Source: Lysobacter sp. K5869 (GTDB taxonomy: Bacteria; Pseudomonadota; Gammaproteobacteria; Xanthomonadales; Xanthomonadaceae). Taken from it: a stretch of DNA of 64,000 bases. This document shows, piece by piece, positions 1 through 64,000 of the stretch. The DNA is taken from positions 3,263,001 through 3,327,000 of the forward strand of contig NZ_CP072597.1 of NCBI RefSeq assembly GCF_018847975.1, given 5' to 3'. The position numbers were made by a program, and so were the translations under genes. Each line of letters opens with the position of its first letter. Position 1 is the first letter of the stretch. Below the pieces are notes generated by a model. The model saw nothing but the letters and a program-made list of their open reading frames with translations. It searched no databases and was not told the DNA's origin.

Positions 1-106
1 GCTTGCGGCCGACTCCTGAACGATTCCCTAGGAAGTAGCGGCAGGTACCGGATTTGCAAGGAAAAAATACTTGCAATTCCACGATCCCGGTGCTTGACTT
101 ACGCCC

Positions 107-1870
107 ATGCGAGTCAAAGGGGCCACCGTTCAGAAAGTCCTGATGGGCCTGGCGCTGCTGGCGGCGCTGGCCTGGAATCTCGCGCATGCCAGCGAAATCA
201 AAGGCTTGGAACTGCGCAACGGCGCCACCGGCACCCGCGCCGAAATCGTCCTCGACGGCGCCGGCCAGTACAAAGTCATCAGCCTCAAAGGCCCCGACCG
301 CCTCGTGGTCGATCTGCCGGCCTCGCGCCTGGGCAAGGGCGTCAAGCTTCCCGCCGGTTCCGGCCTGGTCAAATCCGTGCGCAGCGGCGAGCCGCAGCCC
401 GGCACCGCGCGCATCGTGTTCGATCTGGCCCAGCCGGTGTCGGTGCTCAAGCCGCGCATCGAGCAGGGGCCGGGCGGTCCGCGCCTGATCCTGGAATGGC
501 CGGGCGACGGCAGCGAGCCCGCGGCCGCGGTCGCCGCCGCACCGAAGGCGGCCGAGCCCAAGCCGTCCGAACCCAAGACCGTCGAGCCCAAGTCCGTCGA
601 ATCCAGGCCGGCGGTCGCCGAGCCGGCGACCGGCTTCGCCTCCGTGCCGGCGCCGAACGCGCCGAACGCCGCGGCCGAACCGGCCGATCCGGCGCTCGCC
701 TCCAACGCCGCCACCAGCAAGCTCATTTCCGAACTCGCCGCGCGCGGCGCGGGCGCGCATGCCGCGCCGACCGGCCAGCCGCCGGGCGCGCAGGCGCCGG
801 CCGTGGCCGCCGCCGCGCCGCCGCCGGCCGCGCAGCAGGCCGTCAATCAAGCCGCCAATCAGGCCGTGTTCGAGCAGGCCGCGCAGGCGCCGGTGCCGAC
901 CACCGTCGCCACCGGCGTGCCGACCCGCATCGCCACGGGCGTGCCCACCCGCATCGCGACCGGCGTGCCGACGCCGATGCCGGGTTCGGCCGCCGCCAAC
1001 GCTACTGCGACCGCCGCCGCCCCGAGCGCGCCGGCCGCCGCCGAACCGGCGCCGCCGGCCGGCGCGGTCAAGACGCTCAAGGACGTGATGCGCGGCCGCG
1101 GCATGCGCCCGCTGATCATCGCCATCGACCCGGGCCACGGCGGCCAGGATCCCGGCGCGATCGGCCAGGGCGGCAAGCGCGAGAAAGACGTGACCCTGGC
1201 CATCGGCCGCGAACTGGCGCGCCAGATCAACGCCACGCCGGGCCTGAAGGCCTACATGACCCGCGACACCGACGTGTTCATCCCGCTGCCGCGCCGCGCC
1301 CAGCTGGCGCGTCAGGCCAAGGCCGACATGTTCGTCTCGATCCACGCCGACGCCGCGGAAAACCGCAGCGCGCGCGGCTCCTCGGTGTACGTGCTCTCGC
1401 TCAAGGGCGCGACCTCGCAGCGCGCGCGCTGGCTGGCGGACAAGGAAAACGCCTCCGACCTGATCGGCGGCGTGCGCTTGCAGCAGACCGACAACACCTT
1501 GGCCTCGGTGCTGCTCGACCTGACCCAGAGCGGCCACATGAAGGCGTCCGAAGACGCCGCCGCGCACGTGCTCGAAGGCCTGCGCGACGTCGGCAACAAC
1601 CACAAGCCGCACGTGGAGAAGGCCAACTTCGCGGTTCTGCGCACCTCGGACATGCCGGCGATGCTGGTGGAGACCAACTTCATCTCCAACCCGGACGAAG
1701 AGCGCCGCCTGACCGATCCGGGCCACCAGCGCGCGCTGGCGCGCGCGGTGCTCGGCGGGATCAACAACTACTTCACCCGCCAGCCGCCGCCGGGCTCGCT
1801 GTACGCCGCGCGCGCCGAAGCCCAGCAGGGCTCGCCGCCGCAGGGCGGCGGTTTTGGCGGCAGCCCCTAA
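107..1870 (+). CDS. amiC: N-acetylmuramoyl-L-alanine amidase, AMIN plus Amidase_3
   Basis: Periplasmic zinc amidase that cuts the amide bond between MurNAc and the stem peptide, normally for daughter-cell separation. The 587-residue protein has an N-terminal signal peptide ending near the AHA at 26-28, an AMIN septum-targeting domain at about 30-130, a long Pro/Ala-rich linker at about 135-330 and an Amidase_3 domain to about 567. Family zinc ligands are visible: H344 in DPGHGG, E359 in KREKD, H413 in SIHAD and E522 in LVETNF. The linker contains a short tandem repeat of GVPTRIAT. mutL follows on the same strand, the same order as amiB-mutL in enterics. The AmiC label rather than AmiB is a family-level guess. 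Confidence 0.93.
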   Translation: MRVKGATVQKVLMGLALLAALAWNLAHASEIKGLELRNGATGTRAEIVLDGAGQYKVISLKGPDRLVVDLPASRLGKGVKLPAGSGLVKSVRSGEPQPGTARIVFDLAQPVSVLKPRIEQGPGGPRLILEWPGDGSEPAAAVAAAPKAAEPKPSEPKTVEPKSVESRPAVAEPATGFASVPAPNAPNAAAEPADPALASNAATSKLISELAARGAGAHAAPTGQPPGAQAPAVAAAAPPPAAQQAVNQAANQAVFEQAAQAPVPTTVATGVPTRIATGVPTRIATGVPTPMPGSAAANATATAAAPSAPAAAEPAPPAGAVKTLKDVMRGRGMRPLIIAIDPGHGGQDPGAIGQGGKREKDVTLAIGRELARQINATPGLKAYMTRDTDVFIPLPRRAQLARQAKADMFVSIHADAAENRSARGSSVYVLSLKGATSQRARWLADKENASDLIGGVRLQQTDNTLASVLLDLTQSGHMKASEDAAAHVLEGLRDVGNNHKPHVEKANFAVLRTSDMPAMLVETNFISNPDEERRLTDPGHQRALARAVLGGINNYFTRQPPPGSLYAARAEAQQGSPPQGGGFGGSP

Positions 1871-1900
1871 CTAGCGGCGCGCTCAGACAGCAGACTTCGA

Positions 1901-1930
1901 CGGCCCCGGCGATCCCGGGGCCGCTTTCGT
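1901..1930 (+). terminator. Probable hairpin terminator after the amidase gene
   Basis: A perfect 9-bp stem (CGGCCCCGG, 1901-1909; CCGGGGCCG, 1915-1923) with a 5-base loop is followed by a weak T-rich stretch. It lies 30 bases after the amidase stop and would partly separate it from mutL. The poor T tract lowers confidence. Confidence 0.55.
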
Positions 1931-2108
1931 TCGGGCTACTTTGGTCCGGCTGTTTTCCTTCGGGCCGCCGTCCTTGCTGCCGGAACCATCGCAGCCTCGC
2001 CGCCGGCGCAACGCTGAGAGCGCAGGATGCGGATCGCGGAGCCGCGGCGGCAGCGGCTATCATCGATTCCCAATCCCCCGCGGTGCCTGCGCGCACCGGA
2101 ACGCCGCC

Positions 2109-3986
2109 GTGACCATCCGCCAGCTCCCCGACACCCTCATCAACCAGATCGCCGCCGGCGAAGTGGTCGAACGGCCCGCGTCCGTGGTCAAGGAATTGGT
2201 CGAAAACGCGCTCGACGCCGGCGCGCGCCGGGTCGATATCGATCTGGAAGAAGGCGGCGTGCGCCTGATCCGCATCCGCGACGACGGCAAGGGCATCGCC
2301 GCCGACGAACTGCCGCTGGCGGTGTCGCGCCACGCCACCAGCAAGATCGCTTCGCTCGACGATCTGGAAGGCGTCACCACGCTCGGCTTCCGCGGCGAAG
2401 CGCTGCCGTCGATCGCCTCGGTCAGCCGCTTCTCGCTGTCCTCGCGCCGCATCGGCGAAGACCGCGGCGCGGTGCTGGAAATCGACGGCGGCCGGGTCGG
2501 CGAGATCGCGCCCAAGCCGCATCCGCAAGGCACCACGGTCGAAGTGCGCGACCTGTTCTTCAACGTGCCGGCGCGGCGCAAATTCCTCAAGGCCGAGCGC
2601 ACCGAACTCGGCCACATCGAAGAATGGCTGCGCCAGCTCGCGTTGGCGCGGCCGGATGTCGAACTGCGCGTCTCGCACAACGGCAAGCCGACCCGGCGCT
2701 GGAAAGGCGAGGGCGATCTGGTCGACATCGGTCTGTCGGACGTGCGCATCGGCGAAGCGCTGGGCGAGGAGTTCGCCCGCAACGCGCTGCGCGTGGACCA
2801 CAGCGGCGCGGGCCTGCGCCTGCACGGCTGGATCGCGCAGCCGTCGTACAACCGCGCCAGCGCCGATCAGCAATACCTCTACGTCAACGGCCGCGCGGTG
2901 CGCGACCGCAGCGTCGCGCATGCGGTGAAGCAGGCGTATTCGGACGTGCTGTTCCATGGCCGGCAGCCGGCGTACGTGCTGTTCCTGGAACTCGATCCGC
3001 GCCGGGTCGACGTCAACGTGCACCCGGCCAAGCACGAGGTGCGCTTCCGCGACGCGCGGCTGATCCACGACTTCGTCTATCGCACGCTCAACGACGCGCT
3101 GGCCGAAACCCGCGCCGGCAGCTTGCCGTCGGCGCAGACCGGCGAGTTCGGCGCCGGCGGTCATCCGGCCGCGCAGGGCGAATCGGCCGGCGCCGCCGCG
3201 GCGCCGTCGCAGGCGACGATGTATCAGTACCGTCCGACCGCGCCGCTGGCGTTTCGCGTGCAGGAGACGCAGGCCGGTTACGCCGCGCTTTACGGCAGCC
3301 ACAACGGCGGCGCTGCTTCGGGCGGTTTCGCGTCGGGCGGCGGCAGCGCCTATGCCGCGCCGTCGTCGGCGCCCGCGCTGCCGCACAGCGACGACGACAG
3401 CTTGCCGCCGCTGGGCTACGCCATCGCCCAGTTGCACGGCATCTACGTGCTGGCCGAGACCGCCGAAGGCCTGATCGTGGTCGACATGCACGCCGCGCAC
3501 GAGCGCATCGGCTACGAAAAGCTCAAATCCGCCCACGACGGCGAAGGCCTGCGCACCCAGCCGCTGCTGGTGCCGGCGACCTTGGCGGTGTCCGAGCGCG
3601 AAGCCGAAGTCGCCGAGCGCGAAGAGGCGACGTTGATCGCGTTGGGCTTCGAGGTCACCCGCGCCGGCCCGCAGTCGCTGACCTTGCGCGCGGTGCCGGC
3701 GCTGCTCGCCCACGGCGACGTCGAGGCGCTGCTGCGCGACGTGCTGGCCGATCTGCGCGAACACGGCGAATCGCGCCGGGTCGGCGCGGCCCGCGACGAG
3801 TTGCTGGCGACCATGGCCTGCCACGGCGCGGTGCGCGCGAATCGCCGTCTCACTTTGCCCGAAATGAACGCCTTGCTGCGCGAAATGGAGGCGACCGAAC
3901 GCTCCGGGCAATGCAATCATGGGCGCCCGACCTGGGCCCGCTTCACCCTGTCGGAAATCGACCGCTGGTTCTTGCGAGGGCGCTGA
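2109..3986 (+). CDS. mutL: DNA mismatch repair protein MutL, endonuclease type
   Basis: GHKL ATPase that links MutS to downstream steps of mismatch repair. The GTG at 2109 begins [20 protein letters not shown], the conserved MutL N-terminus, so the upstream in-frame extension is rejected; the product is 625 residues. The N-terminal half shows [16 protein letters not shown] and [10 protein letters not shown]. The C-terminal domain has [12 protein letters not shown] at 459-470, which fits the metal-binding endonuclease motif DQHA(X)2E(X)4E with Met for Gln, plus [14 protein letters not shown] at 602-607 and a terminal FLR. These mark the nicking MutL type found in bacteria without MutH. A low-complexity linker lies between the halves. 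The next gene overlaps the stop by one base. Confidence 0.97.
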
Positions 3987-5002
3987 TGACCGCCGCTGTC
4001 CGTTCGCCTGCCGTGACCGTTCCGCCCGTCGCGTTCCCGTGGCGCGGGCTGCTGTGCGCGGCGCTGCTGCTGCCGGCGCTGGCCGCCTGCGATTCGCCCG
4101 AACAAAAGGCGCAGCGCGCCAAGGAAGCCGAGCGCGTCGCCCACGCCGGCGAGGATTTCAAGCGCGATCAGCAGTTGTGGCGCGAGCAGCGCAGCGCCGA
4201 ACTGCTCAAGCCCGACGGCTGGACCAGCCTGGTCGGGCTGCATCCGATCGAGGCCGGCTCGCATTACTTCGGCAGCGATTCGGACAACGGCATCCGCCTG
4301 AGCGTCGGTCCCGGCCATCTGGGGTTGCTGAGTCTGGACAAGGGCCGGCTGCGCTTCGTGCCCGAGCGCGGGCTGGCGCTGACCCTCAACGAACAACCGC
4401 TCAAGGGCGCGGCGGTGCTGCTGGCCGACGATTCGCCGGCCGGCCCGACCCGGATCGGCTTCGACGAGGGCAAGGGCGTGCTGACCGCGATCAAGCGCGG
4501 CGGCAATCTGTACTTGCGCGTGCGCCACGCCGACGCGCCCAGCCGCACCGGCTTCGGCGGGATCGACTACTGGCCGGTGCAGCAGGATTGGAAGCTCAGC
4601 GCCAAGTTCGTCGCCCATCCGGCCGGGCAGACCATCGAGGTCGCCAACATCATCGGCGTGATCGAACCCACGCCGAACCCCGGCGCGGTCGAGTTCGAGC
4701 GCGACGGCCGCACCTATCGCATCGAAGCGCTGGACCAGGGCGGCGAAGAACTGATGCTGGTGTTCGCCGACCGCACCAGCGGCCACGGCAGCTACAGCGC
4801 CGGACGTTTCCTCGACGTGGCGCGGCCGAATCTGCAGGGCAAGGTGACGGTCGATTTCAACAAGGCCTACAACCCGCCGTGCGCGTTCACCCCGTTCGCG
4901 ACCTGCCCGCTGCCGCCGGAGGGGAACCGGCTGGATCTGGAGATCACGGCGGGGGAGAAGGCTTACAAGGCTGCGGAGAAGGCGGCGGCGACGGCTTCCT
5001 GA
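3986..5002 (+). CDS. DUF1684 family lipoprotein
   Basis: Protein of 338 residues whose ATG shares one base with the mutL stop (TGATG), so it is probably translationally coupled to mutL. The N-terminus has a hydrophobic stretch ending in LPALAAC, a lipobox, so the mature protein should be lipid-anchored in the envelope. The body matches DUF1684: an early WREQRSAELLKPDGWTSLVG stretch and a conserved C-terminal block with FNKAYNPPCAF. The biochemical role of the family is not established. It is followed by a repeat region. Confidence 0.85.
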   Translation: MTAAVRSPAVTVPPVAFPWRGLLCAALLLPALAACDSPEQKAQRAKEAERVAHAGEDFKRDQQLWREQRSAELLKPDGWTSLVGLHPIEAGSHYFGSDSDNGIRLSVGPGHLGLLSLDKGRLRFVPERGLALTLNEQPLKGAAVLLADDSPAGPTRIGFDEGKGVLTAIKRGGNLYLRVRHADAPSRTGFGGIDYWPVQQDWKLSAKFVAHPAGQTIEVANIIGVIEPTPNPGAVEFERDGRTYRIEALDQGGEELMLVFADRTSGHGSYSAGRFLDVARPNLQGKVTVDFNKAYNPPCAFTPFATCPLPPEGNRLDLEITAGEKAYKAAEKAAATAS

Positions 5003-5040
5003 GGGGGCTCGCGTTGTTTCGGCGCGAGATCAATCCGGAG

Positions 5041-5304
5041 ACTTCAAAGTCCTGTCGCGATAAATTCCTCGATTCCCGCGTTCGCGGGAATGACCTCAGA
5101 TGGCTTTCGCCGCGTCTATCCCGGACCGTCACCCCCGCAGAGGCGGGGATCCAGAGACTTCAGAGTCCTGTCGCGATAAATCCCTGGATTCCCGCGTTCG
5201 CGGGAATGACGTTAGGTGGGTTTCGCCGCGTCTGTCCCACACCTTAGGCGGGTTTCGCCGCGTCTGTCCCACACCGTCATCCCCGCGAAAGCGGGGATCC
5301 CGAG
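5041..5304. repeat. Tandem palindromic repeats (CCCCGC-GCGGGG family)
   Basis: This stretch fills most of the 523-base gap between the DUF1684 and TraB/GumN genes. Two diverged direct copies (5041-5156 and 5157-5304) each begin ACTTCARAGTCCTGTCGCGA and carry two small palindromes: ATTCCCGCGTTCGCGGGAAT and a CCCCGC...GCGGGGATCC hairpin. The second copy contains an internal 32-base direct duplication (5212-5243 and 5244-5275, one mismatch). A related pair lies at 52651-52734. No gene is seen; the rest of the gap, to 5525, is probably leader and promoter of the next gene. Confidence 0.85.
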
Positions 5305-5525
5305 CCTTCAGCGCCATGCTCCGCCGAAGCCCGTCTCAGACTTCGCGGCAACGAACGCGGGCGAATTCCCCAGCCCCGCGCCGCGCCGCTGTGCGGCCGC
5401 GGGCGTTTACGGCTTCGTAATACGAACCCCAACCGCGACGGCTTACACTGAGCGCCCGTTTCCTCGCGCCGCGCGCCGCATCGCGCCGCGGCCGCCGCCT
5501 GCTCATCCGAGGTCTTCGTCGCCCC

Positions 5526-6593
5526 ATGCGGTTGCTCAAGCTGTTCGTCCTGCCCCTGTGCGCCGCGGTCGCGCTGAGCGCGCCGCTGACTTCGGCCACC
5601 GCGACCGGCGCGGTCGCGCAGGCGGCCAAGGCCGCGGCCAAGCCGCCGCCGGTGCCGCTGCTGTGGCGGGTGTCGGACGCCGACAACGCGGTCTATCTGC
5701 TGGGCTCGTTCCACTTGCTGCGCGCCGACGATTACCCGTTGTCCTCCGACATCGACCGCGCGTTCGCCGCGTCCGACAAGTTGGTGTTCGAGGTCGCGCC
5801 GGAAGAGATGTTCGATCCGAGCGTCGGCCAGCGCTTCATGCAGCGCGCGCGCTTCGAGGACGGGCGCACGCTCAGCCAGGCCTTGCCGGCGGATCTGCGC
5901 GAGAAGCTCAACCGCGTGCTGGCCAAGAACGGCCGCTCGCTGAGTCAGGTCGACGCGCTGGAGCCGTGGTTCGTCAATCTGTCGCTGGTGCTGGGCGTGT
6001 CGCAGTCGCTGGGCTTCAGCCCGCAGCTGGGCCTGGACCAATACCTGATGCGTCAGGCCGCCGAGGCCGGCAAGGGCGCGGCGGGGCTGGAGAGCATGGA
6101 TCACCAGCTCGACGTGATGGACGCCAGTCCCGCCGACGAGCAGGTCAAGGCGCTGCGCGAGTTCCTCGATCAGCCGACCGAAGTGCCCGGCATGCTCGAG
6201 GAGATGCACACCGCGTGGCGCGAGGCGGACCTCGCCAAGCTCGACGAGAAGGCGCGGGTGGAGATGCAGCAGAAGACGCCGCAGACCTATCGCATCGTCA
6301 ACGTCGAGCGCAACGAAGCCTGGGTGCCGCAGATCCAGAAGCTGCTCGACGATCAGAAGAAGGGCGACACGCTGGTCGTGGTCGGCAGCCTGCATTTGCT
6401 CGGCGGCGACGGTTTGGTCGAGCGCTTGCGCGCGAAGGGCTACAAGATCGAGCGGATCTGCTCGGCGTGCGCGGCGGGGACGCCGGATCTCGCGCCGATG
6501 CCCGCGCTCGTGCCGGCGGCGGCGCCGTCGGTGCGGTTGACGCCGGACGATCCGCGCGAGAGCAAGACGGTCGAGCCTAAGCCCAAGCGCTGA
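5526..6593 (+). CDS. TraB/GumN family protein, exported
   Basis: Protein of 355 residues with a signal peptide (about 1-27). It belongs to the TraB/GumN family, whose members resemble the Tiki/erythromycin-esterase-like fold and are often predicted metal-dependent proteases or hydrolases. Visible family signatures are VYLLGSFHLLRADDYPLS near residue 56 and a C-terminal VVVGSLHLLGGDGLVERLR before GYKIERI. A C-terminal tail rich in Pro/Ala follows. Xanthomonads carry several paralogs, one in the gum cluster, but no exopolysaccharide genes occur here. Substrate unknown. Repeat elements flank it on both sides. Confidence 0.88.
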   Translation: MRLLKLFVLPLCAAVALSAPLTSATATGAVAQAAKAAAKPPPVPLLWRVSDADNAVYLLGSFHLLRADDYPLSSDIDRAFAASDKLVFEVAPEEMFDPSVGQRFMQRARFEDGRTLSQALPADLREKLNRVLAKNGRSLSQVDALEPWFVNLSLVLGVSQSLGFSPQLGLDQYLMRQAAEAGKGAAGLESMDHQLDVMDASPADEQVKALREFLDQPTEVPGMLEEMHTAWREADLAKLDEKARVEMQQKTPQTYRIVNVERNEAWVPQIQKLLDDQKKGDTLVVVGSLHLLGGDGLVERLRAKGYKIERICSACAAGTPDLAPMPALVPAAAPSVRLTPDDPRESKTVEPKPKR

Positions 6594-6625
6594 ATCCGGA
6601 TGCGACGTAGCGTCCCGCGCTACGT

Positions 6626-6880
6626 GTAGGAGCGGCGTAAGCCGCGACCAACCGAAGCGACTAACGCAAGCGAACCATCAGAAACCGAGAACCCCGGCGA
6701 CGCTTTCGCAGAATCAACCCTCATCCATCCGGGCTTCGGGGCCTGCGTGGTATTCAAGCGAATCATCAGAAGCCGAGAACTTCGGCGACGTTTTCGCAGG
6801 ATCAAGGCTCATCCATCCGGGCTTCGGAGCCCGCATGGTATTCAATCGCTTCGTTGGGTCGCGGCTCACGCCGCTCCTAC
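6626..6880. repeat. Composite repeat: inverted REP pair enclosing an 88-bp tandem repeat
   Basis: The 327-base gap between the convergent TraB/GumN and ferredoxin genes is almost filled by one element. Its ends are near-identical inverted copies of about 35 bases: GTAGGAGCGGCGTAAGCCGC at 6626-6645 with its continuation to 6660, and the reverse complement at 6846-6880. Inside lie two direct copies of an 88-base unit (6670-6757 and 6758-6845) sharing the segment CTCATCCATCCGGGCTTCGG. No coding sequence is evident. Confidence 0.85.
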
Positions 6881-6920
6881 AGGTAGATCGCCGGCAACGC
6901 GTTGAACGACGCGAGCGCGC

Positions 6921-7331
6921 CTAAGCGGCGGGCGCGACCAACACGATGCAATCCACCGGACACGCCGGCACGCACAGCTCGCAGCCGGTGCACAGCGGTT
7001 CGATCACCGTGTGCATGTGCTTGGCCGCGCCGACGATGGCGTCGACCGGGCAGGCCTGGATGCACTTGGTGCAGCCGATGCAATCGGCTTCGACGATCAG
7101 CGCCACCGGCGGTGCCGGCAGATGGCGGCCGCGTTCGCGGTCGAACGGTTTGGCCGCCACGCCCAACAACTTCGCCAACGCGCGCGCGCCGGCGTCGCCG
7201 CCCGGCGGGCAGCGATCCACGTCGGCTTCGCCGCGCGCCATCGCCTCCGCGTAGGGTCGGCAACCGGCGTAGCCGCACTGGCCGCATTGGGTTTGCGGCA
7301 GCAGGCGGTCTAGGCGTTCGGTTAGATCCAT
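6921..7331 (-). CDS. rsxB: RnfB/RsxB-like ferredoxin, stand-alone
   Basis: Iron-sulfur protein of 136 residues. Residues 1-45 form an Fe-S domain with C16, C19, C24 and C41 (CGQCGYAGC...DRC), as in the RnfB subunit. Two 4Fe-4S ferredoxin motifs follow: [12 protein letters not shown] and [12 protein letters not shown]. No other Rnf/Rsx subunit genes are nearby, and the N-terminal membrane helix of true RnfB is absent, so it is probably a soluble electron carrier. In xanthomonads this short RnfB-like gene commonly sits beside metG, as here. The partner redox enzyme cannot be told from the sequence. Confidence 0.88.
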
Positions 7332-7431
7332 AAGAGCAGGAGTTAGCGAATAGGCGTTAGAAGTTAGCGAAAATCTAGAAGCGGCTGCTTGCTCTCGCTA
7401 TCTCCTAACTCCTAACCGCTACCTTCCAGCC

Positions 7432-9519
7432 TCACCTCACCGGCATGCCCGGCTGCGCCCCGCCATCGGCATCCAGCAGGAACAAGCCGCCGCCGTCGAA
7501 GCCGGCCGAGAGGATCATGCCTTCGCTCAGGCCGAAGCGCATTTTGCGCGGGGCGAGGTTGGCGATGAACACCACGCTGCGGCCGATCAGCTTCTCGGGC
7601 TCGGCGTAGGAGCCGCGGATGCCGGAGAAGATCTGGCGCTTGCCCAGGTCGCCGGCGTCGAGCTCGAAGCGCAGCAGCTTGTCGGAGCCGTCGACGAATT
7701 CGCAGGCCAGCACCTTGCCCACGCGCAGGTCGAGCTTGGCGAAGTCGTCGATGGCGATGGTGGCGGGGCCGTCGCTCGCCGCGGCGGCGGGCTTGGGCGC
7801 GGCGGCCGCAGCCGCGGGCTTGGCGGTTTCGGCCTTCGCGGCCTCGCTCTTGGCGGGCGCGGCGGCGGCGAGGGATTCCTTGCTGGCTTCGATCATGGCT
7901 TCGATCAATTTCGGGTCGATACGGGTGAACAACGGGACGTAAGCGGCGATGTCGCGCGCGACCAGCGGCTGGTCGAGGTCGCTCCAGCGCGCCACCGGCG
8001 CGGCGAGGAAGGCTTCGCTCTGCGCGGCCACGCGCGGCAGCACCGGCTTGAGCGCGGCGGCGAGCACGCGGAACAGGTTCAGGCCCTGGGTGCACACCGC
8101 CTGCAGTTCGGCGTCGGCGCCGTCCTGCTTGGCCAGCACCCACGGCTTGCGCTCGTCGATGTACTTGTTGGCTTCGTCGGCCAGCGCCATGGTCAGGCGC
8201 AGCGCGGTCGCGGCTTCGTTGGCCTCGTAAGCGCGGGCGATCGGCGCGATCTGCTCGACGAAGCGCGCGTACATCGCCGGCTCCGGCAGCGCGTCGGCGA
8301 GACGGCCGGCGAAGCGCTTTTCGATGAAGCCGGCGCAGCGGCTGGCGAGGTTGACGAACTTGCCGACCGTGTCGGCGTTCACCCGCGCGACGAAGTCGGC
8401 GAGGTTGAGGTCGATGTCCTCGACGCCGCCGGTGGTCTTGGTGGCGAAGTAGTAGCGCAGCGCTTCGGGATCCAGGCCTTGATCGAGATAGGTGCGGGCC
8501 TGGATGAAGGTGCCGCGCGACTTCGACATCTTCTCGCCGTTGACCATCAGATAGCCGTTGACGTGCAGCCGCGTCGGCGCGCGGAAGCCCGCGCCGTGCA
8601 GCACCGCCGGCCAGAACAGGCCGTGGAAGGTGACGATGTCCTTGCCGATGAAGTGGTGCAACTCGGCCTGGCTGTCGCGGGCGAGATACGACCAGAAATC
8701 CAGGCCTTGCTTCTCGCACAGCGTCTGGAAGCTGCTGAGGTAGCCGATCGGCGCGTCGATCCATACGTACAGGTACTTGCCCGGGTGGCCGGGAATCTCG
8801 AAGCCGAAGTAGGGCGCGTCGCGCGAGATGTCCCAGGCGCGCAGGCCGCCGTCGGCGTCGAGCCATTCGTGCAGCTTGGCTCGGATGCCCGCGGTGGCGA
8901 CGTCGCCGGCGAGCCATTCGCGCAGGAACGTCTCGAAGTGGCCGACCTCGAAGAAGAAGTGTTCGGACTCGCGCAGCTCCGGCGTCGCGCCGCTGACCAC
9001 CGAATGCGGTTCGAGCAAGTCGGTCGGCGCGTAGGTCGCGCCGCAGTTCTCGCAGTTGTCGCCGTATTGGTCGGGGGTCTTGCAGTTCGGGCAGATGCCC
9101 TTGACGTAGCGGTCGGGCAGGAACATCTGCTTGACCGGGTCGAACAGCTGCGCGACCGAGCGGCGGCCGATGTGCCCGTTGTTGTCCAGGCGCGCGTAGA
9201 TCGCCTCGGTCAACTGGCGGTTGGCGGCGGAGTGGGTGGAGTCGTAATGGTCGAAGGCCACGCCGAAATCGGCGAAGTCGCGCTCGTGGCGGACCTGGAT
9301 TTCGGCGATGTAGGCCTCCGGCGTCTTACCGGCCTTTTCCGCGCCGAGCATGATCGGCGTGCCGTGGGTGTCGTCGGCGCAGATGTAGTGGACGGTGTGG
9401 CCGGCCATGCGCTGCGCCCGCACCCAGATGTCGGCCTGCATGTAGCCGACCAAATGGCCGAGGTGCAGGTCGCCGTTGGCGTAGGGAAGGGCGTTGGAGA
9501 CGACGATTTCGCGTGTCAT
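7432..9519 (-). CDS. metG: Methionine--tRNA ligase
   Basis: Charges tRNA-Met with methionine in the cytoplasm. The ATG at 9519 starts MTREIVVSNALPYANGDLHL, the family N-terminus; longer in-frame starts lie in repeat-rich DNA and are rejected. The 695-residue protein has the HIGH-equivalent HLGH at 19-22, a zinc knuckle CPNCKTP...CENCG, KMSKS at 330-334, an anticodon-binding helical domain, an Ala-rich linker and a C-terminal OB-fold tRNA-binding (dimerisation) domain of about 100 residues starting near AIDDFAKLDLRVGK. Length fits the long form found in enterics. Confidence 0.97.
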   Translation of the reverse strand: MTREIVVSNALPYANGDLHLGHLVGYMQADIWVRAQRMAGHTVHYICADDTHGTPIMLGAEKAGKTPEAYIAEIQVRHERDFADFGVAFDHYDSTHSAANRQLTEAIYARLDNNGHIGRRSVAQLFDPVKQMFLPDRYVKGICPNCKTPDQYGDNCENCGATYAPTDLLEPHSVVSGATPELRESEHFFFEVGHFETFLREWLAGDVATAGIRAKLHEWLDADGGLRAWDISRDAPYFGFEIPGHPGKYLYVWIDAPIGYLSSFQTLCEKQGLDFWSYLARDSQAELHHFIGKDIVTFHGLFWPAVLHGAGFRAPTRLHVNGYLMVNGEKMSKSRGTFIQARTYLDQGLDPEALRYYFATKTTGGVEDIDLNLADFVARVNADTVGKFVNLASRCAGFIEKRFAGRLADALPEPAMYARFVEQIAPIARAYEANEAATALRLTMALADEANKYIDERKPWVLAKQDGADAELQAVCTQGLNLFRVLAAALKPVLPRVAAQSEAFLAAPVARWSDLDQPLVARDIAAYVPLFTRIDPKLIEAMIEASKESLAAAAPAKSEAAKAETAKPAAAAAAPKPAAAASDGPATIAIDDFAKLDLRVGKVLACEFVDGSDKLLRFELDAGDLGKRQIFSGIRGSYAEPEKLIGRSVVFIANLAPRKMRFGLSEGMILSAGFDGGGLFLLDADGGAQPGMPVR

Positions 9520-9649
9520 GGCGGGGGTGGCCGTGGGTGGTCGTGAATTATGGCATGGGCCGCCGCGGCGCTCGGCCGTGGCGGAGTGGGTGGAACGCGT
9601 GGAAAGGCCTTCGGGCCTTGCCTGTGCAGAACGAATCGGTGGGGCGAAA

Positions 9650-9890
9650 GCGAAGAAAGCGGGGGTGAGGCCGGAATCGGCTGGGCCCGCGAGCGAGAAA
9701 CCGGGGCATCGCCGAATCGGGGAGCTTCGAAAGCGGGAGACCGGGCCAAGGCCGCAATCGCCCGGCCCTAAAATCAAGAAACCCGGCCAAGGCCGCAAGC
9801 GCCCGGCCCTAAAAGCAAGAAACCCGGCCAAGGCCGGAATCGCCCGAGCCTAAAAGCAAGAAACCCGGCCAAGGCCGGGTTTCCGTAAAC
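9650..9890. repeat. 41-bp tandem repeats derived from a terminator
   Basis: The 389-base gap between metG and the DUF2147 gene has no gene but holds a decaying tandem array. CAAGAAACCCGGCCAAGGCC occurs at 9775, 9816 and 9857, an exact 41-base period, with more diverged copies back to about 9650. On the minus strand every unit reads CCGGGTTTCTTG followed by a T-rich segment, so the array looks like repeated copies of the terminator that closes the DUF2147 gene. Confidence 0.75.
9858..9884 (-). terminator. Rho-independent terminator of the DUF2147 gene
   Basis: An 11-bp perfect hairpin (GAAACCCGGCC, 9860-9870; loop AA; GGCCGGGTTTC, 9873-9883) lies 25 bases after the minus-strand stop and is followed on that strand by CTTGCTTTTA. 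Confidence 0.8.
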
Positions 9891-9908
9891 GCACGGACCG
9901 GCCGGGAC

Positions 9909-10346
9909 TTATTCGTGACGCATCCAGGTCTGGCTGCGGCCGATCAGCGAGAAGCCGATGAAACCGCGCACTTCCAGCTTCTTGCCGGCGTCCTGCGGGG
10001 TCACCTTGACCGAATAGATCTTGCCGGTGGCCGGGTCGAGGATCTTGCCGCCTTCCCAGGTGTCGCCGCTCTTGCGGATGCCCCACAGGATGACCATGCC
10101 CTTGACCGGCTTGCCCTTGCGCTCGCCGTCGCACTTGTCGCACAGCGGGTTGGGACCGCGCTCGGACTGCAGCACTTCGTTGACCCGGCCGGCGAGGCTG
10201 CCGTCCTTGGCCTCGTAGATCTCGACCACCGACTTGGGCTTGTTGGTCTTGTCGTCGATCGTGGTCCAGGTGCCGAGCGGCGAAACCTGGGCGAACGCCG
10301 CCGCCGGCAGCGCGAGCAGCAGCAGGGCGAGCAATTGTTTACGCAT
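9909..10346 (-). CDS. DUF2147 domain-containing exported protein
   Basis: Small 145-residue protein with a clear signal peptide (about 1-19, ending AAAFAQ). The mature part matches the DUF2147 family: an early LGTWTTIDDKTNKPKSVVEI, a GxVNEVL segment, a CDKC pair (possible disulfide), and a central GMVILWGIRKSGDTWEGG. The family is predicted to be a small periplasmic beta-barrel, lipocalin-like; its function is not established. A strong GGGAGGGG ribosome site precedes the ATG. It lies downstream of the TonB receptor on the same strand but a terminator separates them. Confidence 0.88.
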   Translation of the reverse strand: MRKQLLALLLLALPAAAFAQVSPLGTWTTIDDKTNKPKSVVEIYEAKDGSLAGRVNEVLQSERGPNPLCDKCDGERKGKPVKGMVILWGIRKSGDTWEGGKILDPATGKIYSVKVTPQDAGKKLEVRGFIGFSLIGRSQTWMRHE

Positions 10347-10516
10347 GTATCCCCTCCCAGAGACGTTAGCGTGGTGGCCGCGCGCCGTGGGCCGGCGCGG
10401 CGGGACGAGGTTCTTTATACCGCATCCGCACAGGTATGGAAGCCGCGCGGCGCGCGTTCAGCCTGTGCGCGGCCGAACCGGCGCGGCGGCCGCGAACGCG
10501 CCGCCGCCGGAAAACG

Positions 10517-10542
10517 AAAAGCCCGGCGTGCGCCGGGCTTTT
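10517..10542 (-). terminator. Terminator of the TonB-receptor gene
   Basis: A 12-bp perfect stem (AAAAGCCCGGCG, 10517-10528; loop TG; CGCCGGGCTTTT, 10531-10542) lies 34 bases past the receptor stop. A/T ends on both arms make it potentially bidirectional. Confidence 0.88.
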
Positions 10543-10576
10543 CGCTGCAACGTTCGAACGATGGACTGCGCGGACC

Positions 10577-13570
<2,994 letters not shown>

Positions 13571-14052
13571 GAATGAATCCCCTAGCTGAGAAGTGAAGCG
13601 CGAAAGCGGACTTTCTGGGTCGATCTACGTGTTTTGGTTGCCTTCCTGGGCATTAACGATCCCTTTACGAAACTGAACTTAACACGACGATAACGTTCGC
13701 TTTCTGGCCGGGGCGGCCCATTCACTTTGCGCCGTCTGTTGTTTCAACTGATTGAATTTAATGGTTTGTTAGTCTATAGGCGGCGGTCGAACGCAAAATC
13801 GCGTTGCGCGGCTTTATGTAATCAATCTGTAGCTAAGTCACAGATAGCAATGCGGCGGAATCCGAATTGGCAATTTTAAGTTGTTTTATTCAGCTTTCGC
13901 GACGGGCCTGTCCAGGCGCCGGCCGCGGGCCCCGCCGCGAGCGGGCGGACGCGATTGCGCGCAAGCCTTAACATGTAGACCGGCCGCCACGCGGCATCCC
14001 TGTATCGAGTCCCCATGCGCCTACCTACCCCGCGCCCAGCCGGATCGCCGGC
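13571..14052. promoter_or_regulatory. AT-rich divergent intergenic region
   Basis: This 482-base gap separates the minus-strand TonB receptor from plus-strand mrp. It is strikingly poorer in GC than its neighbours between about 13,660 and 13,880 (for example GAATTTAATGGTTTGTTAG). No gene is seen. It must hold promoters for both genes, but I cannot place a convincing -35/-10 pair. A clear AGGGGA ribosome site lies just ahead of the receptor ATG. Confidence 0.55.
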
Positions 14053-15117
14053 ATGAGCGAGCAACTGCAGTCTTCGATCGCGGCGCTGCCGCTGCCCGAC
14101 ACCGACCTGAGCCTGGCCGACAGCGGCGCGCGCGTGCGCGCCGGCGCGGCCGAGGGCCGGGTCGCGGTGTCCATCACCGCCGGTTTCGCCCTGGACGGCA
14201 TGCGCGCCGGGCTGGAGACGGCCATCGCCGCCGCGCTGGCGCCGCAAGGGCTGGCGCTGGCCAGCCTGGAACTGATCTCGCGCATCGTCTCGCACGCGGT
14301 CCAGCCCAAGCTGTCGCCGCTGGCGAACGTGCGCAATCTGATCGCGGTCGGTTCCGGCAAGGGCGGGGTCGGCAAGTCGACCACCGCGGTCAATCTGGCC
14401 CTCGCGTTGGCGGGCGACGGCGCCCGCGTCGGCGTGCTCGACGCCGACATCTACGGCCCCAGCGTACCGACCATGCTCGGCGCCCACGGCAAGCCCGACA
14501 GCCCGGACGGCAAGCACATCGAGCCGCTGCGCGCGCACGGCATCGAGGCGATGTCGATCGGCCCGCTGGTCGAACAGGACACGCCGATGATCTGGCGCGG
14601 CCCGATGGCGACCTCGGCGCTGACCACGCTGCTCAACGACACCCAGTGGGGCGAACTGGATTACCTGATCGTCGATCTGCCGCCCGGCACCGGCGACATT
14701 CAGCTGACCCTGGCGCAGAAGATTCCGGTCGCCGGCGCGGTCATCGTGACCACGCCGCAGGACGTGGCCACGCTCGACGCGCGCAAGGCGCTGCGCATGT
14801 TCGAGAAGGTCGAAGTGCCGGTGCTGGGCCTGATCGAGAACATGGCCGTGCACGTGTGCTCGAACTGCGGCCACGCCGAGCATCTGTTCGGCGAAGGCGG
14901 CGGCGCGCGCATGGCCGCGCAATACGCGGTGCCGCTGCTCGGCAGCCTGCCGCTGGAGATCGCGATCCGCGAGCAGGGCGACGCCGGCGTGCCGCTGGTC
15001 GCGGCCCAGCCCGATTCGGCGGCGGCGCGCGCCTACCGCGGCGCGGCGCGCCGGCTGGCCGCGGAACTGGCGCGGCGGCCGCGGGTGGCGCCGTCGATTT
15101 CCGCCTCGCTGGTGTAA
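14053..15117 (+). CDS. mrp: Mrp/ApbC family iron-sulfur cluster carrier ATPase
   Basis: P-loop ATPase that carries Fe-S clusters to target proteins. The 354-residue protein has an N-terminal region corresponding to the MIP18-like domain of Mrp, then an ATPase domain with the deviant Walker [10 protein letters not shown] at 101-109, the switch segment [17 protein letters not shown] and a CSNC pair (C269 and C272) for the bridging cluster between monomers. It stands upstream of dcd, an order seen in related genomes. In many proteobacteria mrp is adjacent to metG; here a receptor and a DUF2147 gene intervene. Confidence 0.95.
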
Positions 15118-15257
15118 GCGCGGCGCGGTTTCGGCGGGTCGCCCGCGACCGCCGCGCCGTGCCGCAGCCCGTACAATCCGGGACCGGGCGCCCCTCGCGG
15201 CCGGCCCCCCAAATGATTACCGCGCGGCCTCGGCCGCGCCTTCGTAAGGAACACCGC

Positions 15258-15830
15258 ATGAGCATCAAGTCCGACCGCTGGATCCGCCGCATGTCCGAAC
15301 GGCCCGCCGGCATGATCGAGCCGTTCGAACCCGGTCAGGTCAAGCAGTCCGCCGACGGCCAGCGCATCGTCAGCTACGGCACCTCCAGCTACGGCTACGA
15401 CGTGCGTTGCTCGCGCGAGTTCAAGGTGTTCACCAACATCAACTCGACCATCGTCGATCCCAAGCATTTCGACAGCGGCAGCTTCGTCGACGTGGAATCG
15501 GACGTGTGCATCATCCCGCCGAACTCGTTCGCGCTGGCGCGCACGGTCGAGTACTTCCGCATTCCGCGCGACGTGCTGGTGGTGTGCTTGGGCAAGAGCA
15601 CCTACGCGCGCTGCGGCATCATCGTCAACGTGACCCCGCTGGAACCGGAGTGGGAAGGCCACGTGACCTTGGAATTCAGCAACACCACGCCGCTGCCGGC
15701 GCGCATCTACGCCAACGAGGGCGTGGCGCAGATGCTGTTCTTCCAGTCCGACGAAGTCTGCGACACCTCGTACAAGGATCGCGGCGGCAAGTACCAGGGC
15801 CAGGTCGGCGTGACCTTGCCGCGCACCTGA
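15258..15830 (+). CDS. dcd: dCTP deaminase
   Basis: Converts dCTP to dUTP, the main source of dUMP for thymidylate synthesis in proteobacteria. The ATG at 15258 follows an AAGGA site, giving a 190-residue product, close to the usual size. Visible motifs include [10 protein letters not shown], the active-site stretch [10 protein letters not shown] with the family Arg, [18 protein letters not shown] with the catalytic Glu, and a C-terminal [12 protein letters not shown]. The trimeric dUTPase-like fold is expected. It lies 140 bases downstream of mrp on the same strand. Confidence 0.97.
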
Positions 15831-16197
15831 TCCGCGCAACCGGGCCGCGCGCCGCGCGGTCCTGTGCGGCGCTCGCCGCCGCGGCGCGCACGGCCGCGGT
15901 GTCCGCGAACGCGGTCGTTGGCGCGGGCTCGGTCCGCGCCGCTGAGTTCTCTGCGATCGCCGCGTTTCGCGGCGGTCTTCTTCCAGCGAATGCGCGCCGC
16001 CCATACCGGGCGGTGTGGATGCCGCGCGCGCGCAAGCTCGCGCCGGCCCGATTCGCCGCCCGGGCGGCTTCGGCAAAAAGACTGTGATCGGTGCAGCCGA
16101 TCCCGGTTTTGCCTGTTATCTTTCCCGAGCCCCAAACCCGGGCCGCGCGACGGGGAATCCCGCGGACCCGTCCAAAACCCCTGCAAGGAGTAGTCGA
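15831..16197. other. Intergenic region without a recognised gene
   Basis: The 367 bases between dcd and the RDD gene contain no supported gene. Features seen are a short inverted repeat GATCGG/CCGATC at 16086-16102, a possible promoter-like TGTTATCTT just after it, and an AAGGAG ribosome site at 16185-16190. The first 200 bases are GC-rich with no evident structure. Confidence 0.5.
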
Positions 16198-16710
16198 ATG
16201 GACCCGCAAAACCCTTACCAGAGCCCGCAATCGCAGCTGACCGCGCCGGGCGGCGGCGATGACGAGCTGGCCGACCGCGGCATCCGCCTGGTCGCCGCGA
16301 TCATCGACGGCGTCATCATGATGGTGGTGATGCTGCCGCTGATGTTCATCGGCGGCTATTTCAACGCGGTCATGGAAGCCGCCCAGAGCGGGCACCAGCC
16401 GTACGGCCTGCAGATCGCCTGGGGCATCGGCGGCCTGCTGCTGTTCTTCGCCGTGCAGTACCTGCCCCTGAGCCAGAACGGCCAGACCTGGGGCAAGAAG
16501 GTCATGAAGATCAAGATCGTCGACCAGGACGGCAACAAGCCGGACCTGGCCACGCTGATGGGCAAGCGCTATCTGTTCCAGCAGGGCGTCGGCCTGATTC
16601 CGTGCCTGGGCCCGATCGTCATTCTGGTGGACGTGCTGATGATCTTCCGCGAAGACCGTCGCTGCCTGCACGACCAGATCGCCGGCACCCGCGTGGTGGT
16701 CGCGCGCTGA
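16198..16710 (+). CDS. RDD family membrane protein
   Basis: Integral membrane protein of 170 residues. It begins MDPQNPYQSPQSQL, a short Pro/Gln-rich cytoplasmic leader common in this family, then LADRGIRLVAAIIDGVIMMV with the Arg and Asp of the RDD signature. Hydrophobic segments lie near residues 30-55, 72-92 and 137-153; the middle GQTWGKKVMKIKIVDQDG is the other conserved block. Some RDD proteins act in Na+/H+ exchange, but the role here is unknown. The ATG is fixed by AAGGAG eight bases upstream. A strong terminator follows. Confidence 0.9.
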   Translation: MDPQNPYQSPQSQLTAPGGGDDELADRGIRLVAAIIDGVIMMVVMLPLMFIGGYFNAVMEAAQSGHQPYGLQIAWGIGGLLLFFAVQYLPLSQNGQTWGKKVMKIKIVDQDGNKPDLATLMGKRYLFQQGVGLIPCLGPIVILVDVLMIFREDRRCLHDQIAGTRVVVAR

Positions 16711-16734
16711 TTTCAGCGACGCGATGCGGCAACG

Positions 16735-16769
16735 AAAAAGCCGGCGCTCGATGCGCCGGCTTTTTTTTT
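16735..16769 (+). terminator. Rho-independent terminator of the RDD gene
   Basis: An 8-bp stem (GCCGGCGC, 16740-16747; GCGCCGGC, 16753-16760) with an A-run before it and nine T after it lies 25 bases after the stop. Confidence 0.93.
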
Positions 16770-16787
16770 ATGTCTCGATTTCGCGCG

Positions 16788-16882
16788 GTAGGAGCGGCGT
16801 GAGCCGCGACTGCGACATCGCGACTACGTCGAGACTGTCGTCGTAGCTGTGGTGTCGCAGTCGCGGCTTACGCCGCTCCTAC
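16788..16882. repeat. Inverted GTAGGAGCGGCG doublet (REP-type hairpin)
   Basis: Two inverted copies of the GTAGGAGCGGCG repeat, arms about 30 bases and nearly perfect (from 16788 and ending 16882), face each other around a short centre containing CGTCGAGACTGTCG. It sits between the convergent RDD gene and the small exported-protein gene. Confidence 0.88.
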
Positions 16883-16894
16883 AGGGAGCTCCCG

Positions 16895-17194
16895 TTACTC
16901 GCGCGGCTTCTGGTAGGTGACGAAGAAGCCTTGCAGATCGCCGTTCTCGATGTACGGCTCCACGCTCACCACGTCGTAGCCGCGGGTGGCGAAGGCCTGG
17001 TGCGCGCGGCTGAGCGCGTTGGCCGCGCCCTGGTTGCGGAAGCCCCAGGTCGCGTCGACCCACAGCGTCACCGCGCGCAGGTTCTTGCTCACCGCGTCCT
17101 GCGCGACCTGGTCGGGATTCTTGTCGAACAAGCCGGCGTGGGCGGGCGCGGTAGCGGCCGCGGCGAGCAGGGCGGCGAGCAAAAGGCGTTGCAT
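16895..17194 (-). CDS. Small exported protein of unknown function
   Basis: I do not recognise the family. The 99-residue product starts MQRLLLAALLAAAATAPAHA, a clean signal peptide, followed by GLFDKNPDQVAQDAVSKNLR and a compact domain ending EPYIENGDLQGFFVTYQKPRE. The start at 17194 is chosen because the signal peptide begins there and GGAGACC lies just upstream; longer in-frame reading runs into the 30-base repeats and is rejected. It is the last gene on the strand carrying pcp, separated from it by about 220 bases of repeats. Confidence 0.75.
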   Translation of the reverse strand: MQRLLLAALLAAAATAPAHAGLFDKNPDQVAQDAVSKNLRAVTLWVDATWGFRNQGAANALSRAHQAFATRGYDVVSVEPYIENGDLQGFFVTYQKPRE

Positions 17195-17222
17195 GAGGGG
17201 TCTCCGGCGAGGCGGCCGGGGC

Positions 17223-17455
17223 GGCCGCGGTCGATGTTGGGCGCCGCCGACGCGGCGGCGCTGCAGGGGCGAAACCGTCGGCGAAGCGGCGGTCGGTGTC
17301 GGGCGCCGCCCGCGAGCCGACGGTCGCTGTTCCGCGCCGTCGGCAAGCGGGTGGTCGGTGTTTCGCACCGCCGGCAAGCCAGCGGTGGGTGTTCCGCACC
17401 GCCGGCAAGCGACGGTCAGTGTTCCGCACCGCCGGCGAGCCGGCGGTCGACGTCC
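17223..17455. repeat. About 30-bp tandem repeats reaching into the pcp 3' end
   Basis: Diverged direct repeats built around GTGTTCCGCACCGCCGGCAAGC recur every 30-31 bases (cores at 17358, 17389 and 17419, with degenerate copies back to about 17223). They fill the gap between pcp and the small exported-protein gene and overlap the last codons of pcp. Confidence 0.75.
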
Positions 17456-18099
17456 GTCGCCAGCGCGGTTTCGACCATCGCGCGCAGGGCGCGGACCACG
17501 CTGTCGGCGTCCAGGCTCGGCGCGCCGGCATGGCGCGCGGCTTGCGCGGGAGAATACGGAATGTGGATGAAGCCGCCCCGAACCCGCGCGTCGCCGCGCC
17601 GGTGCAGTTCGTGCATCAGCCCGTAGAACACGTGATTGCACACGTAGGTGCCGGCGGTCTGGGAGATCTCCGCGGGCAGTCCGGCATCCAGCAGCGCCGC
17701 GCGCAGCGCCTTGATCGGCAGGGTGCTGAAGTACGCCGCCGGGCCGTCGCCGATCACCGGCTCGTCGATGGGCCGCGCGCCGAGGTTGTCGGCGATGCGC
17801 GCGTCGTCGACGTTGATCGCCACGCGTTCGATCGACAACTGCGCGCGGCCGCCGGCTTGGCCGACGCACAGCACCAGCGCCGGGCGCGATGCGTCGAGGC
17901 ATTCGCGCAAGCGCTGCAGCGACGCGCCGAACGCCACCGGCAAGCGTTCGGCGACGACGCGGCGGCCGCCGATGCGCTCGCCGTGCAGGCGCCGCACCGC
18001 GTCCCAGCTCGGATTGTCGGCTTCGCCGCCGAACGGCTCGAAGCCGGTCAGCAGCACCGGCGCGTCGGCGAAATCGCCGTTGTGGACATCGGCGGTCAT
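17416..18099 (-). CDS. pcp: Pyroglutamyl-peptidase I
   Basis: Cytosolic cysteine peptidase (C15) that removes N-terminal pyroglutamate from peptides. The catalytic triad is visible: E91 in [10 protein letters not shown]154 in [11 protein letters not shown] and H179 in [10 protein letters not shown]. The ATG at 18099 overlaps the DUF979 stop as ATGA, indicating coupling. At 227 residues it is slightly longer than the usual 210-220, and the final residues ([11 protein letters not shown]) are encoded by the downstream 30-base repeat, so the natural C-terminus seems to have been extended by repeats. With DUF969/DUF979 and pxpA it forms a 5-oxoproline release, transport and use operon. Confidence 0.95.
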
Positions 18100-19049
18100 C
18101 GCAGCGCGATCCAATACATCAGCAGCACGTTGCAGGCCAGCAGGACCGCGCCGGTGGGCCACTGCGCGCGGATCACGCCGTACGGGTCCTTGAGTTCGAG
18201 CAAGGCCGCCGGCACCAGATTGAAGTTGGCCGCCATCGGCGAGAACAGCGTGCCGCAATAGCCCGAGAGCATGCCGATCGCCGCCAGCGGCGCCGGATCG
18301 GCGTGGTGGTGGCCGACCAACAAGGGCAGGGCGATGCCGCCGGTCATCACCGGGAACGCGGCGAAGGCGTTGCCCATGATGACCGCGAACAGCGCCATGC
18401 CGACCGCGTAGGCGACGACCACGGCGAAGGCGTTGTCGACCGGAATCGCCATGCGCACCACGCCGGCCACGGCCTGACCGACGCCGCCGGCCTCGAACAC
18501 GCTGCCGAGCGTGGCCAGCAGCAGCGGCAGCAGCGCGGCCCAGCCGATCGCGTCGACCAGCCGGCGCGATTGCTCCACGCCGCTCCACGGCGTCTGCCGG
18601 GTCAAGCGGCAGGCGGCGAGCAGGGCGACGATGCAGGCGAAGGCCAGGCCGATCAGGGTGATGTTGGCGGTTTCCAGCAGCGGCCGCTCGCCGATGCGCA
18701 CGTATTTCAGGCCGAGCGCGACCGCCAAGGTGACCGCGGGAATCAGCAGCGCCGGCCAGAACAGGCGATTGCCCAGGCGCAGCGATTCGCCGGTTTTCTC
18801 TTCCTGGGTGGTTTCCGCGTAGCGTCCGCGGCCGAGGCCGCCGAAGCCGGCCAGCAGCGCCAGCACGACCACGCAGCCGCCGACGACGGTGTTCGGCAGG
18901 TGCTCGGCCAGGACCATCAGCGCGGCGATCAGGCCCCAGAACGCGGCCGTGGTCCAGCGCCGCGGATTGCCGGCGTCGCGCGCGCCGCGCCAGGCCAACG
19001 CGCCGAAGTACAGGCCCAGCAGCCAGTAGACGAAGTTCAGGCCGATCAT
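18096..19049 (-). CDS. DUF979 subunit, probable 5-oxoproline transporter
   Basis: Polytopic inner-membrane protein of 317 residues with about nine hydrophobic segments, beginning [20 protein letters not shown]. It matches DUF979, which nearly always pairs with DUF969 and with pyroglutamate genes and is therefore assigned to 5-oxoproline transport. Conserved-looking segments include [20 protein letters not shown] and [20 protein letters not shown]. Both gene borders are 4-base ATGA overlaps, with DUF969 upstream and pcp downstream, so the three are one transcriptional unit. Transport of 5-oxoproline is inferred from context, not visible in the sequence. Confidence 0.9.
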
Positions 19050-19768
19050 GCGTCGCGCGCCTGATCGGCGAGCGCGGCCACTTCGGCCGCGCGCTGCTGC
19101 GCCAAGCGCCGGACCAGCGCGCGCTCGAAGCGCAGCACCCGGATGCAGTGGATCAGGAACGCGCAGATCGCGGTCGGGATGCCCCACAGCGCGATGTGCA
19201 GCGGATCCAGCCGCAAGCCGTGTTCGGTGAAGAAACTCTGGATCAGTAGCACCGCGCCGAAGGCGATGAAGATGTCCTCGCCGAAGAACAGGCCGACGTT
19301 GTCGGTGCCGGCGGCCATCGCGCGGATGCGCTGGCGGGCGTCCTCGTCGAGATCGCCGTGGCCGGCTTGCGCGGCGCCCTCGGCCATCGGCGCGAGCAGC
19401 GGGCGCACGGTCTGCGGATGGCCGCCCAGGCTGTTGAGGCCGACCGCCGAGGCGAGCTGGCGCATCAGCAAGTAGGCGATCAACAGCCGCCCCATGGTCG
19501 CGCCGCGCAAGCGCGCGACCCAGCGTTGCGCGTGTTCCTTCAAACCGTGGCGCTCGAGTAGGCCGATCACCGGCAAGGTCAGCAGGAACAGCAGCAGGAA
19601 GCGTTTCTCGGTGTAGGCCTTGCCGAGCACTTCCAGCACCTCCAGCGGCGAGATCTTCGCCGCCAGTCCGGTGATGAAGCCGGCGGCGACCACCACCAAG
19701 GCCGGATTGAGCCGCAGCACGAAGCCGAGCGCGAGCGCGGCGACGCCGATCAGGGGCCAATAGTTCAT
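19046..19768 (-). CDS. DUF969 subunit, probable 5-oxoproline transporter
   Basis: Inner-membrane protein of 240 residues with about six hydrophobic segments, starting [20 protein letters not shown]. It matches DUF969, the partner of DUF979. Notable segments are [20 protein letters not shown] and [20 protein letters not shown]; a charged C-terminal tail probably lies in the cytoplasm. The stop overlaps the DUF979 start by 4 bases. pxpA lies 70 bases upstream on the same strand. Function as half of a 5-oxoproline permease is inferred from consistent co-occurrence with pcp and pxpA. Confidence 0.9.
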
Positions 19769-19838
19769 GCGGCAGCGTCCTCGCGTGGCGGAAGGAGAGT
19801 CGGGTGCGAGCGATCCTTCGCCGTGCGCGCCGCCGCGG

Positions 19839-20582
19839 TCACCAGGCCGCGACGCTCACGCCGTCGGCCTCCAGCGCCGCGCGCACGGCGCGCGCGAACT
19901 GCGGCGCGTCGCTGCGGTCGCCGTGCAGGCACAAGGTGTCGGCGCGCAGGGCGATGGTGTCGCCGCCGGCCGCGCGCACGCGCCCGTGCAGGGCGAGTTC
20001 GCGCACCTGGGCGATGGCCTCGTCGAGCGATTCGATCACCGCGCCGGGCTGGCCGCGCGGCAGCAGGCGGCCGTTGGCCGCGTAGCCGCGCTCGGCGAAC
20101 ACTTCGTGGGCGACGCGCAAGCCCAGCCGCTGCGCCGCGTCGGTGAGTTCGGATTGGGCGAGGCCGAACACGATCAGGCGCGGATCGAATTCGGCCACCG
20201 CGGCGGCGATGGCTTCGGCCACGGTGCGGTCGTCGGCGGCGAGGTTGTAGAGCGCGCCGTGCGGTTTGACGTGGGTCAGCACCATGTCTTCGTCGGCGGC
20301 GATGGCGGCCAAGCGCGCGAGCTGGCCGGTCACCAGCATCGCCACCTGCTCGCGCGACAGCGCCAGCGCGCGGCGGCCGAAATGCTCGCGGTCTTCATAG
20401 CCCGGATGCGCGCCGGCGGCGACGCCGTGGGCGCGGCACAGGCGCAGGGTCTCGCGCATCGTCGCCTCGTCGCCGGCATGGCCGCCGCAGGCGATGTTGG
20501 CCGAGCTTACGTAGGGCAGGATCGCCGCGTCGTCGCCGCAGCCTTCGCCGAGATCGCAATTGAAGTCGATGCGTGCGGACAT
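19839..20582 (-). CDS. pxpA: 5-oxoprolinase subunit PxpA (LamB/YcsF family)
   Basis: Subunit of the bacterial ATP-dependent 5-oxoprolinase PxpABC, which opens pyroglutamate to glutamate. The 247-residue protein has the LamB/YcsF signature throughout: IDFNCDLGEGCGDD at the N-terminus, NIACGGHAGDEATMRETLRL, GAHPGYEDREHFGRR, LTHVKPHGALYN and CLHGDRSDAP. It is complete. Its partners pxpB and pxpC are not adjacent but lie at 42.6-44.4 kb on the same strand. Immediately downstream are DUF969, DUF979 and pcp; a tiny membrane protein gene ends 31 bases upstream. Confidence 0.96.
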   Translation of the reverse strand: MSARIDFNCDLGEGCGDDAAILPYVSSANIACGGHAGDEATMRETLRLCRAHGVAAGAHPGYEDREHFGRRALALSREQVAMLVTGQLARLAAIAADEDMVLTHVKPHGALYNLAADDRTVAEAIAAAVAEFDPRLIVFGLAQSELTDAAQRLGLRVAHEVFAERGYAANGRLLPRGQPGAVIESLDEAIAQVRELALHGRVRAAGGDTIALRADTLCLHGDRSDAPQFARAVRAALEADGVSVAAW

Positions 20583-20613
20583 GAGGCGTTGCGCGTGCGG
20601 CCCGCGGCCGCGC

Positions 20614-20778
20614 TCAGTTGCGCTTGAACAGCAGGCCCAGGCCGACCGCGATCAGGATCGCCGGCCACCACGTGACCAGCAGCTTGGTCACGCTGAGATT
20701 GGTGAAGCCCAGGTTGTTGAGCAGGAACAAGGTGCCGATGACGATCAGGATCAGGGCGCCGACGACGTGGGATTTCAT
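20614..20778 (-). CDS. 54-residue membrane protein, LiaI/LiaF-like
   Basis: Tiny protein with two hydrophobic segments: residues about 4-22 (VVGALILIVIGTLFLLNN) and 34-50 (LVTWWPAILIAVGLGLL), joined by LGFTNLSVTKL and ending in a positive tail FKRN. The pattern, including WWPAILIAVGLGLL, is that of the LiaF/DUF5668-type transmembrane module found in small envelope-stress proteins. A weak ribosome site precedes the ATG at 20778. It ends 31 bases before pxpA and could share its transcript, though a link to pyroglutamate use is doubtful. Confidence 0.8.
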   Translation of the reverse strand: MKSHVVGALILIVIGTLFLLNNLGFTNLSVTKLLVTWWPAILIAVGLGLLFKRN

Positions 20779-21099
20779 GGGTGAGTCTGGTTCCTGGAAA
20801 ACGTACCGGCCGCTGGCGCCGGTACAGGGCGACCGCAGTCTAGTGGGGCGGCGGGGTTTTTCCCAAGCCCGCGGGGAAATCGGACGCCGCCCGTACCGCG
20901 ATCGGGCCGCGTAGTTCATTGAATTCATTAAAGATGCCCCGTGAGAACGGACGTGATTGCACTCACGGATCGATAAAAATTTCCGCACTGCCGCGCGAAG
21001 TCGTGGGGGTGTGCGCAGCGAGGTTCGTCTAGTCAGGTGAGCGCGACCGGCCCAGGCCGTGGCCCGCGCCTCCACCGACGACTCTCATGGACGACTGTT
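20779..21099. promoter_or_regulatory. Divergent region between membrane-protein and tpsA genes
   Basis: The 321-base gap contains an AT-rich patch (TTCATTGAATTCATTAAAGA, about 20,916-20,935) and another (GATAAAAATTT, about 20,971-20,981). Between them lies an inverted repeat CCGTGAG (20939-20945) and CTCACGG (20962-20968), a possible operator. I cannot assign a definite promoter. An in-frame GTG at 21037 could extend the tpsA product by 21 residues. Confidence 0.4.
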
Positions 21100-24000
21100 A
21101 TGACCCCTCTGCCCAGCTTGTTGCCCCGTACCGATCGCGCCGGTGCGGCGCGCCGGCCTGCCTTGAAGCCGCTGACCGCCGCCCTCGCGGTGCTGTGCGC
21201 GGCGCTGGCCGCGCCGCCGGGCCATAGCCAGATCGTGGCCGCGCCGGACGCGCCCGGCGGGCAGCGGCCGGTGGTGTTGACCGCGCCCAACGGCGTGCCG
21301 CTGGTGAACATCCAGACCCCGTCGGCGGCCGGCGTCAGCCGCAACGTCTATCAGCAGTTCAACGTCGACGCGCAGGGCGCGATCCTCAACAACAGCCGCA
21401 CCAACGCGCAGACCCAGCTCGGCGGCTGGGTCCAGGGCAATCCGTATCTGGCCGGCGGCGGCGCGCGGATCATCCTCAACGAAGTCAACGGCGGCGATCC
21501 CAGCCGCCTGCGCGGCTATCTGGAAGTCGCCGGCCAGCGCGCCGAAGTGGTGATCGCCAATCCGGCCGGCATCTCGGTGGACGGCGGCGGCTTCATCAAC
21601 GCCAGCCGCGCCACCCTGACCACCGGCACGCCGCAGCTCAGCGCGATCGGCGGGCTCGACGGCTTCCTGGTGCGCGGCGGCACGATCCGCATCGAAGGCA
21701 AGGGCCTGGACCTGAGCCGCACCGATTACGCCGCGATCCTGGCGCGCGCGGTGCAGGCCAACGCCGGCATCTGGGCCGGCGAGCTCAAGGTGGTGACCGG
21801 CGCCAACCGCATCGACGCCGATCACCGCGTGGCCGAGACCGTGGCCGGCAGCGGCGCCGCGCCGGCCTACGCGCTCGACGTGGCCGCGCTGGGCGGCATG
21901 TACGCCGGCAAGATCGCCTTGATCGGCACCGAAGCGGGCCTGGGCGTGCGCAACGCCGGCACCGTGCAGGCCGCCGCGCAAGCCGGCGTCGCGTTGGCGG
22001 GCGCGGGGCAACTCGTGGTCACCAGCGCCGGCCGCCTGGAAAACCTCGGCACGCTGCAGGGCGCCAGCGACGCGAACCTCAGCGCGAGCGCGCTGAGCAA
22101 CGGCGGGCGCGTGTCCAGCGGCGGCAACCTCAAGATCGCCACCCAAGGCGATCTGAGCAACGCGGCGGCGGGCAAGGGCGGCGTCATCGAAGGCGGGCGG
22201 CTGGACCTGGGCAGCGCCGCCGGCGATCTCGACAACCGCGGCGGCACCTTGCGCCAGACCAGCGCCGCGGGCTTGGTGTTGAACGCGCCGAAGCTGAGCA
22301 ACGCCGGCGGCACGATCGGCCGCGAGCCGATCGCGCAGACGCCGAACCCGGGCACCGATCCGGGCACGCCGGGTGGCGGCACGCCCGGCGGCGGCACCCC
22401 GGGCGGCGGGACGCCCGGCACGGGCACGCCGGGCGGCGAACCCGGCGGCGGCATCGTCGTGCCGCCGTACGTGCCGGCCTCGCCCGGCGCGATCGCGGCG
22501 GCGGGGGCGGTGCGCAACGACGGCGGGCGGATTTACCTCGGCGGCGCGATCGAACTCAACAGCGCCGACCTCGACAACCGCGGCGGCAGCCTCAGCGTCG
22601 CGCGCATGAACCTGATCCAGCCGCGCTTCGACAACCGCGGCGGCACGCTCGACGTCAGCGAGGCGTTCAACGCCCGCGTCGAGCAGTTCGACAACCGCGG
22701 CGGCAAGCTCAACGCCGGCCGCCTGAACATCGCCGCCAGCGGCGACGTGCTCAACGAAGGCGGCAGCTTGAGCAGCGGCGGCGACGCCGCGCTGGAGGCC
22801 GGCGGCCGCTTCGACAACGCGCGCGGCGCGTTGACCGCGACCGGGACGCTCGCCATCGCGGCGGCCGGCGCGGTCGACAACCGCGGCGGCACGCTCGCGG
22901 CCAATCGCGACTTCGCGCTCGCCGCCGGCGCGCTCGCCAATGCCGGCGGCGCGATCCAGTCGGCGCAGGGCGATGCGCGCCTGAGCCTCGCCGGCGCGTT
23001 CGACAACGGCGACGGCCAGATCGCCGCGGCGCGCGACTTGAGCGTGACGGCGCGCGAGGCGAGCCACCGCGGCCAGCTGCGCGCGGGCAACGACGCGTCG
23101 CTGACGTTCTCCGCGGGCCTGAGCAACGACGGCGCGATCACCGCCGGGCGTCATCTGAACCTGTCCGCCGGCAGTTTGAGCGGCGGCGCCGGCGGCGTGC
23201 TCGGCGCCGGCGTGCAGGCCGACGGCAAGCTCGGCGCGGCCGGCGATCTCAGCGTGCGCACCAGCGGCGCGTTGGCCGCGCACGGCACCCAACTCGCGGC
23301 CGGCGGCGCCACGCTCGACGGCGGCGCTGGCGTGGACGTGTCCGGCGGCCAGACCAGCGCCGCGAACGTGGTCCTGCGCGCGCGCCAGGGCGACGTGAAC
23401 GCGCGCAAGGCCAACGTGGTCGCCAGCGGCCGCCTGAGCGTCGAGGCCGACGCCGCCGACTCGCAATCGCTGCTCAACGAAGGCGGCCGGCTGCAGGCCG
23501 GACAGCTCGATCTGCGCGCCGGCGTCGTGCGCAACAACCAAGGCGGCGAGATCGTCCAGACCGGCACCGCCGCCGCGCTCATCGCCGCGCGCGGCGCGCT
23601 CAGCAACGACGGCGGCCGCATCGCCGTCAACGCGACCGATCTGAGCCTGCTCGGCGCGAGCATCGGCAACGCCGGCGGCAAGATCGAGCACGCCGGCAGC
23701 GGCGCGCTGAAGATCGCCGGCGGCCGTTTCGACGGCGACAACGGCCAGATCGCCGCCAACGGCGCGCTCTTGGTCGATCTGAGCGGCGCGTTCCATCACG
23801 ACGGCGGCAAGGCCGGCGCCAAGCAGGTGTCGATCCAGGCCGGTTCCTTGAGCAACCGCGGCGGCCAGATCGTCCACAGCGGCGACGGCGAAGCGCGGGT
23901 GAGCGTGGCCGGCGCGCTCGACAACGACGGAGGCGCGATCGCCGCCAACGCCGCCGCGCGCATCCAGGCCAACAGCCTGAGCAACCGCGGCGGCAGCCTG

Positions 24001-27000
24001 CGCGCGGCGGAAAACTCCGATCTGCGCATCGACGTGGCGCAGACCCTGGACAACGGCGGCAACGGCGACATCGCCGCCGGCCGCGACACGCTGCTGCGCG
24101 CCGGCGCGATCGACAACCGCGGCGGCCGCATCGCCGCGGTCGGCGATCTCGACGTGGACGCGCGCACGGCGCTGAGCAACGCCGGCGGCACGCTCGCGGC
24201 CAACGGCAACACGCGCTTGTCGGCCGAGCGCCTGGACAACAGCGGCGGCACCCTCGCCGCGGTGCGCGGCGGCTTGCAGGTCGCCACCGCGTCGGCGACG
24301 CGCAACGACGGCGGCAAGCTGCAGGCCGGCGGCGCGGTGACCTTGAACAACGGCGGTTTCAGCAACGTGGGCGGGCAGGTGTTCGGCGACAGCGTGTCGA
24401 TCGACACCCGCGGCCAGGCGCTGGACAACCGCGGCAAGGGCGTGATCGCCGCGACCCAGGGCATGGACCTGCGCTCGGGCGCGCTCGACAACGACACCGG
24501 CCTGATCCAATCCGGCAAGGCGCTGCGCATCGACACCGGCGGCGCGAGCCTGACCAACACCCACGCCGCCGGCGGCTTCAACGGGCAGGGCGGCATCAGC
24601 AGCGGCGACACGCTGACGCTCGTCACCGGCGCGTTCGACAACCGCGCCGGCTCGATCGCCGCCAAGCGCGCGCTGCAGGCCGACACCGGCGCGTTCCTCA
24701 ACCGCGACGGCGGCACGGTGCTGGGCGAGGCGGGCGTCGTGGTCGACACGCACGGCGCGGGCTACGACAACCGCGGCGGCCAGACCCTGGCCAAGGGCGA
24801 TCTGACCTTGCGCGCCGGCGCCATCGACAACACCGGCGCACTGATCCGCTCGCTCGGCATCGCCTCGCTGCAAGCCGGCAGCGTGATCAACGCCGCGACC
24901 CAGGGCGCCGGCCAAGGCATCGAAGGGCGCGACGTGATCGTCGTGGCGAGCGCGCTGGACAACCGCAACGGCGCGATCCGCGCCGACCGCAACGCCACCC
25001 TCGTCGGCGGCGGCCGGATCGACAACGGCGGCGGGCTGATGTCGGCCGGCGACACCTTGGCGATCCTCGACCCCAACCGCGCCATCCCCGGCGCCAAGAC
25101 GCTGGAACTGGTCAACACCGGCGGCACCTTGGTCGCCGACAAGAACCTGCTGATCGACGCGGCCGGTTTCAGCGGCGACGGCCGGGTGCTGTCGAACCAG
25201 GACCTGAGCATCGCGCTGAGCCGCGACGTGACCCAGACCGGCGAAGTCGCCGCCAACGGCGACCTGCGCTACGCCACCGCCGGCACCTTGATCCAACAAG
25301 GCAAGCTGGCGGCGGGCCGGACCCTAACCGTCAACGCCGCCACCCTCGACAACCGCGCCGGCGCCGAGATCGTCGGCGGCACCACCGTCGTCGGCGCCGG
25401 CCACGTCGTCAACCGCGGCCTGATCGACGGCCGCGACACCCGCATCGACGCCGGCACGCTCGACAACATCGGCACCGGCCGCATCTACGGCGACACCGTG
25501 TCGATCGGCGCGGGCACGATCAACAACGACGCCGAAACCGTCGGCGGCGCGATCAAGGCCGGCACCATCGCCGCGCGCGCCAACCTCGACATCGGCGCGG
25601 GGACGATCAACAACCGCGAGCATGCGTTGATCTTCAGCGGTGGCGACATGGTCATCGGCGGCGCGCTCGACGCGCAGCGCCGCGCCACCGGCCGCGGCGC
25701 GACGCTCAACAACCTCAGCGCCGAGATCGAGTCGCTGGGCGACATGGCCATCGCCATGGCCCAGATCAACAATCACGACGTGCACCTGCGCAAGGGGCCG
25801 ACGACCCATCCGGCCAAGCCGCCGCTGATCGCGATCGCGCCGATCGGCGGCGACCGCATGTACCTGCCGGAGGAAGTCATCTATGCGCCGGGTTCGCCGT
25901 TCGTTTACGAGCGCAATCCCGACGGTACGCCCGGCCGCCTGCTGTCCAGCGAGGGCTACGGTCTTTGGACCACGGTTTACGCGGTGACCGAGGACACCGC
26001 GGTCGACGCCGATCCTTCGCGCATCGTCTCCGGCGGCGACATGCTGCTGGACGGCAGCGTGCACAACCGCAGCAGCCGGATCGTCGCCGGCGGCGATCTG
26101 GTCGCCGTCGGCGGGATCTCGAACGAGGGGCTCAACGGCGATCGCAACATCAAGCGGGTCTTCACCGTCATCAACCACGAAGGCAAGCTGGTCGGCGGCG
26201 GGGCTTTGTCCGACATCAACGAGACCTTCGAGCTCAACAAGTACGAGCCGCAGCGCAACGTCAACGCGGTGCAGGGCTACAACCCGGGCGCCGCCGGCGC
26301 GACCGGCGTGAACGCCGCGACCGGCGGCGCGGGAGCGGTCGGCGGCGCCGGCGCGCAGGCCATGATCGAAGTGCCCGCCAACGTCGGCGGCGTCTCCCGC
26401 GCATCCGGCGCGGCGGCCGGTGCCGCCAACGGCGCGGCCGGCGGCGCCGGCACCGACGGCGCGGCGTCCGTGCCGATGGTCGTGCGCACTCGTTCGCCCG
26501 ACGCCACGGTCCCGCGCGCCAGCCTGTTCGGCCTGCGCCCGGATTCGGCCAGCCGTTACCTGATCGAAACCGATCCGCGCTTCACCGATCAGCGCCGCTG
26601 GCTCAGCAGCGACTATCTGCTCAGCCGGCTCGGCATGGACGGCAACCTGACGCAAAAGCGCTTGGGCGACGGGTTCTACGAACAAAAGCTGATCCGCGAA
26701 CAGATCGCCCAGCTCACCGGCTACCGCTATCTGGAAGGATTCGGCAGCGACGAAGCGCAATACGCCGCGCTGATGAACGCCGGCGCCACCTTCGCCGCGC
26801 AGTACGGTCTGCGCCCCGGCGTGGCGCTGAGCGCGGCGCAGATGGCGCAGCTGACCAGCGACATCGTCTGGCTGGTCGAGCAGACCGTGAGCTTGCCCGA
26901 CGGCGGCACCCAACGCGTGCTGGTGCCGCAGGTGTACGTGCGGGTGCGGCCGGGCGACATCGACGGCTCCGGCGCCTTGCTCAGCGGCAACACGACGCGG

Positions 27001-30000
27001 ATCCAGAGCGCGGGCGACCTGGTCAACACCAGCACCATCGCCGGGCGCCAATTGCTGGCGATCAACGCCCAGAACATCGACAACCTCGGCGGGCGCCTCG
27101 ACGGCGGCCAGGTCAACCTCAACGCGCGCAACGATCTGAACAACCTCGGCGGCAGCATCACCGCGCGCGATGCGGCGATCCTGACGGCGGGCAACGACAT
27201 CAACCTGCGCACCACCACCCGCGATGCGACCGGCCTGTTGACCGGCAGCAACATCGATCGGGTCGCCAGCATCTACGTCGCCAATCCCGGCGGGATCTTG
27301 CTGGCCTCGGCCGGCCGCGACGTGAATCTGGCCGCCGCGCAAGTGGCCAACGCCGGCGCGGGCAGCCGCACCCTGGTCAACGCCGGGCGCGACGTCAATC
27401 TGGGCACGGTGACCGAAGGCTATTCGGCCTACGCCACCGGCCGCAGCGGCAACACCCGCGCCAGCGGCATCGCCGCGCACACCAACGAGGTCGGCTCGAC
27501 GATTCTCGGCGGCGGCAGCGTCGCGATCGCCGCGGGCCACGACGTCAACGCGCGGGCCGCCCAGGTCGGCGCGCTCGGAACCTTGGCCGTCAACGCCGGC
27601 AACGACATCCGCATCGATGTCGGCACCCGCGCCGATTCGGTGCTGACCACGCAAGAGTCCTCCGGCCGCAAGATGCTGGTGCGCAGCAGCAGTTCCAAGC
27701 TCGACGTCGAAAACAGCGTCGGCGCGATCGGCAGCCGCCTGTCCGGCCAGGACGTGATCCTTTCGGCCGGCAACGACCTGATCGTGCGCGGCAGCGAAGT
27801 CGCGGCCGAACGTCAGGCCGTGCTCAGCGCCGGCCGCGACGTGCGCATCGAAAGCGCGCAGGAGTACAAGCAGACCGCGAGTTTCTCCTCCAGCAAGAGC
27901 AGCGGGCTGTCGCGCGGCATCGCCGAGGGCATCAACTACACCAGCAACAAGGCCAGCCAGTACAAGATCGGCAACGGCGTCAGCCAGGTCGGCAGCACCA
28001 TCGCCGGCGCCGACATCAGCATCGACGCCGGCCGCGACGCGCAGATCGTGGCGAGCAAAGTGCTGGCCGACCGCAACGTGGCCATCGCCGCCGGCCGCAA
28101 TATCGACATCCTGGCCGCCTACGACACCAACAACACGATCGCGGCCAGCGACAAGAACGACCTCAGCCGCAACCTCAAGCCGGGCGCGGCGCCCAGCCAG
28201 ACCTTGTACAGCCGCACGTACAAGGGCGAGGACGGCACCGGCCAGACCAGCAAGGCGGTGACCAGCACGATCAGCGCCACCGGCGGCAGCGTTTCCCTGA
28301 TCGCCGGCGTGGACGGCAAGTACCGCGGCACGGGGCAGGGCAACGTCACCAGCGAGGGCGCCAACCTGCTGGCCAAGGACCGGGTCAGCATTTCCGGCAA
28401 CGCGGTCAACCTGATGGCGGCGACGTCCACCGAGCTGAGCACCAAGCACAGCCGAAGCACCGGCCACACCGTCGGCGCGGAACTGTCCGGCACCGTCGGC
28501 GGCAAGATCACCGCGCTGTACAAGCAGATCGAAAAGGCGCGCACTTCCACCGACGAGCGCGAGCAAGCCGCGGCGGCGCTGAAGGCCGGTTACGACGCTT
28601 ACAAATTCGCCAACGACGGCATCGGCAAGAAAGTCGCCGGCGGCGTGGATCAGGCGGCGATCGACAAGGCGGTGGCCGCGGGCAGCACCGACGCGGCGAT
28701 GGCCAATTCGCCGTCCGGCGCGGCGTTCGGCGTCAGCGTCAGCGAGAGCCGCACCCGCTCGCGCGAGGACAGCGCCAGCGCCAGCACCCGCCAGCGAGGC
28801 ACCGAGATCCAGGCCGGGCGCATCGACATCACCGCGCGCGAAAGCGACATCAATATCCAGGGCGGCAAGCTGCAGGCGAGCGACATCCTCCTGGACGCCG
28901 CGCGCGACGTGAACCTGTTCGCGGCGCAGAACACCTCGGCCACCCTGGGCACCAGTTCCGGCAGTTCCTTCGGCGGCGGCGCCACGTTCGGCTTCGGCTC
29001 GCAGAACGGCGTGAGCATCCAAGTCAGCATGGGCGGCAGCCGCGGCCGCACCACCGGCTTCGAGGTCGTCCACGACAACACCCGGGTGACCGCGACCGAT
29101 TCGCTGACCATCAAGAGCGGCCGCGACACCAATCTGCGCGGCGCGCAGTTGGCGGGAGAAACCGTCAAGCTCGATGTGGGCCGCGATCTCAACATCGAAA
29201 CGCTGCAGGACGTCACCCAGTTCTCCAGCGACAAGAGCAGCCGCGGCCTCGACCTGAGCCTGTGCATTCCGCCGATCTGCTACGGCCAGTTCATCGACAG
29301 CGCGAGCATCAAGTATTCGAGCGAATCGGTCGATCACAACTACCGCAGCGCCGGCGGCCAAAGCGGCATCACCGCCGGCAGCGGCGGCTACGACATCCGC
29401 GTGCGCGGCAATACCGATCTGGTCGGCGGCGCCATCGTCAGCACCGCGGCGCCGGACAAGAATCTGCTGACCACCGCCAGCCTGACCAGCCGCGACCTGC
29501 AGAACCTGCAGAACACCAACTCCTCCAGCACCAGTCTGGGCCTGAGCTTCAGTTCCGGCTCCAACGCTTATGTCCAGGGCCCGAGCCTCAGCGATCAGCT
29601 GATCTCCAACGCGTCCAGGAATGTGCGCTCGAACCTGGCCGCCGGCAGCAACGGTTTGCCGGCCGACGGCGAGCAGCGCAGCCAGACCCTGAGCGTGATC
29701 GGCCCCGGCCGCGTCGTCGTCACCGGCACCGGCAACGCCGAAATCGACGGCCGCAGCGCCGAGACCGTCGCGACGGTCACCGCGCGCGACCCCAAGACCG
29801 CGCACGATCCGCTCAAGAACACGCTGACCCTGCAGCAAGCCGCGGAGATTCCCAAGCGGCAGAAAGAGGCGGCCGAGCGTCAGGCGCTGGCGGACAAGGT
29901 CGGCGGCGTGATTTCCGGCGCCATCGGCGACATCAGCGGCGCGTTGAACAAGGAGCTGCAGGATCAGGAGAACAAGCGCGCCGAGTTGGCCAAGGAAGAT

Positions 30001-31641
30001 GCGCGCAAGATCAGCTCCTGGGCCGACGGCTCGATTGAAAAGACGGCGATGCATAGTCTGGCCGGCTTCATTCAGGCCAAGATCGCACAAGGCAATCTTG
30101 TGGCCGGTGCGGCCACCGGCGCGCTTAACGAACAATTGGCGCCGGAGATGGCGAAGCTGCTGCTGGGCCTTGGGGTCGAGCGCGACAGCGTCACGTTCAA
30201 GGAACTGATGAAGATCGGTTCGACCTTGCTCGGCGTCGCCGTCGGCACCGCCGCCGGCGGGCGCACCGACGTGGAGATCAACGCGGCGGTGGCCAGCAAC
30301 GGCACCGCGCAGAACTTCCTCAAGCACGATCAGGTCGCGCAGATGAAGCGCGAGTTCGACGACTGCAAGGCCCAGGGCAACGCCTGCGGCGACGAACAGA
30401 TCAAGGCGATCGCCAGCCGCTACATGGCGCTGTCGCAGCAAAACATCGATAAGGTGCGCGCCTACATCCGCGCCGGCGACGTCGCCGCGGTGGCGGCGCT
30501 GGAAGGGCAGGCCGCGACCGCCGCAGCGGTCGACGACGCGATTCCGTTCGGCTACGGCGATGTGTCCAAGGTGTTCCAGGGCTGGCAGAACAACGTCAAT
30601 TTGCTGGGCACGGTCGGCGGCGTCGGCGCGATCGGCGGGACCGATGTGCAGCAGGCGACCGAGGTCGCGCAGTTCCGCCGCGATTACTGCGTCGGCATCA
30701 GCAGCGGCGCCTGCGATGCGAAAGTGCAGCAGGCGCTCGACGATCGCGCCACCCGCTACTGGACGCTGACGGGGATCAGCGCGAGCGTGCAGATCGCGGT
30801 GCCGCTCGCGGTGCGAGCGGTCGGTGGGCTGCGGCCGCCGGCGCCGACATCGGCGCCGACCCCGACGAGCGTGGGCTCGGTCCGCGTCGGCGACCGCGAC
30901 GTCGAAGTCGCCGGCCGCGGCCCGGTGATGCTTCGCCGCAATCCCGAAACCGGAGTCTACGAACCACTGGAAGAAGTGCCCGTGGCCGTTCCCGGCCCCG
31001 GCTTGCCGGTGCCGCGGCCCGGCACGCAAACGCCTCCGGCCACGACTCCCGCGTTGCCGGCGCCGGCCGGCTACGTGATCATGCCGATGCGCGATTCCAG
31101 CGGAACCTCGATCCCGGTGGTGTTGGCCACCGAGAAATTCAGTTGGGGGCCGACGAATCCCAACGATCTGATCGGATCCCAATCGGTCGATCATGAGCGC
31201 GCCGCGGTGCGGTACATCCTGTCGACCGAACAGGTGGTGACGATACTGGATACCCGGTCGTCCAACGCTAACGGCTTCGACCCTTCCTATATCAAGAAAA
31301 CGCCGGAAGGCGGCTATCAATTGGTTCTGGTCGAGGACAAGTCCGGGCGCATGGACGCCATCACGGCCTTCGGCGAAGGCCACACCGGCGAACAACAGCT
31401 GATCAAGAATCTGGACGCGATGCGTGCCTATATCCTCGCCGACAAGAATCTGTCCGAACCGGCTCGGATTTCCGCTATCGACCAGATCGACCGGCGCACC
31501 TTCCAGGTTCAGTTGTTCGTCGGGCCGACCTCCAATCCGCGCCTTTCGACATTGGACAACGCTCGCAAAATGACGCGCGGGACATCGTCGTTGTACAACA
31601 TCGTCGTACTGCCGCGAGCGCCGGGGGCGATCAAGCAATGA
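21100..31641 (+). CDS. Two-partner secretion exoprotein TpsA (FhaB/CdiA-like)
   Basis: Giant secreted filamentous protein of 3,513 residues, exported by the TpsB encoded next. From the ATG at 21100: signal peptide about 1-43; TPS (haemagglutination activity) domain about 45-170 with NNSRTNAQTQLGGWVQGNPY and NPAGISVDGGGFIN; a Pro/Gly/Thr-rich stretch about 415-455; a long right-handed helix region with dozens of LDNRGG/LSNAGG repeats to about 1560; a conserved CdiA-type block near 1818 (YLIETDPRFTD...KRLGDGFYEQ); a second haemagglutinin-repeat region to about 2900; and a pretoxin-like zone with TAQNFLKHD near 3069, at the place of the CdiA VENN motif. The last 190 residues show E3366, D3394 and E3412-x-K3414, resembling a PD-(D/E)XK nuclease. 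Adhesin or contact toxin are both possible. Confidence 0.93.
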   Translation: MTPLPSLLPRTDRAGAARRPALKPLTAALAVLCAALAAPPGHSQIVAAPDAPGGQRPVVLTAPNGVPLVNIQTPSAAGVSRNVYQQFNVDAQGAILNNSRTNAQTQLGGWVQGNPYLAGGGARIILNEVNGGDPSRLRGYLEVAGQRAEVVIANPAGISVDGGGFINASRATLTTGTPQLSAIGGLDGFLVRGGTIRIEGKGLDLSRTDYAAILARAVQANAGIWAGELKVVTGANRIDADHRVAETVAGSGAAPAYALDVAALGGMYAGKIALIGTEAGLGVRNAGTVQAAAQAGVALAGAGQLVVTSAGRLENLGTLQGASDANLSASALSNGGRVSSGGNLKIATQGDLSNAAAGKGGVIEGGRLDLGSAAGDLDNRGGTLRQTSAAGLVLNAPKLSNAGGTIGREPIAQTPNPGTDPGTPGGGTPGGGTPGGGTPGTGTPGGEPGGGIVVPPYVPASPGAIAAAGAVRNDGGRIYLGGAIELNSADLDNRGGSLSVARMNLIQPRFDNRGGTLDVSEAFNARVEQFDNRGGKLNAGRLNIAASGDVLNEGGSLSSGGDAALEAGGRFDNARGALTATGTLAIAAAGAVDNRGGTLAANRDFALAAGALANAGGAIQSAQGDARLSLAGAFDNGDGQIAAARDLSVTAREASHRGQLRAGNDASLTFSAGLSNDGAITAGRHLNLSAGSLSGGAGGVLGAGVQADGKLGAAGDLSVRTSGALAAHGTQLAAGGATLDGGAGVDVSGGQTSAANVVLRARQGDVNARKANVVASGRLSVEADAADSQSLLNEGGRLQAGQLDLRAGVVRNNQGGEIVQTGTAAALIAARGALSNDGGRIAVNATDLSLLGASIGNAGGKIEHAGSGALKIAGGRFDGDNGQIAANGALLVDLSGAFHHDGGKAGAKQVSIQAGSLSNRGGQIVHSGDGEARVSVAGALDNDGGAIAANAAARIQANSLSNRGGSLRAAENSDLRIDVAQTLDNGGNGDIAAGRDTLLRAGAIDNRGGRIAAVGDLDVDARTALSNAGGTLAANGNTRLSAERLDNSGGTLAAVRGGLQVATASATRNDGGKLQAGGAVTLNNGGFSNVGGQVFGDSVSIDTRGQALDNRGKGVIAATQGMDLRSGALDNDTGLIQSGKALRIDTGGASLTNTHAAGGFNGQGGISSGDTLTLVTGAFDNRAGSIAAKRALQADTGAFLNRDGGTVLGEAGVVVDTHGAGYDNRGGQTLAKGDLTLRAGAIDNTGALIRSLGIASLQAGSVINAATQGAGQGIEGRDVIVVASALDNRNGAIRADRNATLVGGGRIDNGGGLMSAGDTLAILDPNRAIPGAKTLELVNTGGTLVADKNLLIDAAGFSGDGRVLSNQDLSIALSRDVTQTGEVAANGDLRYATAGTLIQQGKLAAGRTLTVNAATLDNRAGAEIVGGTTVVGAGHVVNRGLIDGRDTRIDAGTLDNIGTGRIYGDTVSIGAGTINNDAETVGGAIKAGTIAARANLDIGAGTINNREHALIFSGGDMVIGGALDAQRRATGRGATLNNLSAEIESLGDMAIAMAQINNHDVHLRKGPTTHPAKPPLIAIAPIGGDRMYLPEEVIYAPGSPFVYERNPDGTPGRLLSSEGYGLWTTVYAVTEDTAVDADPSRIVSGGDMLLDGSVHNRSSRIVAGGDLVAVGGISNEGLNGDRNIKRVFTVINHEGKLVGGGALSDINETFELNKYEPQRNVNAVQGYNPGAAGATGVNAATGGAGAVGGAGAQAMIEVPANVGGVSRASGAAAGAANGAAGGAGTDGAASVPMVVRTRSPDATVPRASLFGLRPDSASRYLIETDPRFTDQRRWLSSDYLLSRLGMDGNLTQKRLGDGFYEQKLIREQIAQLTGYRYLEGFGSDEAQYAALMNAGATFAAQYGLRPGVALSAAQMAQLTSDIVWLVEQTVSLPDGGTQRVLVPQVYVRVRPGDIDGSGALLSGNTTRIQSAGDLVNTSTIAGRQLLAINAQNIDNLGGRLDGGQVNLNARNDLNNLGGSITARDAAILTAGNDINLRTTTRDATGLLTGSNIDRVASIYVANPGGILLASAGRDVNLAAAQVANAGAGSRTLVNAGRDVNLGTVTEGYSAYATGRSGNTRASGIAAHTNEVGSTILGGGSVAIAAGHDVNARAAQVGALGTLAVNAGNDIRIDVGTRADSVLTTQESSGRKMLVRSSSSKLDVENSVGAIGSRLSGQDVILSAGNDLIVRGSEVAAERQAVLSAGRDVRIESAQEYKQTASFSSSKSSGLSRGIAEGINYTSNKASQYKIGNGVSQVGSTIAGADISIDAGRDAQIVASKVLADRNVAIAAGRNIDILAAYDTNNTIAASDKNDLSRNLKPGAAPSQTLYSRTYKGEDGTGQTSKAVTSTISATGGSVSLIAGVDGKYRGTGQGNVTSEGANLLAKDRVSISGNAVNLMAATSTELSTKHSRSTGHTVGAELSGTVGGKITALYKQIEKARTSTDEREQAAAALKAGYDAYKFANDGIGKKVAGGVDQAAIDKAVAAGSTDAAMANSPSGAAFGVSVSESRTRSREDSASASTRQRGTEIQAGRIDITARESDINIQGGKLQASDILLDAARDVNLFAAQNTSATLGTSSGSSFGGGATFGFGSQNGVSIQVSMGGSRGRTTGFEVVHDNTRVTATDSLTIKSGRDTNLRGAQLAGETVKLDVGRDLNIETLQDVTQFSSDKSSRGLDLSLCIPPICYGQFIDSASIKYSSESVDHNYRSAGGQSGITAGSGGYDIRVRGNTDLVGGAIVSTAAPDKNLLTTASLTSRDLQNLQNTNSSSTSLGLSFSSGSNAYVQGPSLSDQLISNASRNVRSNLAAGSNGLPADGEQRSQTLSVIGPGRVVVTGTGNAEIDGRSAETVATVTARDPKTAHDPLKNTLTLQQAAEIPKRQKEAAERQALADKVGGVISGAIGDISGALNKELQDQENKRAELAKEDARKISSWADGSIEKTAMHSLAGFIQAKIAQGNLVAGAATGALNEQLAPEMAKLLLGLGVERDSVTFKELMKIGSTLLGVAVGTAAGGRTDVEINAAVASNGTAQNFLKHDQVAQMKREFDDCKAQGNACGDEQIKAIASRYMALSQQNIDKVRAYIRAGDVAAVAALEGQAATAAAVDDAIPFGYGDVSKVFQGWQNNVNLLGTVGGVGAIGGTDVQQATEVAQFRRDYCVGISSGACDAKVQQALDDRATRYWTLTGISASVQIAVPLAVRAVGGLRPPAPTSAPTPTSVGSVRVGDRDVEVAGRGPVMLRRNPETGVYEPLEEVPVAVPGPGLPVPRPGTQTPPATTPALPAPAGYVIMPMRDSSGTSIPVVLATEKFSWGPTNPNDLIGSQSVDHERAAVRYILSTEQVVTILDTRSSNANGFDPSYIKKTPEGGYQLVLVEDKSGRMDAITAFGEGHTGEQQLIKNLDAMRAYILADKNLSEPARISAIDQIDRRTFQVQLFVGPTSNPRLSTLDNARKMTRGTSSLYNIVVLPRAPGAIKQ

Positions 31642-31690
31642 TCCCCGGGTTGCGACAGCATATGAACCAAGGGCTGGGCAGGAACGCGAT

Positions 31691-33466
31691 TTGAAGACGT
31701 CCCGAAGCGATAAACCGCGCGGCGCCGGCGCGCGCGCGACGCTGTTGGCTTGCGCGCTCGCCGCCGTCGGCCAAAGCGCCGCCCAAACCGCCACCGCCCC
31801 CCAACCCATCATCGAACAACAACGCCAACAAGAACGCGAACGCGCCCTGCGCGAACAGAACGAGCGCAGCGTCGACGAGCGCTTGCCCACGCCGGCGGCG
31901 GCGCCGGCGGCGCGCATCGCGCAGGACGAGTCGCCGTGTTTCCGCATCGACCGGGTGGTGTTGACCGGCGAGCAGGCGCAGCGTTTCCAGTGGGCGGTGG
32001 CCGATCTGTCCGGCGCCGACGGCGAGGATTCGCCGATCGGCCGGTGCCTGGGCACGGCCGGCATCAACACCGTGCTCGAACGCGCGCAGCAGAACGTGAT
32101 CGAACGCGGTTGGGTGACCACGCGCATCCTGGCCGCGCCGCAGGATCTGGCCTCCGGGCAGTTGACGCTGACGGTGATCCCGGGGCGCATCGCGGCGATC
32201 CGGCTCAAGGACGGTTCGGCCTCGCCGCTGCTCGGCGCGCGCGCCTTGCTCGCCACCGCGATCCCGGCCCGCCCCGGCGACCTGCTCAATCTGCGCGACA
32301 TCGAGCAAGGCCTGGAAAACCTCAAGCGCGCCCCGACCGCCGACGCCGACATCCGCATCGAGCCGTCCGCGGCCGCCGACGCCAAGCCGGGCGACAGCGA
32401 TCTGGTCGTGCAGTACGTGCAGCCCAAGCAATGGCGATTGACCCTGAGCGCCGACGACAGCGGCACCGACGCCACCGGGCGCAATCAGGGCGGGGTCACC
32501 GCGTCGCTGGACAATCCGTTCGGGCTCAACGATCTGCTCTACGTCAGCTACAACCATTCGCTGGCCAGCCCGCTGTTCCATGGCGCCGACAAGGGCACCG
32601 ACAGCCGCACCGTGCATTACTCGCTGCCGTACGGTTACTGGGCGTTGGGCGCGACCGGTTCGCGCAGCGGCTATCACCAGAAGGTGGCCGGGCTCAGCCA
32701 GAGCTACGAGTATTCCGGCGAAAGCGACAACGCCGAACTGCGGCTCTCGCGCTTGCTGTATCGCGATCAGAAGCGCAAGACCGCGCTGGCGCTGCGCGCG
32801 TTCCGGCGCGCCTCGCACAACTTCGTCGACGACACCGAAATCCAGGTGCAGCGGCGCACGGTCGGCGGCTGGGAGCTGAGCCTCAACCACAAGGAGTTCG
32901 TCGGCAAGGCGACCTTGGAAGCGAATCTGTCCTATCGCCGCGGCACCGGCGCGTTCGGTTCCATCGCCGCGCCCGAGGAGCCGTTCGGCGAGGGCACCTC
33001 GCGCTTCAAGCTGATCGCGGCGGAATTGAATTTTTCGCTGCCGTTCAAGCTGCGCCTGGGCGCGAGCGAATACGGTCTGCGCTATGTCGGCCTGGCGCGC
33101 GGGCAGTGGAACCGTACACCGCTGACCGCGCAGGACCGCTTCGCCATCGGCGGGCGTTATTCGGTGCGCGGTTTCGACGGCGAAACCAGCCTGCTCGGCG
33201 ACCGCGGCTGGCTGATCCGCAACGATCTGGGCTGGGCGCTGCCGCAAGGCGGGGCGGAGCTGTACCTGGGCGTGGACTACGGCCGGGTCGGCGGGCCGTC
33301 GGCGGCGGGATTGATCGGCAACGATCTGGCCGGCGCGGCGCTCGGCGTGCGCGGCGCGTGGAAGCGCTTGAACTACGACCTGTTCGCCGGCGCGCCGATT
33401 TCCAAGCCGCGCGGGTATCCCACCGCCGACGTGACCTTCGGTTTCAGCCTGTTGGCCGGGTTCTGA
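31691..33466 (+). CDS. TpsB outer-membrane transporter (ShlB/FhaC/HecB family)
   Basis: Omp85-type pore that secretes the TpsA protein encoded 49 bases upstream. The 591-residue product begins at a TTG (31691) preceded by AGGA; no in-frame ATG fits the signal peptide (about 1-31). An early Gln/Arg/Glu-rich segment resembles the FhaC N-terminal plug helix, POTRA domains follow at about 82-240 (CFRIDRVVLTGE), and the 16-strand barrel carries the L6 motif VRGF at 492-495 and LIRNDLGW. It ends in Phe, as expected for BAM-inserted proteins. The order A then B, without a gene between, is worth noting: many loci have B first. Confidence 0.94.
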   Translation: MKTSRSDKPRGAGARATLLACALAAVGQSAAQTATAPQPIIEQQRQQERERALREQNERSVDERLPTPAAAPAARIAQDESPCFRIDRVVLTGEQAQRFQWAVADLSGADGEDSPIGRCLGTAGINTVLERAQQNVIERGWVTTRILAAPQDLASGQLTLTVIPGRIAAIRLKDGSASPLLGARALLATAIPARPGDLLNLRDIEQGLENLKRAPTADADIRIEPSAAADAKPGDSDLVVQYVQPKQWRLTLSADDSGTDATGRNQGGVTASLDNPFGLNDLLYVSYNHSLASPLFHGADKGTDSRTVHYSLPYGYWALGATGSRSGYHQKVAGLSQSYEYSGESDNAELRLSRLLYRDQKRKTALALRAFRRASHNFVDDTEIQVQRRTVGGWELSLNHKEFVGKATLEANLSYRRGTGAFGSIAAPEEPFGEGTSRFKLIAAELNFSLPFKLRLGASEYGLRYVGLARGQWNRTPLTAQDRFAIGGRYSVRGFDGETSLLGDRGWLIRNDLGWALPQGGAELYLGVDYGRVGGPSAAGLIGNDLAGAALGVRGAWKRLNYDLFAGAPISKPRGYPTADVTFGFSLLAGF

Positions 33467-33473
33467 CGCCGAT

Positions 33474-33500
33474 AAAAAAGCGGGGCCGCGAACGGCCCCG
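33474..33500 (-). terminator. Terminator between convergent tpsB and DUF885 genes
   Basis: An 8-bp stem (CGGGGCCG, 33481-33488; CGGCCCCG, 33493-33500) has six A before it on the plus strand. Read on the minus strand, it is a classic hairpin followed by TTTTTT, closing the DUF885 gene. Confidence 0.88.
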
Positions 33501-33553
33501 TGTTCCAAGCGAAAGATCTCGCCAAATCGATTCGTGTCGCGATGCGTGCGCGC

Positions 33554-35425
33554 TTACTTCGCGCTTTTGGCCTCGCCGGACGGCGGCGCCGGCGGCGTGG
33601 TCGGCGCGCCCGCATCCGTCGGCGCGGCCGGCGCGGTGGTCGGCGCGCCGGCGGCCGGCGCGGTCCACAGCTTGGTCTCGGCCTTGCCGCCCATCATCTG
33701 CGCGCGCACCAGCGGGATCGGCGGGCCGCCGAAGCTCAGGAACTGGTCGTGGAAAGCCTTCCAGCCGGCGCGGCCGCCGTGGCCGGCGGTCCAGTCCTCG
33801 CGCAGTTGCATGATCATCAGCTTGCCCAGCGTGTAGTTGAGGTAAGCCGGATCGTAGGTGCCGCGCGCGGCTTGCTGGCGCGCGTTGCCCGGGTCCTGGA
33901 AGGCCTTGTCCTTGAACATCTGCTCGGACTGGGCCACGGTCATGCCGCCGGTGTGCAGGCCGATCGCCGAGAGGTAGCGCACATCGCGCAGCAGCGCGTT
34001 GGTGAGCTGGCCGATGTGGATTTCCGGGGTGGCGCCGTCGAGGCCGGCGTCGAACATCATCTCTTCGGTGTAGTGCGCCCAGCCTTCGGTGAAGGCGTAG
34101 CCGGTGAAGAGTTGGGCGAACTTCCACTGCGAGCGGTTGGCGTGCAGGAAGTGCAGGAAGTGGCCCGGCCAGACTTCGTGCGCGGAGGTGAACAGCAGGT
34201 CGGCCTTGCCCGGCACGTACGCGTCCTGCTCGGCCTTGGGCCACTTCGGATCGGGCGGGGCGATGTAGTAGACCGAGGGCAGGTTCTTCTCGTACGGCCC
34301 CGGAATTTCGATGTAGGCGAAGTTGCTGCGGTTGAACGGCGGCGCTTCTTCGACCTTGGCTTGCTCGGTGCCCGGGATCGAGACCAGATCCTTGTCGACC
34401 ACGAACTGGCGCAGCCCGGCCAGCTGCGCGCGCGCGCCTTCGACCGCGCCGCCGACCGGCTTGTCGGCGCCGGCCTTGTCCACGCAAGCCTGCAGGCTCA
34501 GCCCCTTGGCGTAGGCCTCGCAGGCGCTCTTGAGCGCGGCGAGGTTGCGCGCGAGGTCGGCTTCGCCGGCGGCTTTGAGCTGATCCAGCGGCAGGTCCAC
34601 GCCCTCGGTGGCCTTGAGCATGCGCGCGTACTTGTCCGCGCCCAGGGCGAAGTCCTGAGTCGCTTGCGGCTTCTGCTGGCTGAGGTAATCGGCCAGCCCC
34701 TGCATGGCTTCGATGGCCTTGGCGTTGGAGGCGGCGAAGCGCTTCTGCAGCGCTTCGTCCTTCACTTCGGCGAAGGCCTTGGGCACGTCGCTCTTGAAGA
34801 ACGCGGCCATGCCGCCGAAGCCCATCACGCCCAGGTCGATGTAGGTCGCCGGCAGCGGGCCCTTGAGGTTGGCGCGGATCTGCTCGGCGGCCTTGGGCAG
34901 CGCTTCTTGGTAGCTGGCGAACGCGGCCATGCGCTGTTCCAGCGGCGCGTAGGGGCGGGTCAGGTACATGCTCGGCGAGACGTCGCCGAGATAGAACGCC
35001 GGGTTCTTGGTGGCGAAGCCGGAGTCTTCCAGCCAGAACAGCTGGCCGTCGATGGTCGCCAGCACGTAGTCGCGCTGGAAGCGCTGAGCGGCGTCGAGGC
35101 GGTCGTCGCCGAACGCGGCCACCGCGTCGCGCTGCTGGTGCAGCCACTGGATGTTGCGCTGCAGCGTCTCGGGCGCGTAATCCGGCAGCTTGCCGTCGAA
35201 CTCGTGCTTGCCGGCGCTGGCGGCGGCGACCGGGTTGCGCTCGAAGTAGCCCTGCAGGAAGGCGTCGACCGCGGCGTTCCATTCCGCGCCGGCGGCCGGT
35301 TTGGCCGCGGCCGGGGCGGCGGCGTCGCCGGTGGCGGCGGGCGGGGCGGTTTCGGATTTGCAGCCGGCGGCGAGGGCGGCGGCGACACAGGCGGACAGGG
35401 ACAGCAGACGCAGGCTACGGCGCAT
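33554..35425 (-). CDS. DUF885 family zinc peptidase, lipoprotein
   Basis: Predicted zinc-dependent peptidase of 623 residues, exported and lipid-anchored. The ATG at 35425 is chosen because it directly begins MRRSLRLLSLSACVAAALAAGCKSE, a lipoprotein signal with lipobox LAAGC. The body matches DUF885, with the metal motif H416-EVWPG-H422 (HExxxGH) and a downstream Glu in YAFTEGWAHYTEEM. The C-terminus is a low-complexity Ala/Pro/Thr tail. Some family members act as carboxypeptidases or dipeptidases; the substrate here is unknown. It lies 136 bases downstream of the kinase operon on the same strand. Confidence 0.9.
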   Translation of the reverse strand: MRRSLRLLSLSACVAAALAAGCKSETAPPAATGDAAAPAAAKPAAGAEWNAAVDAFLQGYFERNPVAAASAGKHEFDGKLPDYAPETLQRNIQWLHQQRDAVAAFGDDRLDAAQRFQRDYVLATIDGQLFWLEDSGFATKNPAFYLGDVSPSMYLTRPYAPLEQRMAAFASYQEALPKAAEQIRANLKGPLPATYIDLGVMGFGGMAAFFKSDVPKAFAEVKDEALQKRFAASNAKAIEAMQGLADYLSQQKPQATQDFALGADKYARMLKATEGVDLPLDQLKAAGEADLARNLAALKSACEAYAKGLSLQACVDKAGADKPVGGAVEGARAQLAGLRQFVVDKDLVSIPGTEQAKVEEAPPFNRSNFAYIEIPGPYEKNLPSVYYIAPPDPKWPKAEQDAYVPGKADLLFTSAHEVWPGHFLHFLHANRSQWKFAQLFTGYAFTEGWAHYTEEMMFDAGLDGATPEIHIGQLTNALLRDVRYLSAIGLHTGGMTVAQSEQMFKDKAFQDPGNARQQAARGTYDPAYLNYTLGKLMIMQLREDWTAGHGGRAGWKAFHDQFLSFGGPPIPLVRAQMMGGKAETKLWTAPAAGAPTTAPAAPTDAGAPTTPPAPPSGEAKSAK

Positions 35426-35561
35426 TGCGGGGGTCTCCGGGTGGCCAGGGCGGACGCCGCGGTCGCGGCGTCGGCGGAGCGTTACGGCCGACCATCCTGT
35501 GCGCTCGGGCGGCGCTTGCACAGTGACTTTCGACATGTGCGCGGCAGGCGGCGCGGCCGCG

Positions 35562-38500
35562 TCAGGGGCGCGCGCGGGCGCCGCAGCGGCGCAGCTCGCG
35601 GTCCAGGCGCTGGCGGTCGCCGTCGCTGAGCAACGCCGGCATCGCCGCCGGCAGCCGCCGCTGGCGCGCGGCGTCGCGGAACGTGCGCGCGGCGGCGATC
35701 AGCTCGGGCTGGTGGTCGCGCGTGCGTTCGGCCAAGCGCAGCGCCTGCTCCAGCGACGCGTCCGCATCGGCCGGGCGGCAGCGGGCGAAGGCGAGCAGGC
35801 CGCGGTACATCAGCGCCGCGACGGCGCGGCCGCTGCGCTGGTGCTGATCGGTCAGCGCCCCGTCGCCGCGGCCGTCGGCGGCGAGGAAGGCGCGCTCGCG
35901 CTCGAGCAACTCGGCGAAGCCGCGCCCGGCCTCGTCGTAGCGGCCGCGGCGGAAGTCGAGCTTGGCGCGCTGGAAGCGCAGGTAATCGAAGCGGTAGTTG
36001 TCGGGCGGGAACACCGCGGCGAGCTCGCGTTGCCACTCGTCCAGGCGCGAGCCCAGTTCCGGCAGCGCGGCGTCGTCGCCGTAGTCGGACAAGCCGTCGA
36101 TCAGCAGGAAGCCCTCCAGGACGGTCGGCAGCCCCGCGCGGCGCCGGGCGTCGATGTTCCGGCGCAGCAGGGCGAAGCCTTCGGCGCGGTCGCGCCGCGC
36201 ATCGGCGTCGGGGCGGCGGATCAGGTCCTGGGCCAGGTTGAAGGTCGCCGACAGCCGCATCTCGCTCTCCGCCGGCATGGTCTTTTCCAGCGTCGCCGCG
36301 CCCTCGCGCATCAGCGCGCGGCGTTCGCGGCCGTCGCGCGCGAGCCGCGACGCGGCGGTCGACAAGGCGCTGGCATAGGCGGGGTTGTCGGCGCCGTAGG
36401 CCGCGCGGATCGAGGCCAGCGCGCGGCCGAGGTCGTAGCTGGGCTGATCGGGCGAATCGAACACGTCGGCGCGGATCATCGCGTAGGCGGTCTTGGGGTG
36501 CGATGCGCCGAGCGAGGCGATGCGCCGGTGCACCAGTTCGGCCGCCAGCGCCGGCGCCTCGGCGGCGCCGCGCAATTGCACCGCGCGCATGTAGCGCTCC
36601 AGCGCGTCGTCGGCCAGCACCGGGTTGAGCGGCCGCGCCAGCCGCATCGCCCGGCGCGCGTCGGCTTCGGCGCCGGCCGCGCGCCACAGGCGGCGCTGGA
36701 ATTCCGAGCGCAGGATCAGCGTCTGCGCCAGCAATTCCTCGTGGCTGCGGCCCAGGCGTTCGGCCTGCAGGACCAGATCGTCGCAGGTCGCCAGCGCTTG
36801 CGCGGTGCGGCCGAGGTTCCATTGCGCCTGCGCCAGTTCCGCGCCGAAGACGATGCGCGAGGCGCGCGCGGCCTCGTCGTCGCGTCCGTCGAGCGCGGCG
36901 ATGCGTTCGCCGGCCAGGCGTTCGGCCTGGGCCGAGCGCGCTTGCAGATTGAGCATCGACAGGCGTGTGGCGGCGACGAAACCGTCGTCGTCTTCGCGGT
37001 CGCCCAAGACCCGTTCGGCTTCCCCGGCCAGTCCCTCGGCGCGGCGGTAGTCGCCGATCACCGCGTAGCCGCGCGCCAGCGTCGCCAGGCTGCGCGCGCG
37101 CAACCCGGGTTGGTCGGCCAGCGGCATCGCCCGCAGCTCGCGTTCGGTGCGTTCCAGCAGCGCGCGCGAAGAAAACGGCACGCTGCCCAGGCCCGATTGG
37201 GTCGCGCTGCCGAGAATGCTGGCGAACAAGCGGCCGACGTTCTGCGCGGCGCGCGCTTCGCGCAGCGCGCGCTGGTGCTGCCACAGCACCGCCGCGCCGC
37301 CGGCCAGCGCCACCGCGAACAGCGCGGCGATCATCCAGCCCGCCGCCGGATGCCGCCGCCGCCACTTGCGCGCACGTTCGCGCCAGCCGCCGCGGCGCAC
37401 GCTCACCGGGCGGTGCTCGCGCCAGGCGCGCAGGTCGCGGGCGAATTCGGCGACGCTGGGATAGCGGTCCTGCGGCCGCGCCGCCACCGCCTTGAGCGCG
37501 ACCGCCGACAGATCGCCGGCGAGGACGCGCTGCAACGCGGGCACGTCGTCGAGCCCGCGGCCGCGGGCGAGCGCGCCGTCGGCGCCTTCGAGCAGGCGTT
37601 CCATCGGCTCCGGCGCGCCGGCCGCGGCGATCGGCACCAGTTCGCGCAGGCTGTGCAAGCGCGTCGGCCATTGCCCGCACAGCAGCCGGTAGCTGAGCAC
37701 GCCGAGCATGTAGAGATCGGTGGCCGGGCCGTGGGTGCCGTGCTGGCGCGCTTCCGGCGCGGCGTAGTCGGGCGTCACCGCCAGATGCGCGCTGGCGCCG
37801 TCCTCGCCGCCGAAGCGGGTGGAGATGCCGAAGTCGAGCAACTGCACCCGGCCTTCGGCGGTGACCAACAGGTTGGAGGGTTTGATATCGCGATGCAGCA
37901 CGCCCTGCGCGTGGGCGTAGGCGAGCGCGTCGCAGGCTTGCAGCAGCAGGTCCACGCGCGCGCCGACGCTCAGCCGTCGGCGCTCGCACCACGCGTCGAT
38001 GGGCTCGCCCTCGACCCGGCGCAGCGCGAACCACGGCCGTCCGTCCGCGTCGGTGCCGCCGGCGATGCCGGGATGGTCCAGGCGCGCGAGCAGGTTGCGT
38101 TCCTCGCGGAACGCCGCGGCCAGCTCCGGCGATTCCAGGCCGCTGCGGATGCATTTGATCGCCACGCGCTGCTGGAACTCGCCGTCGTCGCGGTGCGCCT
38201 CGTACACCGTGCCCATGCCGCCGCGGCCGAGAATGCGTTCGATCCGCCACGGCCCGAGCGCGCCGCCGACGCGCAGGTCGGCGCCGCCGTCTTCGTCGTC
38301 CTCGTCGCTTTCCGCGCCCTCGTCGCTTTTCGCGCCGTCGTTCGGCGCGGCGGCCGCGGCGCGCGGCTGGCGCTCGGCGACGATCTGCGCGGGCGAGCGG
38401 TCGAGCACGCCGGCGTCCTCGGCCGCGTCGGAGTCGAGCAGCGCGCGCAAGGCCGCGTGCAGCGGCGGATCGCTCGCCGCCAGCGCCGCCAGCCGGCGTT

Positions 38501-38570
38501 CGCGTTCCGGCGCCGGCAGGTCGGCGTAGTCGTCGAACAGGCGCAGGGCGCGGGCGAGCGCGTCGCTCAC
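35562..38570 (-). CDS. Membrane Ser/Thr protein kinase 1 of a tandem pair
   Basis: Hanks-type kinase of 1,002 residues. An N-terminal helical region (about 1-65) is followed by a very acidic insert (about 81-98) and the kinase domain (about 108-380): GRGGMGTVYEAH, K139, HRDIKPSN (HRD 226-228) and DFG 246-248, so it should be active. A basic juxtamembrane stretch and one transmembrane helix (WMIAALFAVALAGGAAVLW, about 404-422) lead to a C-terminal sensor region of about 570 residues made of helical, TPR-like repeats. It starts with GTG inside the stop of the upstream kinase (GTGA). Compared with its paralog it lacks four residues after HPGIA. Confidence 0.93.
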   Translation of the reverse strand: MSDALARALRLFDDYADLPAPERERRLAALAASDPPLHAALRALLDSDAAEDAGVLDRSPAQIVAERQPRAAAAAPNDGAKSDEGAESDEDDEDGGADLRVGGALGPWRIERILGRGGMGTVYEAHRDDGEFQQRVAIKCIRSGLESPELAAAFREERNLLARLDHPGIAGGTDADGRPWFALRRVEGEPIDAWCERRRLSVGARVDLLLQACDALAYAHAQGVLHRDIKPSNLLVTAEGRVQLLDFGISTRFGGEDGASAHLAVTPDYAAPEARQHGTHGPATDLYMLGVLSYRLLCGQWPTRLHSLRELVPIAAAGAPEPMERLLEGADGALARGRGLDDVPALQRVLAGDLSAVALKAVAARPQDRYPSVAEFARDLRAWREHRPVSVRRGGWRERARKWRRRHPAAGWMIAALFAVALAGGAAVLWQHQRALREARAAQNVGRLFASILGSATQSGLGSVPFSSRALLERTERELRAMPLADQPGLRARSLATLARGYAVIGDYRRAEGLAGEAERVLGDREDDDGFVAATRLSMLNLQARSAQAERLAGERIAALDGRDDEAARASRIVFGAELAQAQWNLGRTAQALATCDDLVLQAERLGRSHEELLAQTLILRSEFQRRLWRAAGAEADARRAMRLARPLNPVLADDALERYMRAVQLRGAAEAPALAAELVHRRIASLGASHPKTAYAMIRADVFDSPDQPSYDLGRALASIRAAYGADNPAYASALSTAASRLARDGRERRALMREGAATLEKTMPAESEMRLSATFNLAQDLIRRPDADARRDRAEGFALLRRNIDARRRAGLPTVLEGFLLIDGLSDYGDDAALPELGSRLDEWQRELAAVFPPDNYRFDYLRFQRAKLDFRRGRYDEAGRGFAELLERERAFLAADGRGDGALTDQHQRSGRAVAALMYRGLLAFARCRPADADASLEQALRLAERTRDHQPELIAAARTFRDAARQRRLPAAMPALLSDGDRQRLDRELRRCGARARP

Positions 38571-41557
38571 GCGCGCCGGCCCGCGGGCGCGGCCGCCGCG
38601 TGCGCCGCCGCGCCCGCGGGGCAGACGATCGGCGTGTCCTTGGCGTCGCCGCGCACGCCGGCCGGCCGCACGAACGGCGGCGAAGCCGGCAGCCGGCGGA
38701 CGCGCAGCGCGCGTTCGAGCGTGGCGATCTCCTCGCCGCGGGCCTTGCGATCCACCTCGGTCATGGTTTCGCGCGTGCGCTGCGCGCGCTGCAGGAATTC
38801 AGCGGCGTCGGCGAAGCGGCAGGTTTCCAAGGCATACGTCGCGCGGTACAGCAGCGCCTGGATCCCGAACAAATCCAAGCGATAGCGCGGCAGCCCGGCC
38901 AAGGGCGGCGCGGCGGCGACGTCGGCCAGGATCCGCGCGAAGATCCGGTCCGCGTCCGCGCGGCGTCCCTGGCGATAGCGCACGATGCCTTGGTGCAGGC
39001 TCAGGTCCAGCAGTTCGAGATCGCCGGGCGAGTAATAGCTCGGCGCGGCGCGCAGCGCGGCGTCGAGCGCGGCGTCGGCGATCGGCAGCTGCGCGTCGCG
39101 GCCGCGCTCGGACAGGATCAGGCCCAGCGACAGCCGGTCGGCGAACGCGGGCATGCCGGCGCGCTCGCGTTCGACGATGTTCTGCTGGTGCACCCGCACG
39201 CCCTCGTCGAACCCCGGCGGCGCGGCCGGCGTGCGCCGGCCCATCAGCACCTTGGCCAGATTGCTGCGCGCGTTGAACAGCATCGCGCTGTGCGGGCGGG
39301 CGCGGGCGAGCGTGGCCACCGCTTCGCGCTGCATGCGCAGTTCCTCGTCGCCGTCGCGCGCCGCGGTCCAGGCCAGCCGCGACAGCGCCAGCGCATACAC
39401 CGGATGGCCGCGGCCGTAGCCGGCTTCGATCTTGTCCAACGTCGCCAGCGCCGACTCGCGCGACACCAGCGGGAACTGGCTCAAGGCGACGAAGACTTCG
39501 GCCGCGCCGGTTTCCGGGTGGTCCGCGCCGAGGCCGCGGCGGCGCTCGTCGAGCAGGCGCTGGGCGTTGCCGGCGAAGTCGGGACTCAGGCGCATGCGCT
39601 GCACGTCGACCAGGCCTTCCAGCGCGTTGTCGGCGAGCCGGCGGTCGATCGGGCCGGCCAACGCGAGCGCGCGCTGGGCGTCGTCTTCCGCGCGCGCCAG
39701 CCGGCCCAGATCGCGGCGGAAGCCCGAGCGCAGGATCAGCGCGCGCGCGGCGATCGCGGCTTGGCCCGGGCCCAACGCCTGCGCGCGGCGGACCAGATCG
39801 TCGGCGCGCGCCAGCGCCGCGGCGGTGTCGCCCAGCGCCCATTGCGTGCGCGCCAGTTCCGCGCCGATGGCGATGCGCGCCGGCTCGAACGCGGGGCCTT
39901 CCTCGTCCAGTCGGCCCAGCCGCGCCTGTCCCATCGCCAGCGCTTCGCGGTGCCGGCCCTGGTAATTGAGCATCGCCATCTGCGTGCCGAACACGAAACC
40001 GTCTTCGTCGCGATCGCCGGCATCACCGGAGAGCCGGTGCGCTTCGTCGGCCAGCCGCGCGCCGTGGGTGTAATCGCCGATCTGGGCGAAGCCGTCGGCC
40101 AGCGTCGCCAGCGCGTGCGCGCGCAAGGCCGGTTGATCGGCCAGCGGCAGCGCGCGCAGTTCGCGCTCGGTGCGTTCGAGCAGCGCGCGCGAGGAAAAGC
40201 GCGCGCTGCCCAGGCCCGACAGCGTCGCCGTGCCGACGGTGGAGGCGAACAAGCGGCCGACCTGTCCGCCGGCTTCGGCTTCGCGCGCGGCTTGCCGGTG
40301 CTGCCACCACGCGCCGCCGGCGGCGGCGGCGGCGACCACGAACAGCGCCGCGCTCAAGCCGGCGGCCAAGGGATTGCGCCGCAGCCATTTGCGCGAACGC
40401 GACAGCCACGTGCCCGGACGCGCGCGCACCGGCCGGCCTTCGCGCCAGCGCCGCAACTCGTCGGCGAATTCGGCGACGCTGGCGTAGCGGTCCTGCGCGC
40501 GCGCGGCCACCGCTTTGAGCGCGATCGCCGACAGATCGCCGTGCAGCCGCCGCGCCAGCGCCTGCGCATCGGCGGCGCCGCGCAGATGCGCGGGCGCGTC
40601 GTCGGCGTCTTCCAGCAACTGCGCCATCGCCAGCGCGTCGCCGGAGTCGGCGCCGTGCAACAGCGGGCGCAGGCCGTGCAGCGGCGTCGGCCATTGCCCG
40701 CTGAGCAGGCGATAGGTCAGCACGCCCAGCGCGTACAGATCGGTGGCCGGGCCTTGCGCGCCGTGCAGGCGCGCTTCCGGCGCGGCGTATTGGGGCGTCA
40801 GCGCGGGCAGGTCGCCCTGGGCTTCGCGCAGCGGGCCGAGTTGGGCGGAAATGCCGAAGTCGAGCAATTGCGCGCGGCCGTCGGCGGCGACCAGCACATT
40901 CGACGGTTTGAGGTCGCGATGCAGCACGCCTTGCGCATGCGCGTAGGCGACCGCGTCGCAAACCTGCAGCAGCAAATCCACGCGCGCGGTGACGCCGAGC
41001 CGGCGCCGGTCGCACCACGCGTCGATGGGCTCGCCTTCGACGTAGCGCAGCGCGAACCAGGGCCGGCCGTCGCCGTCGACGCCGCCGTCGACCAGCGCGG
41101 CGATGCCGGGATGGTCGAGCCGCGCGAGCAGGTTGCGTTCCTCGCGCATCGCCGCGATCAGGCGCGGCGAATCGAGTTCGGCGCGCACGCATTTGAGCGC
41201 GATGCGTTGCTGGTATTGGCCGTCGTCGCGATGCGCCTCGTACACCGCGCCCATGCCGCCGCGGCCGATCAGGCGGTCGATGCGCCACGCGCCCAGGCGC
41301 GCGCCGACGCGCAGATCGGCGCACGGCGGCGCGGGCGCCGGTTCGGCGCGCGCATGCCGCTCGGCGAGAATCCGCGCGGGCGAGCGGTCGAGCACGCCGG
41401 CGTCGGGCTGGGCGTCGGCGTCGAGCAGCGCGCGCAGCGCGGCGTGCAGATCGGGGTCGGTGTCGGCCCACTGCGCGAGACGGCGTTCGCGTTCGGCGGG
41501 CGGCAGCTCGACGAGTTCGTCGAACAACTGCAGGGCGCGGGCGGAAATGGCGGTCAT
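38567..41557 (-). CDS. Membrane Ser/Thr protein kinase 2 of a tandem pair
   Basis: Hanks-type kinase of 996 residues and clear paralog of the next gene, sharing its layout along the whole length. N-terminal helical region (1-65), kinase domain about 90-360 with IGRGGMGAVYEAH, K122, HRDLKPSN (HRD 213-215) and DFG 233-235, one transmembrane helix (AALFVVAAAAAGGAWW), then a long helical TPR-like C-terminal domain beginning VGRLFASTVGTATLSGLGS. All catalytic residues are present. It lies 43 bases after the ECF sigma gene and its stop overlaps the next start by 4 bases, so sigma and both kinases form one operon. The C-terminal part is probably periplasmic and ligand-sensing. Confidence 0.93.
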   Translation of the reverse strand: MTAISARALQLFDELVELPPAERERRLAQWADTDPDLHAALRALLDADAQPDAGVLDRSPARILAERHARAEPAPAPPCADLRVGARLGAWRIDRLIGRGGMGAVYEAHRDDGQYQQRIALKCVRAELDSPRLIAAMREERNLLARLDHPGIAALVDGGVDGDGRPWFALRYVEGEPIDAWCDRRRLGVTARVDLLLQVCDAVAYAHAQGVLHRDLKPSNVLVAADGRAQLLDFGISAQLGPLREAQGDLPALTPQYAAPEARLHGAQGPATDLYALGVLTYRLLSGQWPTPLHGLRPLLHGADSGDALAMAQLLEDADDAPAHLRGAADAQALARRLHGDLSAIALKAVAARAQDRYASVAEFADELRRWREGRPVRARPGTWLSRSRKWLRRNPLAAGLSAALFVVAAAAAGGAWWQHRQAAREAEAGGQVGRLFASTVGTATLSGLGSARFSSRALLERTERELRALPLADQPALRAHALATLADGFAQIGDYTHGARLADEAHRLSGDAGDRDEDGFVFGTQMAMLNYQGRHREALAMGQARLGRLDEEGPAFEPARIAIGAELARTQWALGDTAAALARADDLVRRAQALGPGQAAIAARALILRSGFRRDLGRLARAEDDAQRALALAGPIDRRLADNALEGLVDVQRMRLSPDFAGNAQRLLDERRRGLGADHPETGAAEVFVALSQFPLVSRESALATLDKIEAGYGRGHPVYALALSRLAWTAARDGDEELRMQREAVATLARARPHSAMLFNARSNLAKVLMGRRTPAAPPGFDEGVRVHQQNIVERERAGMPAFADRLSLGLILSERGRDAQLPIADAALDAALRAAPSYYSPGDLELLDLSLHQGIVRYRQGRRADADRIFARILADVAAAPPLAGLPRYRLDLFGIQALLYRATYALETCRFADAAEFLQRAQRTRETMTEVDRKARGEEIATLERALRVRRLPASPPFVRPAGVRGDAKDTPIVCPAGAAAHAAAAPAGRRA

Positions 41558-41600
41558 GCGCGCAAGCTCGCGCGGCGGGGACGGCGGCGCGGGCGCGCGC

Positions 41601-42263
41601 TCAGGCGGCGTCGTCCTCGCCGTCCAGCTCCGGCCCGCCGCGCAAGTGCGCGGCGAGGAACGCGCGCGCCTTGCGCCAGTCGCGGCGGATGGTTCGGTCG
41701 GTCAGCCCCAGCACTTCGCCGATCTCGATATCGCTCATGCCGGCGAAGTAGCGCATCTCCACCAGTTGGGTGAGCCGCGGCTCGACCGCGCTGAGCGCTT
41801 CCAGCGCGCGGTCGATGGTCAGCAACTGATCCAGGTCCGGATCGTAGGAGGGTTCGTAATGCGGATCGGCGCGGTCGGCGAGGTAGCTTTCCTCGTACTT
41901 GAGCCGCTTGAGCCGGCGCACTTCGTCGAGCAGCGCGTAGCGCATCGCTTGCGACAGCACCGCGAGCAGGTGCTGGCGGTTGTTGAGGGTCAGCTTGTCC
42001 TGATTCAAGCGCAGCCAGGTGCGGTTGATCAGCGAGGTCGCCGAGCGCTTGCTGCCGCGGCGCCAGCGCCGGCGGATCTGCAGCGAAGCGGCTTCGTGCA
42101 GGTCTTTGTAGAGCAGGGTGTAGACGCGGTCCCAAGCGCCGGGCTGGCCGCTTTGGGCCGCGACGATGAGTTGGGTGACCGAGTCCAGCGTCGCTTGCGG
42201 AAACTCGAATTCGTCCGTTGCCGGTGGAGCGGTGGTATCGCGCGAGGGGCCTTCTTGAGTCAT
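41601..42263 (-). CDS. ECF sigma factor, kinase-linked (ECF43-like)
   Basis: RNA polymerase sigma factor of 220 residues from the Sigma70_ECF/TIGR02999 group. Region 2 spans about 25-110 and region 4 about 140-205, with the helix-turn-helix around MSDIEIGEVLGLTDRTIRRD. In region 2.2 most ECF sigmas have DAED before LVQETFLRL; here residues 74-83 read SATSLINRTW, so acidic positions are replaced by Ser/Thr and a Lys/Arg-rich stretch precedes them. No anti-sigma gene is present; instead two Ser/Thr kinases lie downstream in the same operon. In the Vibrio EcfP/PknT system such a sigma is activated by phosphorylation of the equivalent Thr; T76 is the candidate here. Confidence 0.92.
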   Translation of the reverse strand: MTQEGPSRDTTAPPATDEFEFPQATLDSVTQLIVAAQSGQPGAWDRVYTLLYKDLHEAASLQIRRRWRRGSKRSATSLINRTWLRLNQDKLTLNNRQHLLAVLSQAMRYALLDEVRRLKRLKYEESYLADRADPHYEPSYDPDLDQLLTIDRALEALSAVEPRLTQLVEMRYFAGMSDIEIGEVLGLTDRTIRRDWRKARAFLAAHLRGGPELDGEDDAA

Positions 42264-42629
42264 GTCCGGTTTAATTTCGGCTGGACGATGGGATTCTCGT
42301 TAGCACCGACTTCGCGGTTGGCGGTCGAGTCCGCAAAGAAATACGCCAATCGTGTGGATTTGTCGATAACGGTTTATCCGAAAAATTGAGACGGCGATAT
42401 TGCTTATCGTCATGTGGTAAGGATGCAATTGCCGGTTGGCATTTTTCTGGTGCTGCTATTTCGAAATTCCGCACATCGAAGCCACGCAGCGGCATGCACG
42501 CAGCGGCATTCTTATTGATTCGATACGCAAAAAATCCGCATCGGTTTCGATAGCGGAGTCGGCGGAGTTTCGATTGTTCGCGATAAACCGCGTTCGGCTT
42601 CGCCGTCGTCGGCGCGCGCGCGAGCGGCT
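42264..42629. promoter_or_regulatory. AT-rich upstream region of the sigma-kinase operon
   Basis: These 366 bases between the pxpC stop and the sigma start are clearly richer in A/T than the flanking genes and contain no convincing gene. A 14-base direct repeat, CACGCAGCGGCAT, occurs twice in tandem (42482-42495 and 42496-42509). The sigma-operon promoter should be here, read leftward, possibly with an autoregulated ECF-type site, but I cannot place -35 and -10 elements reliably. Confidence 0.45.
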
Positions 42630-43616
42630 TCAAGCCGCGCCGACGCGGTCGGCGATGGCCCAGCGCAAGCGCGCCAGTTCGGCCGCGGCCGCGACGCGCG
42701 CGGCGCGCGCCTCGTTTTCGTCGCAGGCGCGGAAGTACAACTTCGTATTGGGCCGGGCCTGCGCCAGCCGCGGCAGGTCGGCGGCGATGACGTGGCCCAG
42801 GCGCGGGTAGCCGCCGACGGTTTGCGCGTCGGCGAGCAGCACGATCGGACCGCCGTCGGCGGGCAGCTGGATGGTGCCCGGCGCGACCGGTTCGGACACG
42901 CGGCCGCCGGCCGCGGTGCCGGCATCGAGCGCGTCGCCGCTCAAGCGCAGGCCCTGGCGGTTGCTGGCCGCCTCGACCTTCCAGCCGCTGTCGCCGAAGC
43001 GCAGCGCGGTCTCGCTCAGGGCGGGAGCGCGGGTCGGTACGTAGCGGATCGGCGCGTGCGGGTCTTCGCCGAAGTCCGGATCGATCCACCAACCCGGTGC
43101 GCGCGGCGCGTCGATGCGTTCGGCGCGGCGCGGTCCCAGCGGCACGCGGTCGCCGGCGCGCAGCGCGCGGCCGTCCAGTCCGCCGAAGCCGCCGCGCAGG
43201 TCGGTGCCGCGGCTGCCCAGCACCGGCGCCACCGCGAGGCCGCCGGCCACCGCCAGCCACGCGCGCACGCCGGAGCGCATGCCGCCGATGGACAAGGTGC
43301 CGGCCGGCAGATCGAGCGGGCGCGCGGCGGGCAGCGGTTGGCCGTCGAAGCGCAGCTCGCAGGCCGCGCCGAGCAGCGCCACCCGCGCCGGCGCGCGCAG
43401 GCGCAGGGTCGGCCCGTGCAGGGCCAGTTCCAGCACCGCGGCGGCGGGCGGATTGCCGACCAGGGCGTTGGCGAGGATCGCGCAGCGCGGGTCGAGCGCA
43501 CCGCCGCGGCCGACGCCGAGGTGGCGCCAGCCGTCGCGGCCGAGGTCTTGCACGCAGCTCAGCGCGCCGGGCGCGAGCACGTCGATCCAGTCGTCCTGGC
43601 GCGGCGCGGACGTCAT
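42630..43616 (-). CDS. pxpC: 5-oxoprolinase subunit PxpC
   Basis: Carboxyltransferase-domain subunit (AHS2/KipA family) of the 5-oxoprolinase complex PxpABC. The ATG at 43616 overlaps the pxpB stop (ATGA), giving 328 residues, a usual length. Family features are LAPGALSCVQDLGRDGWRHL near the N-terminus, GALDPRCAILANALVGNP, SGVRAWLAVAGGLAVAPVLG with GSRGTDLRGGFGG, SNRQGLRLSG and VGGYPRLGHVIAADLPRL. It is the last gene of the dlh-hit-pxpB-pxpC chain. pxpA lies 22 kb further on the same strand. These proteins were long annotated as urea amidolyase-like or allophanate hydrolase subunits; 5-oxoproline is the better-supported substrate. Confidence 0.94.
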   Translation of the reverse strand: MTSAPRQDDWIDVLAPGALSCVQDLGRDGWRHLGVGRGGALDPRCAILANALVGNPPAAAVLELALHGPTLRLRAPARVALLGAACELRFDGQPLPAARPLDLPAGTLSIGGMRSGVRAWLAVAGGLAVAPVLGSRGTDLRGGFGGLDGRALRAGDRVPLGPRRAERIDAPRAPGWWIDPDFGEDPHAPIRYVPTRAPALSETALRFGDSGWKVEAASNRQGLRLSGDALDAGTAAGGRVSEPVAPGTIQLPADGGPIVLLADAQTVGGYPRLGHVIAADLPRLAQARPNTKLYFRACDENEARAARVAAAAELARLRWAIADRVGAA

Positions 43617-44428
43617 CGGGCCGGGGTCCGGGCCGCGTCGGCAACGGTTCCGGCGCCGCGCGGCGCGGGCGTTGCGGGGTTCGGCGCGCCGGCTTGGCGC
43701 GCCGCGGCTTCGGGCGAGCCCGCTTCGAGCGCATGAAACTCGTCGGCGCCGATGGGACGCAAGCGCACCCGGTCGCCGGGCTGCAACAGGCTCGGGGTGT
43801 CGCGCGCGGCATCGAACAGGCGCAGCGGCGTGCGTCCGAGCAAGCGCCAGCCGCCCGGACCGGGGCGCGGATAGATGCCGGTCTGGGCGCCGCCGATGGC
43901 GACGCTGCCGGCGGCGACCTGGGTGCGCGGCGTCGCCAGCCGCGGCAGCGCCAGCGCCGGTTCCAGCCCGGACAGATACGGAAACCCCGGCGCGAAGCCG
44001 ATCATCGCCACGCGGTAATCGCCGCCGCTGTGGCGTTCGATCAGTTGCGGCGGCGACAGGCCCAGTTCGTGCGCGGCGGCGTCGAGGTCGGGGCCGAACT
44101 CGCCGCCGTACGCGACCGGGATCTCGACCGTGCGCGCGGCGCCGCCGCGCGCGTCGTCGTCCGCCGATTCGTTGCAATGCCGCAGCAGCCACGCGCGCAC
44201 CGCCTCGGCTTCGACCGCGTGCGGATCGAAGAACACCGCCAGACTGGCGTAAGCCGGAACCAGATCGCGCAGCCACGCCGGCGCCTGCGCGCGCACCCGC
44301 GCGGCCAGCGCGTGCACGCGCGCGTTGAGCGCGTCGTCGATGCGCTCGCCCAGGCGCAGCAGCCACGCATCGTCGGCCAGCGCTTCGAATTCCACCGTCG
44401 CCACGGCCGGCGTCGCGCGCGCGCTCAC
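43613..44428 (-). CDS. pxpB: 5-oxoprolinase subunit PxpB
   Basis: Carboxyltransferase-domain subunit (AHS1/KipI family) of PxpABC. The GTG at 44428 overlaps the HIT gene stop (GTGA) and begins VSARATPAVATVEFEALADD, giving 271 residues, a little over the family norm because of an Ala/Pro-rich C-terminal tail. Conserved blocks include VEIPVAYGGEFGPDLDAAA, FAPGFPYLSGLEPALALPRL and PGPGGWRLLGRTPLRLFD. KipI-type proteins in Bacillus were first described as kinase inhibitors, but PxpB-PxpC pairs act in pyroglutamate hydrolysis. Coupled by overlap to pxpC downstream. Confidence 0.94.
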   Translation of the reverse strand: MSARATPAVATVEFEALADDAWLLRLGERIDDALNARVHALAARVRAQAPAWLRDLVPAYASLAVFFDPHAVEAEAVRAWLLRHCNESADDDARGGAARTVEIPVAYGGEFGPDLDAAAHELGLSPPQLIERHSGGDYRVAMIGFAPGFPYLSGLEPALALPRLATPRTQVAAGSVAIGGAQTGIYPRPGPGGWRLLGRTPLRLFDAARDTPSLLQPGDRVRLRPIGADEFHALEAGSPEAAARQAGAPNPATPAPRGAGTVADAARTPAR

Positions 44429-44835
44429 CGCGCCAGCGCGTCCTGCAGCACGCGCAGGCGCTCCACCAGCGCTTCGGGCGAATACGGTTGCGCGGTGGCC
44501 ATGCCCCACACCGGCCGCGGCCAGGCGATGTCCTCGCGATAACGGGCGATCACGTGCACGTGCAACTGCGGCACCAGATTGCCGAGCGCGGCGACGTTGA
44601 GCTTGTGCGGCTTGAACGCGGCCTGCAGCGCGCGGCTGACGGCGGCGATTTCGCGGGTCAGCGCGAGCTGCTGCGCTTCGTCGAGATCGATCAACTCGAC
44701 CGCGCCGTCCACGCGCGGCACCAGGATCAGCCAGGGATGGTTGGCGTCGTCCATCAACCGCAGCTCGCACAAATCGAATTGCGCGACCGGATGGGTGTCG
44801 TCGGCCAGTTGCGGGTGCAGGTGCCAGGGATTCAT
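44425..44835 (-). CDS. HIT domain protein
   Basis: Histidine-triad nucleotide-binding protein of 136 residues. The signature is NLVPQLHVHVIARY, with H92 and H94 in the HxHxx motif; the active His should be among these. HIT proteins hydrolyse or transfer nucleotidyl groups from dinucleotides or adenylated compounds. It starts at 44835 inside the dienelactone-hydrolase stop (ATGA) and ends inside the pxpB start (GTGA), so it is a tightly packed operon member. A direct role in pyroglutamate metabolism is not known; the 5-oxoprolinase reaction uses ATP, but any link is speculative. Confidence 0.9.
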   Translation of the reverse strand: MNPWHLHPQLADDTHPVAQFDLCELRLMDDANHPWLILVPRVDGAVELIDLDEAQQLALTREIAAVSRALQAAFKPHKLNVAALGNLVPQLHVHVIARYREDIAWPRPVWGMATAQPYSPEALVERLRVLQDALAR

Positions 44836-45494
44836 TTCAGCGCGTCCGCGAGGAAGTCCAGGGTCCGCGTCCACGCCAGCGCGGCGCTGGCGGGATCGTA
44901 CTGATCGCCGAGGTCGCGGTTGAAGGCGTGGTCGGCGTCGTAGGTGTGGATCGGCGCGTTCGGCAGCGCTGCGCGGTGGCGCTCGATCGCCTCGGCCGGA
45001 ATGCTGGCGTCGCGGGTGCCGAAGTGGAACATCATCGGCGCGCGCAGCGGCTCGCCGAGGAAGGGCAGGGTGCGCGCGCCGTAGTAGCTCACCGCCGGCA
45101 CGCCGTGGCGGGTGTTGGCCAGGAACGCCAGCGTGCCGCCCCAGCAGAAGCCGACCGCGCCGGTGCGCAGGCCTTCGCTTTGCAGCAGATGGACGGCGGC
45201 GCCGGCGATGTCGCTGGCGCGGTCGAAGCCGACCGCGTTGCGCAGCTCGACGCCGCGCGCATGGGCGCTTGGGTCGTAGGGCAGTTCGACGTCGCGCTCG
45301 ACCGGGTCGAACACCGACGGGGCCAGGGCCGCGTAGCCGGCCTCGGCGAAGCGCTCGGTCACCGCGCGGATGTGCGGATTGACGCCGAAGATCTCCTGCA
45401 GGACCACCACGCCGCCGCGCGGCACCCCGCTGGGGTCGGCGCGCCAGGCCCGGACGGGGCCGGCGGGGGTGTCCAGATCGATCCAATGAGCCAT
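44832..45494 (-). CDS. Dienelactone hydrolase family protein
   Basis: Alpha/beta-hydrolase of 220 residues. The family triad is visible: nucleophile C117 in GFCWGG, D162 in FHFGTRDASIP and H189 in YDADHAFNRD. The N-terminal VVLQEIFGVNPHIRAVTERF is the classic DLH segment. It probably hydrolyses an ester or lactone, but no aromatic catabolism genes are near, so dienelactone itself is an unlikely substrate. It is the first gene of the dlh-hit-pxpB-pxpC chain and diverges from rimO across a 185-base gap that should contain both promoters. Confidence 0.92.
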   Translation of the reverse strand: MAHWIDLDTPAGPVRAWRADPSGVPRGGVVVLQEIFGVNPHIRAVTERFAEAGYAALAPSVFDPVERDVELPYDPSAHARGVELRNAVGFDRASDIAGAAVHLLQSEGLRTGAVGFCWGGTLAFLANTRHGVPAVSYYGARTLPFLGEPLRAPMMFHFGTRDASIPAEAIERHRAALPNAPIHTYDADHAFNRDLGDQYDPASAALAWTRTLDFLADALK

Positions 45495-45563
45495 GGGGGC
45501 AAGCTCCTTGTGGGGGAATGTGCGCGAACGGATCCGATTCGCGGGCAGTTTAGCCCCGCAGGC

Positions 45564-45569
45564 TATAAT
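45564..45569 (+). promoter_or_regulatory. Probable -10 element (TATAAT) of rimO
   Basis: A perfect TATAAT in GGCTATAATCC lies 111 bases ahead of the rimO ATG, in the gap between divergent genes. No good TTGACA is seen 16-18 bases upstream, so the -35 element must be weak. Confidence 0.6.
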
Positions 45570-45679
45570 CCGCGCCCCCGAGCGCCTTTCGCGCCCTTAT
45601 CGCACCGCCGCACGCCCGGGCGCGCCATCGCCGCCCGCCGCGTTCGTTCAGGTCCATTCACGTCAGGTTTCCCGCCAGC

Positions 45680-47050
45680 ATGTCCGCCAGCGCCCCGCTC
45701 AATCCCAAAGTCGGTTTCGTCAGCCTGGGCTGTCCCAAGGCCTTGGTCGATTCCGAACGCATCCTCACCCAGCTGCGGGTCGAGGGCTACGACATCGTCC
45801 AGAGCTACGACGACGCCGACGTGGTGGTGGTCAACACCTGCGGCTTCATCGATTCGGCCGTGACCGAGTCGCTGGACGCGATCGGCGAGGCCATCGCCGA
45901 GAACGGCAAGGTCATCGTCACCGGCTGCCTGGGCAAGCGTTCGGAACTGATCCGCGAAGCGCACCCGGACGTGCTGTCGATCAGCGGCCCGCAGGACTAC
46001 GGCAGCGTGATGAGCGCGGTGCACTCGGTGCTGCCGCCCAAGCACGATCCCTTCGTCGATCTGGTCCCGCGCCGCGACGACGGCATCGGCGTCAAGCTCA
46101 CGCCGAAGCACTACGCATATCTGAAGATTTCCGAAGGCTGCAATCACCGCTGCAGCTTCTGCATCATCCCCTCGATGCGCGGCGATCTGGTCTCGCGCCC
46201 GGTCGACGACGTGCTGCGCGAAGCCGAAAAACTCGCGATGGGCGGGGTCAAGGAACTGCTGGTGATCTCGCAGGACACCTCGGCCTACGGCGTGGACGTG
46301 AAGTACGCCGAGCGCCAGTGGCGCGGCAAGGCCTATCAGACCCGGATGAAGGCGCTGTGCGAAGGCCTGAGCGAGCTCGGCATCTGGACCCGCCTGCACT
46401 ACGTGTACCCGTATCCGCACGTCGACGACATTATTCCGCTGATGGCGGAGAACGGCGCCAACGGCATGCCCAAGCTGCTGCCGTACCTCGACATCCCGTT
46501 CCAGCACGCCAGCCCGCGCGTGCTCAAGCTGATGAAGCGCCCGGGCGCGGTCGACAAGACCCTCGAGCGCATCCAACGCTGGCGCTCGATCGCACCGGAC
46601 ATCGCGATCCGCAGCACCTTCATCGTCGGCTTCCCCGGCGAGACCGAGGCCGAGTTCGAGGAACTGCTGGACTTCCTCGACGAAGCCCAGCTCGACCGCG
46701 TCGGCGCGTTCGCCTATTCGCCGGTGGACGGCGCCCAGGCCAACGACCTGCCCGACCCGGTGGACGAAGAGGTCAAGCAAGAGCGTCTGGCGCGCTTCAT
46801 GGAGCGGCAGGCGGAGATCTCCGCGGCCAAGCTCGAAGCCAAGGTCGGAAGCCGGCAGCGTTGTCTGGTCGACGCCATCGACGGCGAACTGGCGATCGCG
46901 CGCTCGATGGCCGACGCGCCGGAGATCGACGGCCTGGTGCAGATCCAGAACGGCGAGAGCGCCGGTTTGCGCGTGGGGCAGTTCGTGGATGTCGAGATCA
47001 TGGGCAGCGACGAACACGATTTGTTCGGCGAGGCGGTCGAGAACGATTGA
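45680..47050 (+). CDS. rimO: Ribosomal protein S12 methylthiotransferase
   Basis: Radical-SAM enzyme that adds a methylthio group to an Asp of ribosomal protein S12. The 456-residue protein has the N-terminal UPF0004 domain with cluster ligands C18 (LGCPK), C54 (NTCGF) and C83 (TGCLG), a radical-SAM domain with C154-x3-C158-x2-C161 (CNHRCSFC), the [19 protein letters not shown] segment that separates RimO from MiaB, and a C-terminal TRAM domain (from about [20 protein letters not shown]). Complete. Repeat array downstream. Confidence 0.97.
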
Positions 47051-47096
47051 GCCGGCGCGCGCCGTCGGCTGCCGGCGCGACTCGCCTGGAGCGTGT

Positions 47097-47444
47097 GTAG
47101 GAGCGGCGTAAGCCGCGATCGCGCCGTATCCGCTCGCGCCGAAAGTTTCGTCGTAGCTGCGTTGCCGCGGTCGCGGCTCGCGCCGCTCCTACAGTCGTAC
47201 TACGAAACCAGCCGAAGCCCCTGTAGGAGCGGCGCAAGCCGCGATCGCGCCGTATCCGCTCGCGCCGAAAGTCTCGTCGTAGCTGCGTTGCCGCGGTCGC
47301 GGCTCGCGCCGCTCCTACAGTCGTACTACGAAACCAGCCGAAGCCCCTGTAGGAGCGGCGCAAGCCGCGACCGCGCCGTAGCCGCTCGCGCCGAAAGTTG
47401 CGTCGTAGCTGCGTTGCCGCGGTCGCGGCTTACGCCGCTCCTAC
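47097..47444. repeat. Three-unit 126-bp array of REP doublets
   Basis: The 406-base gap between rimO and the flavoprotein gene holds three tandem units with an exact 126-base period (GTAGGAGC starts at 47097, 47223 and 47349; the last unit is cut after its hairpin). Each unit is an inverted pair: GTAGGAGCGGCGYAAGCCGC and its reverse complement about 95 bases on, around a centre containing CGTCGTAGCTGCGTTGCC. Units are nearly identical, implying recent amplification. No gene is present. Confidence 0.92.
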
Positions 47445-47456
47445 AAGCGCTTCGGG

Positions 47457-48644
47457 TCAGACCGACAGTCCGGCGGCGTTGCCGGAGGCCCATGCCCACT
47501 GGAAGTTGTAGCCGCCGAGCCAGCCGGTCACGTCGAGCACTTCGCCAATGAAGTACAGGCCCGGCACGAGCTTGGATTGCATCGTGCTCGAGGACACGCC
47601 GTCGGTGTTCACCCCGCCCAAAGTGACCTCGGCGGTGCGGTAGCCTTCGGTCCCGCTCGCGACCAACGGCCACGACGACAGCGTCGCAGCCAGCTGCTTC
47701 AATTCCGGCAGGTTGTATTGCTTGACCGGCTTGTTGTGCAGCCAGTGCTCGCACAGACGTTGCGCGAAGCGCTTGGGCATCGCGTCGCCGAGCACGGTCT
47801 TGAGCTCCGCGGCGGGGCGCTCGCGCTGCTGTTGCTGCAGCCAGTCCAGTGCGTCGTGGCCGGGCAGCAGGTCCAGGCGCAGGTTGTCGCCGGGTTGCCA
47901 GTACGAGGAAATCTGCAGGATCGACGGGCCGCTGACGCCGCGGTGGGTGATCAGCAGTTGATTGCTGAACTCGCGACCGTTGCAACTCGCCGTCACCGGC
48001 AGCGACACGCCGCTGAGATCGGCCAGACGCTCTTGATGCTTGCCGCTCAGCGTCAGCGGCACCAAGCCGGCGCGCGTGGGCAGCAGTTCGTGGCCGAAGC
48101 GCTTGGCGACTTCGTAGCCGAAACCCGTCGCGCCCATGCTCGGAATCGACAGGCCGCCGCTGGCGATCACCAGCGACGGCGCGGCGAAGGCGCCGCGCGC
48201 GGTGTGCAGGCGGAAGTCGCCGTCGCCTTCGGCGTGGGCGATGCGTTCGATCGAACAGCCGGTCTCGATGCGCACGCCGGCGGCTTCGCATTCCTCCACC
48301 AGCATCTTCACGATCAGCTTGGACGAGATGTCGCAGAACAGCTGCCCGAGTTCCTTCTCGTGATAGGCGATGCGGTGTTTCTCGACCAGCGCGATGAAAT
48401 CCCACGGCGTGTAGCGCGCCAGCGCGGATTTGCAGAAGTGCGGGTTGGCCGAAAGATAGTTCGCCGGCGTCGCGCCGGTGTTGGTGAAATTGCAGCGGCC
48501 GCCGCCGGACATCAGGATTTTCTTGCCGACCTTGTTGGCGTGCTCGATCAGCAGCACGCGCCGGCCGCGGCGGCCGGCGGTCAGCGCGCACATCAGGCCG
48601 GCGGCGCCGCCGCCGACGATCAGCGCGTCGAAACGCTCGGCCAT
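47457..48644 (-). CDS. HI0933/YhiN family FAD-dependent oxidoreductase
   Basis: Flavoprotein of 395 residues with an N-terminal Rossmann FAD motif ALIVGGGAAGLMCALTAGRR, the family-typical KVGKKILMSGGGRCNFTNTG, SGGLSIPSMGATGFGYEVAK in the middle and a C-terminal FAD-binding end GLYFIGEVLDVTGWLGGYNF. This is the HI0933-like family, also called BaiN/YhiN; the reaction of most members is unknown, and the name BaiN from a gut bile-acid study should not be taken as function here. It follows yaeQ on the same strand with a single base between stop and start, so the two are co-transcribed. Confidence 0.93.
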   Translation of the reverse strand: MAERFDALIVGGGAAGLMCALTAGRRGRRVLLIEHANKVGKKILMSGGGRCNFTNTGATPANYLSANPHFCKSALARYTPWDFIALVEKHRIAYHEKELGQLFCDISSKLIVKMLVEECEAAGVRIETGCSIERIAHAEGDGDFRLHTARGAFAAPSLVIASGGLSIPSMGATGFGYEVAKRFGHELLPTRAGLVPLTLSGKHQERLADLSGVSLPVTASCNGREFSNQLLITHRGVSGPSILQISSYWQPGDNLRLDLLPGHDALDWLQQQQRERPAAELKTVLGDAMPKRFAQRLCEHWLHNKPVKQYNLPELKQLAATLSSWPLVASGTEGYRTAEVTLGGVNTDGVSSSTMQSKLVPGLYFIGEVLDVTGWLGGYNFQWAWASGNAAGLSV

Positions 48645-48645
48645 C

Positions 48646-49206
48646 TCAGGCCGCCCGCGCGGCCGATTCCAGGCGCAGGCGCGGAGTCAGGCTGAGGCTG
48701 TCGCGGTCGCTGGTGAGCGTCACTTCGCCGTCCTGGATCTGGCAATCCAGGCGGAAGCTGCGCTCGACCATCGCCGCCATCGCCTCGACCGAGGCGCTGT
48801 CGATATCGATCACGCTGAGGTTCTTCAGCCGCTGCAGCGCGTTGGCGTTCTTGTCCCACCAGAGGTCGGCCGCGTTGCCGCCGTAGTTGACCACCACCAC
48901 CTGACGCGAACGCCCGCAGGCCTTGCGGATGCGCGATTCGTCGGGCTGGCCGACGTCGATCCACAGTTCGATGTCGCCGGTGTAATCGCGCAGCGCGATC
49001 TCGGGCTCCTCGCCCTCGGCGCTGAGCCCGGGGCCGAACTCCAGCCGCTCGTGCGCGTTCAGGGCGAAGGCGAGCGTGCGCACCATCAGCCGCTGCGGCG
49101 TTTCCGAAGGATGCTGGGCCAGGGTCAGCGGATGGTTGGCGTAGTAGTGCCGGTCCATATCGCTGATTTGCAGTTCGATCTTGACGATGGTGGCGTTGGT
49201 CGCCAT
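48646..49206 (-). CDS. yaeQ: YaeQ family protein
   Basis: Protein of 186 residues matching YaeQ, a cytoplasmic family with a PD-(D/E)XK nuclease-like fold but no proven enzymatic role. Typical segments are MATNATIVKIELQISDMDRH at the N-terminus, HPSETPQRLMVRTLAFAL, LWIDVGQPDESRIRKA and WWDKNANALQRLKNLSV. The ATG at 49206 is chosen because the family starts exactly there; the upstream extension is discarded. It directly precedes the HI0933-type flavoprotein with a one-base gap. Confidence 0.93.
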   Translation of the reverse strand: MATNATIVKIELQISDMDRHYYANHPLTLAQHPSETPQRLMVRTLAFALNAHERLEFGPGLSAEGEEPEIALRDYTGDIELWIDVGQPDESRIRKACGRSRQVVVVNYGGNAADLWWDKNANALQRLKNLSVIDIDSASVEAMAAMVERSFRLDCQIQDGEVTLTSDRDSLSLTPRLRLESAARAA

Positions 49207-49296
49207 GGGCGGAGCCTGCGGGAAAACAGCGCGCATTCTACCCGCGCGGGCCGGCGCGGGCTTGGATCGGGCCGGTTCGGATCGAGCCGGTGCGGA

Positions 49297-50508
49297 TCAG
49301 GCCGCGGCCGGCGCGGGCTCGGGCGCGCGCCGCAACGGCAGCGCGCGGCGGTAGGTCAGGCAGCGCCACAGCCATTCCAGCGGGCCGTAGCGGAAGCGGC
49401 GCAGCCACCAGTGGCTCAGCGCCGTCTGCGCGGCGAAGATCGGGGCGAACGCGGCCAGCGCGCCGTACAGGCCGTAGCGCGGGCCCAGGCCCAGGCCGAT
49501 CCCGTAGAACAGCGCCAGCCCGAACGCGGTCTGGGCCAGATAGTTGGTCAGCGCCATGCGGCCCACCGGCGCCAGCCATGCCAGCCCGCGCCGCGCGCGC
49601 GGGTGCTGGAACAGCAACACGAACGCAGCCACATAGCCCAGGCCGAGCGAGAGATAAGCCAGATTGCGCAGCAGCCGGCTCAATGCGCGCGCCGCGCCGC
49701 CGTGCAGGCCGAACAGCTCAGGGCCGAGGCCGCCGAAATCGCGAAACAGGAAATACGCCGCGAGGATCAGCCCCGGCGGCAGCGTCCACGCCAGCAGCCG
49801 GCGCCATGCGCGCAGATGCTGTTGCGGTCGCTGCAGCCAGCCGGCGCGGCCCAGCGCCATGCCCAGCAACAGCCGGCCGAGGGTGAAGAACGGCAGACTC
49901 CAGGCGGTGGCGTGGACCCACAGGTCGTAGCCGCGGTTGCCGGCCAGCATCGCCGGCCACGACGGCGACTCGAACGCGGTGCGCGCGGCTGCGGCGGCTT
50001 GCGCCGCGGGCGCGAACTGCGCGGTCCACGGTTTCATCCACGGCTGCAGCAAGGCGCTGGCGAACACGGCGATCACCACGCCGAGCGCGGCCAGCGCCAG
50101 CGGTCGCCAACGCGCCAGCGGCAGCAGCAACAGGCCGAGCACGGCGTAGTAGCGCAGGATGTCGCCGTACCAGAACGCCGCGTGCAGCAGGCCGAAGCCG
50201 AGCAGCAGGCACAACCGCCAAGCGTAGCGGCGCTTGGCCTGCGCGCTGTGGCCGGCGCGTTCGAGCTGCAGCGCGAAGCCGACCCCGAACAGTAGCGCGA
50301 ACACGGTCATCGCCTTGGCGTCGAGCAAGGCGGCCAGTGCCATCCGCAGCCAGCGCTCGCCGACGGGCGCGGCGGCTTCGTCGAGCAGGGCGTAGAGGCT
50401 GAAATCGCGCAGGTTCGACAACAGCACGCCGGCCAGGGCGAAGCCGCGCAGCGCGTCGATGAGGTCCAGGCGTTGTTCGGCGGGCGAGGCGGGCGCGGTC
50501 GGCGTCAT
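49297..50508 (-). CDS. DUF418 family membrane protein
   Basis: Polytopic membrane protein of 403 residues, with about ten hydrophobic segments. It starts with RLDLIDALRGFALAGVLLSN, the signature N-terminus of DUF418/YeiB-type proteins, and ends with the DUF418 block GRMALTNYLAQTAFGLALF and GPLEWLWRCLTYRRALPL. Family members are related to acyltransferase-like membrane proteins and may be transporters; function unknown. Three 15-base direct repeats (GGATCGGGCCGGTTC type, 49264-49308) cross its stop codon. It diverges from the RluA-type gene. Confidence 0.9.
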   Translation of the reverse strand: MTPTAPASPAEQRLDLIDALRGFALAGVLLSNLRDFSLYALLDEAAAPVGERWLRMALAALLDAKAMTVFALLFGVGFALQLERAGHSAQAKRRYAWRLCLLLGFGLLHAAFWYGDILRYYAVLGLLLLPLARWRPLALAALGVVIAVFASALLQPWMKPWTAQFAPAAQAAAAARTAFESPSWPAMLAGNRGYDLWVHATAWSLPFFTLGRLLLGMALGRAGWLQRPQQHLRAWRRLLAWTLPPGLILAAYFLFRDFGGLGPELFGLHGGAARALSRLLRNLAYLSLGLGYVAAFVLLFQHPRARRGLAWLAPVGRMALTNYLAQTAFGLALFYGIGLGLGPRYGLYGALAAFAPIFAAQTALSHWWLRRFRYGPLEWLWRCLTYRRALPLRRAPEPAPAAA

Positions 50509-50588
50509 GATCGGCGTGGGCGGTTCGTCGCGGGTGTGGACGGGTTCGCGCTGCGGCGCGCGCGGGCGAAGTGCGCGATGATGGTCGC

Positions 50589-51521
50589 ATGCCGATTCCG
50601 CCGCCGGATGCGCCGTTCGACCTGGATTCGTGCGACCCGGACCGGCGCGACCGCGCGCCCGACGCCGTGCCGCCGAGCCGCCTGCAGTTGCCGCCCGGGC
50701 TGTGGACGAATTTGCTCGACGGCGTGTGCGCGCGCTTCCCCGCGATCGGTCGCGAGCGCTGGCGCGAGCGTTTCGCCCGCGGCCGTGTGCTCGACGCGCG
50801 CGATGCGCGGCCGCTGAGCGCGGAGGCGCCGTATCAGGTCGGCCTGGAGATCCTGTATTTCCGCGAAGTCGAGCACGAGCCGCGGATTCCGTTCGAGGAG
50901 CGCATCGTTCACTGCGATGAGCGCCTGTTGATCGTCGATAAGCCGCACTTTCTGCCGGTCGCGCCGTCCGGCCGTTTCGTCGCCGAAACCTTGCTGGGGC
51001 GGTTGCAGCGGCGCTTGGGCGAGGCGGATCTGGCGCCGCTGCATCGGCTGGACGCGGCCACCGCCGGGCTGGTGATGTTCTCGCGCGAACCGGCCAGCCG
51101 CGGCGCGTATCAGGCGCTGTTCCGCGAACGGCGGATCGACAAGCGCTATCTCGCGCTGGCGCCGCCGTTGCCGGGGCTGAGCTTTCCGCTGGTGCGGCGT
51201 TCGCGGATCGAGGCGGGCGAGCCGTTTTTCCTGATGCGCGAGGGGCAGGGCGAGGCGAACAGCGAGACTCGCATCGAGGTCGTCGCGCGCGGGGAGGAGG
51301 CGTGGACTTACTCGCTGCAGCCGGTCACCGGGCGCAAGCATCAGCTGCGCGTGCATATGGCCGCGCTCGGCGCGCCGATCGTCGGCGACCGGTTCTATCC
51401 GTTGCAGCCGCGCGGCGAGGAGGATTTCGACCGGCCGTTGAAGTTGCTGGCGCGGTCGTTGCGGTTCGTCGATCCGTTCGAGGGCGGCGAGCGGCGGTTC
51501 GACAGTGGGTTGAGTTTGTAG
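50589..51521 (+). CDS. RluA-family RNA pseudouridine synthase
   Basis: Isomerises uridine to pseudouridine in rRNA or tRNA. The 310-residue protein has the family motif LHRLDAATAG with catalytic D155, the earlier VDKPHFLPVAPSGRF block and the C-terminal PVTGRKHQLRVHMAALGAPI. An N-terminal extension before the catalytic domain resembles an S4-like or divergent leader. The ATG at 50589 is preferred over an in-frame GTG 18 bases upstream. The exact target base cannot be read from sequence; the divergent form differs from RluC/RluD. A repeat region follows. Confidence 0.92.
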   Translation: MPIPPPDAPFDLDSCDPDRRDRAPDAVPPSRLQLPPGLWTNLLDGVCARFPAIGRERWRERFARGRVLDARDARPLSAEAPYQVGLEILYFREVEHEPRIPFEERIVHCDERLLIVDKPHFLPVAPSGRFVAETLLGRLQRRLGEADLAPLHRLDAATAGLVMFSREPASRGAYQALFRERRIDKRYLALAPPLPGLSFPLVRRSRIEAGEPFFLMREGQGEANSETRIEVVARGEEAWTYSLQPVTGRKHQLRVHMAALGAPIVGDRFYPLQPRGEEDFDRPLKLLARSLRFVDPFEGGERRFDSGLSL

Positions 51522-51559
51522 CGTTGGGGGCGACTTGGGCGCCGCGCGTGGAGGTGCGG

Positions 51560-51820
51560 CGGTGGCGATGGGGGCTTCGGCGTTGGCGGGGGGGCGTGGT
51601 CGCGGCTTGCGCCGCTCCTACAGGTAGGTCGGCGGGAGCTCGGATGCACTCGTGCGAGGGCAGGGTGTAGCGGCGCTGTGGGCGGGCGGCGCTGGCGACG
51701 AGGGGTTCGGCGTTGGCGGGGGTTCGCGGTCGCGGCTTACGCCGCTCCTACGGGTAGGTCGCTGGGGTCAGATCCACTCGCGCGAGGGGAGGGTGTAGCG
51801 GCGTTGCGGGCGGCCGATCA
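51560..51820. repeat. About 130-bp direct duplication containing REP units
   Basis: Two diverged direct copies (about 51,560-51,690 and 51,690-51,820; period 128-130) fill the 246-base gap after the RluA-type gene and run into the 3' end of the amidotransferase gene. Each holds TTCGGCGTTGGCGGGGG, one minus-strand GTAGGAGCGGCG unit (ending 51621 and 51751) and GGGTGTAGCGGCG. The upstream copy therefore includes a decayed duplicate of the last codons of the downstream gene. Confidence 0.75.
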
Positions 51821-52523
51821 GGTCGAGGAAGTTGTTGAACACGGCGTCGGCGCGCTGCTGCATGCCGGCGATGTGCTGCGCGGTCAGCGCGCGGATCGCG
51901 TCTTCGCTGGTGTCGTGGCCGAGTTCGGCCAGTTCGGCGCGATAGGCGGGATTGGCCAGCCAGCGTTCGATCAGCGGCACGTCCATTTCCAGGTGGAACT
52001 GGAAGCCGTAAGCGTTGTCGCCCCAGCGGAAGGCCTGCTGCTCGCAGGTGTCGGTGCGGGCCAGATGCTGCGCGCCCTGCGGGATCTCGAAGCTGTAGCG
52101 GTGCCACTGGAACACCGGCGCGGAGCCGGCCAGCGGCGCCAGCACCGCGTCGTCGCGGCCGGCGTCGGTGCTGTGCAGCGGGTACCAGCCGATCTCGGGC
52201 ACGTGGTGCTTGCGCACCGGCGCGCCGAGCACGTGCGCGAGCAATTGCGCGCCCAGGCAGATGCCGAGCACCGGCTTGCCCTGTTCGAGCATGGATTCGA
52301 TCGCGCGCAGCTCGGTGGTGAGGTGGGCGCGCTCGGCGCGGTCCTCGACGTTCATCGGCCCGCCGAGCACGATCAGCCCGCGATAGCGTTCGAGATTGGG
52401 CTCGGCGCCGGGATCGCGGTGGAAATTGACGAAACGCACGCGGTGGCCGCGGCGGCGGATCAGCGGGTCGAGCGTGCCCAGCGGTTCGGCGGCGACGTGT
52501 TGGAAGACCAGGATGCGGGACAT
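51768..52523 (-). CDS. Class I glutamine amidotransferase-like protein
   Basis: Protein of 251 residues with a class I glutamine amidotransferase fold. Catalytic residues are C89 in GICLGAQLLAH, H177 and E179 in YGFQFHLEMD. It lacks the synthase domain of GuaA, so it is a free-standing GATase, annotated as type 1 GMP synthase-like. Such proteins may act as gamma-glutamyl hydrolases or amidotransferases with a separate partner. No obvious partner gene lies beside it. Its last codons are part of the repeat described at 51,560-51,820. Confidence 0.9.
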   Translation of the reverse strand: MSRILVFQHVAAEPLGTLDPLIRRRGHRVRFVNFHRDPGAEPNLERYRGLIVLGGPMNVEDRAERAHLTTELRAIESMLEQGKPVLGICLGAQLLAHVLGAPVRKHHVPEIGWYPLHSTDAGRDDAVLAPLAGSAPVFQWHRYSFEIPQGAQHLARTDTCEQQAFRWGDNAYGFQFHLEMDVPLIERWLANPAYRAELAELGHDTSEDAIRALTAQHIAGMQQRADAVFNNFLDLIGRPQRRYTLPSREWI

Positions 52524-52650
52524 GTGCGGCGTAGCGGCGGCTTACGTCTGCGACTATGCCAAAGCGCGCGGGCTTGCGGGGCGTCGCGGCTTATGACTTC
52601 TGGTTTTTTTCGGCGCGGCGCCGTTCCGGTCCGTCGGCGCGCTTGCGCGC

Positions 52651-52734
52651 CGTCGTCCCCGCGAAGGCGGGGATGTCGGGATTTCGGTGCGGGAACGATC
52701 GAGGTCCGCGGATCCCCGCTTTCGCGGGGGCGAG
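52651..52734. repeat. Pair of CCCCGC...GCGGGG palindromes
   Basis: Two inverted members of the palindrome family seen at 5,041-5,304 (CGTCCCCGCGAAGGCGGGGA near 52,654 and GGATCCCCGCTTTCGCGGGG near 52,710) lie between the amidotransferase and deaD genes. They probably form a hairpin downstream of deaD; the rest of this 282-base gap shows nothing else. Confidence 0.8.
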
Positions 52735-52805
52735 CTTGTTGAAGCTTTGCGTCCGGGGCTGCGCGGGACGAACGCGGACTTCGCCGCGTGCGCCCCGCAC
52801 CGGCC

Positions 52806-54854
52806 TCAGCGCGGCCCGCGCGGCTTGAACGGCTTGCGCGGCCCGCCGCCGTGCGGCTTCGGCCCGCGCGGACCGCTCGGCGGACGGCCGGCGCCGCGGC
52901 CGCCGCGGCCGCCTTCGGCGTCGCCCGGACCGGCGCGCTGGATGCGCAGCGGCTGACCGGCCACGCGCACCTTCTTCAGATGCTCCATCAGCTCGCGCGG
53001 CATGCCTTCGGGCAGATCGACCAGGGTGTACTCGTCGCGGATGTCGATGCGGCCGATGTAGCGGCTTTCCAAATCGGCCTCGTTGGCGATGGCGCCGACG
53101 ATGTTGCCGGGCTGCACGCCGTGGGCGTGGCCGACTTCGATGCGGAAGGTCTCCATGCCCACGTCGCCGCCCTCGCGCGGCGCGCGCTCGGGACGCTCAG
53201 CGCGCGCGGGACGCGGCGCGGGCGCGTCGTCGTCGAAGAAGGCTTCGGCGCGGTTGACCGGCGGACGCGGCGCGCCCGGCGGGGTGTACTGGCGATCCTC
53301 GTGGCGGTGCGCGGGACGCTCCTCGCGCGGCGCGCGCGGCTCGAAGCGCGGCGCTTCGCGGCGGTTGTCGTCGCGGCGGTGATCGTCGCGGGACTCGCGG
53401 CGGTGCGCGCCCGAGTTCGATGCGTTGTCGCGCTCGATGAACTTGCGCGTGGCCTGGCCGCGGTGCTCGCGCGGGCCGTCGCGCTCCTCGCGGGCGTACT
53501 TGGGCACCGCCGGCGGCGGGGTCAGCAGCAGCGGGTTGTCGCCCTGCACCAGCTTGGCCAGCGCCGCGGCGATCTCCACCGCCGGCACGTTCTTCTCGCG
53601 CTCGTAGCGCTCGACCAGATCGCGGAACAGGCCCAGCTCCTCGCCTTCCAGCGCCTCGCTGATGCGGCCGAGGAAGCGCGAGACGCGCTGCTCGTTGACC
53701 GTCTCCACGCTCGGCAGCTCCATCGGCTCGATCGGCTGGCGGGTGGCGCGCTCGATCGCGCGCAGCATGCCGCGCTCGCGCGGGGTCACGAACAAGATCG
53801 CCTCGCCCTTGCGCCCGGCGCGGCCGGTGCGGCCGATGCGGTGGACGTAGCTCTCGGTGTCGTAGGGAATGTCGTAGTTCAGCACGTGGCTGATGCGTTC
53901 CACGTCGAGGCCGCGCGCGGCCACGTCGGTGGCGACCAGCACGTCGATCTTGCCGTCCTTGAGGTTCTGGATGGTCTTCTCGCGCTGCGCCTGCTGCACG
54001 TCGCCGTTGATCGCCGCGGCCGAAATGCCGCGCGCCATCAGCTTCTCGGCCAGTTCCTCGGTGCCGAGCTTGGTGCGCGAGAACACGATCATCGCGTCGA
54101 AGGCTTCGGCTTCCAGAATGCGGGTCAGCGCGTCGAGCTTGTGCACGCCGCTGACCGACCAGTAGCGCTGGCGGATGTTGGCCGAGGTGGTGGTGGTCGA
54201 CTTGATCGCGATCTCGACCGGGTTCTTCAGGTAGGTCTGGGCGATGCGCTTGATCTGCGGCGGCATGGTCGCCGAGAACAGCGCGACCTGACGCGTTTCC
54301 GGGGTCTTCTTGAGGACGTTCTCGACGTCGTCGATGAAGCCCATGCGCAGCATTTCGTCGGCTTCGTCGAGGACCAGGCAGCGCAGCTGCGACAGGTCGA
54401 GCGAGCCGCGTTCGAGATGGTCGATCACGCGGCCGGGCGTGCCGACCACGACCTGCACGCCGCGCTTGAGCGCCTGCAGCTGCGGGTAATAGCTCTGGCC
54501 GCCGTAGATCGGCAGCACGTGGAAGCCGGGCAGGTGGGTGGCGTACTTCTGGAACGCCTCGGCGACCTGGATCGCCAGCTCGCGGGTCGGCGCCAGCACC
54601 AGCGCCTGTGGCTTGGCCTGGGCCGGGTCGATGTTGGCCAGGATCGGCAGCGCGAACGCGGCGGTCTTGCCGGTGCCGGTCTGGGCCTGACCGAGCACGT
54701 CGCGGCCTTCCAGCAGCGGCGGGATGGTGGCGGCCTGGATCGGCGAGGGCGATTCGTAGCCGACGTCGGCCAGCGCGCGCAGCAGCGGCTCGGACAGGGC
54801 GAGGTCGGTGAATTTGGGGGAGGAGGGGGTGTCGATGGGCGTGTCGGCGCTCAT
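52806..54854 (-). CDS. deaD: DEAD-box RNA helicase DeaD/CsdA
   Basis: ATP-dependent RNA helicase active in ribosome assembly and cold adaptation. The 682-residue protein has the Q motif, Walker A AQTGTGKT at 57-64, DEAD at 163-166, SAT, ARGLD and HRIGRTGRAGR. Beyond the core lie a DeaD-type dimerisation region, a long charged Arg/Asp/Glu-rich segment, a DbpA-like RNA-binding domain (about GMETFRIEVGHAHGVQPGNI onward) and a Gly/Arg/Pro-rich tail ending KPHGGGPRKPFKPRGPR. The tail suits non-specific RNA binding. It diverges from the DeoR regulator gene. Confidence 0.96.
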   Translation of the reverse strand: MSADTPIDTPSSPKFTDLALSEPLLRALADVGYESPSPIQAATIPPLLEGRDVLGQAQTGTGKTAAFALPILANIDPAQAKPQALVLAPTRELAIQVAEAFQKYATHLPGFHVLPIYGGQSYYPQLQALKRGVQVVVGTPGRVIDHLERGSLDLSQLRCLVLDEADEMLRMGFIDDVENVLKKTPETRQVALFSATMPPQIKRIAQTYLKNPVEIAIKSTTTTSANIRQRYWSVSGVHKLDALTRILEAEAFDAMIVFSRTKLGTEELAEKLMARGISAAAINGDVQQAQREKTIQNLKDGKIDVLVATDVAARGLDVERISHVLNYDIPYDTESYVHRIGRTGRAGRKGEAILFVTPRERGMLRAIERATRQPIEPMELPSVETVNEQRVSRFLGRISEALEGEELGLFRDLVERYEREKNVPAVEIAAALAKLVQGDNPLLLTPPPAVPKYAREERDGPREHRGQATRKFIERDNASNSGAHRRESRDDHRRDDNRREAPRFEPRAPREERPAHRHEDRQYTPPGAPRPPVNRAEAFFDDDAPAPRPARAERPERAPREGGDVGMETFRIEVGHAHGVQPGNIVGAIANEADLESRYIGRIDIRDEYTLVDLPEGMPRELMEHLKKVRVAGQPLRIQRAGPGDAEGGRGGRGAGRPPSGPRGPKPHGGGPRKPFKPRGPR

Positions 54855-55179
54855 GTCGAGGCTCTAGCAGCGCCGGCGGGGCCGGTCGGATGACCGATCA
54901 GTTTACTCCGATGCGGGTGGAGCTACGGCTCGATGAATGCGGCGCAGGCGCGAACCCGCCGTCGTGGGCTCGCGCGTCGCGCCGGACGGCGAAATGCGTG
55001 TGCGCTGCGGAAAAACTGCGCGAAAGCGCATCGCGGCGATGCCTTGTCCGCGGCTCGGCGAGGGCCGGGTCGCGGCTGTGCCGGATTTGCCCGTTTCCGC
55101 CGGCTGCCGGGGTTGGGCTTGCACGTGTGTGCACGATTGTGCACGATTGAGTCGAATCGTGAACGATCCGGAGCCGCCG
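54855..55179. promoter_or_regulatory. Divergent deaD-deoR region with candidate operator
   Basis: This 325-base region separates deaD and the DeoR-family gene. Its last part has GTGCACGATT in direct tandem (55129-55138 and 55139-55148) and a perfect 7-bp inverted repeat CACGATT/AATCGTG (55142-55148 and 55155-55161), placed just before the regulator start, as expected for an autoregulatory operator. The first 250 bases probably include a long deaD leader; no gene is seen. Confidence 0.55.
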
Positions 55180-55974
55180 ATGCCCGCCGAAGAACTGCTG
55201 CCGCAGCAACGCCATCGCCTGATCCTGGAGCGCTTGCTGGCCCAGGGCCGGGTGATCGCGGTCGATCTGGCGCGCGAACTGGAGGTCTCGCACGACACCA
55301 TCCGCCGCGATCTGCGCGAAATGGCCGCGGCCGGGCAATGCCGGCGGGTCTACGGCGGCGCGCTGCCGGTGGCGCCGGACCGCGGCACCCTGGACCAGCG
55401 CCGCGCCCAGGCGCCGGGCCGCAAGGCCGCGCTGGCGCGCGCCGCGGTCGGGCTGATCGAGCGCGGGCAGGTGCTGTTCCTCGACGCCGGCTCGACCAAC
55501 ATCGCCATCGCCCAGGCGCTGCCGGCCGATTTCGGCCTGACCGTGGCGACCAACGCCCCGGCCATCGCCGCGCTGCTGGCGCCGCGCGAGGACCTGGAAC
55601 TGATCGTCGTCGGCGGCCGCATCCAGCCGCGCATCGGCGCCGCGCTCGGCGCCGGCGCGCTGCGCGAGGTCGAGACGATCCGCAGCGACTGGTACTTCCT
55701 CGGCGTCTGCGGCGCCGACCACGAGGCCGGCATCAGCGCGCGCGACTACGAGGACGCGCAGTTCAAGCAAGCCGCGGCCCACGCCGCGCGCGCGGTGGCG
55801 GTGGTGGTGACCGACGACAAATTCGGCACCGCCGCGCCGTACACGGTCTTGGCCGCCGACGCGGTGTCGGCCTTGGTGATCGAACACGGCGGCGACGCGG
55901 CGCAGGCGCGCGCGTTCGCGGCCAAGGGCGCGCGGGTGGTGCGGGCGGAGCGGGGAGCGAGTGGAGAGGAGTGA
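55180..55974 (+). CDS. DeoR/GlpR family transcriptional regulator
   Basis: Transcription regulator of 264 residues. The N-terminal helix-turn-helix (about 9-60) reads RLILERLLAQGRVIAVDLAR and SHDTIRRDLREMAAAGQC, the DeoR signature; the C-terminal DeoRC effector domain holds FLDAGSTNIAIAQALP and VVGGRIQPRIGAALG, which usually binds a phosphorylated sugar. The ATG at 55180 follows GGAG with good spacing; an in-frame GTG at 55159 is possible. It lies upstream of an MFS transporter on the same strand, its likely target. The operator candidate sits at its own start. Confidence 0.91.
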   Translation: MPAEELLPQQRHRLILERLLAQGRVIAVDLARELEVSHDTIRRDLREMAAAGQCRRVYGGALPVAPDRGTLDQRRAQAPGRKAALARAAVGLIERGQVLFLDAGSTNIAIAQALPADFGLTVATNAPAIAALLAPREDLELIVVGGRIQPRIGAALGAGALREVETIRSDWYFLGVCGADHEAGISARDYEDAQFKQAAAHAARAVAVVVTDDKFGTAAPYTVLAADAVSALVIEHGGDAAQARAFAAKGARVVRAERGASGEE

Positions 55975-56120
55975 GGAGCGAGTAAAGCGAGGGCGAGCTT
56001 GTTCGCTGCGGCGCGACGCCTCGGCCTTGCCCGTTTCTCGTTTCTGCGTGCGCGTTTCTGCGCGCTCGTTTCTCGCTGGTCGGCGCAACGGGCGGGGCGC
56101 GGCCTAAATGCGGAGCATCG

Positions 56121-56184
56121 GGCCTGAAAGTCCTCCCACGGCAGCGTCGCTGCATCCCCTCCAACGTGGGAGGACTTTCAGGCC
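56121..56184. repeat. Perfect 20-bp inverted repeat
   Basis: GGCCTGAAAGTCCTCCCACG (56121-56140) and its exact reverse complement (56165-56184) enclose a 24-base loop. It is in the 424-base gap between the DeoR gene and the MFS gene. It could be a transcription attenuator or a repeat element; there is no following T tract. The remainder of the gap shows nothing coding. Confidence 0.85.
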
Positions 56185-56398
56185 GGACGCTTCGGTTTCC
56201 GCGCGGCGGATGCATCGCGAGGCGTCCGCGTTCGCGACGCGGATCGTGACGGCCGCTCGCCGACGCGGATTCAAAAGCGCGGCTTGCGCATCCGCAACGC
56301 ATACCTGCCGCGAACGGTCGTCATGTCACGGTGTTCGACCCCGACGCTGCGCATCGCAGACCGCTCCACATCGCACCTCGAACTTCAAAGAGACCCAG

Positions 56399-57577
56399 AT
56401 GAGCGATTCGTACCCTGTAGACGCCACCGTCGCCCGCGGCGACACCCCCGGCGCGCTCGAACGCCTGTCCACCCGCATCGCCTTCTTCATCGCCGGTCTG
56501 GCGATGGCGGCGTGGGCGCCGCTGGTGCCTTACGCCAAGGCCCGCACCGGCATCGACGAAGGCACGCTCGGCCTGTTGTTGCTGGCGCTCGGCGCCGGTT
56601 CGATGACGACGATGCCGCTGACCGGCGCGCTGGCCGCGCGGGTGGGCTGCCGCAAGGTGATTTTGTTGGCCAGTGCCGCGGTCGCCGCGACCTTGCCGCT
56701 GCTCGCGCACCTGCACACCGTGCCGGCGATGGCGCTGACGCTGTTCGCGTTCGGCGCGGCGATCGGCGCGATCGACGTGGCGATCAACATCCAGGCGGTG
56801 ATCGTCGAGAAAGCCAGCGGCCGCGCGCTGATGTCGGGTTTTCACGGGTTTTTCAGCGTCGGCGGCATCGCCGGCGCGGCCGTGGTCAGCGCCTTGCTGT
56901 GGCTGCAGGCGACGCCGCTGGTGGCCGCGCTGAGCGTGGCGGTGCTGCTCGCGCTGCTGACGCTGGCCGGCAGCCGCGGCTTGCTGCGCTACGGCGACGA
57001 CGGCCACGGCGGTTCGATGTTCGTGTTGCCGCACGGCATCGTGATCCTGGTCGGTGCGCTGTGCTTCATCGTGTTCCTGGCCGAAGGCGCGATGCTGGAC
57101 TGGAGCGCGTTGCTGCTGGTGTCGCAGCGCGGCGTCGAGGCCAGCGCCGGCGGCTTGGGCTATGCGGTGTTCGCGCTGGCGATGACCGTGGGCCGCTTCA
57201 ACGGCGACCGCATCGTGCAGCGCTTCGGGCCGCGTCCGGTGCTAGCCTTCGGCGGCGTCTGCGCGGCGGCGGGCTTCGCGCTGGCGGCGACGCTGCCGTG
57301 GGTCGGCGCGACGCTGCTGGGCTTCGCGCTGATCGGCCTGGGGTGCTCGAACATCGTGCCGATCCTGTTCACCGCCGCCGGCGGGCAGAAGGTCATGCCC
57401 GCGGGCGCGGCGATTTCGGCGGTGAGCACGCTGGGTTACGCCGGTATTTTGATCGGCCCGGCCGGGATCGGCTGGATCGCCAAGATCAGCAGCTTGCCGG
57501 TGGCGTTCGCCGTACTCGGCGTGGCGTTGGCGGCGGTGGCCGCGAGCGCGCGTTTGGTCGCCGCGCGCAAGGCCTGA
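56399..57577 (+). CDS. MFS transporter, YbjJ-like
   Basis: Twelve-helix major facilitator transporter of 392 residues. The first helix segment is LSTRIAFFIAGLAMAAWAPL followed by VPYAKARTGIDEGTLGLLLL, typical of the YbjJ-like group; ALAARVGCRKVILLASA carries the loop 2-3 motif in diverged form. Other marks are GFHGFFSVGGIAGAAVVSAL and a C-terminal half with VGRFNGDRIVQRFGPRPVLA. The ATG at 56399 is chosen as the first with a plausible leader. The substrate is unknown; a DeoR-type regulator upstream suggests a sugar or sugar-like compound. Confidence 0.92.
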   Translation: MSDSYPVDATVARGDTPGALERLSTRIAFFIAGLAMAAWAPLVPYAKARTGIDEGTLGLLLLALGAGSMTTMPLTGALAARVGCRKVILLASAAVAATLPLLAHLHTVPAMALTLFAFGAAIGAIDVAINIQAVIVEKASGRALMSGFHGFFSVGGIAGAAVVSALLWLQATPLVAALSVAVLLALLTLAGSRGLLRYGDDGHGGSMFVLPHGIVILVGALCFIVFLAEGAMLDWSALLLVSQRGVEASAGGLGYAVFALAMTVGRFNGDRIVQRFGPRPVLAFGGVCAAAGFALAATLPWVGATLLGFALIGLGCSNIVPILFTAAGGQKVMPAGAAISAVSTLGYAGILIGPAGIGWIAKISSLPVAFAVLGVALAAVAASARLVAARKA

Positions 57578-57578
57578 C

Positions 57579-57758
57579 GTGCGCGCCTCGCGTTACGCGC
57601 TTGCGTTCGCGGCCGTCGCGCTCGCCGTCGTCGCGGCCGTCGCGTATCTGGACGGCAGCGTGTTCGGACGCTTCTTCTGCCGCCATTTCAAGGACACCTG
57701 GGTCGAACGGGCGTGGGTCGAAAACGGGATCGCGGGCGAGTGCTACCGGATCGATTGA
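57579..57758 (+). CDS. 59-residue membrane or exported small protein
   Basis: Short reading frame beginning with GTG one base after the MFS stop. The product has a basic start (VRASRYALAF), one hydrophobic segment (ALAFAAVALAVVAAVAYL) and a short Trp/Cys-containing tail (FFCRHFKDTWVERAWVENGI, then AGECYRID). The tight spacing and the hydrophobic-then-polar pattern support a real gene co-translated with the transporter, but I recognise no family and have no homology evidence. It ends 16 bases before the stop of the convergent YaiI-type gene. Confidence 0.5.
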   Translation: MRASRYALAFAAVALAVVAAVAYLDGSVFGRFFCRHFKDTWVERAWVENGIAGECYRID

Positions 57759-57774
57759 CCGCGTCCGCGCCGCC

Positions 57775-58245
57775 TCAACGCGCCCGCCGCGCCAGCCATC
57801 GGTCCAACTGCGCCGCGAACGCCTGCCGGTCGCGCGCGTGCAGCGCCGGCGGGCCGCCGGTCTGGACCCCGGCGCCGCGCAGTTCCTCCATGAAATTGCG
57901 GATCGACAGGCGCTCGGCGATGTTGTCGCGGGTGTACAGATCGCCGCGCGGGTTCAGCGCGACCGCGCCCTTGGCCAGCGCCAGCGAGGCCAGCGGAATG
58001 TCCTGGGTCACCACCAGATCGCCGGCCGCGAGCCGCTGCACGATCTCGGTATCGGCCACGTCCGCCCCGGACGGCACCTGGATCGCGCGGATGTAGCGCG
58101 ACGGCGGCGTGCGCAGCCACTGGTTGGCGACCAGGGTCAGCGCGATCCGCTCGCGCTCGGCGGCGCGGAACAGGATGTCCTTGATCACGACGGGGCAGGC
58201 GTCGGCGTCGACCCAGATTTGCGGCGCGGCGGGGGTATTGGTCAT
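57775..58245 (-). CDS. YaiI/YqxD family protein (UPF0178)
   Basis: Protein of 156 residues belonging to the YaiI/YqxD (DUF188, UPF0178) family with a PIN-like fold. Signatures are [20 protein letters not shown] at the N-terminus, [32 protein letters not shown] and [16 protein letters not shown]; the Asp residues form a possible metal site. A ribonuclease activity is plausible from the fold but not shown for the family. It is convergent with the small gene upstream and diverges from the GST gene. Confidence 0.95.
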
Positions 58246-58356
58246 GGCGGAAAGACGGGGAAGCAGCGCGCATTGTGCGGCCCCGGCGCGCCGGCGTCAT
58301 GGCCGCGGCGTCCGCGCCCGGTACCATGCGGGCATCGCCCACCGACGCCGCCGGCC

Positions 58357-59034
58357 ATGATCAAAGTCCATCACCTCAACAATTCCCGCTCCCAACGCGT
58401 GCTGTGGCTGCTGGAGGAACTGGAGCTGCCCTACGAGGTGGTCCGCTACCAGCGCGACGCCAAGACCATGCTGGCGCCGCCGGAACTGCGCGCGATCCAC
58501 CCGCTGGGCAAATCGCCGCTGGTGGAACTGGACGGGCAGGTGCTGGCCGAATCGGCGGCGATCATCGAAACCCTGTGCGAGCGCTACGACAGCGGCCACG
58601 CGGTCTCGCCGGCGCCGCAGCCGCTGGACGGCGAAGAACGCCGCCGTTACCGCTATTGGATGCACTACGCCGAGGGCTCGGCGATGCCGCCGCTGTTGCT
58701 GAGTCTGGTGTTCTCGCGCCTGAAGTCGGCGCCGATGCCGTTCTTCGCCAAGCCGGTGGCGCGCGGGATCGCCGACAAGGCCATGCGTGCCTTCGTCGGG
58801 CCGCAGTTGGCGCTGCATCTGGGCTATATCGAAAGCGAACTGGGCCAGCACGAGTGGTTCGCCGGCGACCGCTTCACCGCCGCCGACATCCAGATGAGCT
58901 TCCCGGTCGAGGCCGCGGCGGCGCGCGCGGGCGGCGAACGGCCGCGGATGCAAGCCTTCGTCGAGCGCATCCGCGCGCGGCCGGCCTACCAGCGCGCGCT
59001 GGAGAAGGGCGGGCCGTATTCGCTGCTGGGCTGA
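58357..59034 (+). CDS. Glutathione S-transferase family protein
   Basis: GST-fold protein of 225 residues. The thioredoxin-like N-terminal domain shows [20 protein letters not shown] with Ser/Asn at the catalytic position typical of beta/other bacterial GSTs, the glutathione-binding [20 protein letters not shown] (cis-Pro and ESA), and a C-terminal helical domain with [20 protein letters not shown] carrying the N-capping box. Substrate unknown. It is the first of three plus-strand genes, preceding selO by 82 bases. Confidence 0.95.
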
Positions 59035-59116
59035 GCAGAGCCGGCGCCGCGTCCGGCGGCTTGGATTCGCCGCCGCCGGCACCCATCTTCGGCCTATCGC
59101 CACCGCCTCCGCCGCC

Positions 59117-60679
59117 ATGCACGCACTGCGCTTCGACAATGCCTTCGTCCGCGACCTACCGGGCGACCCGGACACCGCGCCGGGCGTGCGCCAAGTCCAC
59201 GGCGCTTTGTACTCGCGGGTCGATCCCACCCCGGTCGCGGCGCCGACGCTGTTGGCGCATTCGGCCGAAATGGCCGCGGCGCTGGGCTTCGGCGATGCCG
59301 ACGTCGCCAGCGACGCGTTCGCCCAGGTGTTCGGCGGCAATGCGCTGTTGCCGGGCATGCAGCCGTACGCGGCCAATTACGGCGGCCATCAGTTCGGCGC
59401 CTGGGCCGGGCAGCTCGGCGACGGGCGCGCGATTTCGCTGGGGGAGGCGGTCGCCGACGACGGCCGGCGCTGGGAACTGCAGCTCAAGGGCGCCGGGCCG
59501 ACGCCGTACTCGCGCAGCGCCGACGGCCGCGCGGTGTTGCGTTCCTCGATCCGCGAATTCCTGTGCAGCGAGGCCATGCATCATCTCGGCGTGCCGACCA
59601 CGCGCGCGCTGAGCCTGGTCGGCACCGGCGAGGCGGTGGTCCGCGACATGTTCTACGACGGCCATCCGCAGGCCGAGCCGGGCGCGATCGTCTGCCGCGT
59701 GGCGCCGTCGTTCGTCCGCTTCGGCAATTTCGAACTGCCGGCCTCGCGCGGCGATACGGCGCTGTTGAAGCAACTGGTGGATTTCTGCATCCGCCGCGAT
59801 TTCGCGCATCTGGCCGACGGCGGCGAGAACGCCTACGCGCAGTGGTTCGGCGAAGTGGCGCAGCGCACCGCGACGCTGATGGCGCATTGGATGCGGGTCG
59901 GGTTCGTGCATGGCGTCATGAACACCGACAATCTGTCGATCCTCGGCCTGACCATCGATTACGGCCCGTACGGCTGGGTCGACAACTACGATCCGGAGTG
60001 GACGCCGAACACCACCGACGCGGGGCGCCGGCGCTATCGCTACGGCCAGCAGCCGCAAGTCGCGTATTGGAATCTGAGCCGTTTGGCCGGCGCGTTGTCG
60101 CCGGTCATCGCCACCGAAGCCTTGCAGGACGGGTTGCGGCGTTATGTCGAGGTCTACAACGAAGCCGAGCGCGACAGCATCGCGCGCAAGCTGGGGCTGC
60201 GCGAATGCAACGACGGCGATGTCGCGTTGATGCAGGAGTTGCGCGGCTGGCTGCAGGCGAACGAGGTCGATATGACGATGTTCTATCGCGCGCTGGCCGA
60301 TATCGCCGTCGAAGACGAACGCCCCGATCCGGCGCCGTTGGACGAGGCTTACTACGACCCCGCGCGCGCCGACGAGGCCGGGCCGGCGCTGCGCGACTGG
60401 CTCGCGCGCTACGCGGCGCGGACGCGCGAGGACGGTTCCTCCGCGGCCGAGCGTTCGGCGCGCATGGACGCGGCGAATCCACGTTACGTGCTGCGCAATT
60501 ATCTGGCGCAAGAGGCCATCGACCGCGCCGAGCAGGGCGACCCGAGCGGGGTGCGCGAGTTGCTGGACGTGATGCGCCGGCCGTACGAAGACCAGCCCGG
60601 ACGCGAGGCGTTCGCGGCCAAGCGGCCGGATTGGGCGCGCGAGCGGGCGGGTTGCTCGATGCTGTCGTGCAGCTCGTAA
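59117..60679 (+). CDS. selO: Protein adenylyltransferase SelO (YdiU)
   Basis: Pseudokinase-fold enzyme that transfers AMP from ATP to proteins, linked to oxidative stress. The 520-residue protein shows [80 protein letters not shown] (metal-binding stretch) and the C-terminal CSMLSCSS. The Cys in that tail corresponds to the selenocysteine position of animal SelO. Length is full. A REP doublet hairpin lies right after the stop. Confidence 0.97.
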
Positions 60680-60696
60680 CTCCATGAAATCCACCT

Positions 60697-60791
60697 GTAG
60701 GAGCGGCGCGAGCCGCGACTGCGAGAACGCAGCTGTGCCGATAGTTGCGGCGTAGTTGCGTTCTCGCAGTCGCGGCTCGCGCCGCTCCTAC
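60697..60791. repeat. REP doublet with perfect 35-bp arms
   Basis: GTAGGAGCGGCGCGAGCCGC begins at 60697; the full 35-base arm (60697-60731) is exactly inverted at 60757-60791, around a 25-base loop. It starts 18 bases after the selO stop and may act as its transcription end or mRNA stabiliser. Confidence 0.92.
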
Positions 60792-60851
60792 AGGGAGGCT
60801 CCGATACAAAACGACACGCTCGCGGCAAGCGATCGGGCGCACAATCGCGCC

Positions 60852-61733
60852 ATGTCGCCGCAACCGACCCTGCGCATCCTCGACCACACCGACACGGCCC
60901 TGCACCCGGCCTACTGCGACTACGTTTCGCGCGTCTTCACCCAAGCCGACTTCCGCCGCTGGTGCGAGTGGGAACAGTGGGCGCCGGGCTATCTCGCCTA
61001 CAGCCTGTTCGAGGACGGTCGCGTCGTCGCCAACGCCTCGGCGATGCGTCAGCGCTTGATCGTGGACGGCGAGGAGATCGTCGCGTTCCAGTTCGGCGCG
61101 GTCGGTTGCTTGCCCGAATCGCGCGGTCGCGGCTTGGCGCGGCGGGCGATGGAGGCGGCGCTGGCCGCGTGCGGCGACGCGCCGGCGCTGTTGTTCGCCA
61201 ACGACAGCGTGCTGGAGTTCTACCCGCGCTTCGGTTTCGTCCCCGCGCCGCAGAGCGAATTCGAGGCCGATTACATCGCCGAGCCGGCGCCGCGCCGCGC
61301 GCCGCGGCTGGATCTCGCCGATCCGGCGACGCGCGACGCCTTCCTCGCCCTGGCCGCGCGCGCCGCGCCGACGAGCGAAGGCTTCGCCACCCGCGATTAC
61401 GGCCGCACCGCGACCTGGTACGCCGCCAACGGCTACTCCGCGCCGCTGTTCCGGATCGACGCCGACACGGTCGTCTTCGCCCAGGAAGACGACGGCGTGC
61501 TGACCGTCGAGGACGTGTTCGCCGCCGCCCCCTCGCACGCGGCGCTGGCCGCCGCGCTGCCGCGCCTGATCGAGCGCCCGATCCGCGCATTGCGCTTCGG
61601 TTTCGACCCGCGAACGCTGTGGCCGCAAGCCCGCCCGAGCGGCCCGGACCGCGACGCCGGCCTGTTCCTGCGCGGCCTCGACCCGTCCCGGCTCGGCCCG
61701 CACAGCCGGTTTCCGCTGCTGGCCCGCACCTGA
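60852..61733 (+). CDS. GNAT family N-acetyltransferase
   Basis: Acetyltransferase of 293 residues with one visible GNAT core. The acetyl-CoA loop region is GAVGCLPESRGRGLARRAME (R/Q-x-x-G-x-G/A), preceded by IVAFQFG and followed by ALLFANDSVLEFYPRFGFVP, the family end with the Tyr/Phe-Gly-Phe turn. The remaining roughly 150 residues form a second domain with no clear signature, perhaps a decayed GNAT or sterol-carrier-like domain. Substrate unknown. The ATG at 60852 is chosen since it follows the repeat hairpin. Confidence 0.9.
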   Translation: MSPQPTLRILDHTDTALHPAYCDYVSRVFTQADFRRWCEWEQWAPGYLAYSLFEDGRVVANASAMRQRLIVDGEEIVAFQFGAVGCLPESRGRGLARRAMEAALAACGDAPALLFANDSVLEFYPRFGFVPAPQSEFEADYIAEPAPRRAPRLDLADPATRDAFLALAARAAPTSEGFATRDYGRTATWYAANGYSAPLFRIDADTVVFAQEDDGVLTVEDVFAAAPSHAALAAALPRLIERPIRALRFGFDPRTLWPQARPSGPDRDAGLFLRGLDPSRLGPHSRFPLLART

Positions 61734-61795
61734 CGGCGCGCGCCGATCGCATCGCCGACGCGGCGCTGGGCCGCCGCGCCGGCTAGAATGCGCGC

Positions 61796-63679
61796 ATGCC
61801 TTTGATCACCGTACAGAACGCCGACTACAGCGTCGGCGGCCCACTCCTGCTCGAAAACGTCGAACTGGCCATCGAAGCGGGCGAACGCATCGCCCTGATC
61901 GGCCGCAACGGCGCGGGCAAGTCCACGCTCATGAAACTGCTGGCCGGCGAATTGCAGCCCGACGACGGCGAGATCCGCCGCGAAGGCGGCGTGCGCGTCG
62001 CCCGTTTGGAGCAGGAAGTCCCGGCCGGCGCCACCGGCACCGTGTTCGACGTGGTCGCCGACGGCCTCGGCGAGCTCGGCCACTGGCTGGCCGAATTCCA
62101 CCATCTCAGCCACGCCGAGCCTTACGACGCCGACGCCGTGGCCAAGGTCCAGACCAAGATCGAGGACGCAGAGGGCTGGGCGCTGGACCAGCGCGTGACC
62201 GAAACCCTGACCCGGCTCGGCCTGGACGGCGAGGCCATGTTCACCGGCCTGTCCGGCGGCATGAAGCGGCGCGTGCTGCTGGCGCGCGCGCTGGTCTCGG
62301 CGCCGGATCTGCTGCTGCTCGACGAACCCACCAACCACCTCGACATCGAAGCCATCGACTGGCTCGAACAATTCCTCAAGTCCTGGAACGGCGCGCTGCT
62401 GTTCGTCACCCACGACCGCCGCTTCCTGCGCGCGCTGGCGACCCGCATCGTCGAGATCGACCGCGGCCGCGTCACCAGCTGGCCCGGCGACTGGGACAAC
62501 TACCTGCGCCGCCGCGAAGAGCGCCTGAACGCCGAAGCGCAGGAAAACGCCCGCTTCGACAAGCTGCTGGCGCAGGAAGAGGTGTGGATCCGCCAAGGCA
62601 TCAAGGCCCGCCGCACCCGCGACGAAGGCCGCGTGCGCCGGCTCAAGGCGATGCGCAACGAGCGCGCCCAGCGCCGCGACACGGTCGGCAACGTGCGCAT
62701 GGAGTTCGCCCAGTCCGAGCAATCCGGGCGCAAGGTGATCGAGGCCAAGGACGTCGCCTTCGATTACGGCGGCCAGCCGATGCTCAGCGATTTCTCCAGC
62801 ACCGTGTTCCGCGGCGACCGCATCGGCCTGATCGGCCCCAACGGCAGCGGCAAGACCACGCTGCTGAAGCTGCTGCTCGGCGAGCTGACGCCCAAGGCGG
62901 GCGAAGTTCGCCTGGGCAGCAATCTGCAAATCGCCTATTTCGACCAGTACCGCGCGACCTTGCGCGAGGACTGGAACGCGATCGAGAACGTCGCCGAAGG
63001 CCGCGAGTACGTCGAAGTCGGCGGCAAGAACAAGCACATCATCGGCTATCTGCAGGATTTCCTGTTCACCCCGGAACGCGCGCGCGCGCCGATCACCCGC
63101 CTGTCCGGCGGCGAGCGCAACCGCCTGCTGCTGGCCAAGCTGTTCGCGCAGCCGTCCAACCTGCTGGTGATGGACGAACCGACCAACGACCTGGACGTGG
63201 AAACGCTGGAGCTGCTGGAAGAGCTGCTCGGCGATTACCCGGGCACGCTGCTGCTGGTCAGCCACGACCGCGATTTCCTCGACAACGTGGTGACCTCCAC
63301 CGTGGTGATGGAAGGCGGGGGGCGGGTGGGCGAGTACGTCGGCGGTTACAGCGATTGGCTGCGCCAGCGTCCGGTCGGCGCCGCGCCGGCCAAGTCCACC
63401 GCCGCGGCGATGGCCAAGCCCGCCGCGGCCGCGCCGCCGCCGCCCGAGCCGGCCGCGGCCAAGCGCAAGCTCAGCTACAAGGACGCGCGCGAACTGGAGC
63501 AGCTGCCGGCGCGGATCGAATCGCTGGAAGCCAAGCTGGCCGAGTTGGGCGAGCAGATGAACCAGCCCGCGTTCTATCAGCGCGACAGCGCGGCGATCAA
63601 CGCGCACAACGCCGAGCTGGCCAAGGCTCAGGCCGAGCTCGACCACGCGTATTCGCGCTGGGTCGAACTGGACGGCTGA
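61796..63679 (+). CDS. uup: ABC-F protein Uup
   Basis: Soluble ATPase with two ABC domains in one chain and no membrane domain, acting on ribosomes or DNA. The 627-residue protein has Walker A sites GRNGAGKS (36-43) and GPNGSGKT (near 348), signature sequences LSGGMKRRVLLARAL and LSGGERNRLLLAKL, DEPTNHLD and DEPTNDLD, a charged linker (about 230-300) and a C-terminal coiled coil after an Ala/Pro linker, typical of Uup, which binds DNA and affects tandem-repeat deletion. The window's many tandem repeats make that role of note, though no link is shown. A hairpin follows the stop. Confidence 0.94.
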   Translation: MPLITVQNADYSVGGPLLLENVELAIEAGERIALIGRNGAGKSTLMKLLAGELQPDDGEIRREGGVRVARLEQEVPAGATGTVFDVVADGLGELGHWLAEFHHLSHAEPYDADAVAKVQTKIEDAEGWALDQRVTETLTRLGLDGEAMFTGLSGGMKRRVLLARALVSAPDLLLLDEPTNHLDIEAIDWLEQFLKSWNGALLFVTHDRRFLRALATRIVEIDRGRVTSWPGDWDNYLRRREERLNAEAQENARFDKLLAQEEVWIRQGIKARRTRDEGRVRRLKAMRNERAQRRDTVGNVRMEFAQSEQSGRKVIEAKDVAFDYGGQPMLSDFSSTVFRGDRIGLIGPNGSGKTTLLKLLLGELTPKAGEVRLGSNLQIAYFDQYRATLREDWNAIENVAEGREYVEVGGKNKHIIGYLQDFLFTPERARAPITRLSGGERNRLLLAKLFAQPSNLLVMDEPTNDLDVETLELLEELLGDYPGTLLLVSHDRDFLDNVVTSTVVMEGGGRVGEYVGGYSDWLRQRPVGAAPAKSTAAAMAKPAAAAPPPPEPAAAKRKLSYKDARELEQLPARIESLEAKLAELGEQMNQPAFYQRDSAAINAHNAELAKAQAELDHAYSRWVELDG

Positions 63680-63692
63680 CGGTCGAGCGACG

Positions 63693-63725
63693 CCCGCCGC
63701 GAAAGCTTCGCGGCGGGTTCGGTTC
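63693..63725 (+). terminator. Hairpin after uup
   Basis: An 11-bp perfect stem (CCCGCCGCGAA, 63693-63703; TTCGCGGCGGG, 63707-63717) with a 3-base loop lies 14 bases past the uup stop, followed by TTCGGTTCG. The T tract is weak. Confidence 0.6.
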
Positions 63726-63951
63726 GCAGGCGTTCGCACCGGCGCTGCCTGCACGACGGGTGGCGATACGGTCGGCCGCCGCCGGTACCGCCGAGTTCGC
63801 CGACGCCTCGCGTGCCGACGCAGGCCGCACGCCTCCCCAAGCGGGCGTCGTCTTCGCACGAACGCATCCCAACTTCCGGCCATTGCGGCGGCCGCCGCCG
63901 CGGTTCCTAATTCGCGCATCGGCGCCGCCAGCGCGGCGCGGGAGCCTGCCG

Positions 63952-64000
63952 ATGCGCACCGTCCGCCACGCCCTGATCGCGATCTGCCTCGCCGCCGTCG
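63952..64000 (+). CDS. Start of an exported protein gene, cut by the window end
   Basis: Partial reading frame MRTVRHALIAICLAAV, which looks like the beginning of a signal peptide (basic start, then a hydrophobic core). GGAG at 63941-63944 gives a well-placed ribosome site. The rest lies outside the window, so no product can be named. Confidence 0.55.
   Translation, partial: MRTVRHALIAICLAAV

Follow-up and report, generated by a model that had tools for sequence, protein, structure and literature searches.

How does an ECF sigma factor engage RNA polymerase when the acidic residues of its docking motif are missing, and what part do two kinase genes directly behind it play? The gene that raises this question lies in a 64,000-nucleotide stretch of Lysobacter sp. 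K5869 (contig NZ_CP072597.1, positions 3,263,001 to 3,327,000), referred to here as the window (Table 1). A preliminary description had placed the gene correctly at 41601..42263, where it runs on the minus strand from 42263 to 41601, and had predicted that the activity of its product is switched by phosphorylation. By homology to the ECF43 group of sigma factors, such a switch appears to be the best reading.

Table 1. Features of the sigma factor locus and related genes (window coordinates unless a contig is named)
Feature	Position	Strand	Remarks
ECF-type sigma factor gene (PF07638/TIGR02999)	41601..42263	minus	ATG start, 220 aa
Region 2.2 motif, residues 74-83, SATSLINRTW	42015..42044	minus	coordinates calculated from the start codon
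T76 codon of the sigma gene	42036-42038	minus	
R81 codon of the sigma gene	42021-42023	minus	
Kinase 1	38567..41557	minus	996 aa; Hanks-type kinase domain, one hydrophobic stretch (assigned as TM), C-half all helices
Kinase 2	35562..38570	minus	1002 aa, GTG start, overlaps kinase 1 end; catalytic residues intact
DUF885 protein gene	33554..35536	minus	next downstream; probably outside the system
Carboxyltransferase subdomain A/B protein (CT_A_B) gene	42630..43613	minus	upstream; probably outside the system
Promoter-like element TCGACAA-N14-CGTA	42342..42366	minus	78 bp upstream of sigma ATG; kept in closest orthologues
Further TIGR02999 sigma genes, own genome	G000:C1 ~706165, 959817, 1423166, 2109827		L074, L075, L076, L073

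The sigma product scored 149.3 bits against the TIGR02999 profile (curated cut-off, 126.15) and 102.6 bits against PF07638 (cut-off, 21.1), and with both curated cut-offs exceeded it belongs to these families. Its nearest named homologues came from Lysobacter, together with one record labeled Pseudomonas sp. CGJS7. In the predicted model, residues 75 to 84 were helical; the model gave no Foldseek match at an E value of 0.001 or below, and the VIA structure rows, which lay mostly over region 4, served as a sanity check only. The translation confirmed that residues 74 to 83 read SATSLINRTW. In a profile alignment with SigL (6dv9), which had a weak score (E, 8e-5), columns 74, 75, 76, and 77 fell on Q, A, E, and D, and columns 80 and 81 fell on Q and E. 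T76 thus sits at an acidic position, the E of "DAED," as had been proposed, and R81 lies on the E of "VQE." The statement that Ser and Thr replace the acids of the motif holds for the E-to-T and D-to-S exchanges, beside a Ser at position 74, but there is also an E-to-R exchange, so that more than Ser and Thr is involved. Judged from these alignments, R81 is the distinctive feature of the gene; it lay within the string quoted in the preliminary description and was passed over there without comment.

At the T76 column, Thr occurred in 90 of 99 homologues (the rest had Ala in 4, Ser in 2, Val in 1, Gly in 1, and a gap in 1), in 79 of 80 named loci (Val in the other), and in all 27 aligned sigma rows from the genus and family (17 R81-type rows, including the window, and 10 others). 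The named loci were the best 80 among the matches listed, and they were retrieved with search patterns that did not contain the motif. Codon 76 at the 17 R81-type loci was ACC in 12, ACG in 4, and ACT in 1, so that Thr was fixed. Because Thr recurs at this column in all three samples and codon 76 varies silently, the Ser/Thr motif is not a product of chance. T76 is therefore kept among orthologues, and the idea that the Ser/Thr motif is a peculiarity of this gene has to be given up: on the evidence of the alignments, Thr at this column follows the family and not the window gene. A kinase match, on whichever strand, was present within the retrieved flanking sequence, at most 4 kb to each side, of 75 of the 80 named loci, and in 65 of the 80 a same-strand kinase started less than 700 nt after the sigma match.

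According to the accessible text of two publications, ECF43 sigma factors have a QTTA consensus, with Thr in 88% of members, and a kinase neighbor is their hallmark (PMC13147305, PMC8999054). As far as sequence comparison goes, the conservation pattern of the T76 column is the one reported for ECF43. The window sigma also shares the traits of the group: the DAED of region 2.2 is lost, with Thr at the third position (SATS lies on QATE of the EcfK type and on QAED of SigL); two Hanks-type kinases follow directly downstream on the same strand, as the preliminary description had said; and no anti-sigma family was detected among the 11 ORFs scanned with Pfam between 31.6 and 45.5 kb, a scan that did not take in every small ORF, which agrees with the earlier view that an anti-sigma gene is lacking. 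Four more TIGR02999 sigma genes exceeded the cut-off in the same genome, each accompanied by a kinase ORF at its locus. L075 gave no sigma match in the local alignment, and hence three of these four paralogues were compared; like the window sigma, the three have Thr at the T76 column, but unlike it they keep Glu at the R81 position.

The system named earlier as the nearest known case was EcfP/PknT of Vibrio parahaemolyticus. For a comparison with EcfK, we searched 198 genomes of the family with the DNA of QATELVH extended by the opening two bases of a codon for Asp or Glu, and 7 genomes had a match. In four EcfK-type copies, residues 29, 33, 49, 51, 52, 55, 104, 106, 108, and 110 were Y, R, Q, T, E, H, T, T, S, and S; all ten are identical to the letters given for EcfK of Xanthomonas citri in the accessible part of its publication (PMC13147305), and we took the four copies as EcfK orthologues on that account. 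In two of the six QATELVHE genomes of one genus (L201 and L203), the EcfK-type sigma ORF was altered at its C terminus. The window sigma was about 31% identical to the EcfK type over 182 columns, with T76 aligned with T51, S77 with E52, and R81 with E56. Since T76 aligns with EcfK T51, it occupies the column of the EcfP phosphosite. In EcfP, as described in the accessible text of a review, DAED has become STTA, and the second Thr is phosphorylated (PMC8999054). EcfP, also an ECF43 member, therefore resembles the window sigma in the loss of DAED and in this column, by motif and by way of EcfK T51; it differs in its regulon, polymyxin resistance, and was compared by its published motif only. While the likeness of the motif column stands, EcfK/PknS, an ECF43 system as well, is the closer precedent by the available account (PMC13147305): there, too, the sigma gene adjoins that of a Hanks-type kinase, and both window kinases match the PknS structure best.

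The two systems are not the same, however. EcfK orthologues have the motif QATELVHE, in which two acids are kept, whereas the window sigma has SATSLINR; EcfK has a Thr/Ser cluster in its linker and PknS as its kinase, whereas the window sigma lacks the cluster at the aligned place and has two kinases. EcfK lies in a type VI secretion system (T6SS) cluster, unlike the window sigma, whose scanned neighbors with a Pfam match were DUF885 downstream and CT_A_B, CT_C_D, HIT, and DLH upstream. The T6SS was dismissed as an output, as no match to the VipB sheath gene (PF05943) was found in the whole genome, which is 99.99% complete. Elsewhere in the window, at 46998-47551, the ORF list contained, in the interval between two genes, a translation with repeats of the CRSGASRDRAVSARAES type.

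In the accessible account of EcfK, the T51A variant alone is still functional, and phosphorylation of T51 or of a linker Thr (T106) is said to suffice (PMC13147305). To say that such a sigma is active only after phosphorylation of the motif Thr is thus too strong. The T51A result also speaks for a different reading, in which the kinases and the sigma cooperate but T76 is not decisive: the switch would be in the linker, as at EcfK T106, or in an unlisted partner, and T76 would be kept as a plain Thr for folding or core contact. We regard this as quite improbable, for the EcfK linker segment TLTISLSD aligns with ADRADPHY of the window sigma, which has no Ser/Thr (in this loose loop alignment T106 falls on R131 and S108 on D133), and the family retains T76 along with kinases. 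S126 and S139 flank the segment, and a second switch may exist in the window sigma linker.

Both kinases had 9eed, the structure of PknS, as their best PDB sequence match (E, 5e-53 for kinase 1 and 2e-42 for kinase 2), and 9eed also ranked first in a Foldseek search with the kinase 1 model. PknS is described in the available text as a transmembrane Hanks-type kinase with a periplasmic part rich in TPRs (PMC13147305). Lys122, Glu140, Asp215, Asn220, and Asp233 (kinase 1 numbering) were present in both window kinases. The predicted model of kinase 1 (mean pLDDT of 79, low around residues 381 to 460) consists of a kinase domain, a long helix at 396 to 446 spanning the hydrophobic segment that a simple pattern had picked out, and helices from 457 to 952 in the style of a solenoid. 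The C-half is presumably periplasmic.

We next consider R81. Among 98 scored homologues (P0099, with a gap at the motif, was dropped from the 99), positions 74, 76, 77, and 81 held no acid in 22, one in 44, and two in 32. The 22 acid-free homologues were exactly those with Arg81; all of them had S74, T76, and S77, and 19 had R73. Position 81 was Asp or Glu in the other 76, and in the named loci (the best 80 among the matches listed) it was Glu in 76, Asp in 1, Arg in 2, and Lys in 1. In a 75-row maximum-likelihood tree, built after the motif columns had been taken out, R81 was a single change, and the R81 rows formed one side of a branch with an SH-aLRT value of 95. This tree, made by a quick method without bootstrap and with several long branches among the non-R81 rows, left out P0093, P0099, P0100, and the homologues numbered above P0060, and included 15 added locus rows. 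At the 17 R81-type loci (14 genomes), amino acids 73, 74, 76, 77, and 81 were fixed, while codons 73, 76, 77, and 81 varied silently; the codon rows were picked by matching the motif as a regular expression, and the same rows were recovered by alignment. On the sequence record, a Lysobacter lineage has lost every acid of the polymerase-docking motif, with one of them reversed in charge.

Such a loss might mean that the sigma is decaying or inert and no longer binds the core, as all motif acids are gone in the 22 R81 homologues. This is hardly credible: the motif is kept at 17 of 17 R81-type loci despite silent codon variation, the TIGR02999 score lies above its cut-off, and the upstream element described below is conserved at the closest loci. 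The single rpoC found in the genome had the stretches YRRVINRNNR and RNEKRMLQE unchanged. By E. coli numbering, the beta-prime residues that the EcfK model names presumably lie in these stretches, and a compensating beta-prime change for R81 was therefore rejected.

A refinement of the phosphorylation switch, which does not exclude it, is that phosphate on T76 alone is insufficient, since R81 puts a positive charge where the last docking acid would be. S77, S74, or both would then be phosphorylated too, R81 would form a pair with the added phosphate or else with a Glu of beta-prime, and the docking geometry would be unlike that of EcfP. We consider this possible but on balance doubtful. All 22 R81 homologues share S74, T76, S77, and R81, against Asp/Glu81 in the other 76; R81 is one change on the tree; S77 and R81 stand at i and i+4 on the predicted helix 75-84; and the RpoC stretches are unchanged. 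The single origin, on the other hand, makes this co-occurrence one event, without statistical force. Moreover, the contacts published for EcfK are Y29, R33, Q49, E52, and H55, and the accessible text of the model does not name E56, the equivalent of R81 (PMC13147305), which makes the effect of R81 on binding uncertain: it may be repulsive, neutral, or engaged in pairing, either with a phosphate or with a Glu of beta-prime.

The kinase pair itself shows an uneven divergence. Kinases 1 and 2 of the window are 70% identical in the kinase domain and 40% identical in the C-half. A second kinase-like ORF was present at 11 of the 17 R81-type loci and a single kinase at the other 6, a tally in which the contig of L063 ends about 5 kb past the first kinase. 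Since 6 of 17 R81 loci have one kinase, we rejected a joint origin of R81 and the two kinases. Eight of the 11 second copies keep the catalytic residues (L053 was judged on an N-terminal piece); several are gone from those of L059 and L060, and the L062 copy has His in place of the HRD Asp. The altered genes lie at 9847-11190 (L059), 6743-7948 (L060), and 6622-9576 (L062). The L059 and L060 copies are short and without a C-half, and from their sequences are possibly soluble pseudokinases. In L053, a one-contig genome, each kinase gene is broken into two ORFs (8291-14259), through either sequencing error or real frameshifts, and at L068 (2863-6600) an E81-type sigma gene has its kinase in the opposite, convergent orientation.

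In three genomes (L056, L057, and L058), the two kinase domains of the pair were 90, 91, and 95% identical, against 41, 42, and 41% for the C-halves. Third-base identity at shared fourfold codons was 0.87 to 0.98 over residues 101 to 400 in these pairs and 0.38 to 0.71 beyond residue 500; two orthologue controls, with 0.81 to 0.93 over 101 to 400 and 0.74 to 0.98 beyond 500, had no such drop. The silent-site contrast therefore marks gene conversion of the catalytic domains, with the C-halves diverging freely. The contrast was weaker in the window pair, where silent identity was 0.67 to 0.83 against 0.52 to 0.75. A kinase-domain tree, in which the L053 kinases were entered as N-terminal pieces only, did not support one shared duplication, a picture that gene conversion can also give.

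Upstream of the sigma gene, TCGACAA-N7-YGNTTRRCGTA was found about 47 to 79 bp before the start in 8 of the 8 closest loci. This element has 14 invariant columns in the 8 rows, the best of all 25-nt windows ending before the ATG (mean, 2.5). The sequence CGTA is a usual type of ECF -10 element. A looser pattern, TCGACAR-N10-TTRRCGTA, was exact at 12 of the 17 R81 loci (the window and L052 to L062), at none of L063 to L067, and at none of the 10 non-R81 loci; it was also exact at L090. In each of 8 genomes, a relaxed pattern had one exact site, always upstream of the sigma gene. With up to two mismatches, the element gave 6 sites in the own genome (one of them exact) versus 10 for the reversed control pattern, and in the 8 genomes one-mismatch sites numbered 28 in total, versus 38 for the control at up to one mismatch; no target beyond the sigma operon was predicted from the element in the own genome or in the 8 genomes. 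The one-mismatch, AT-rich sites at L180 and L195 were rejected as targets, as each has a palindrome inside and precedes a small gene of the XRE type. This palindrome, TACGTTTAACGTA, is located around 1501-1525 before the small XRE-type HTH gene in both genomes and is a possible autoregulatory operator. For the sigma gene, autoregulation through the upstream element would be the natural reading of the sequence.

Together, our analysis makes it likely that the locus encodes an ECF43-type sigma factor under the control of the adjoining receptor kinases, with phosphorylation of T76 restoring charge and core binding. The direct basis for this phosphorylation switch consists of the motif, its alignment, its conservation, the gene order, the intact kinase residues, and the conserved upstream site. 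From these we infer phosphorylation, the loss and gain of core binding, the membrane topology, two inputs on one sigma, and autoregulation. In the unphosphorylated sigma, region 2.2 would lack the acids for the beta-prime clamp and would bind core RNA polymerase poorly. Either membrane kinase, once triggered, would phosphorylate T76, and possibly S77 and S74 too. The phosphate on T76 would bring a negative charge back to the E position of "DAED," allowing holoenzyme formation and transcription of targets, which probably include the sigma's own operon, read from the conserved TCGACAA-N14-CGTA site. That the window sigma works like EcfK and EcfP is the strongest claim that we would hold. The phosphorylation switch predicted in the preliminary description is thus upheld by homology, through the ECF43 phosphosite column, the two intact PknS-like kinases, and the conserved T76, but nothing in it is special to this gene. 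We put little confidence in a bolder version, in which an acid-null, charge-reversed ECF43 sigma would be fully off without phosphate, its switch multi-site or clasped by Arg, and the two receptor kinases, their catalytic domains kept alike by gene conversion while the sensors diverge, would form a two-input OR gate, with the second kinase turning into a pseudokinase regulator in some lineages.

A literature search on TIGR02999 or on E407 found no publication. A full-text search combining Lysobacter, ECF sigma, kinase, and phosphorylation, whose corpus left most subscription papers outside, returned one paper, on T6SS, and the accessible part of that paper does not describe this system. The mechanism of a kinase-switched sigma has already been published, and the core prediction is not new. 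A kinase-switched ECF sigma as such is ordinary; what is new in this variant is that Arg81 is fixed and that kinases occur in pairs. The R81 variant is a natural test, with the motif acids removed, one of them reversed, and the polymerase stretches that presumably face them the same. R81E and swaps at T76 and S77 would reveal how much negative charge the sigma-core interface requires, and a tandem of kinases, alike in their homogenized catalytic domains but divergent in their sensor halves, would let one sigma read two signals in a simple way.
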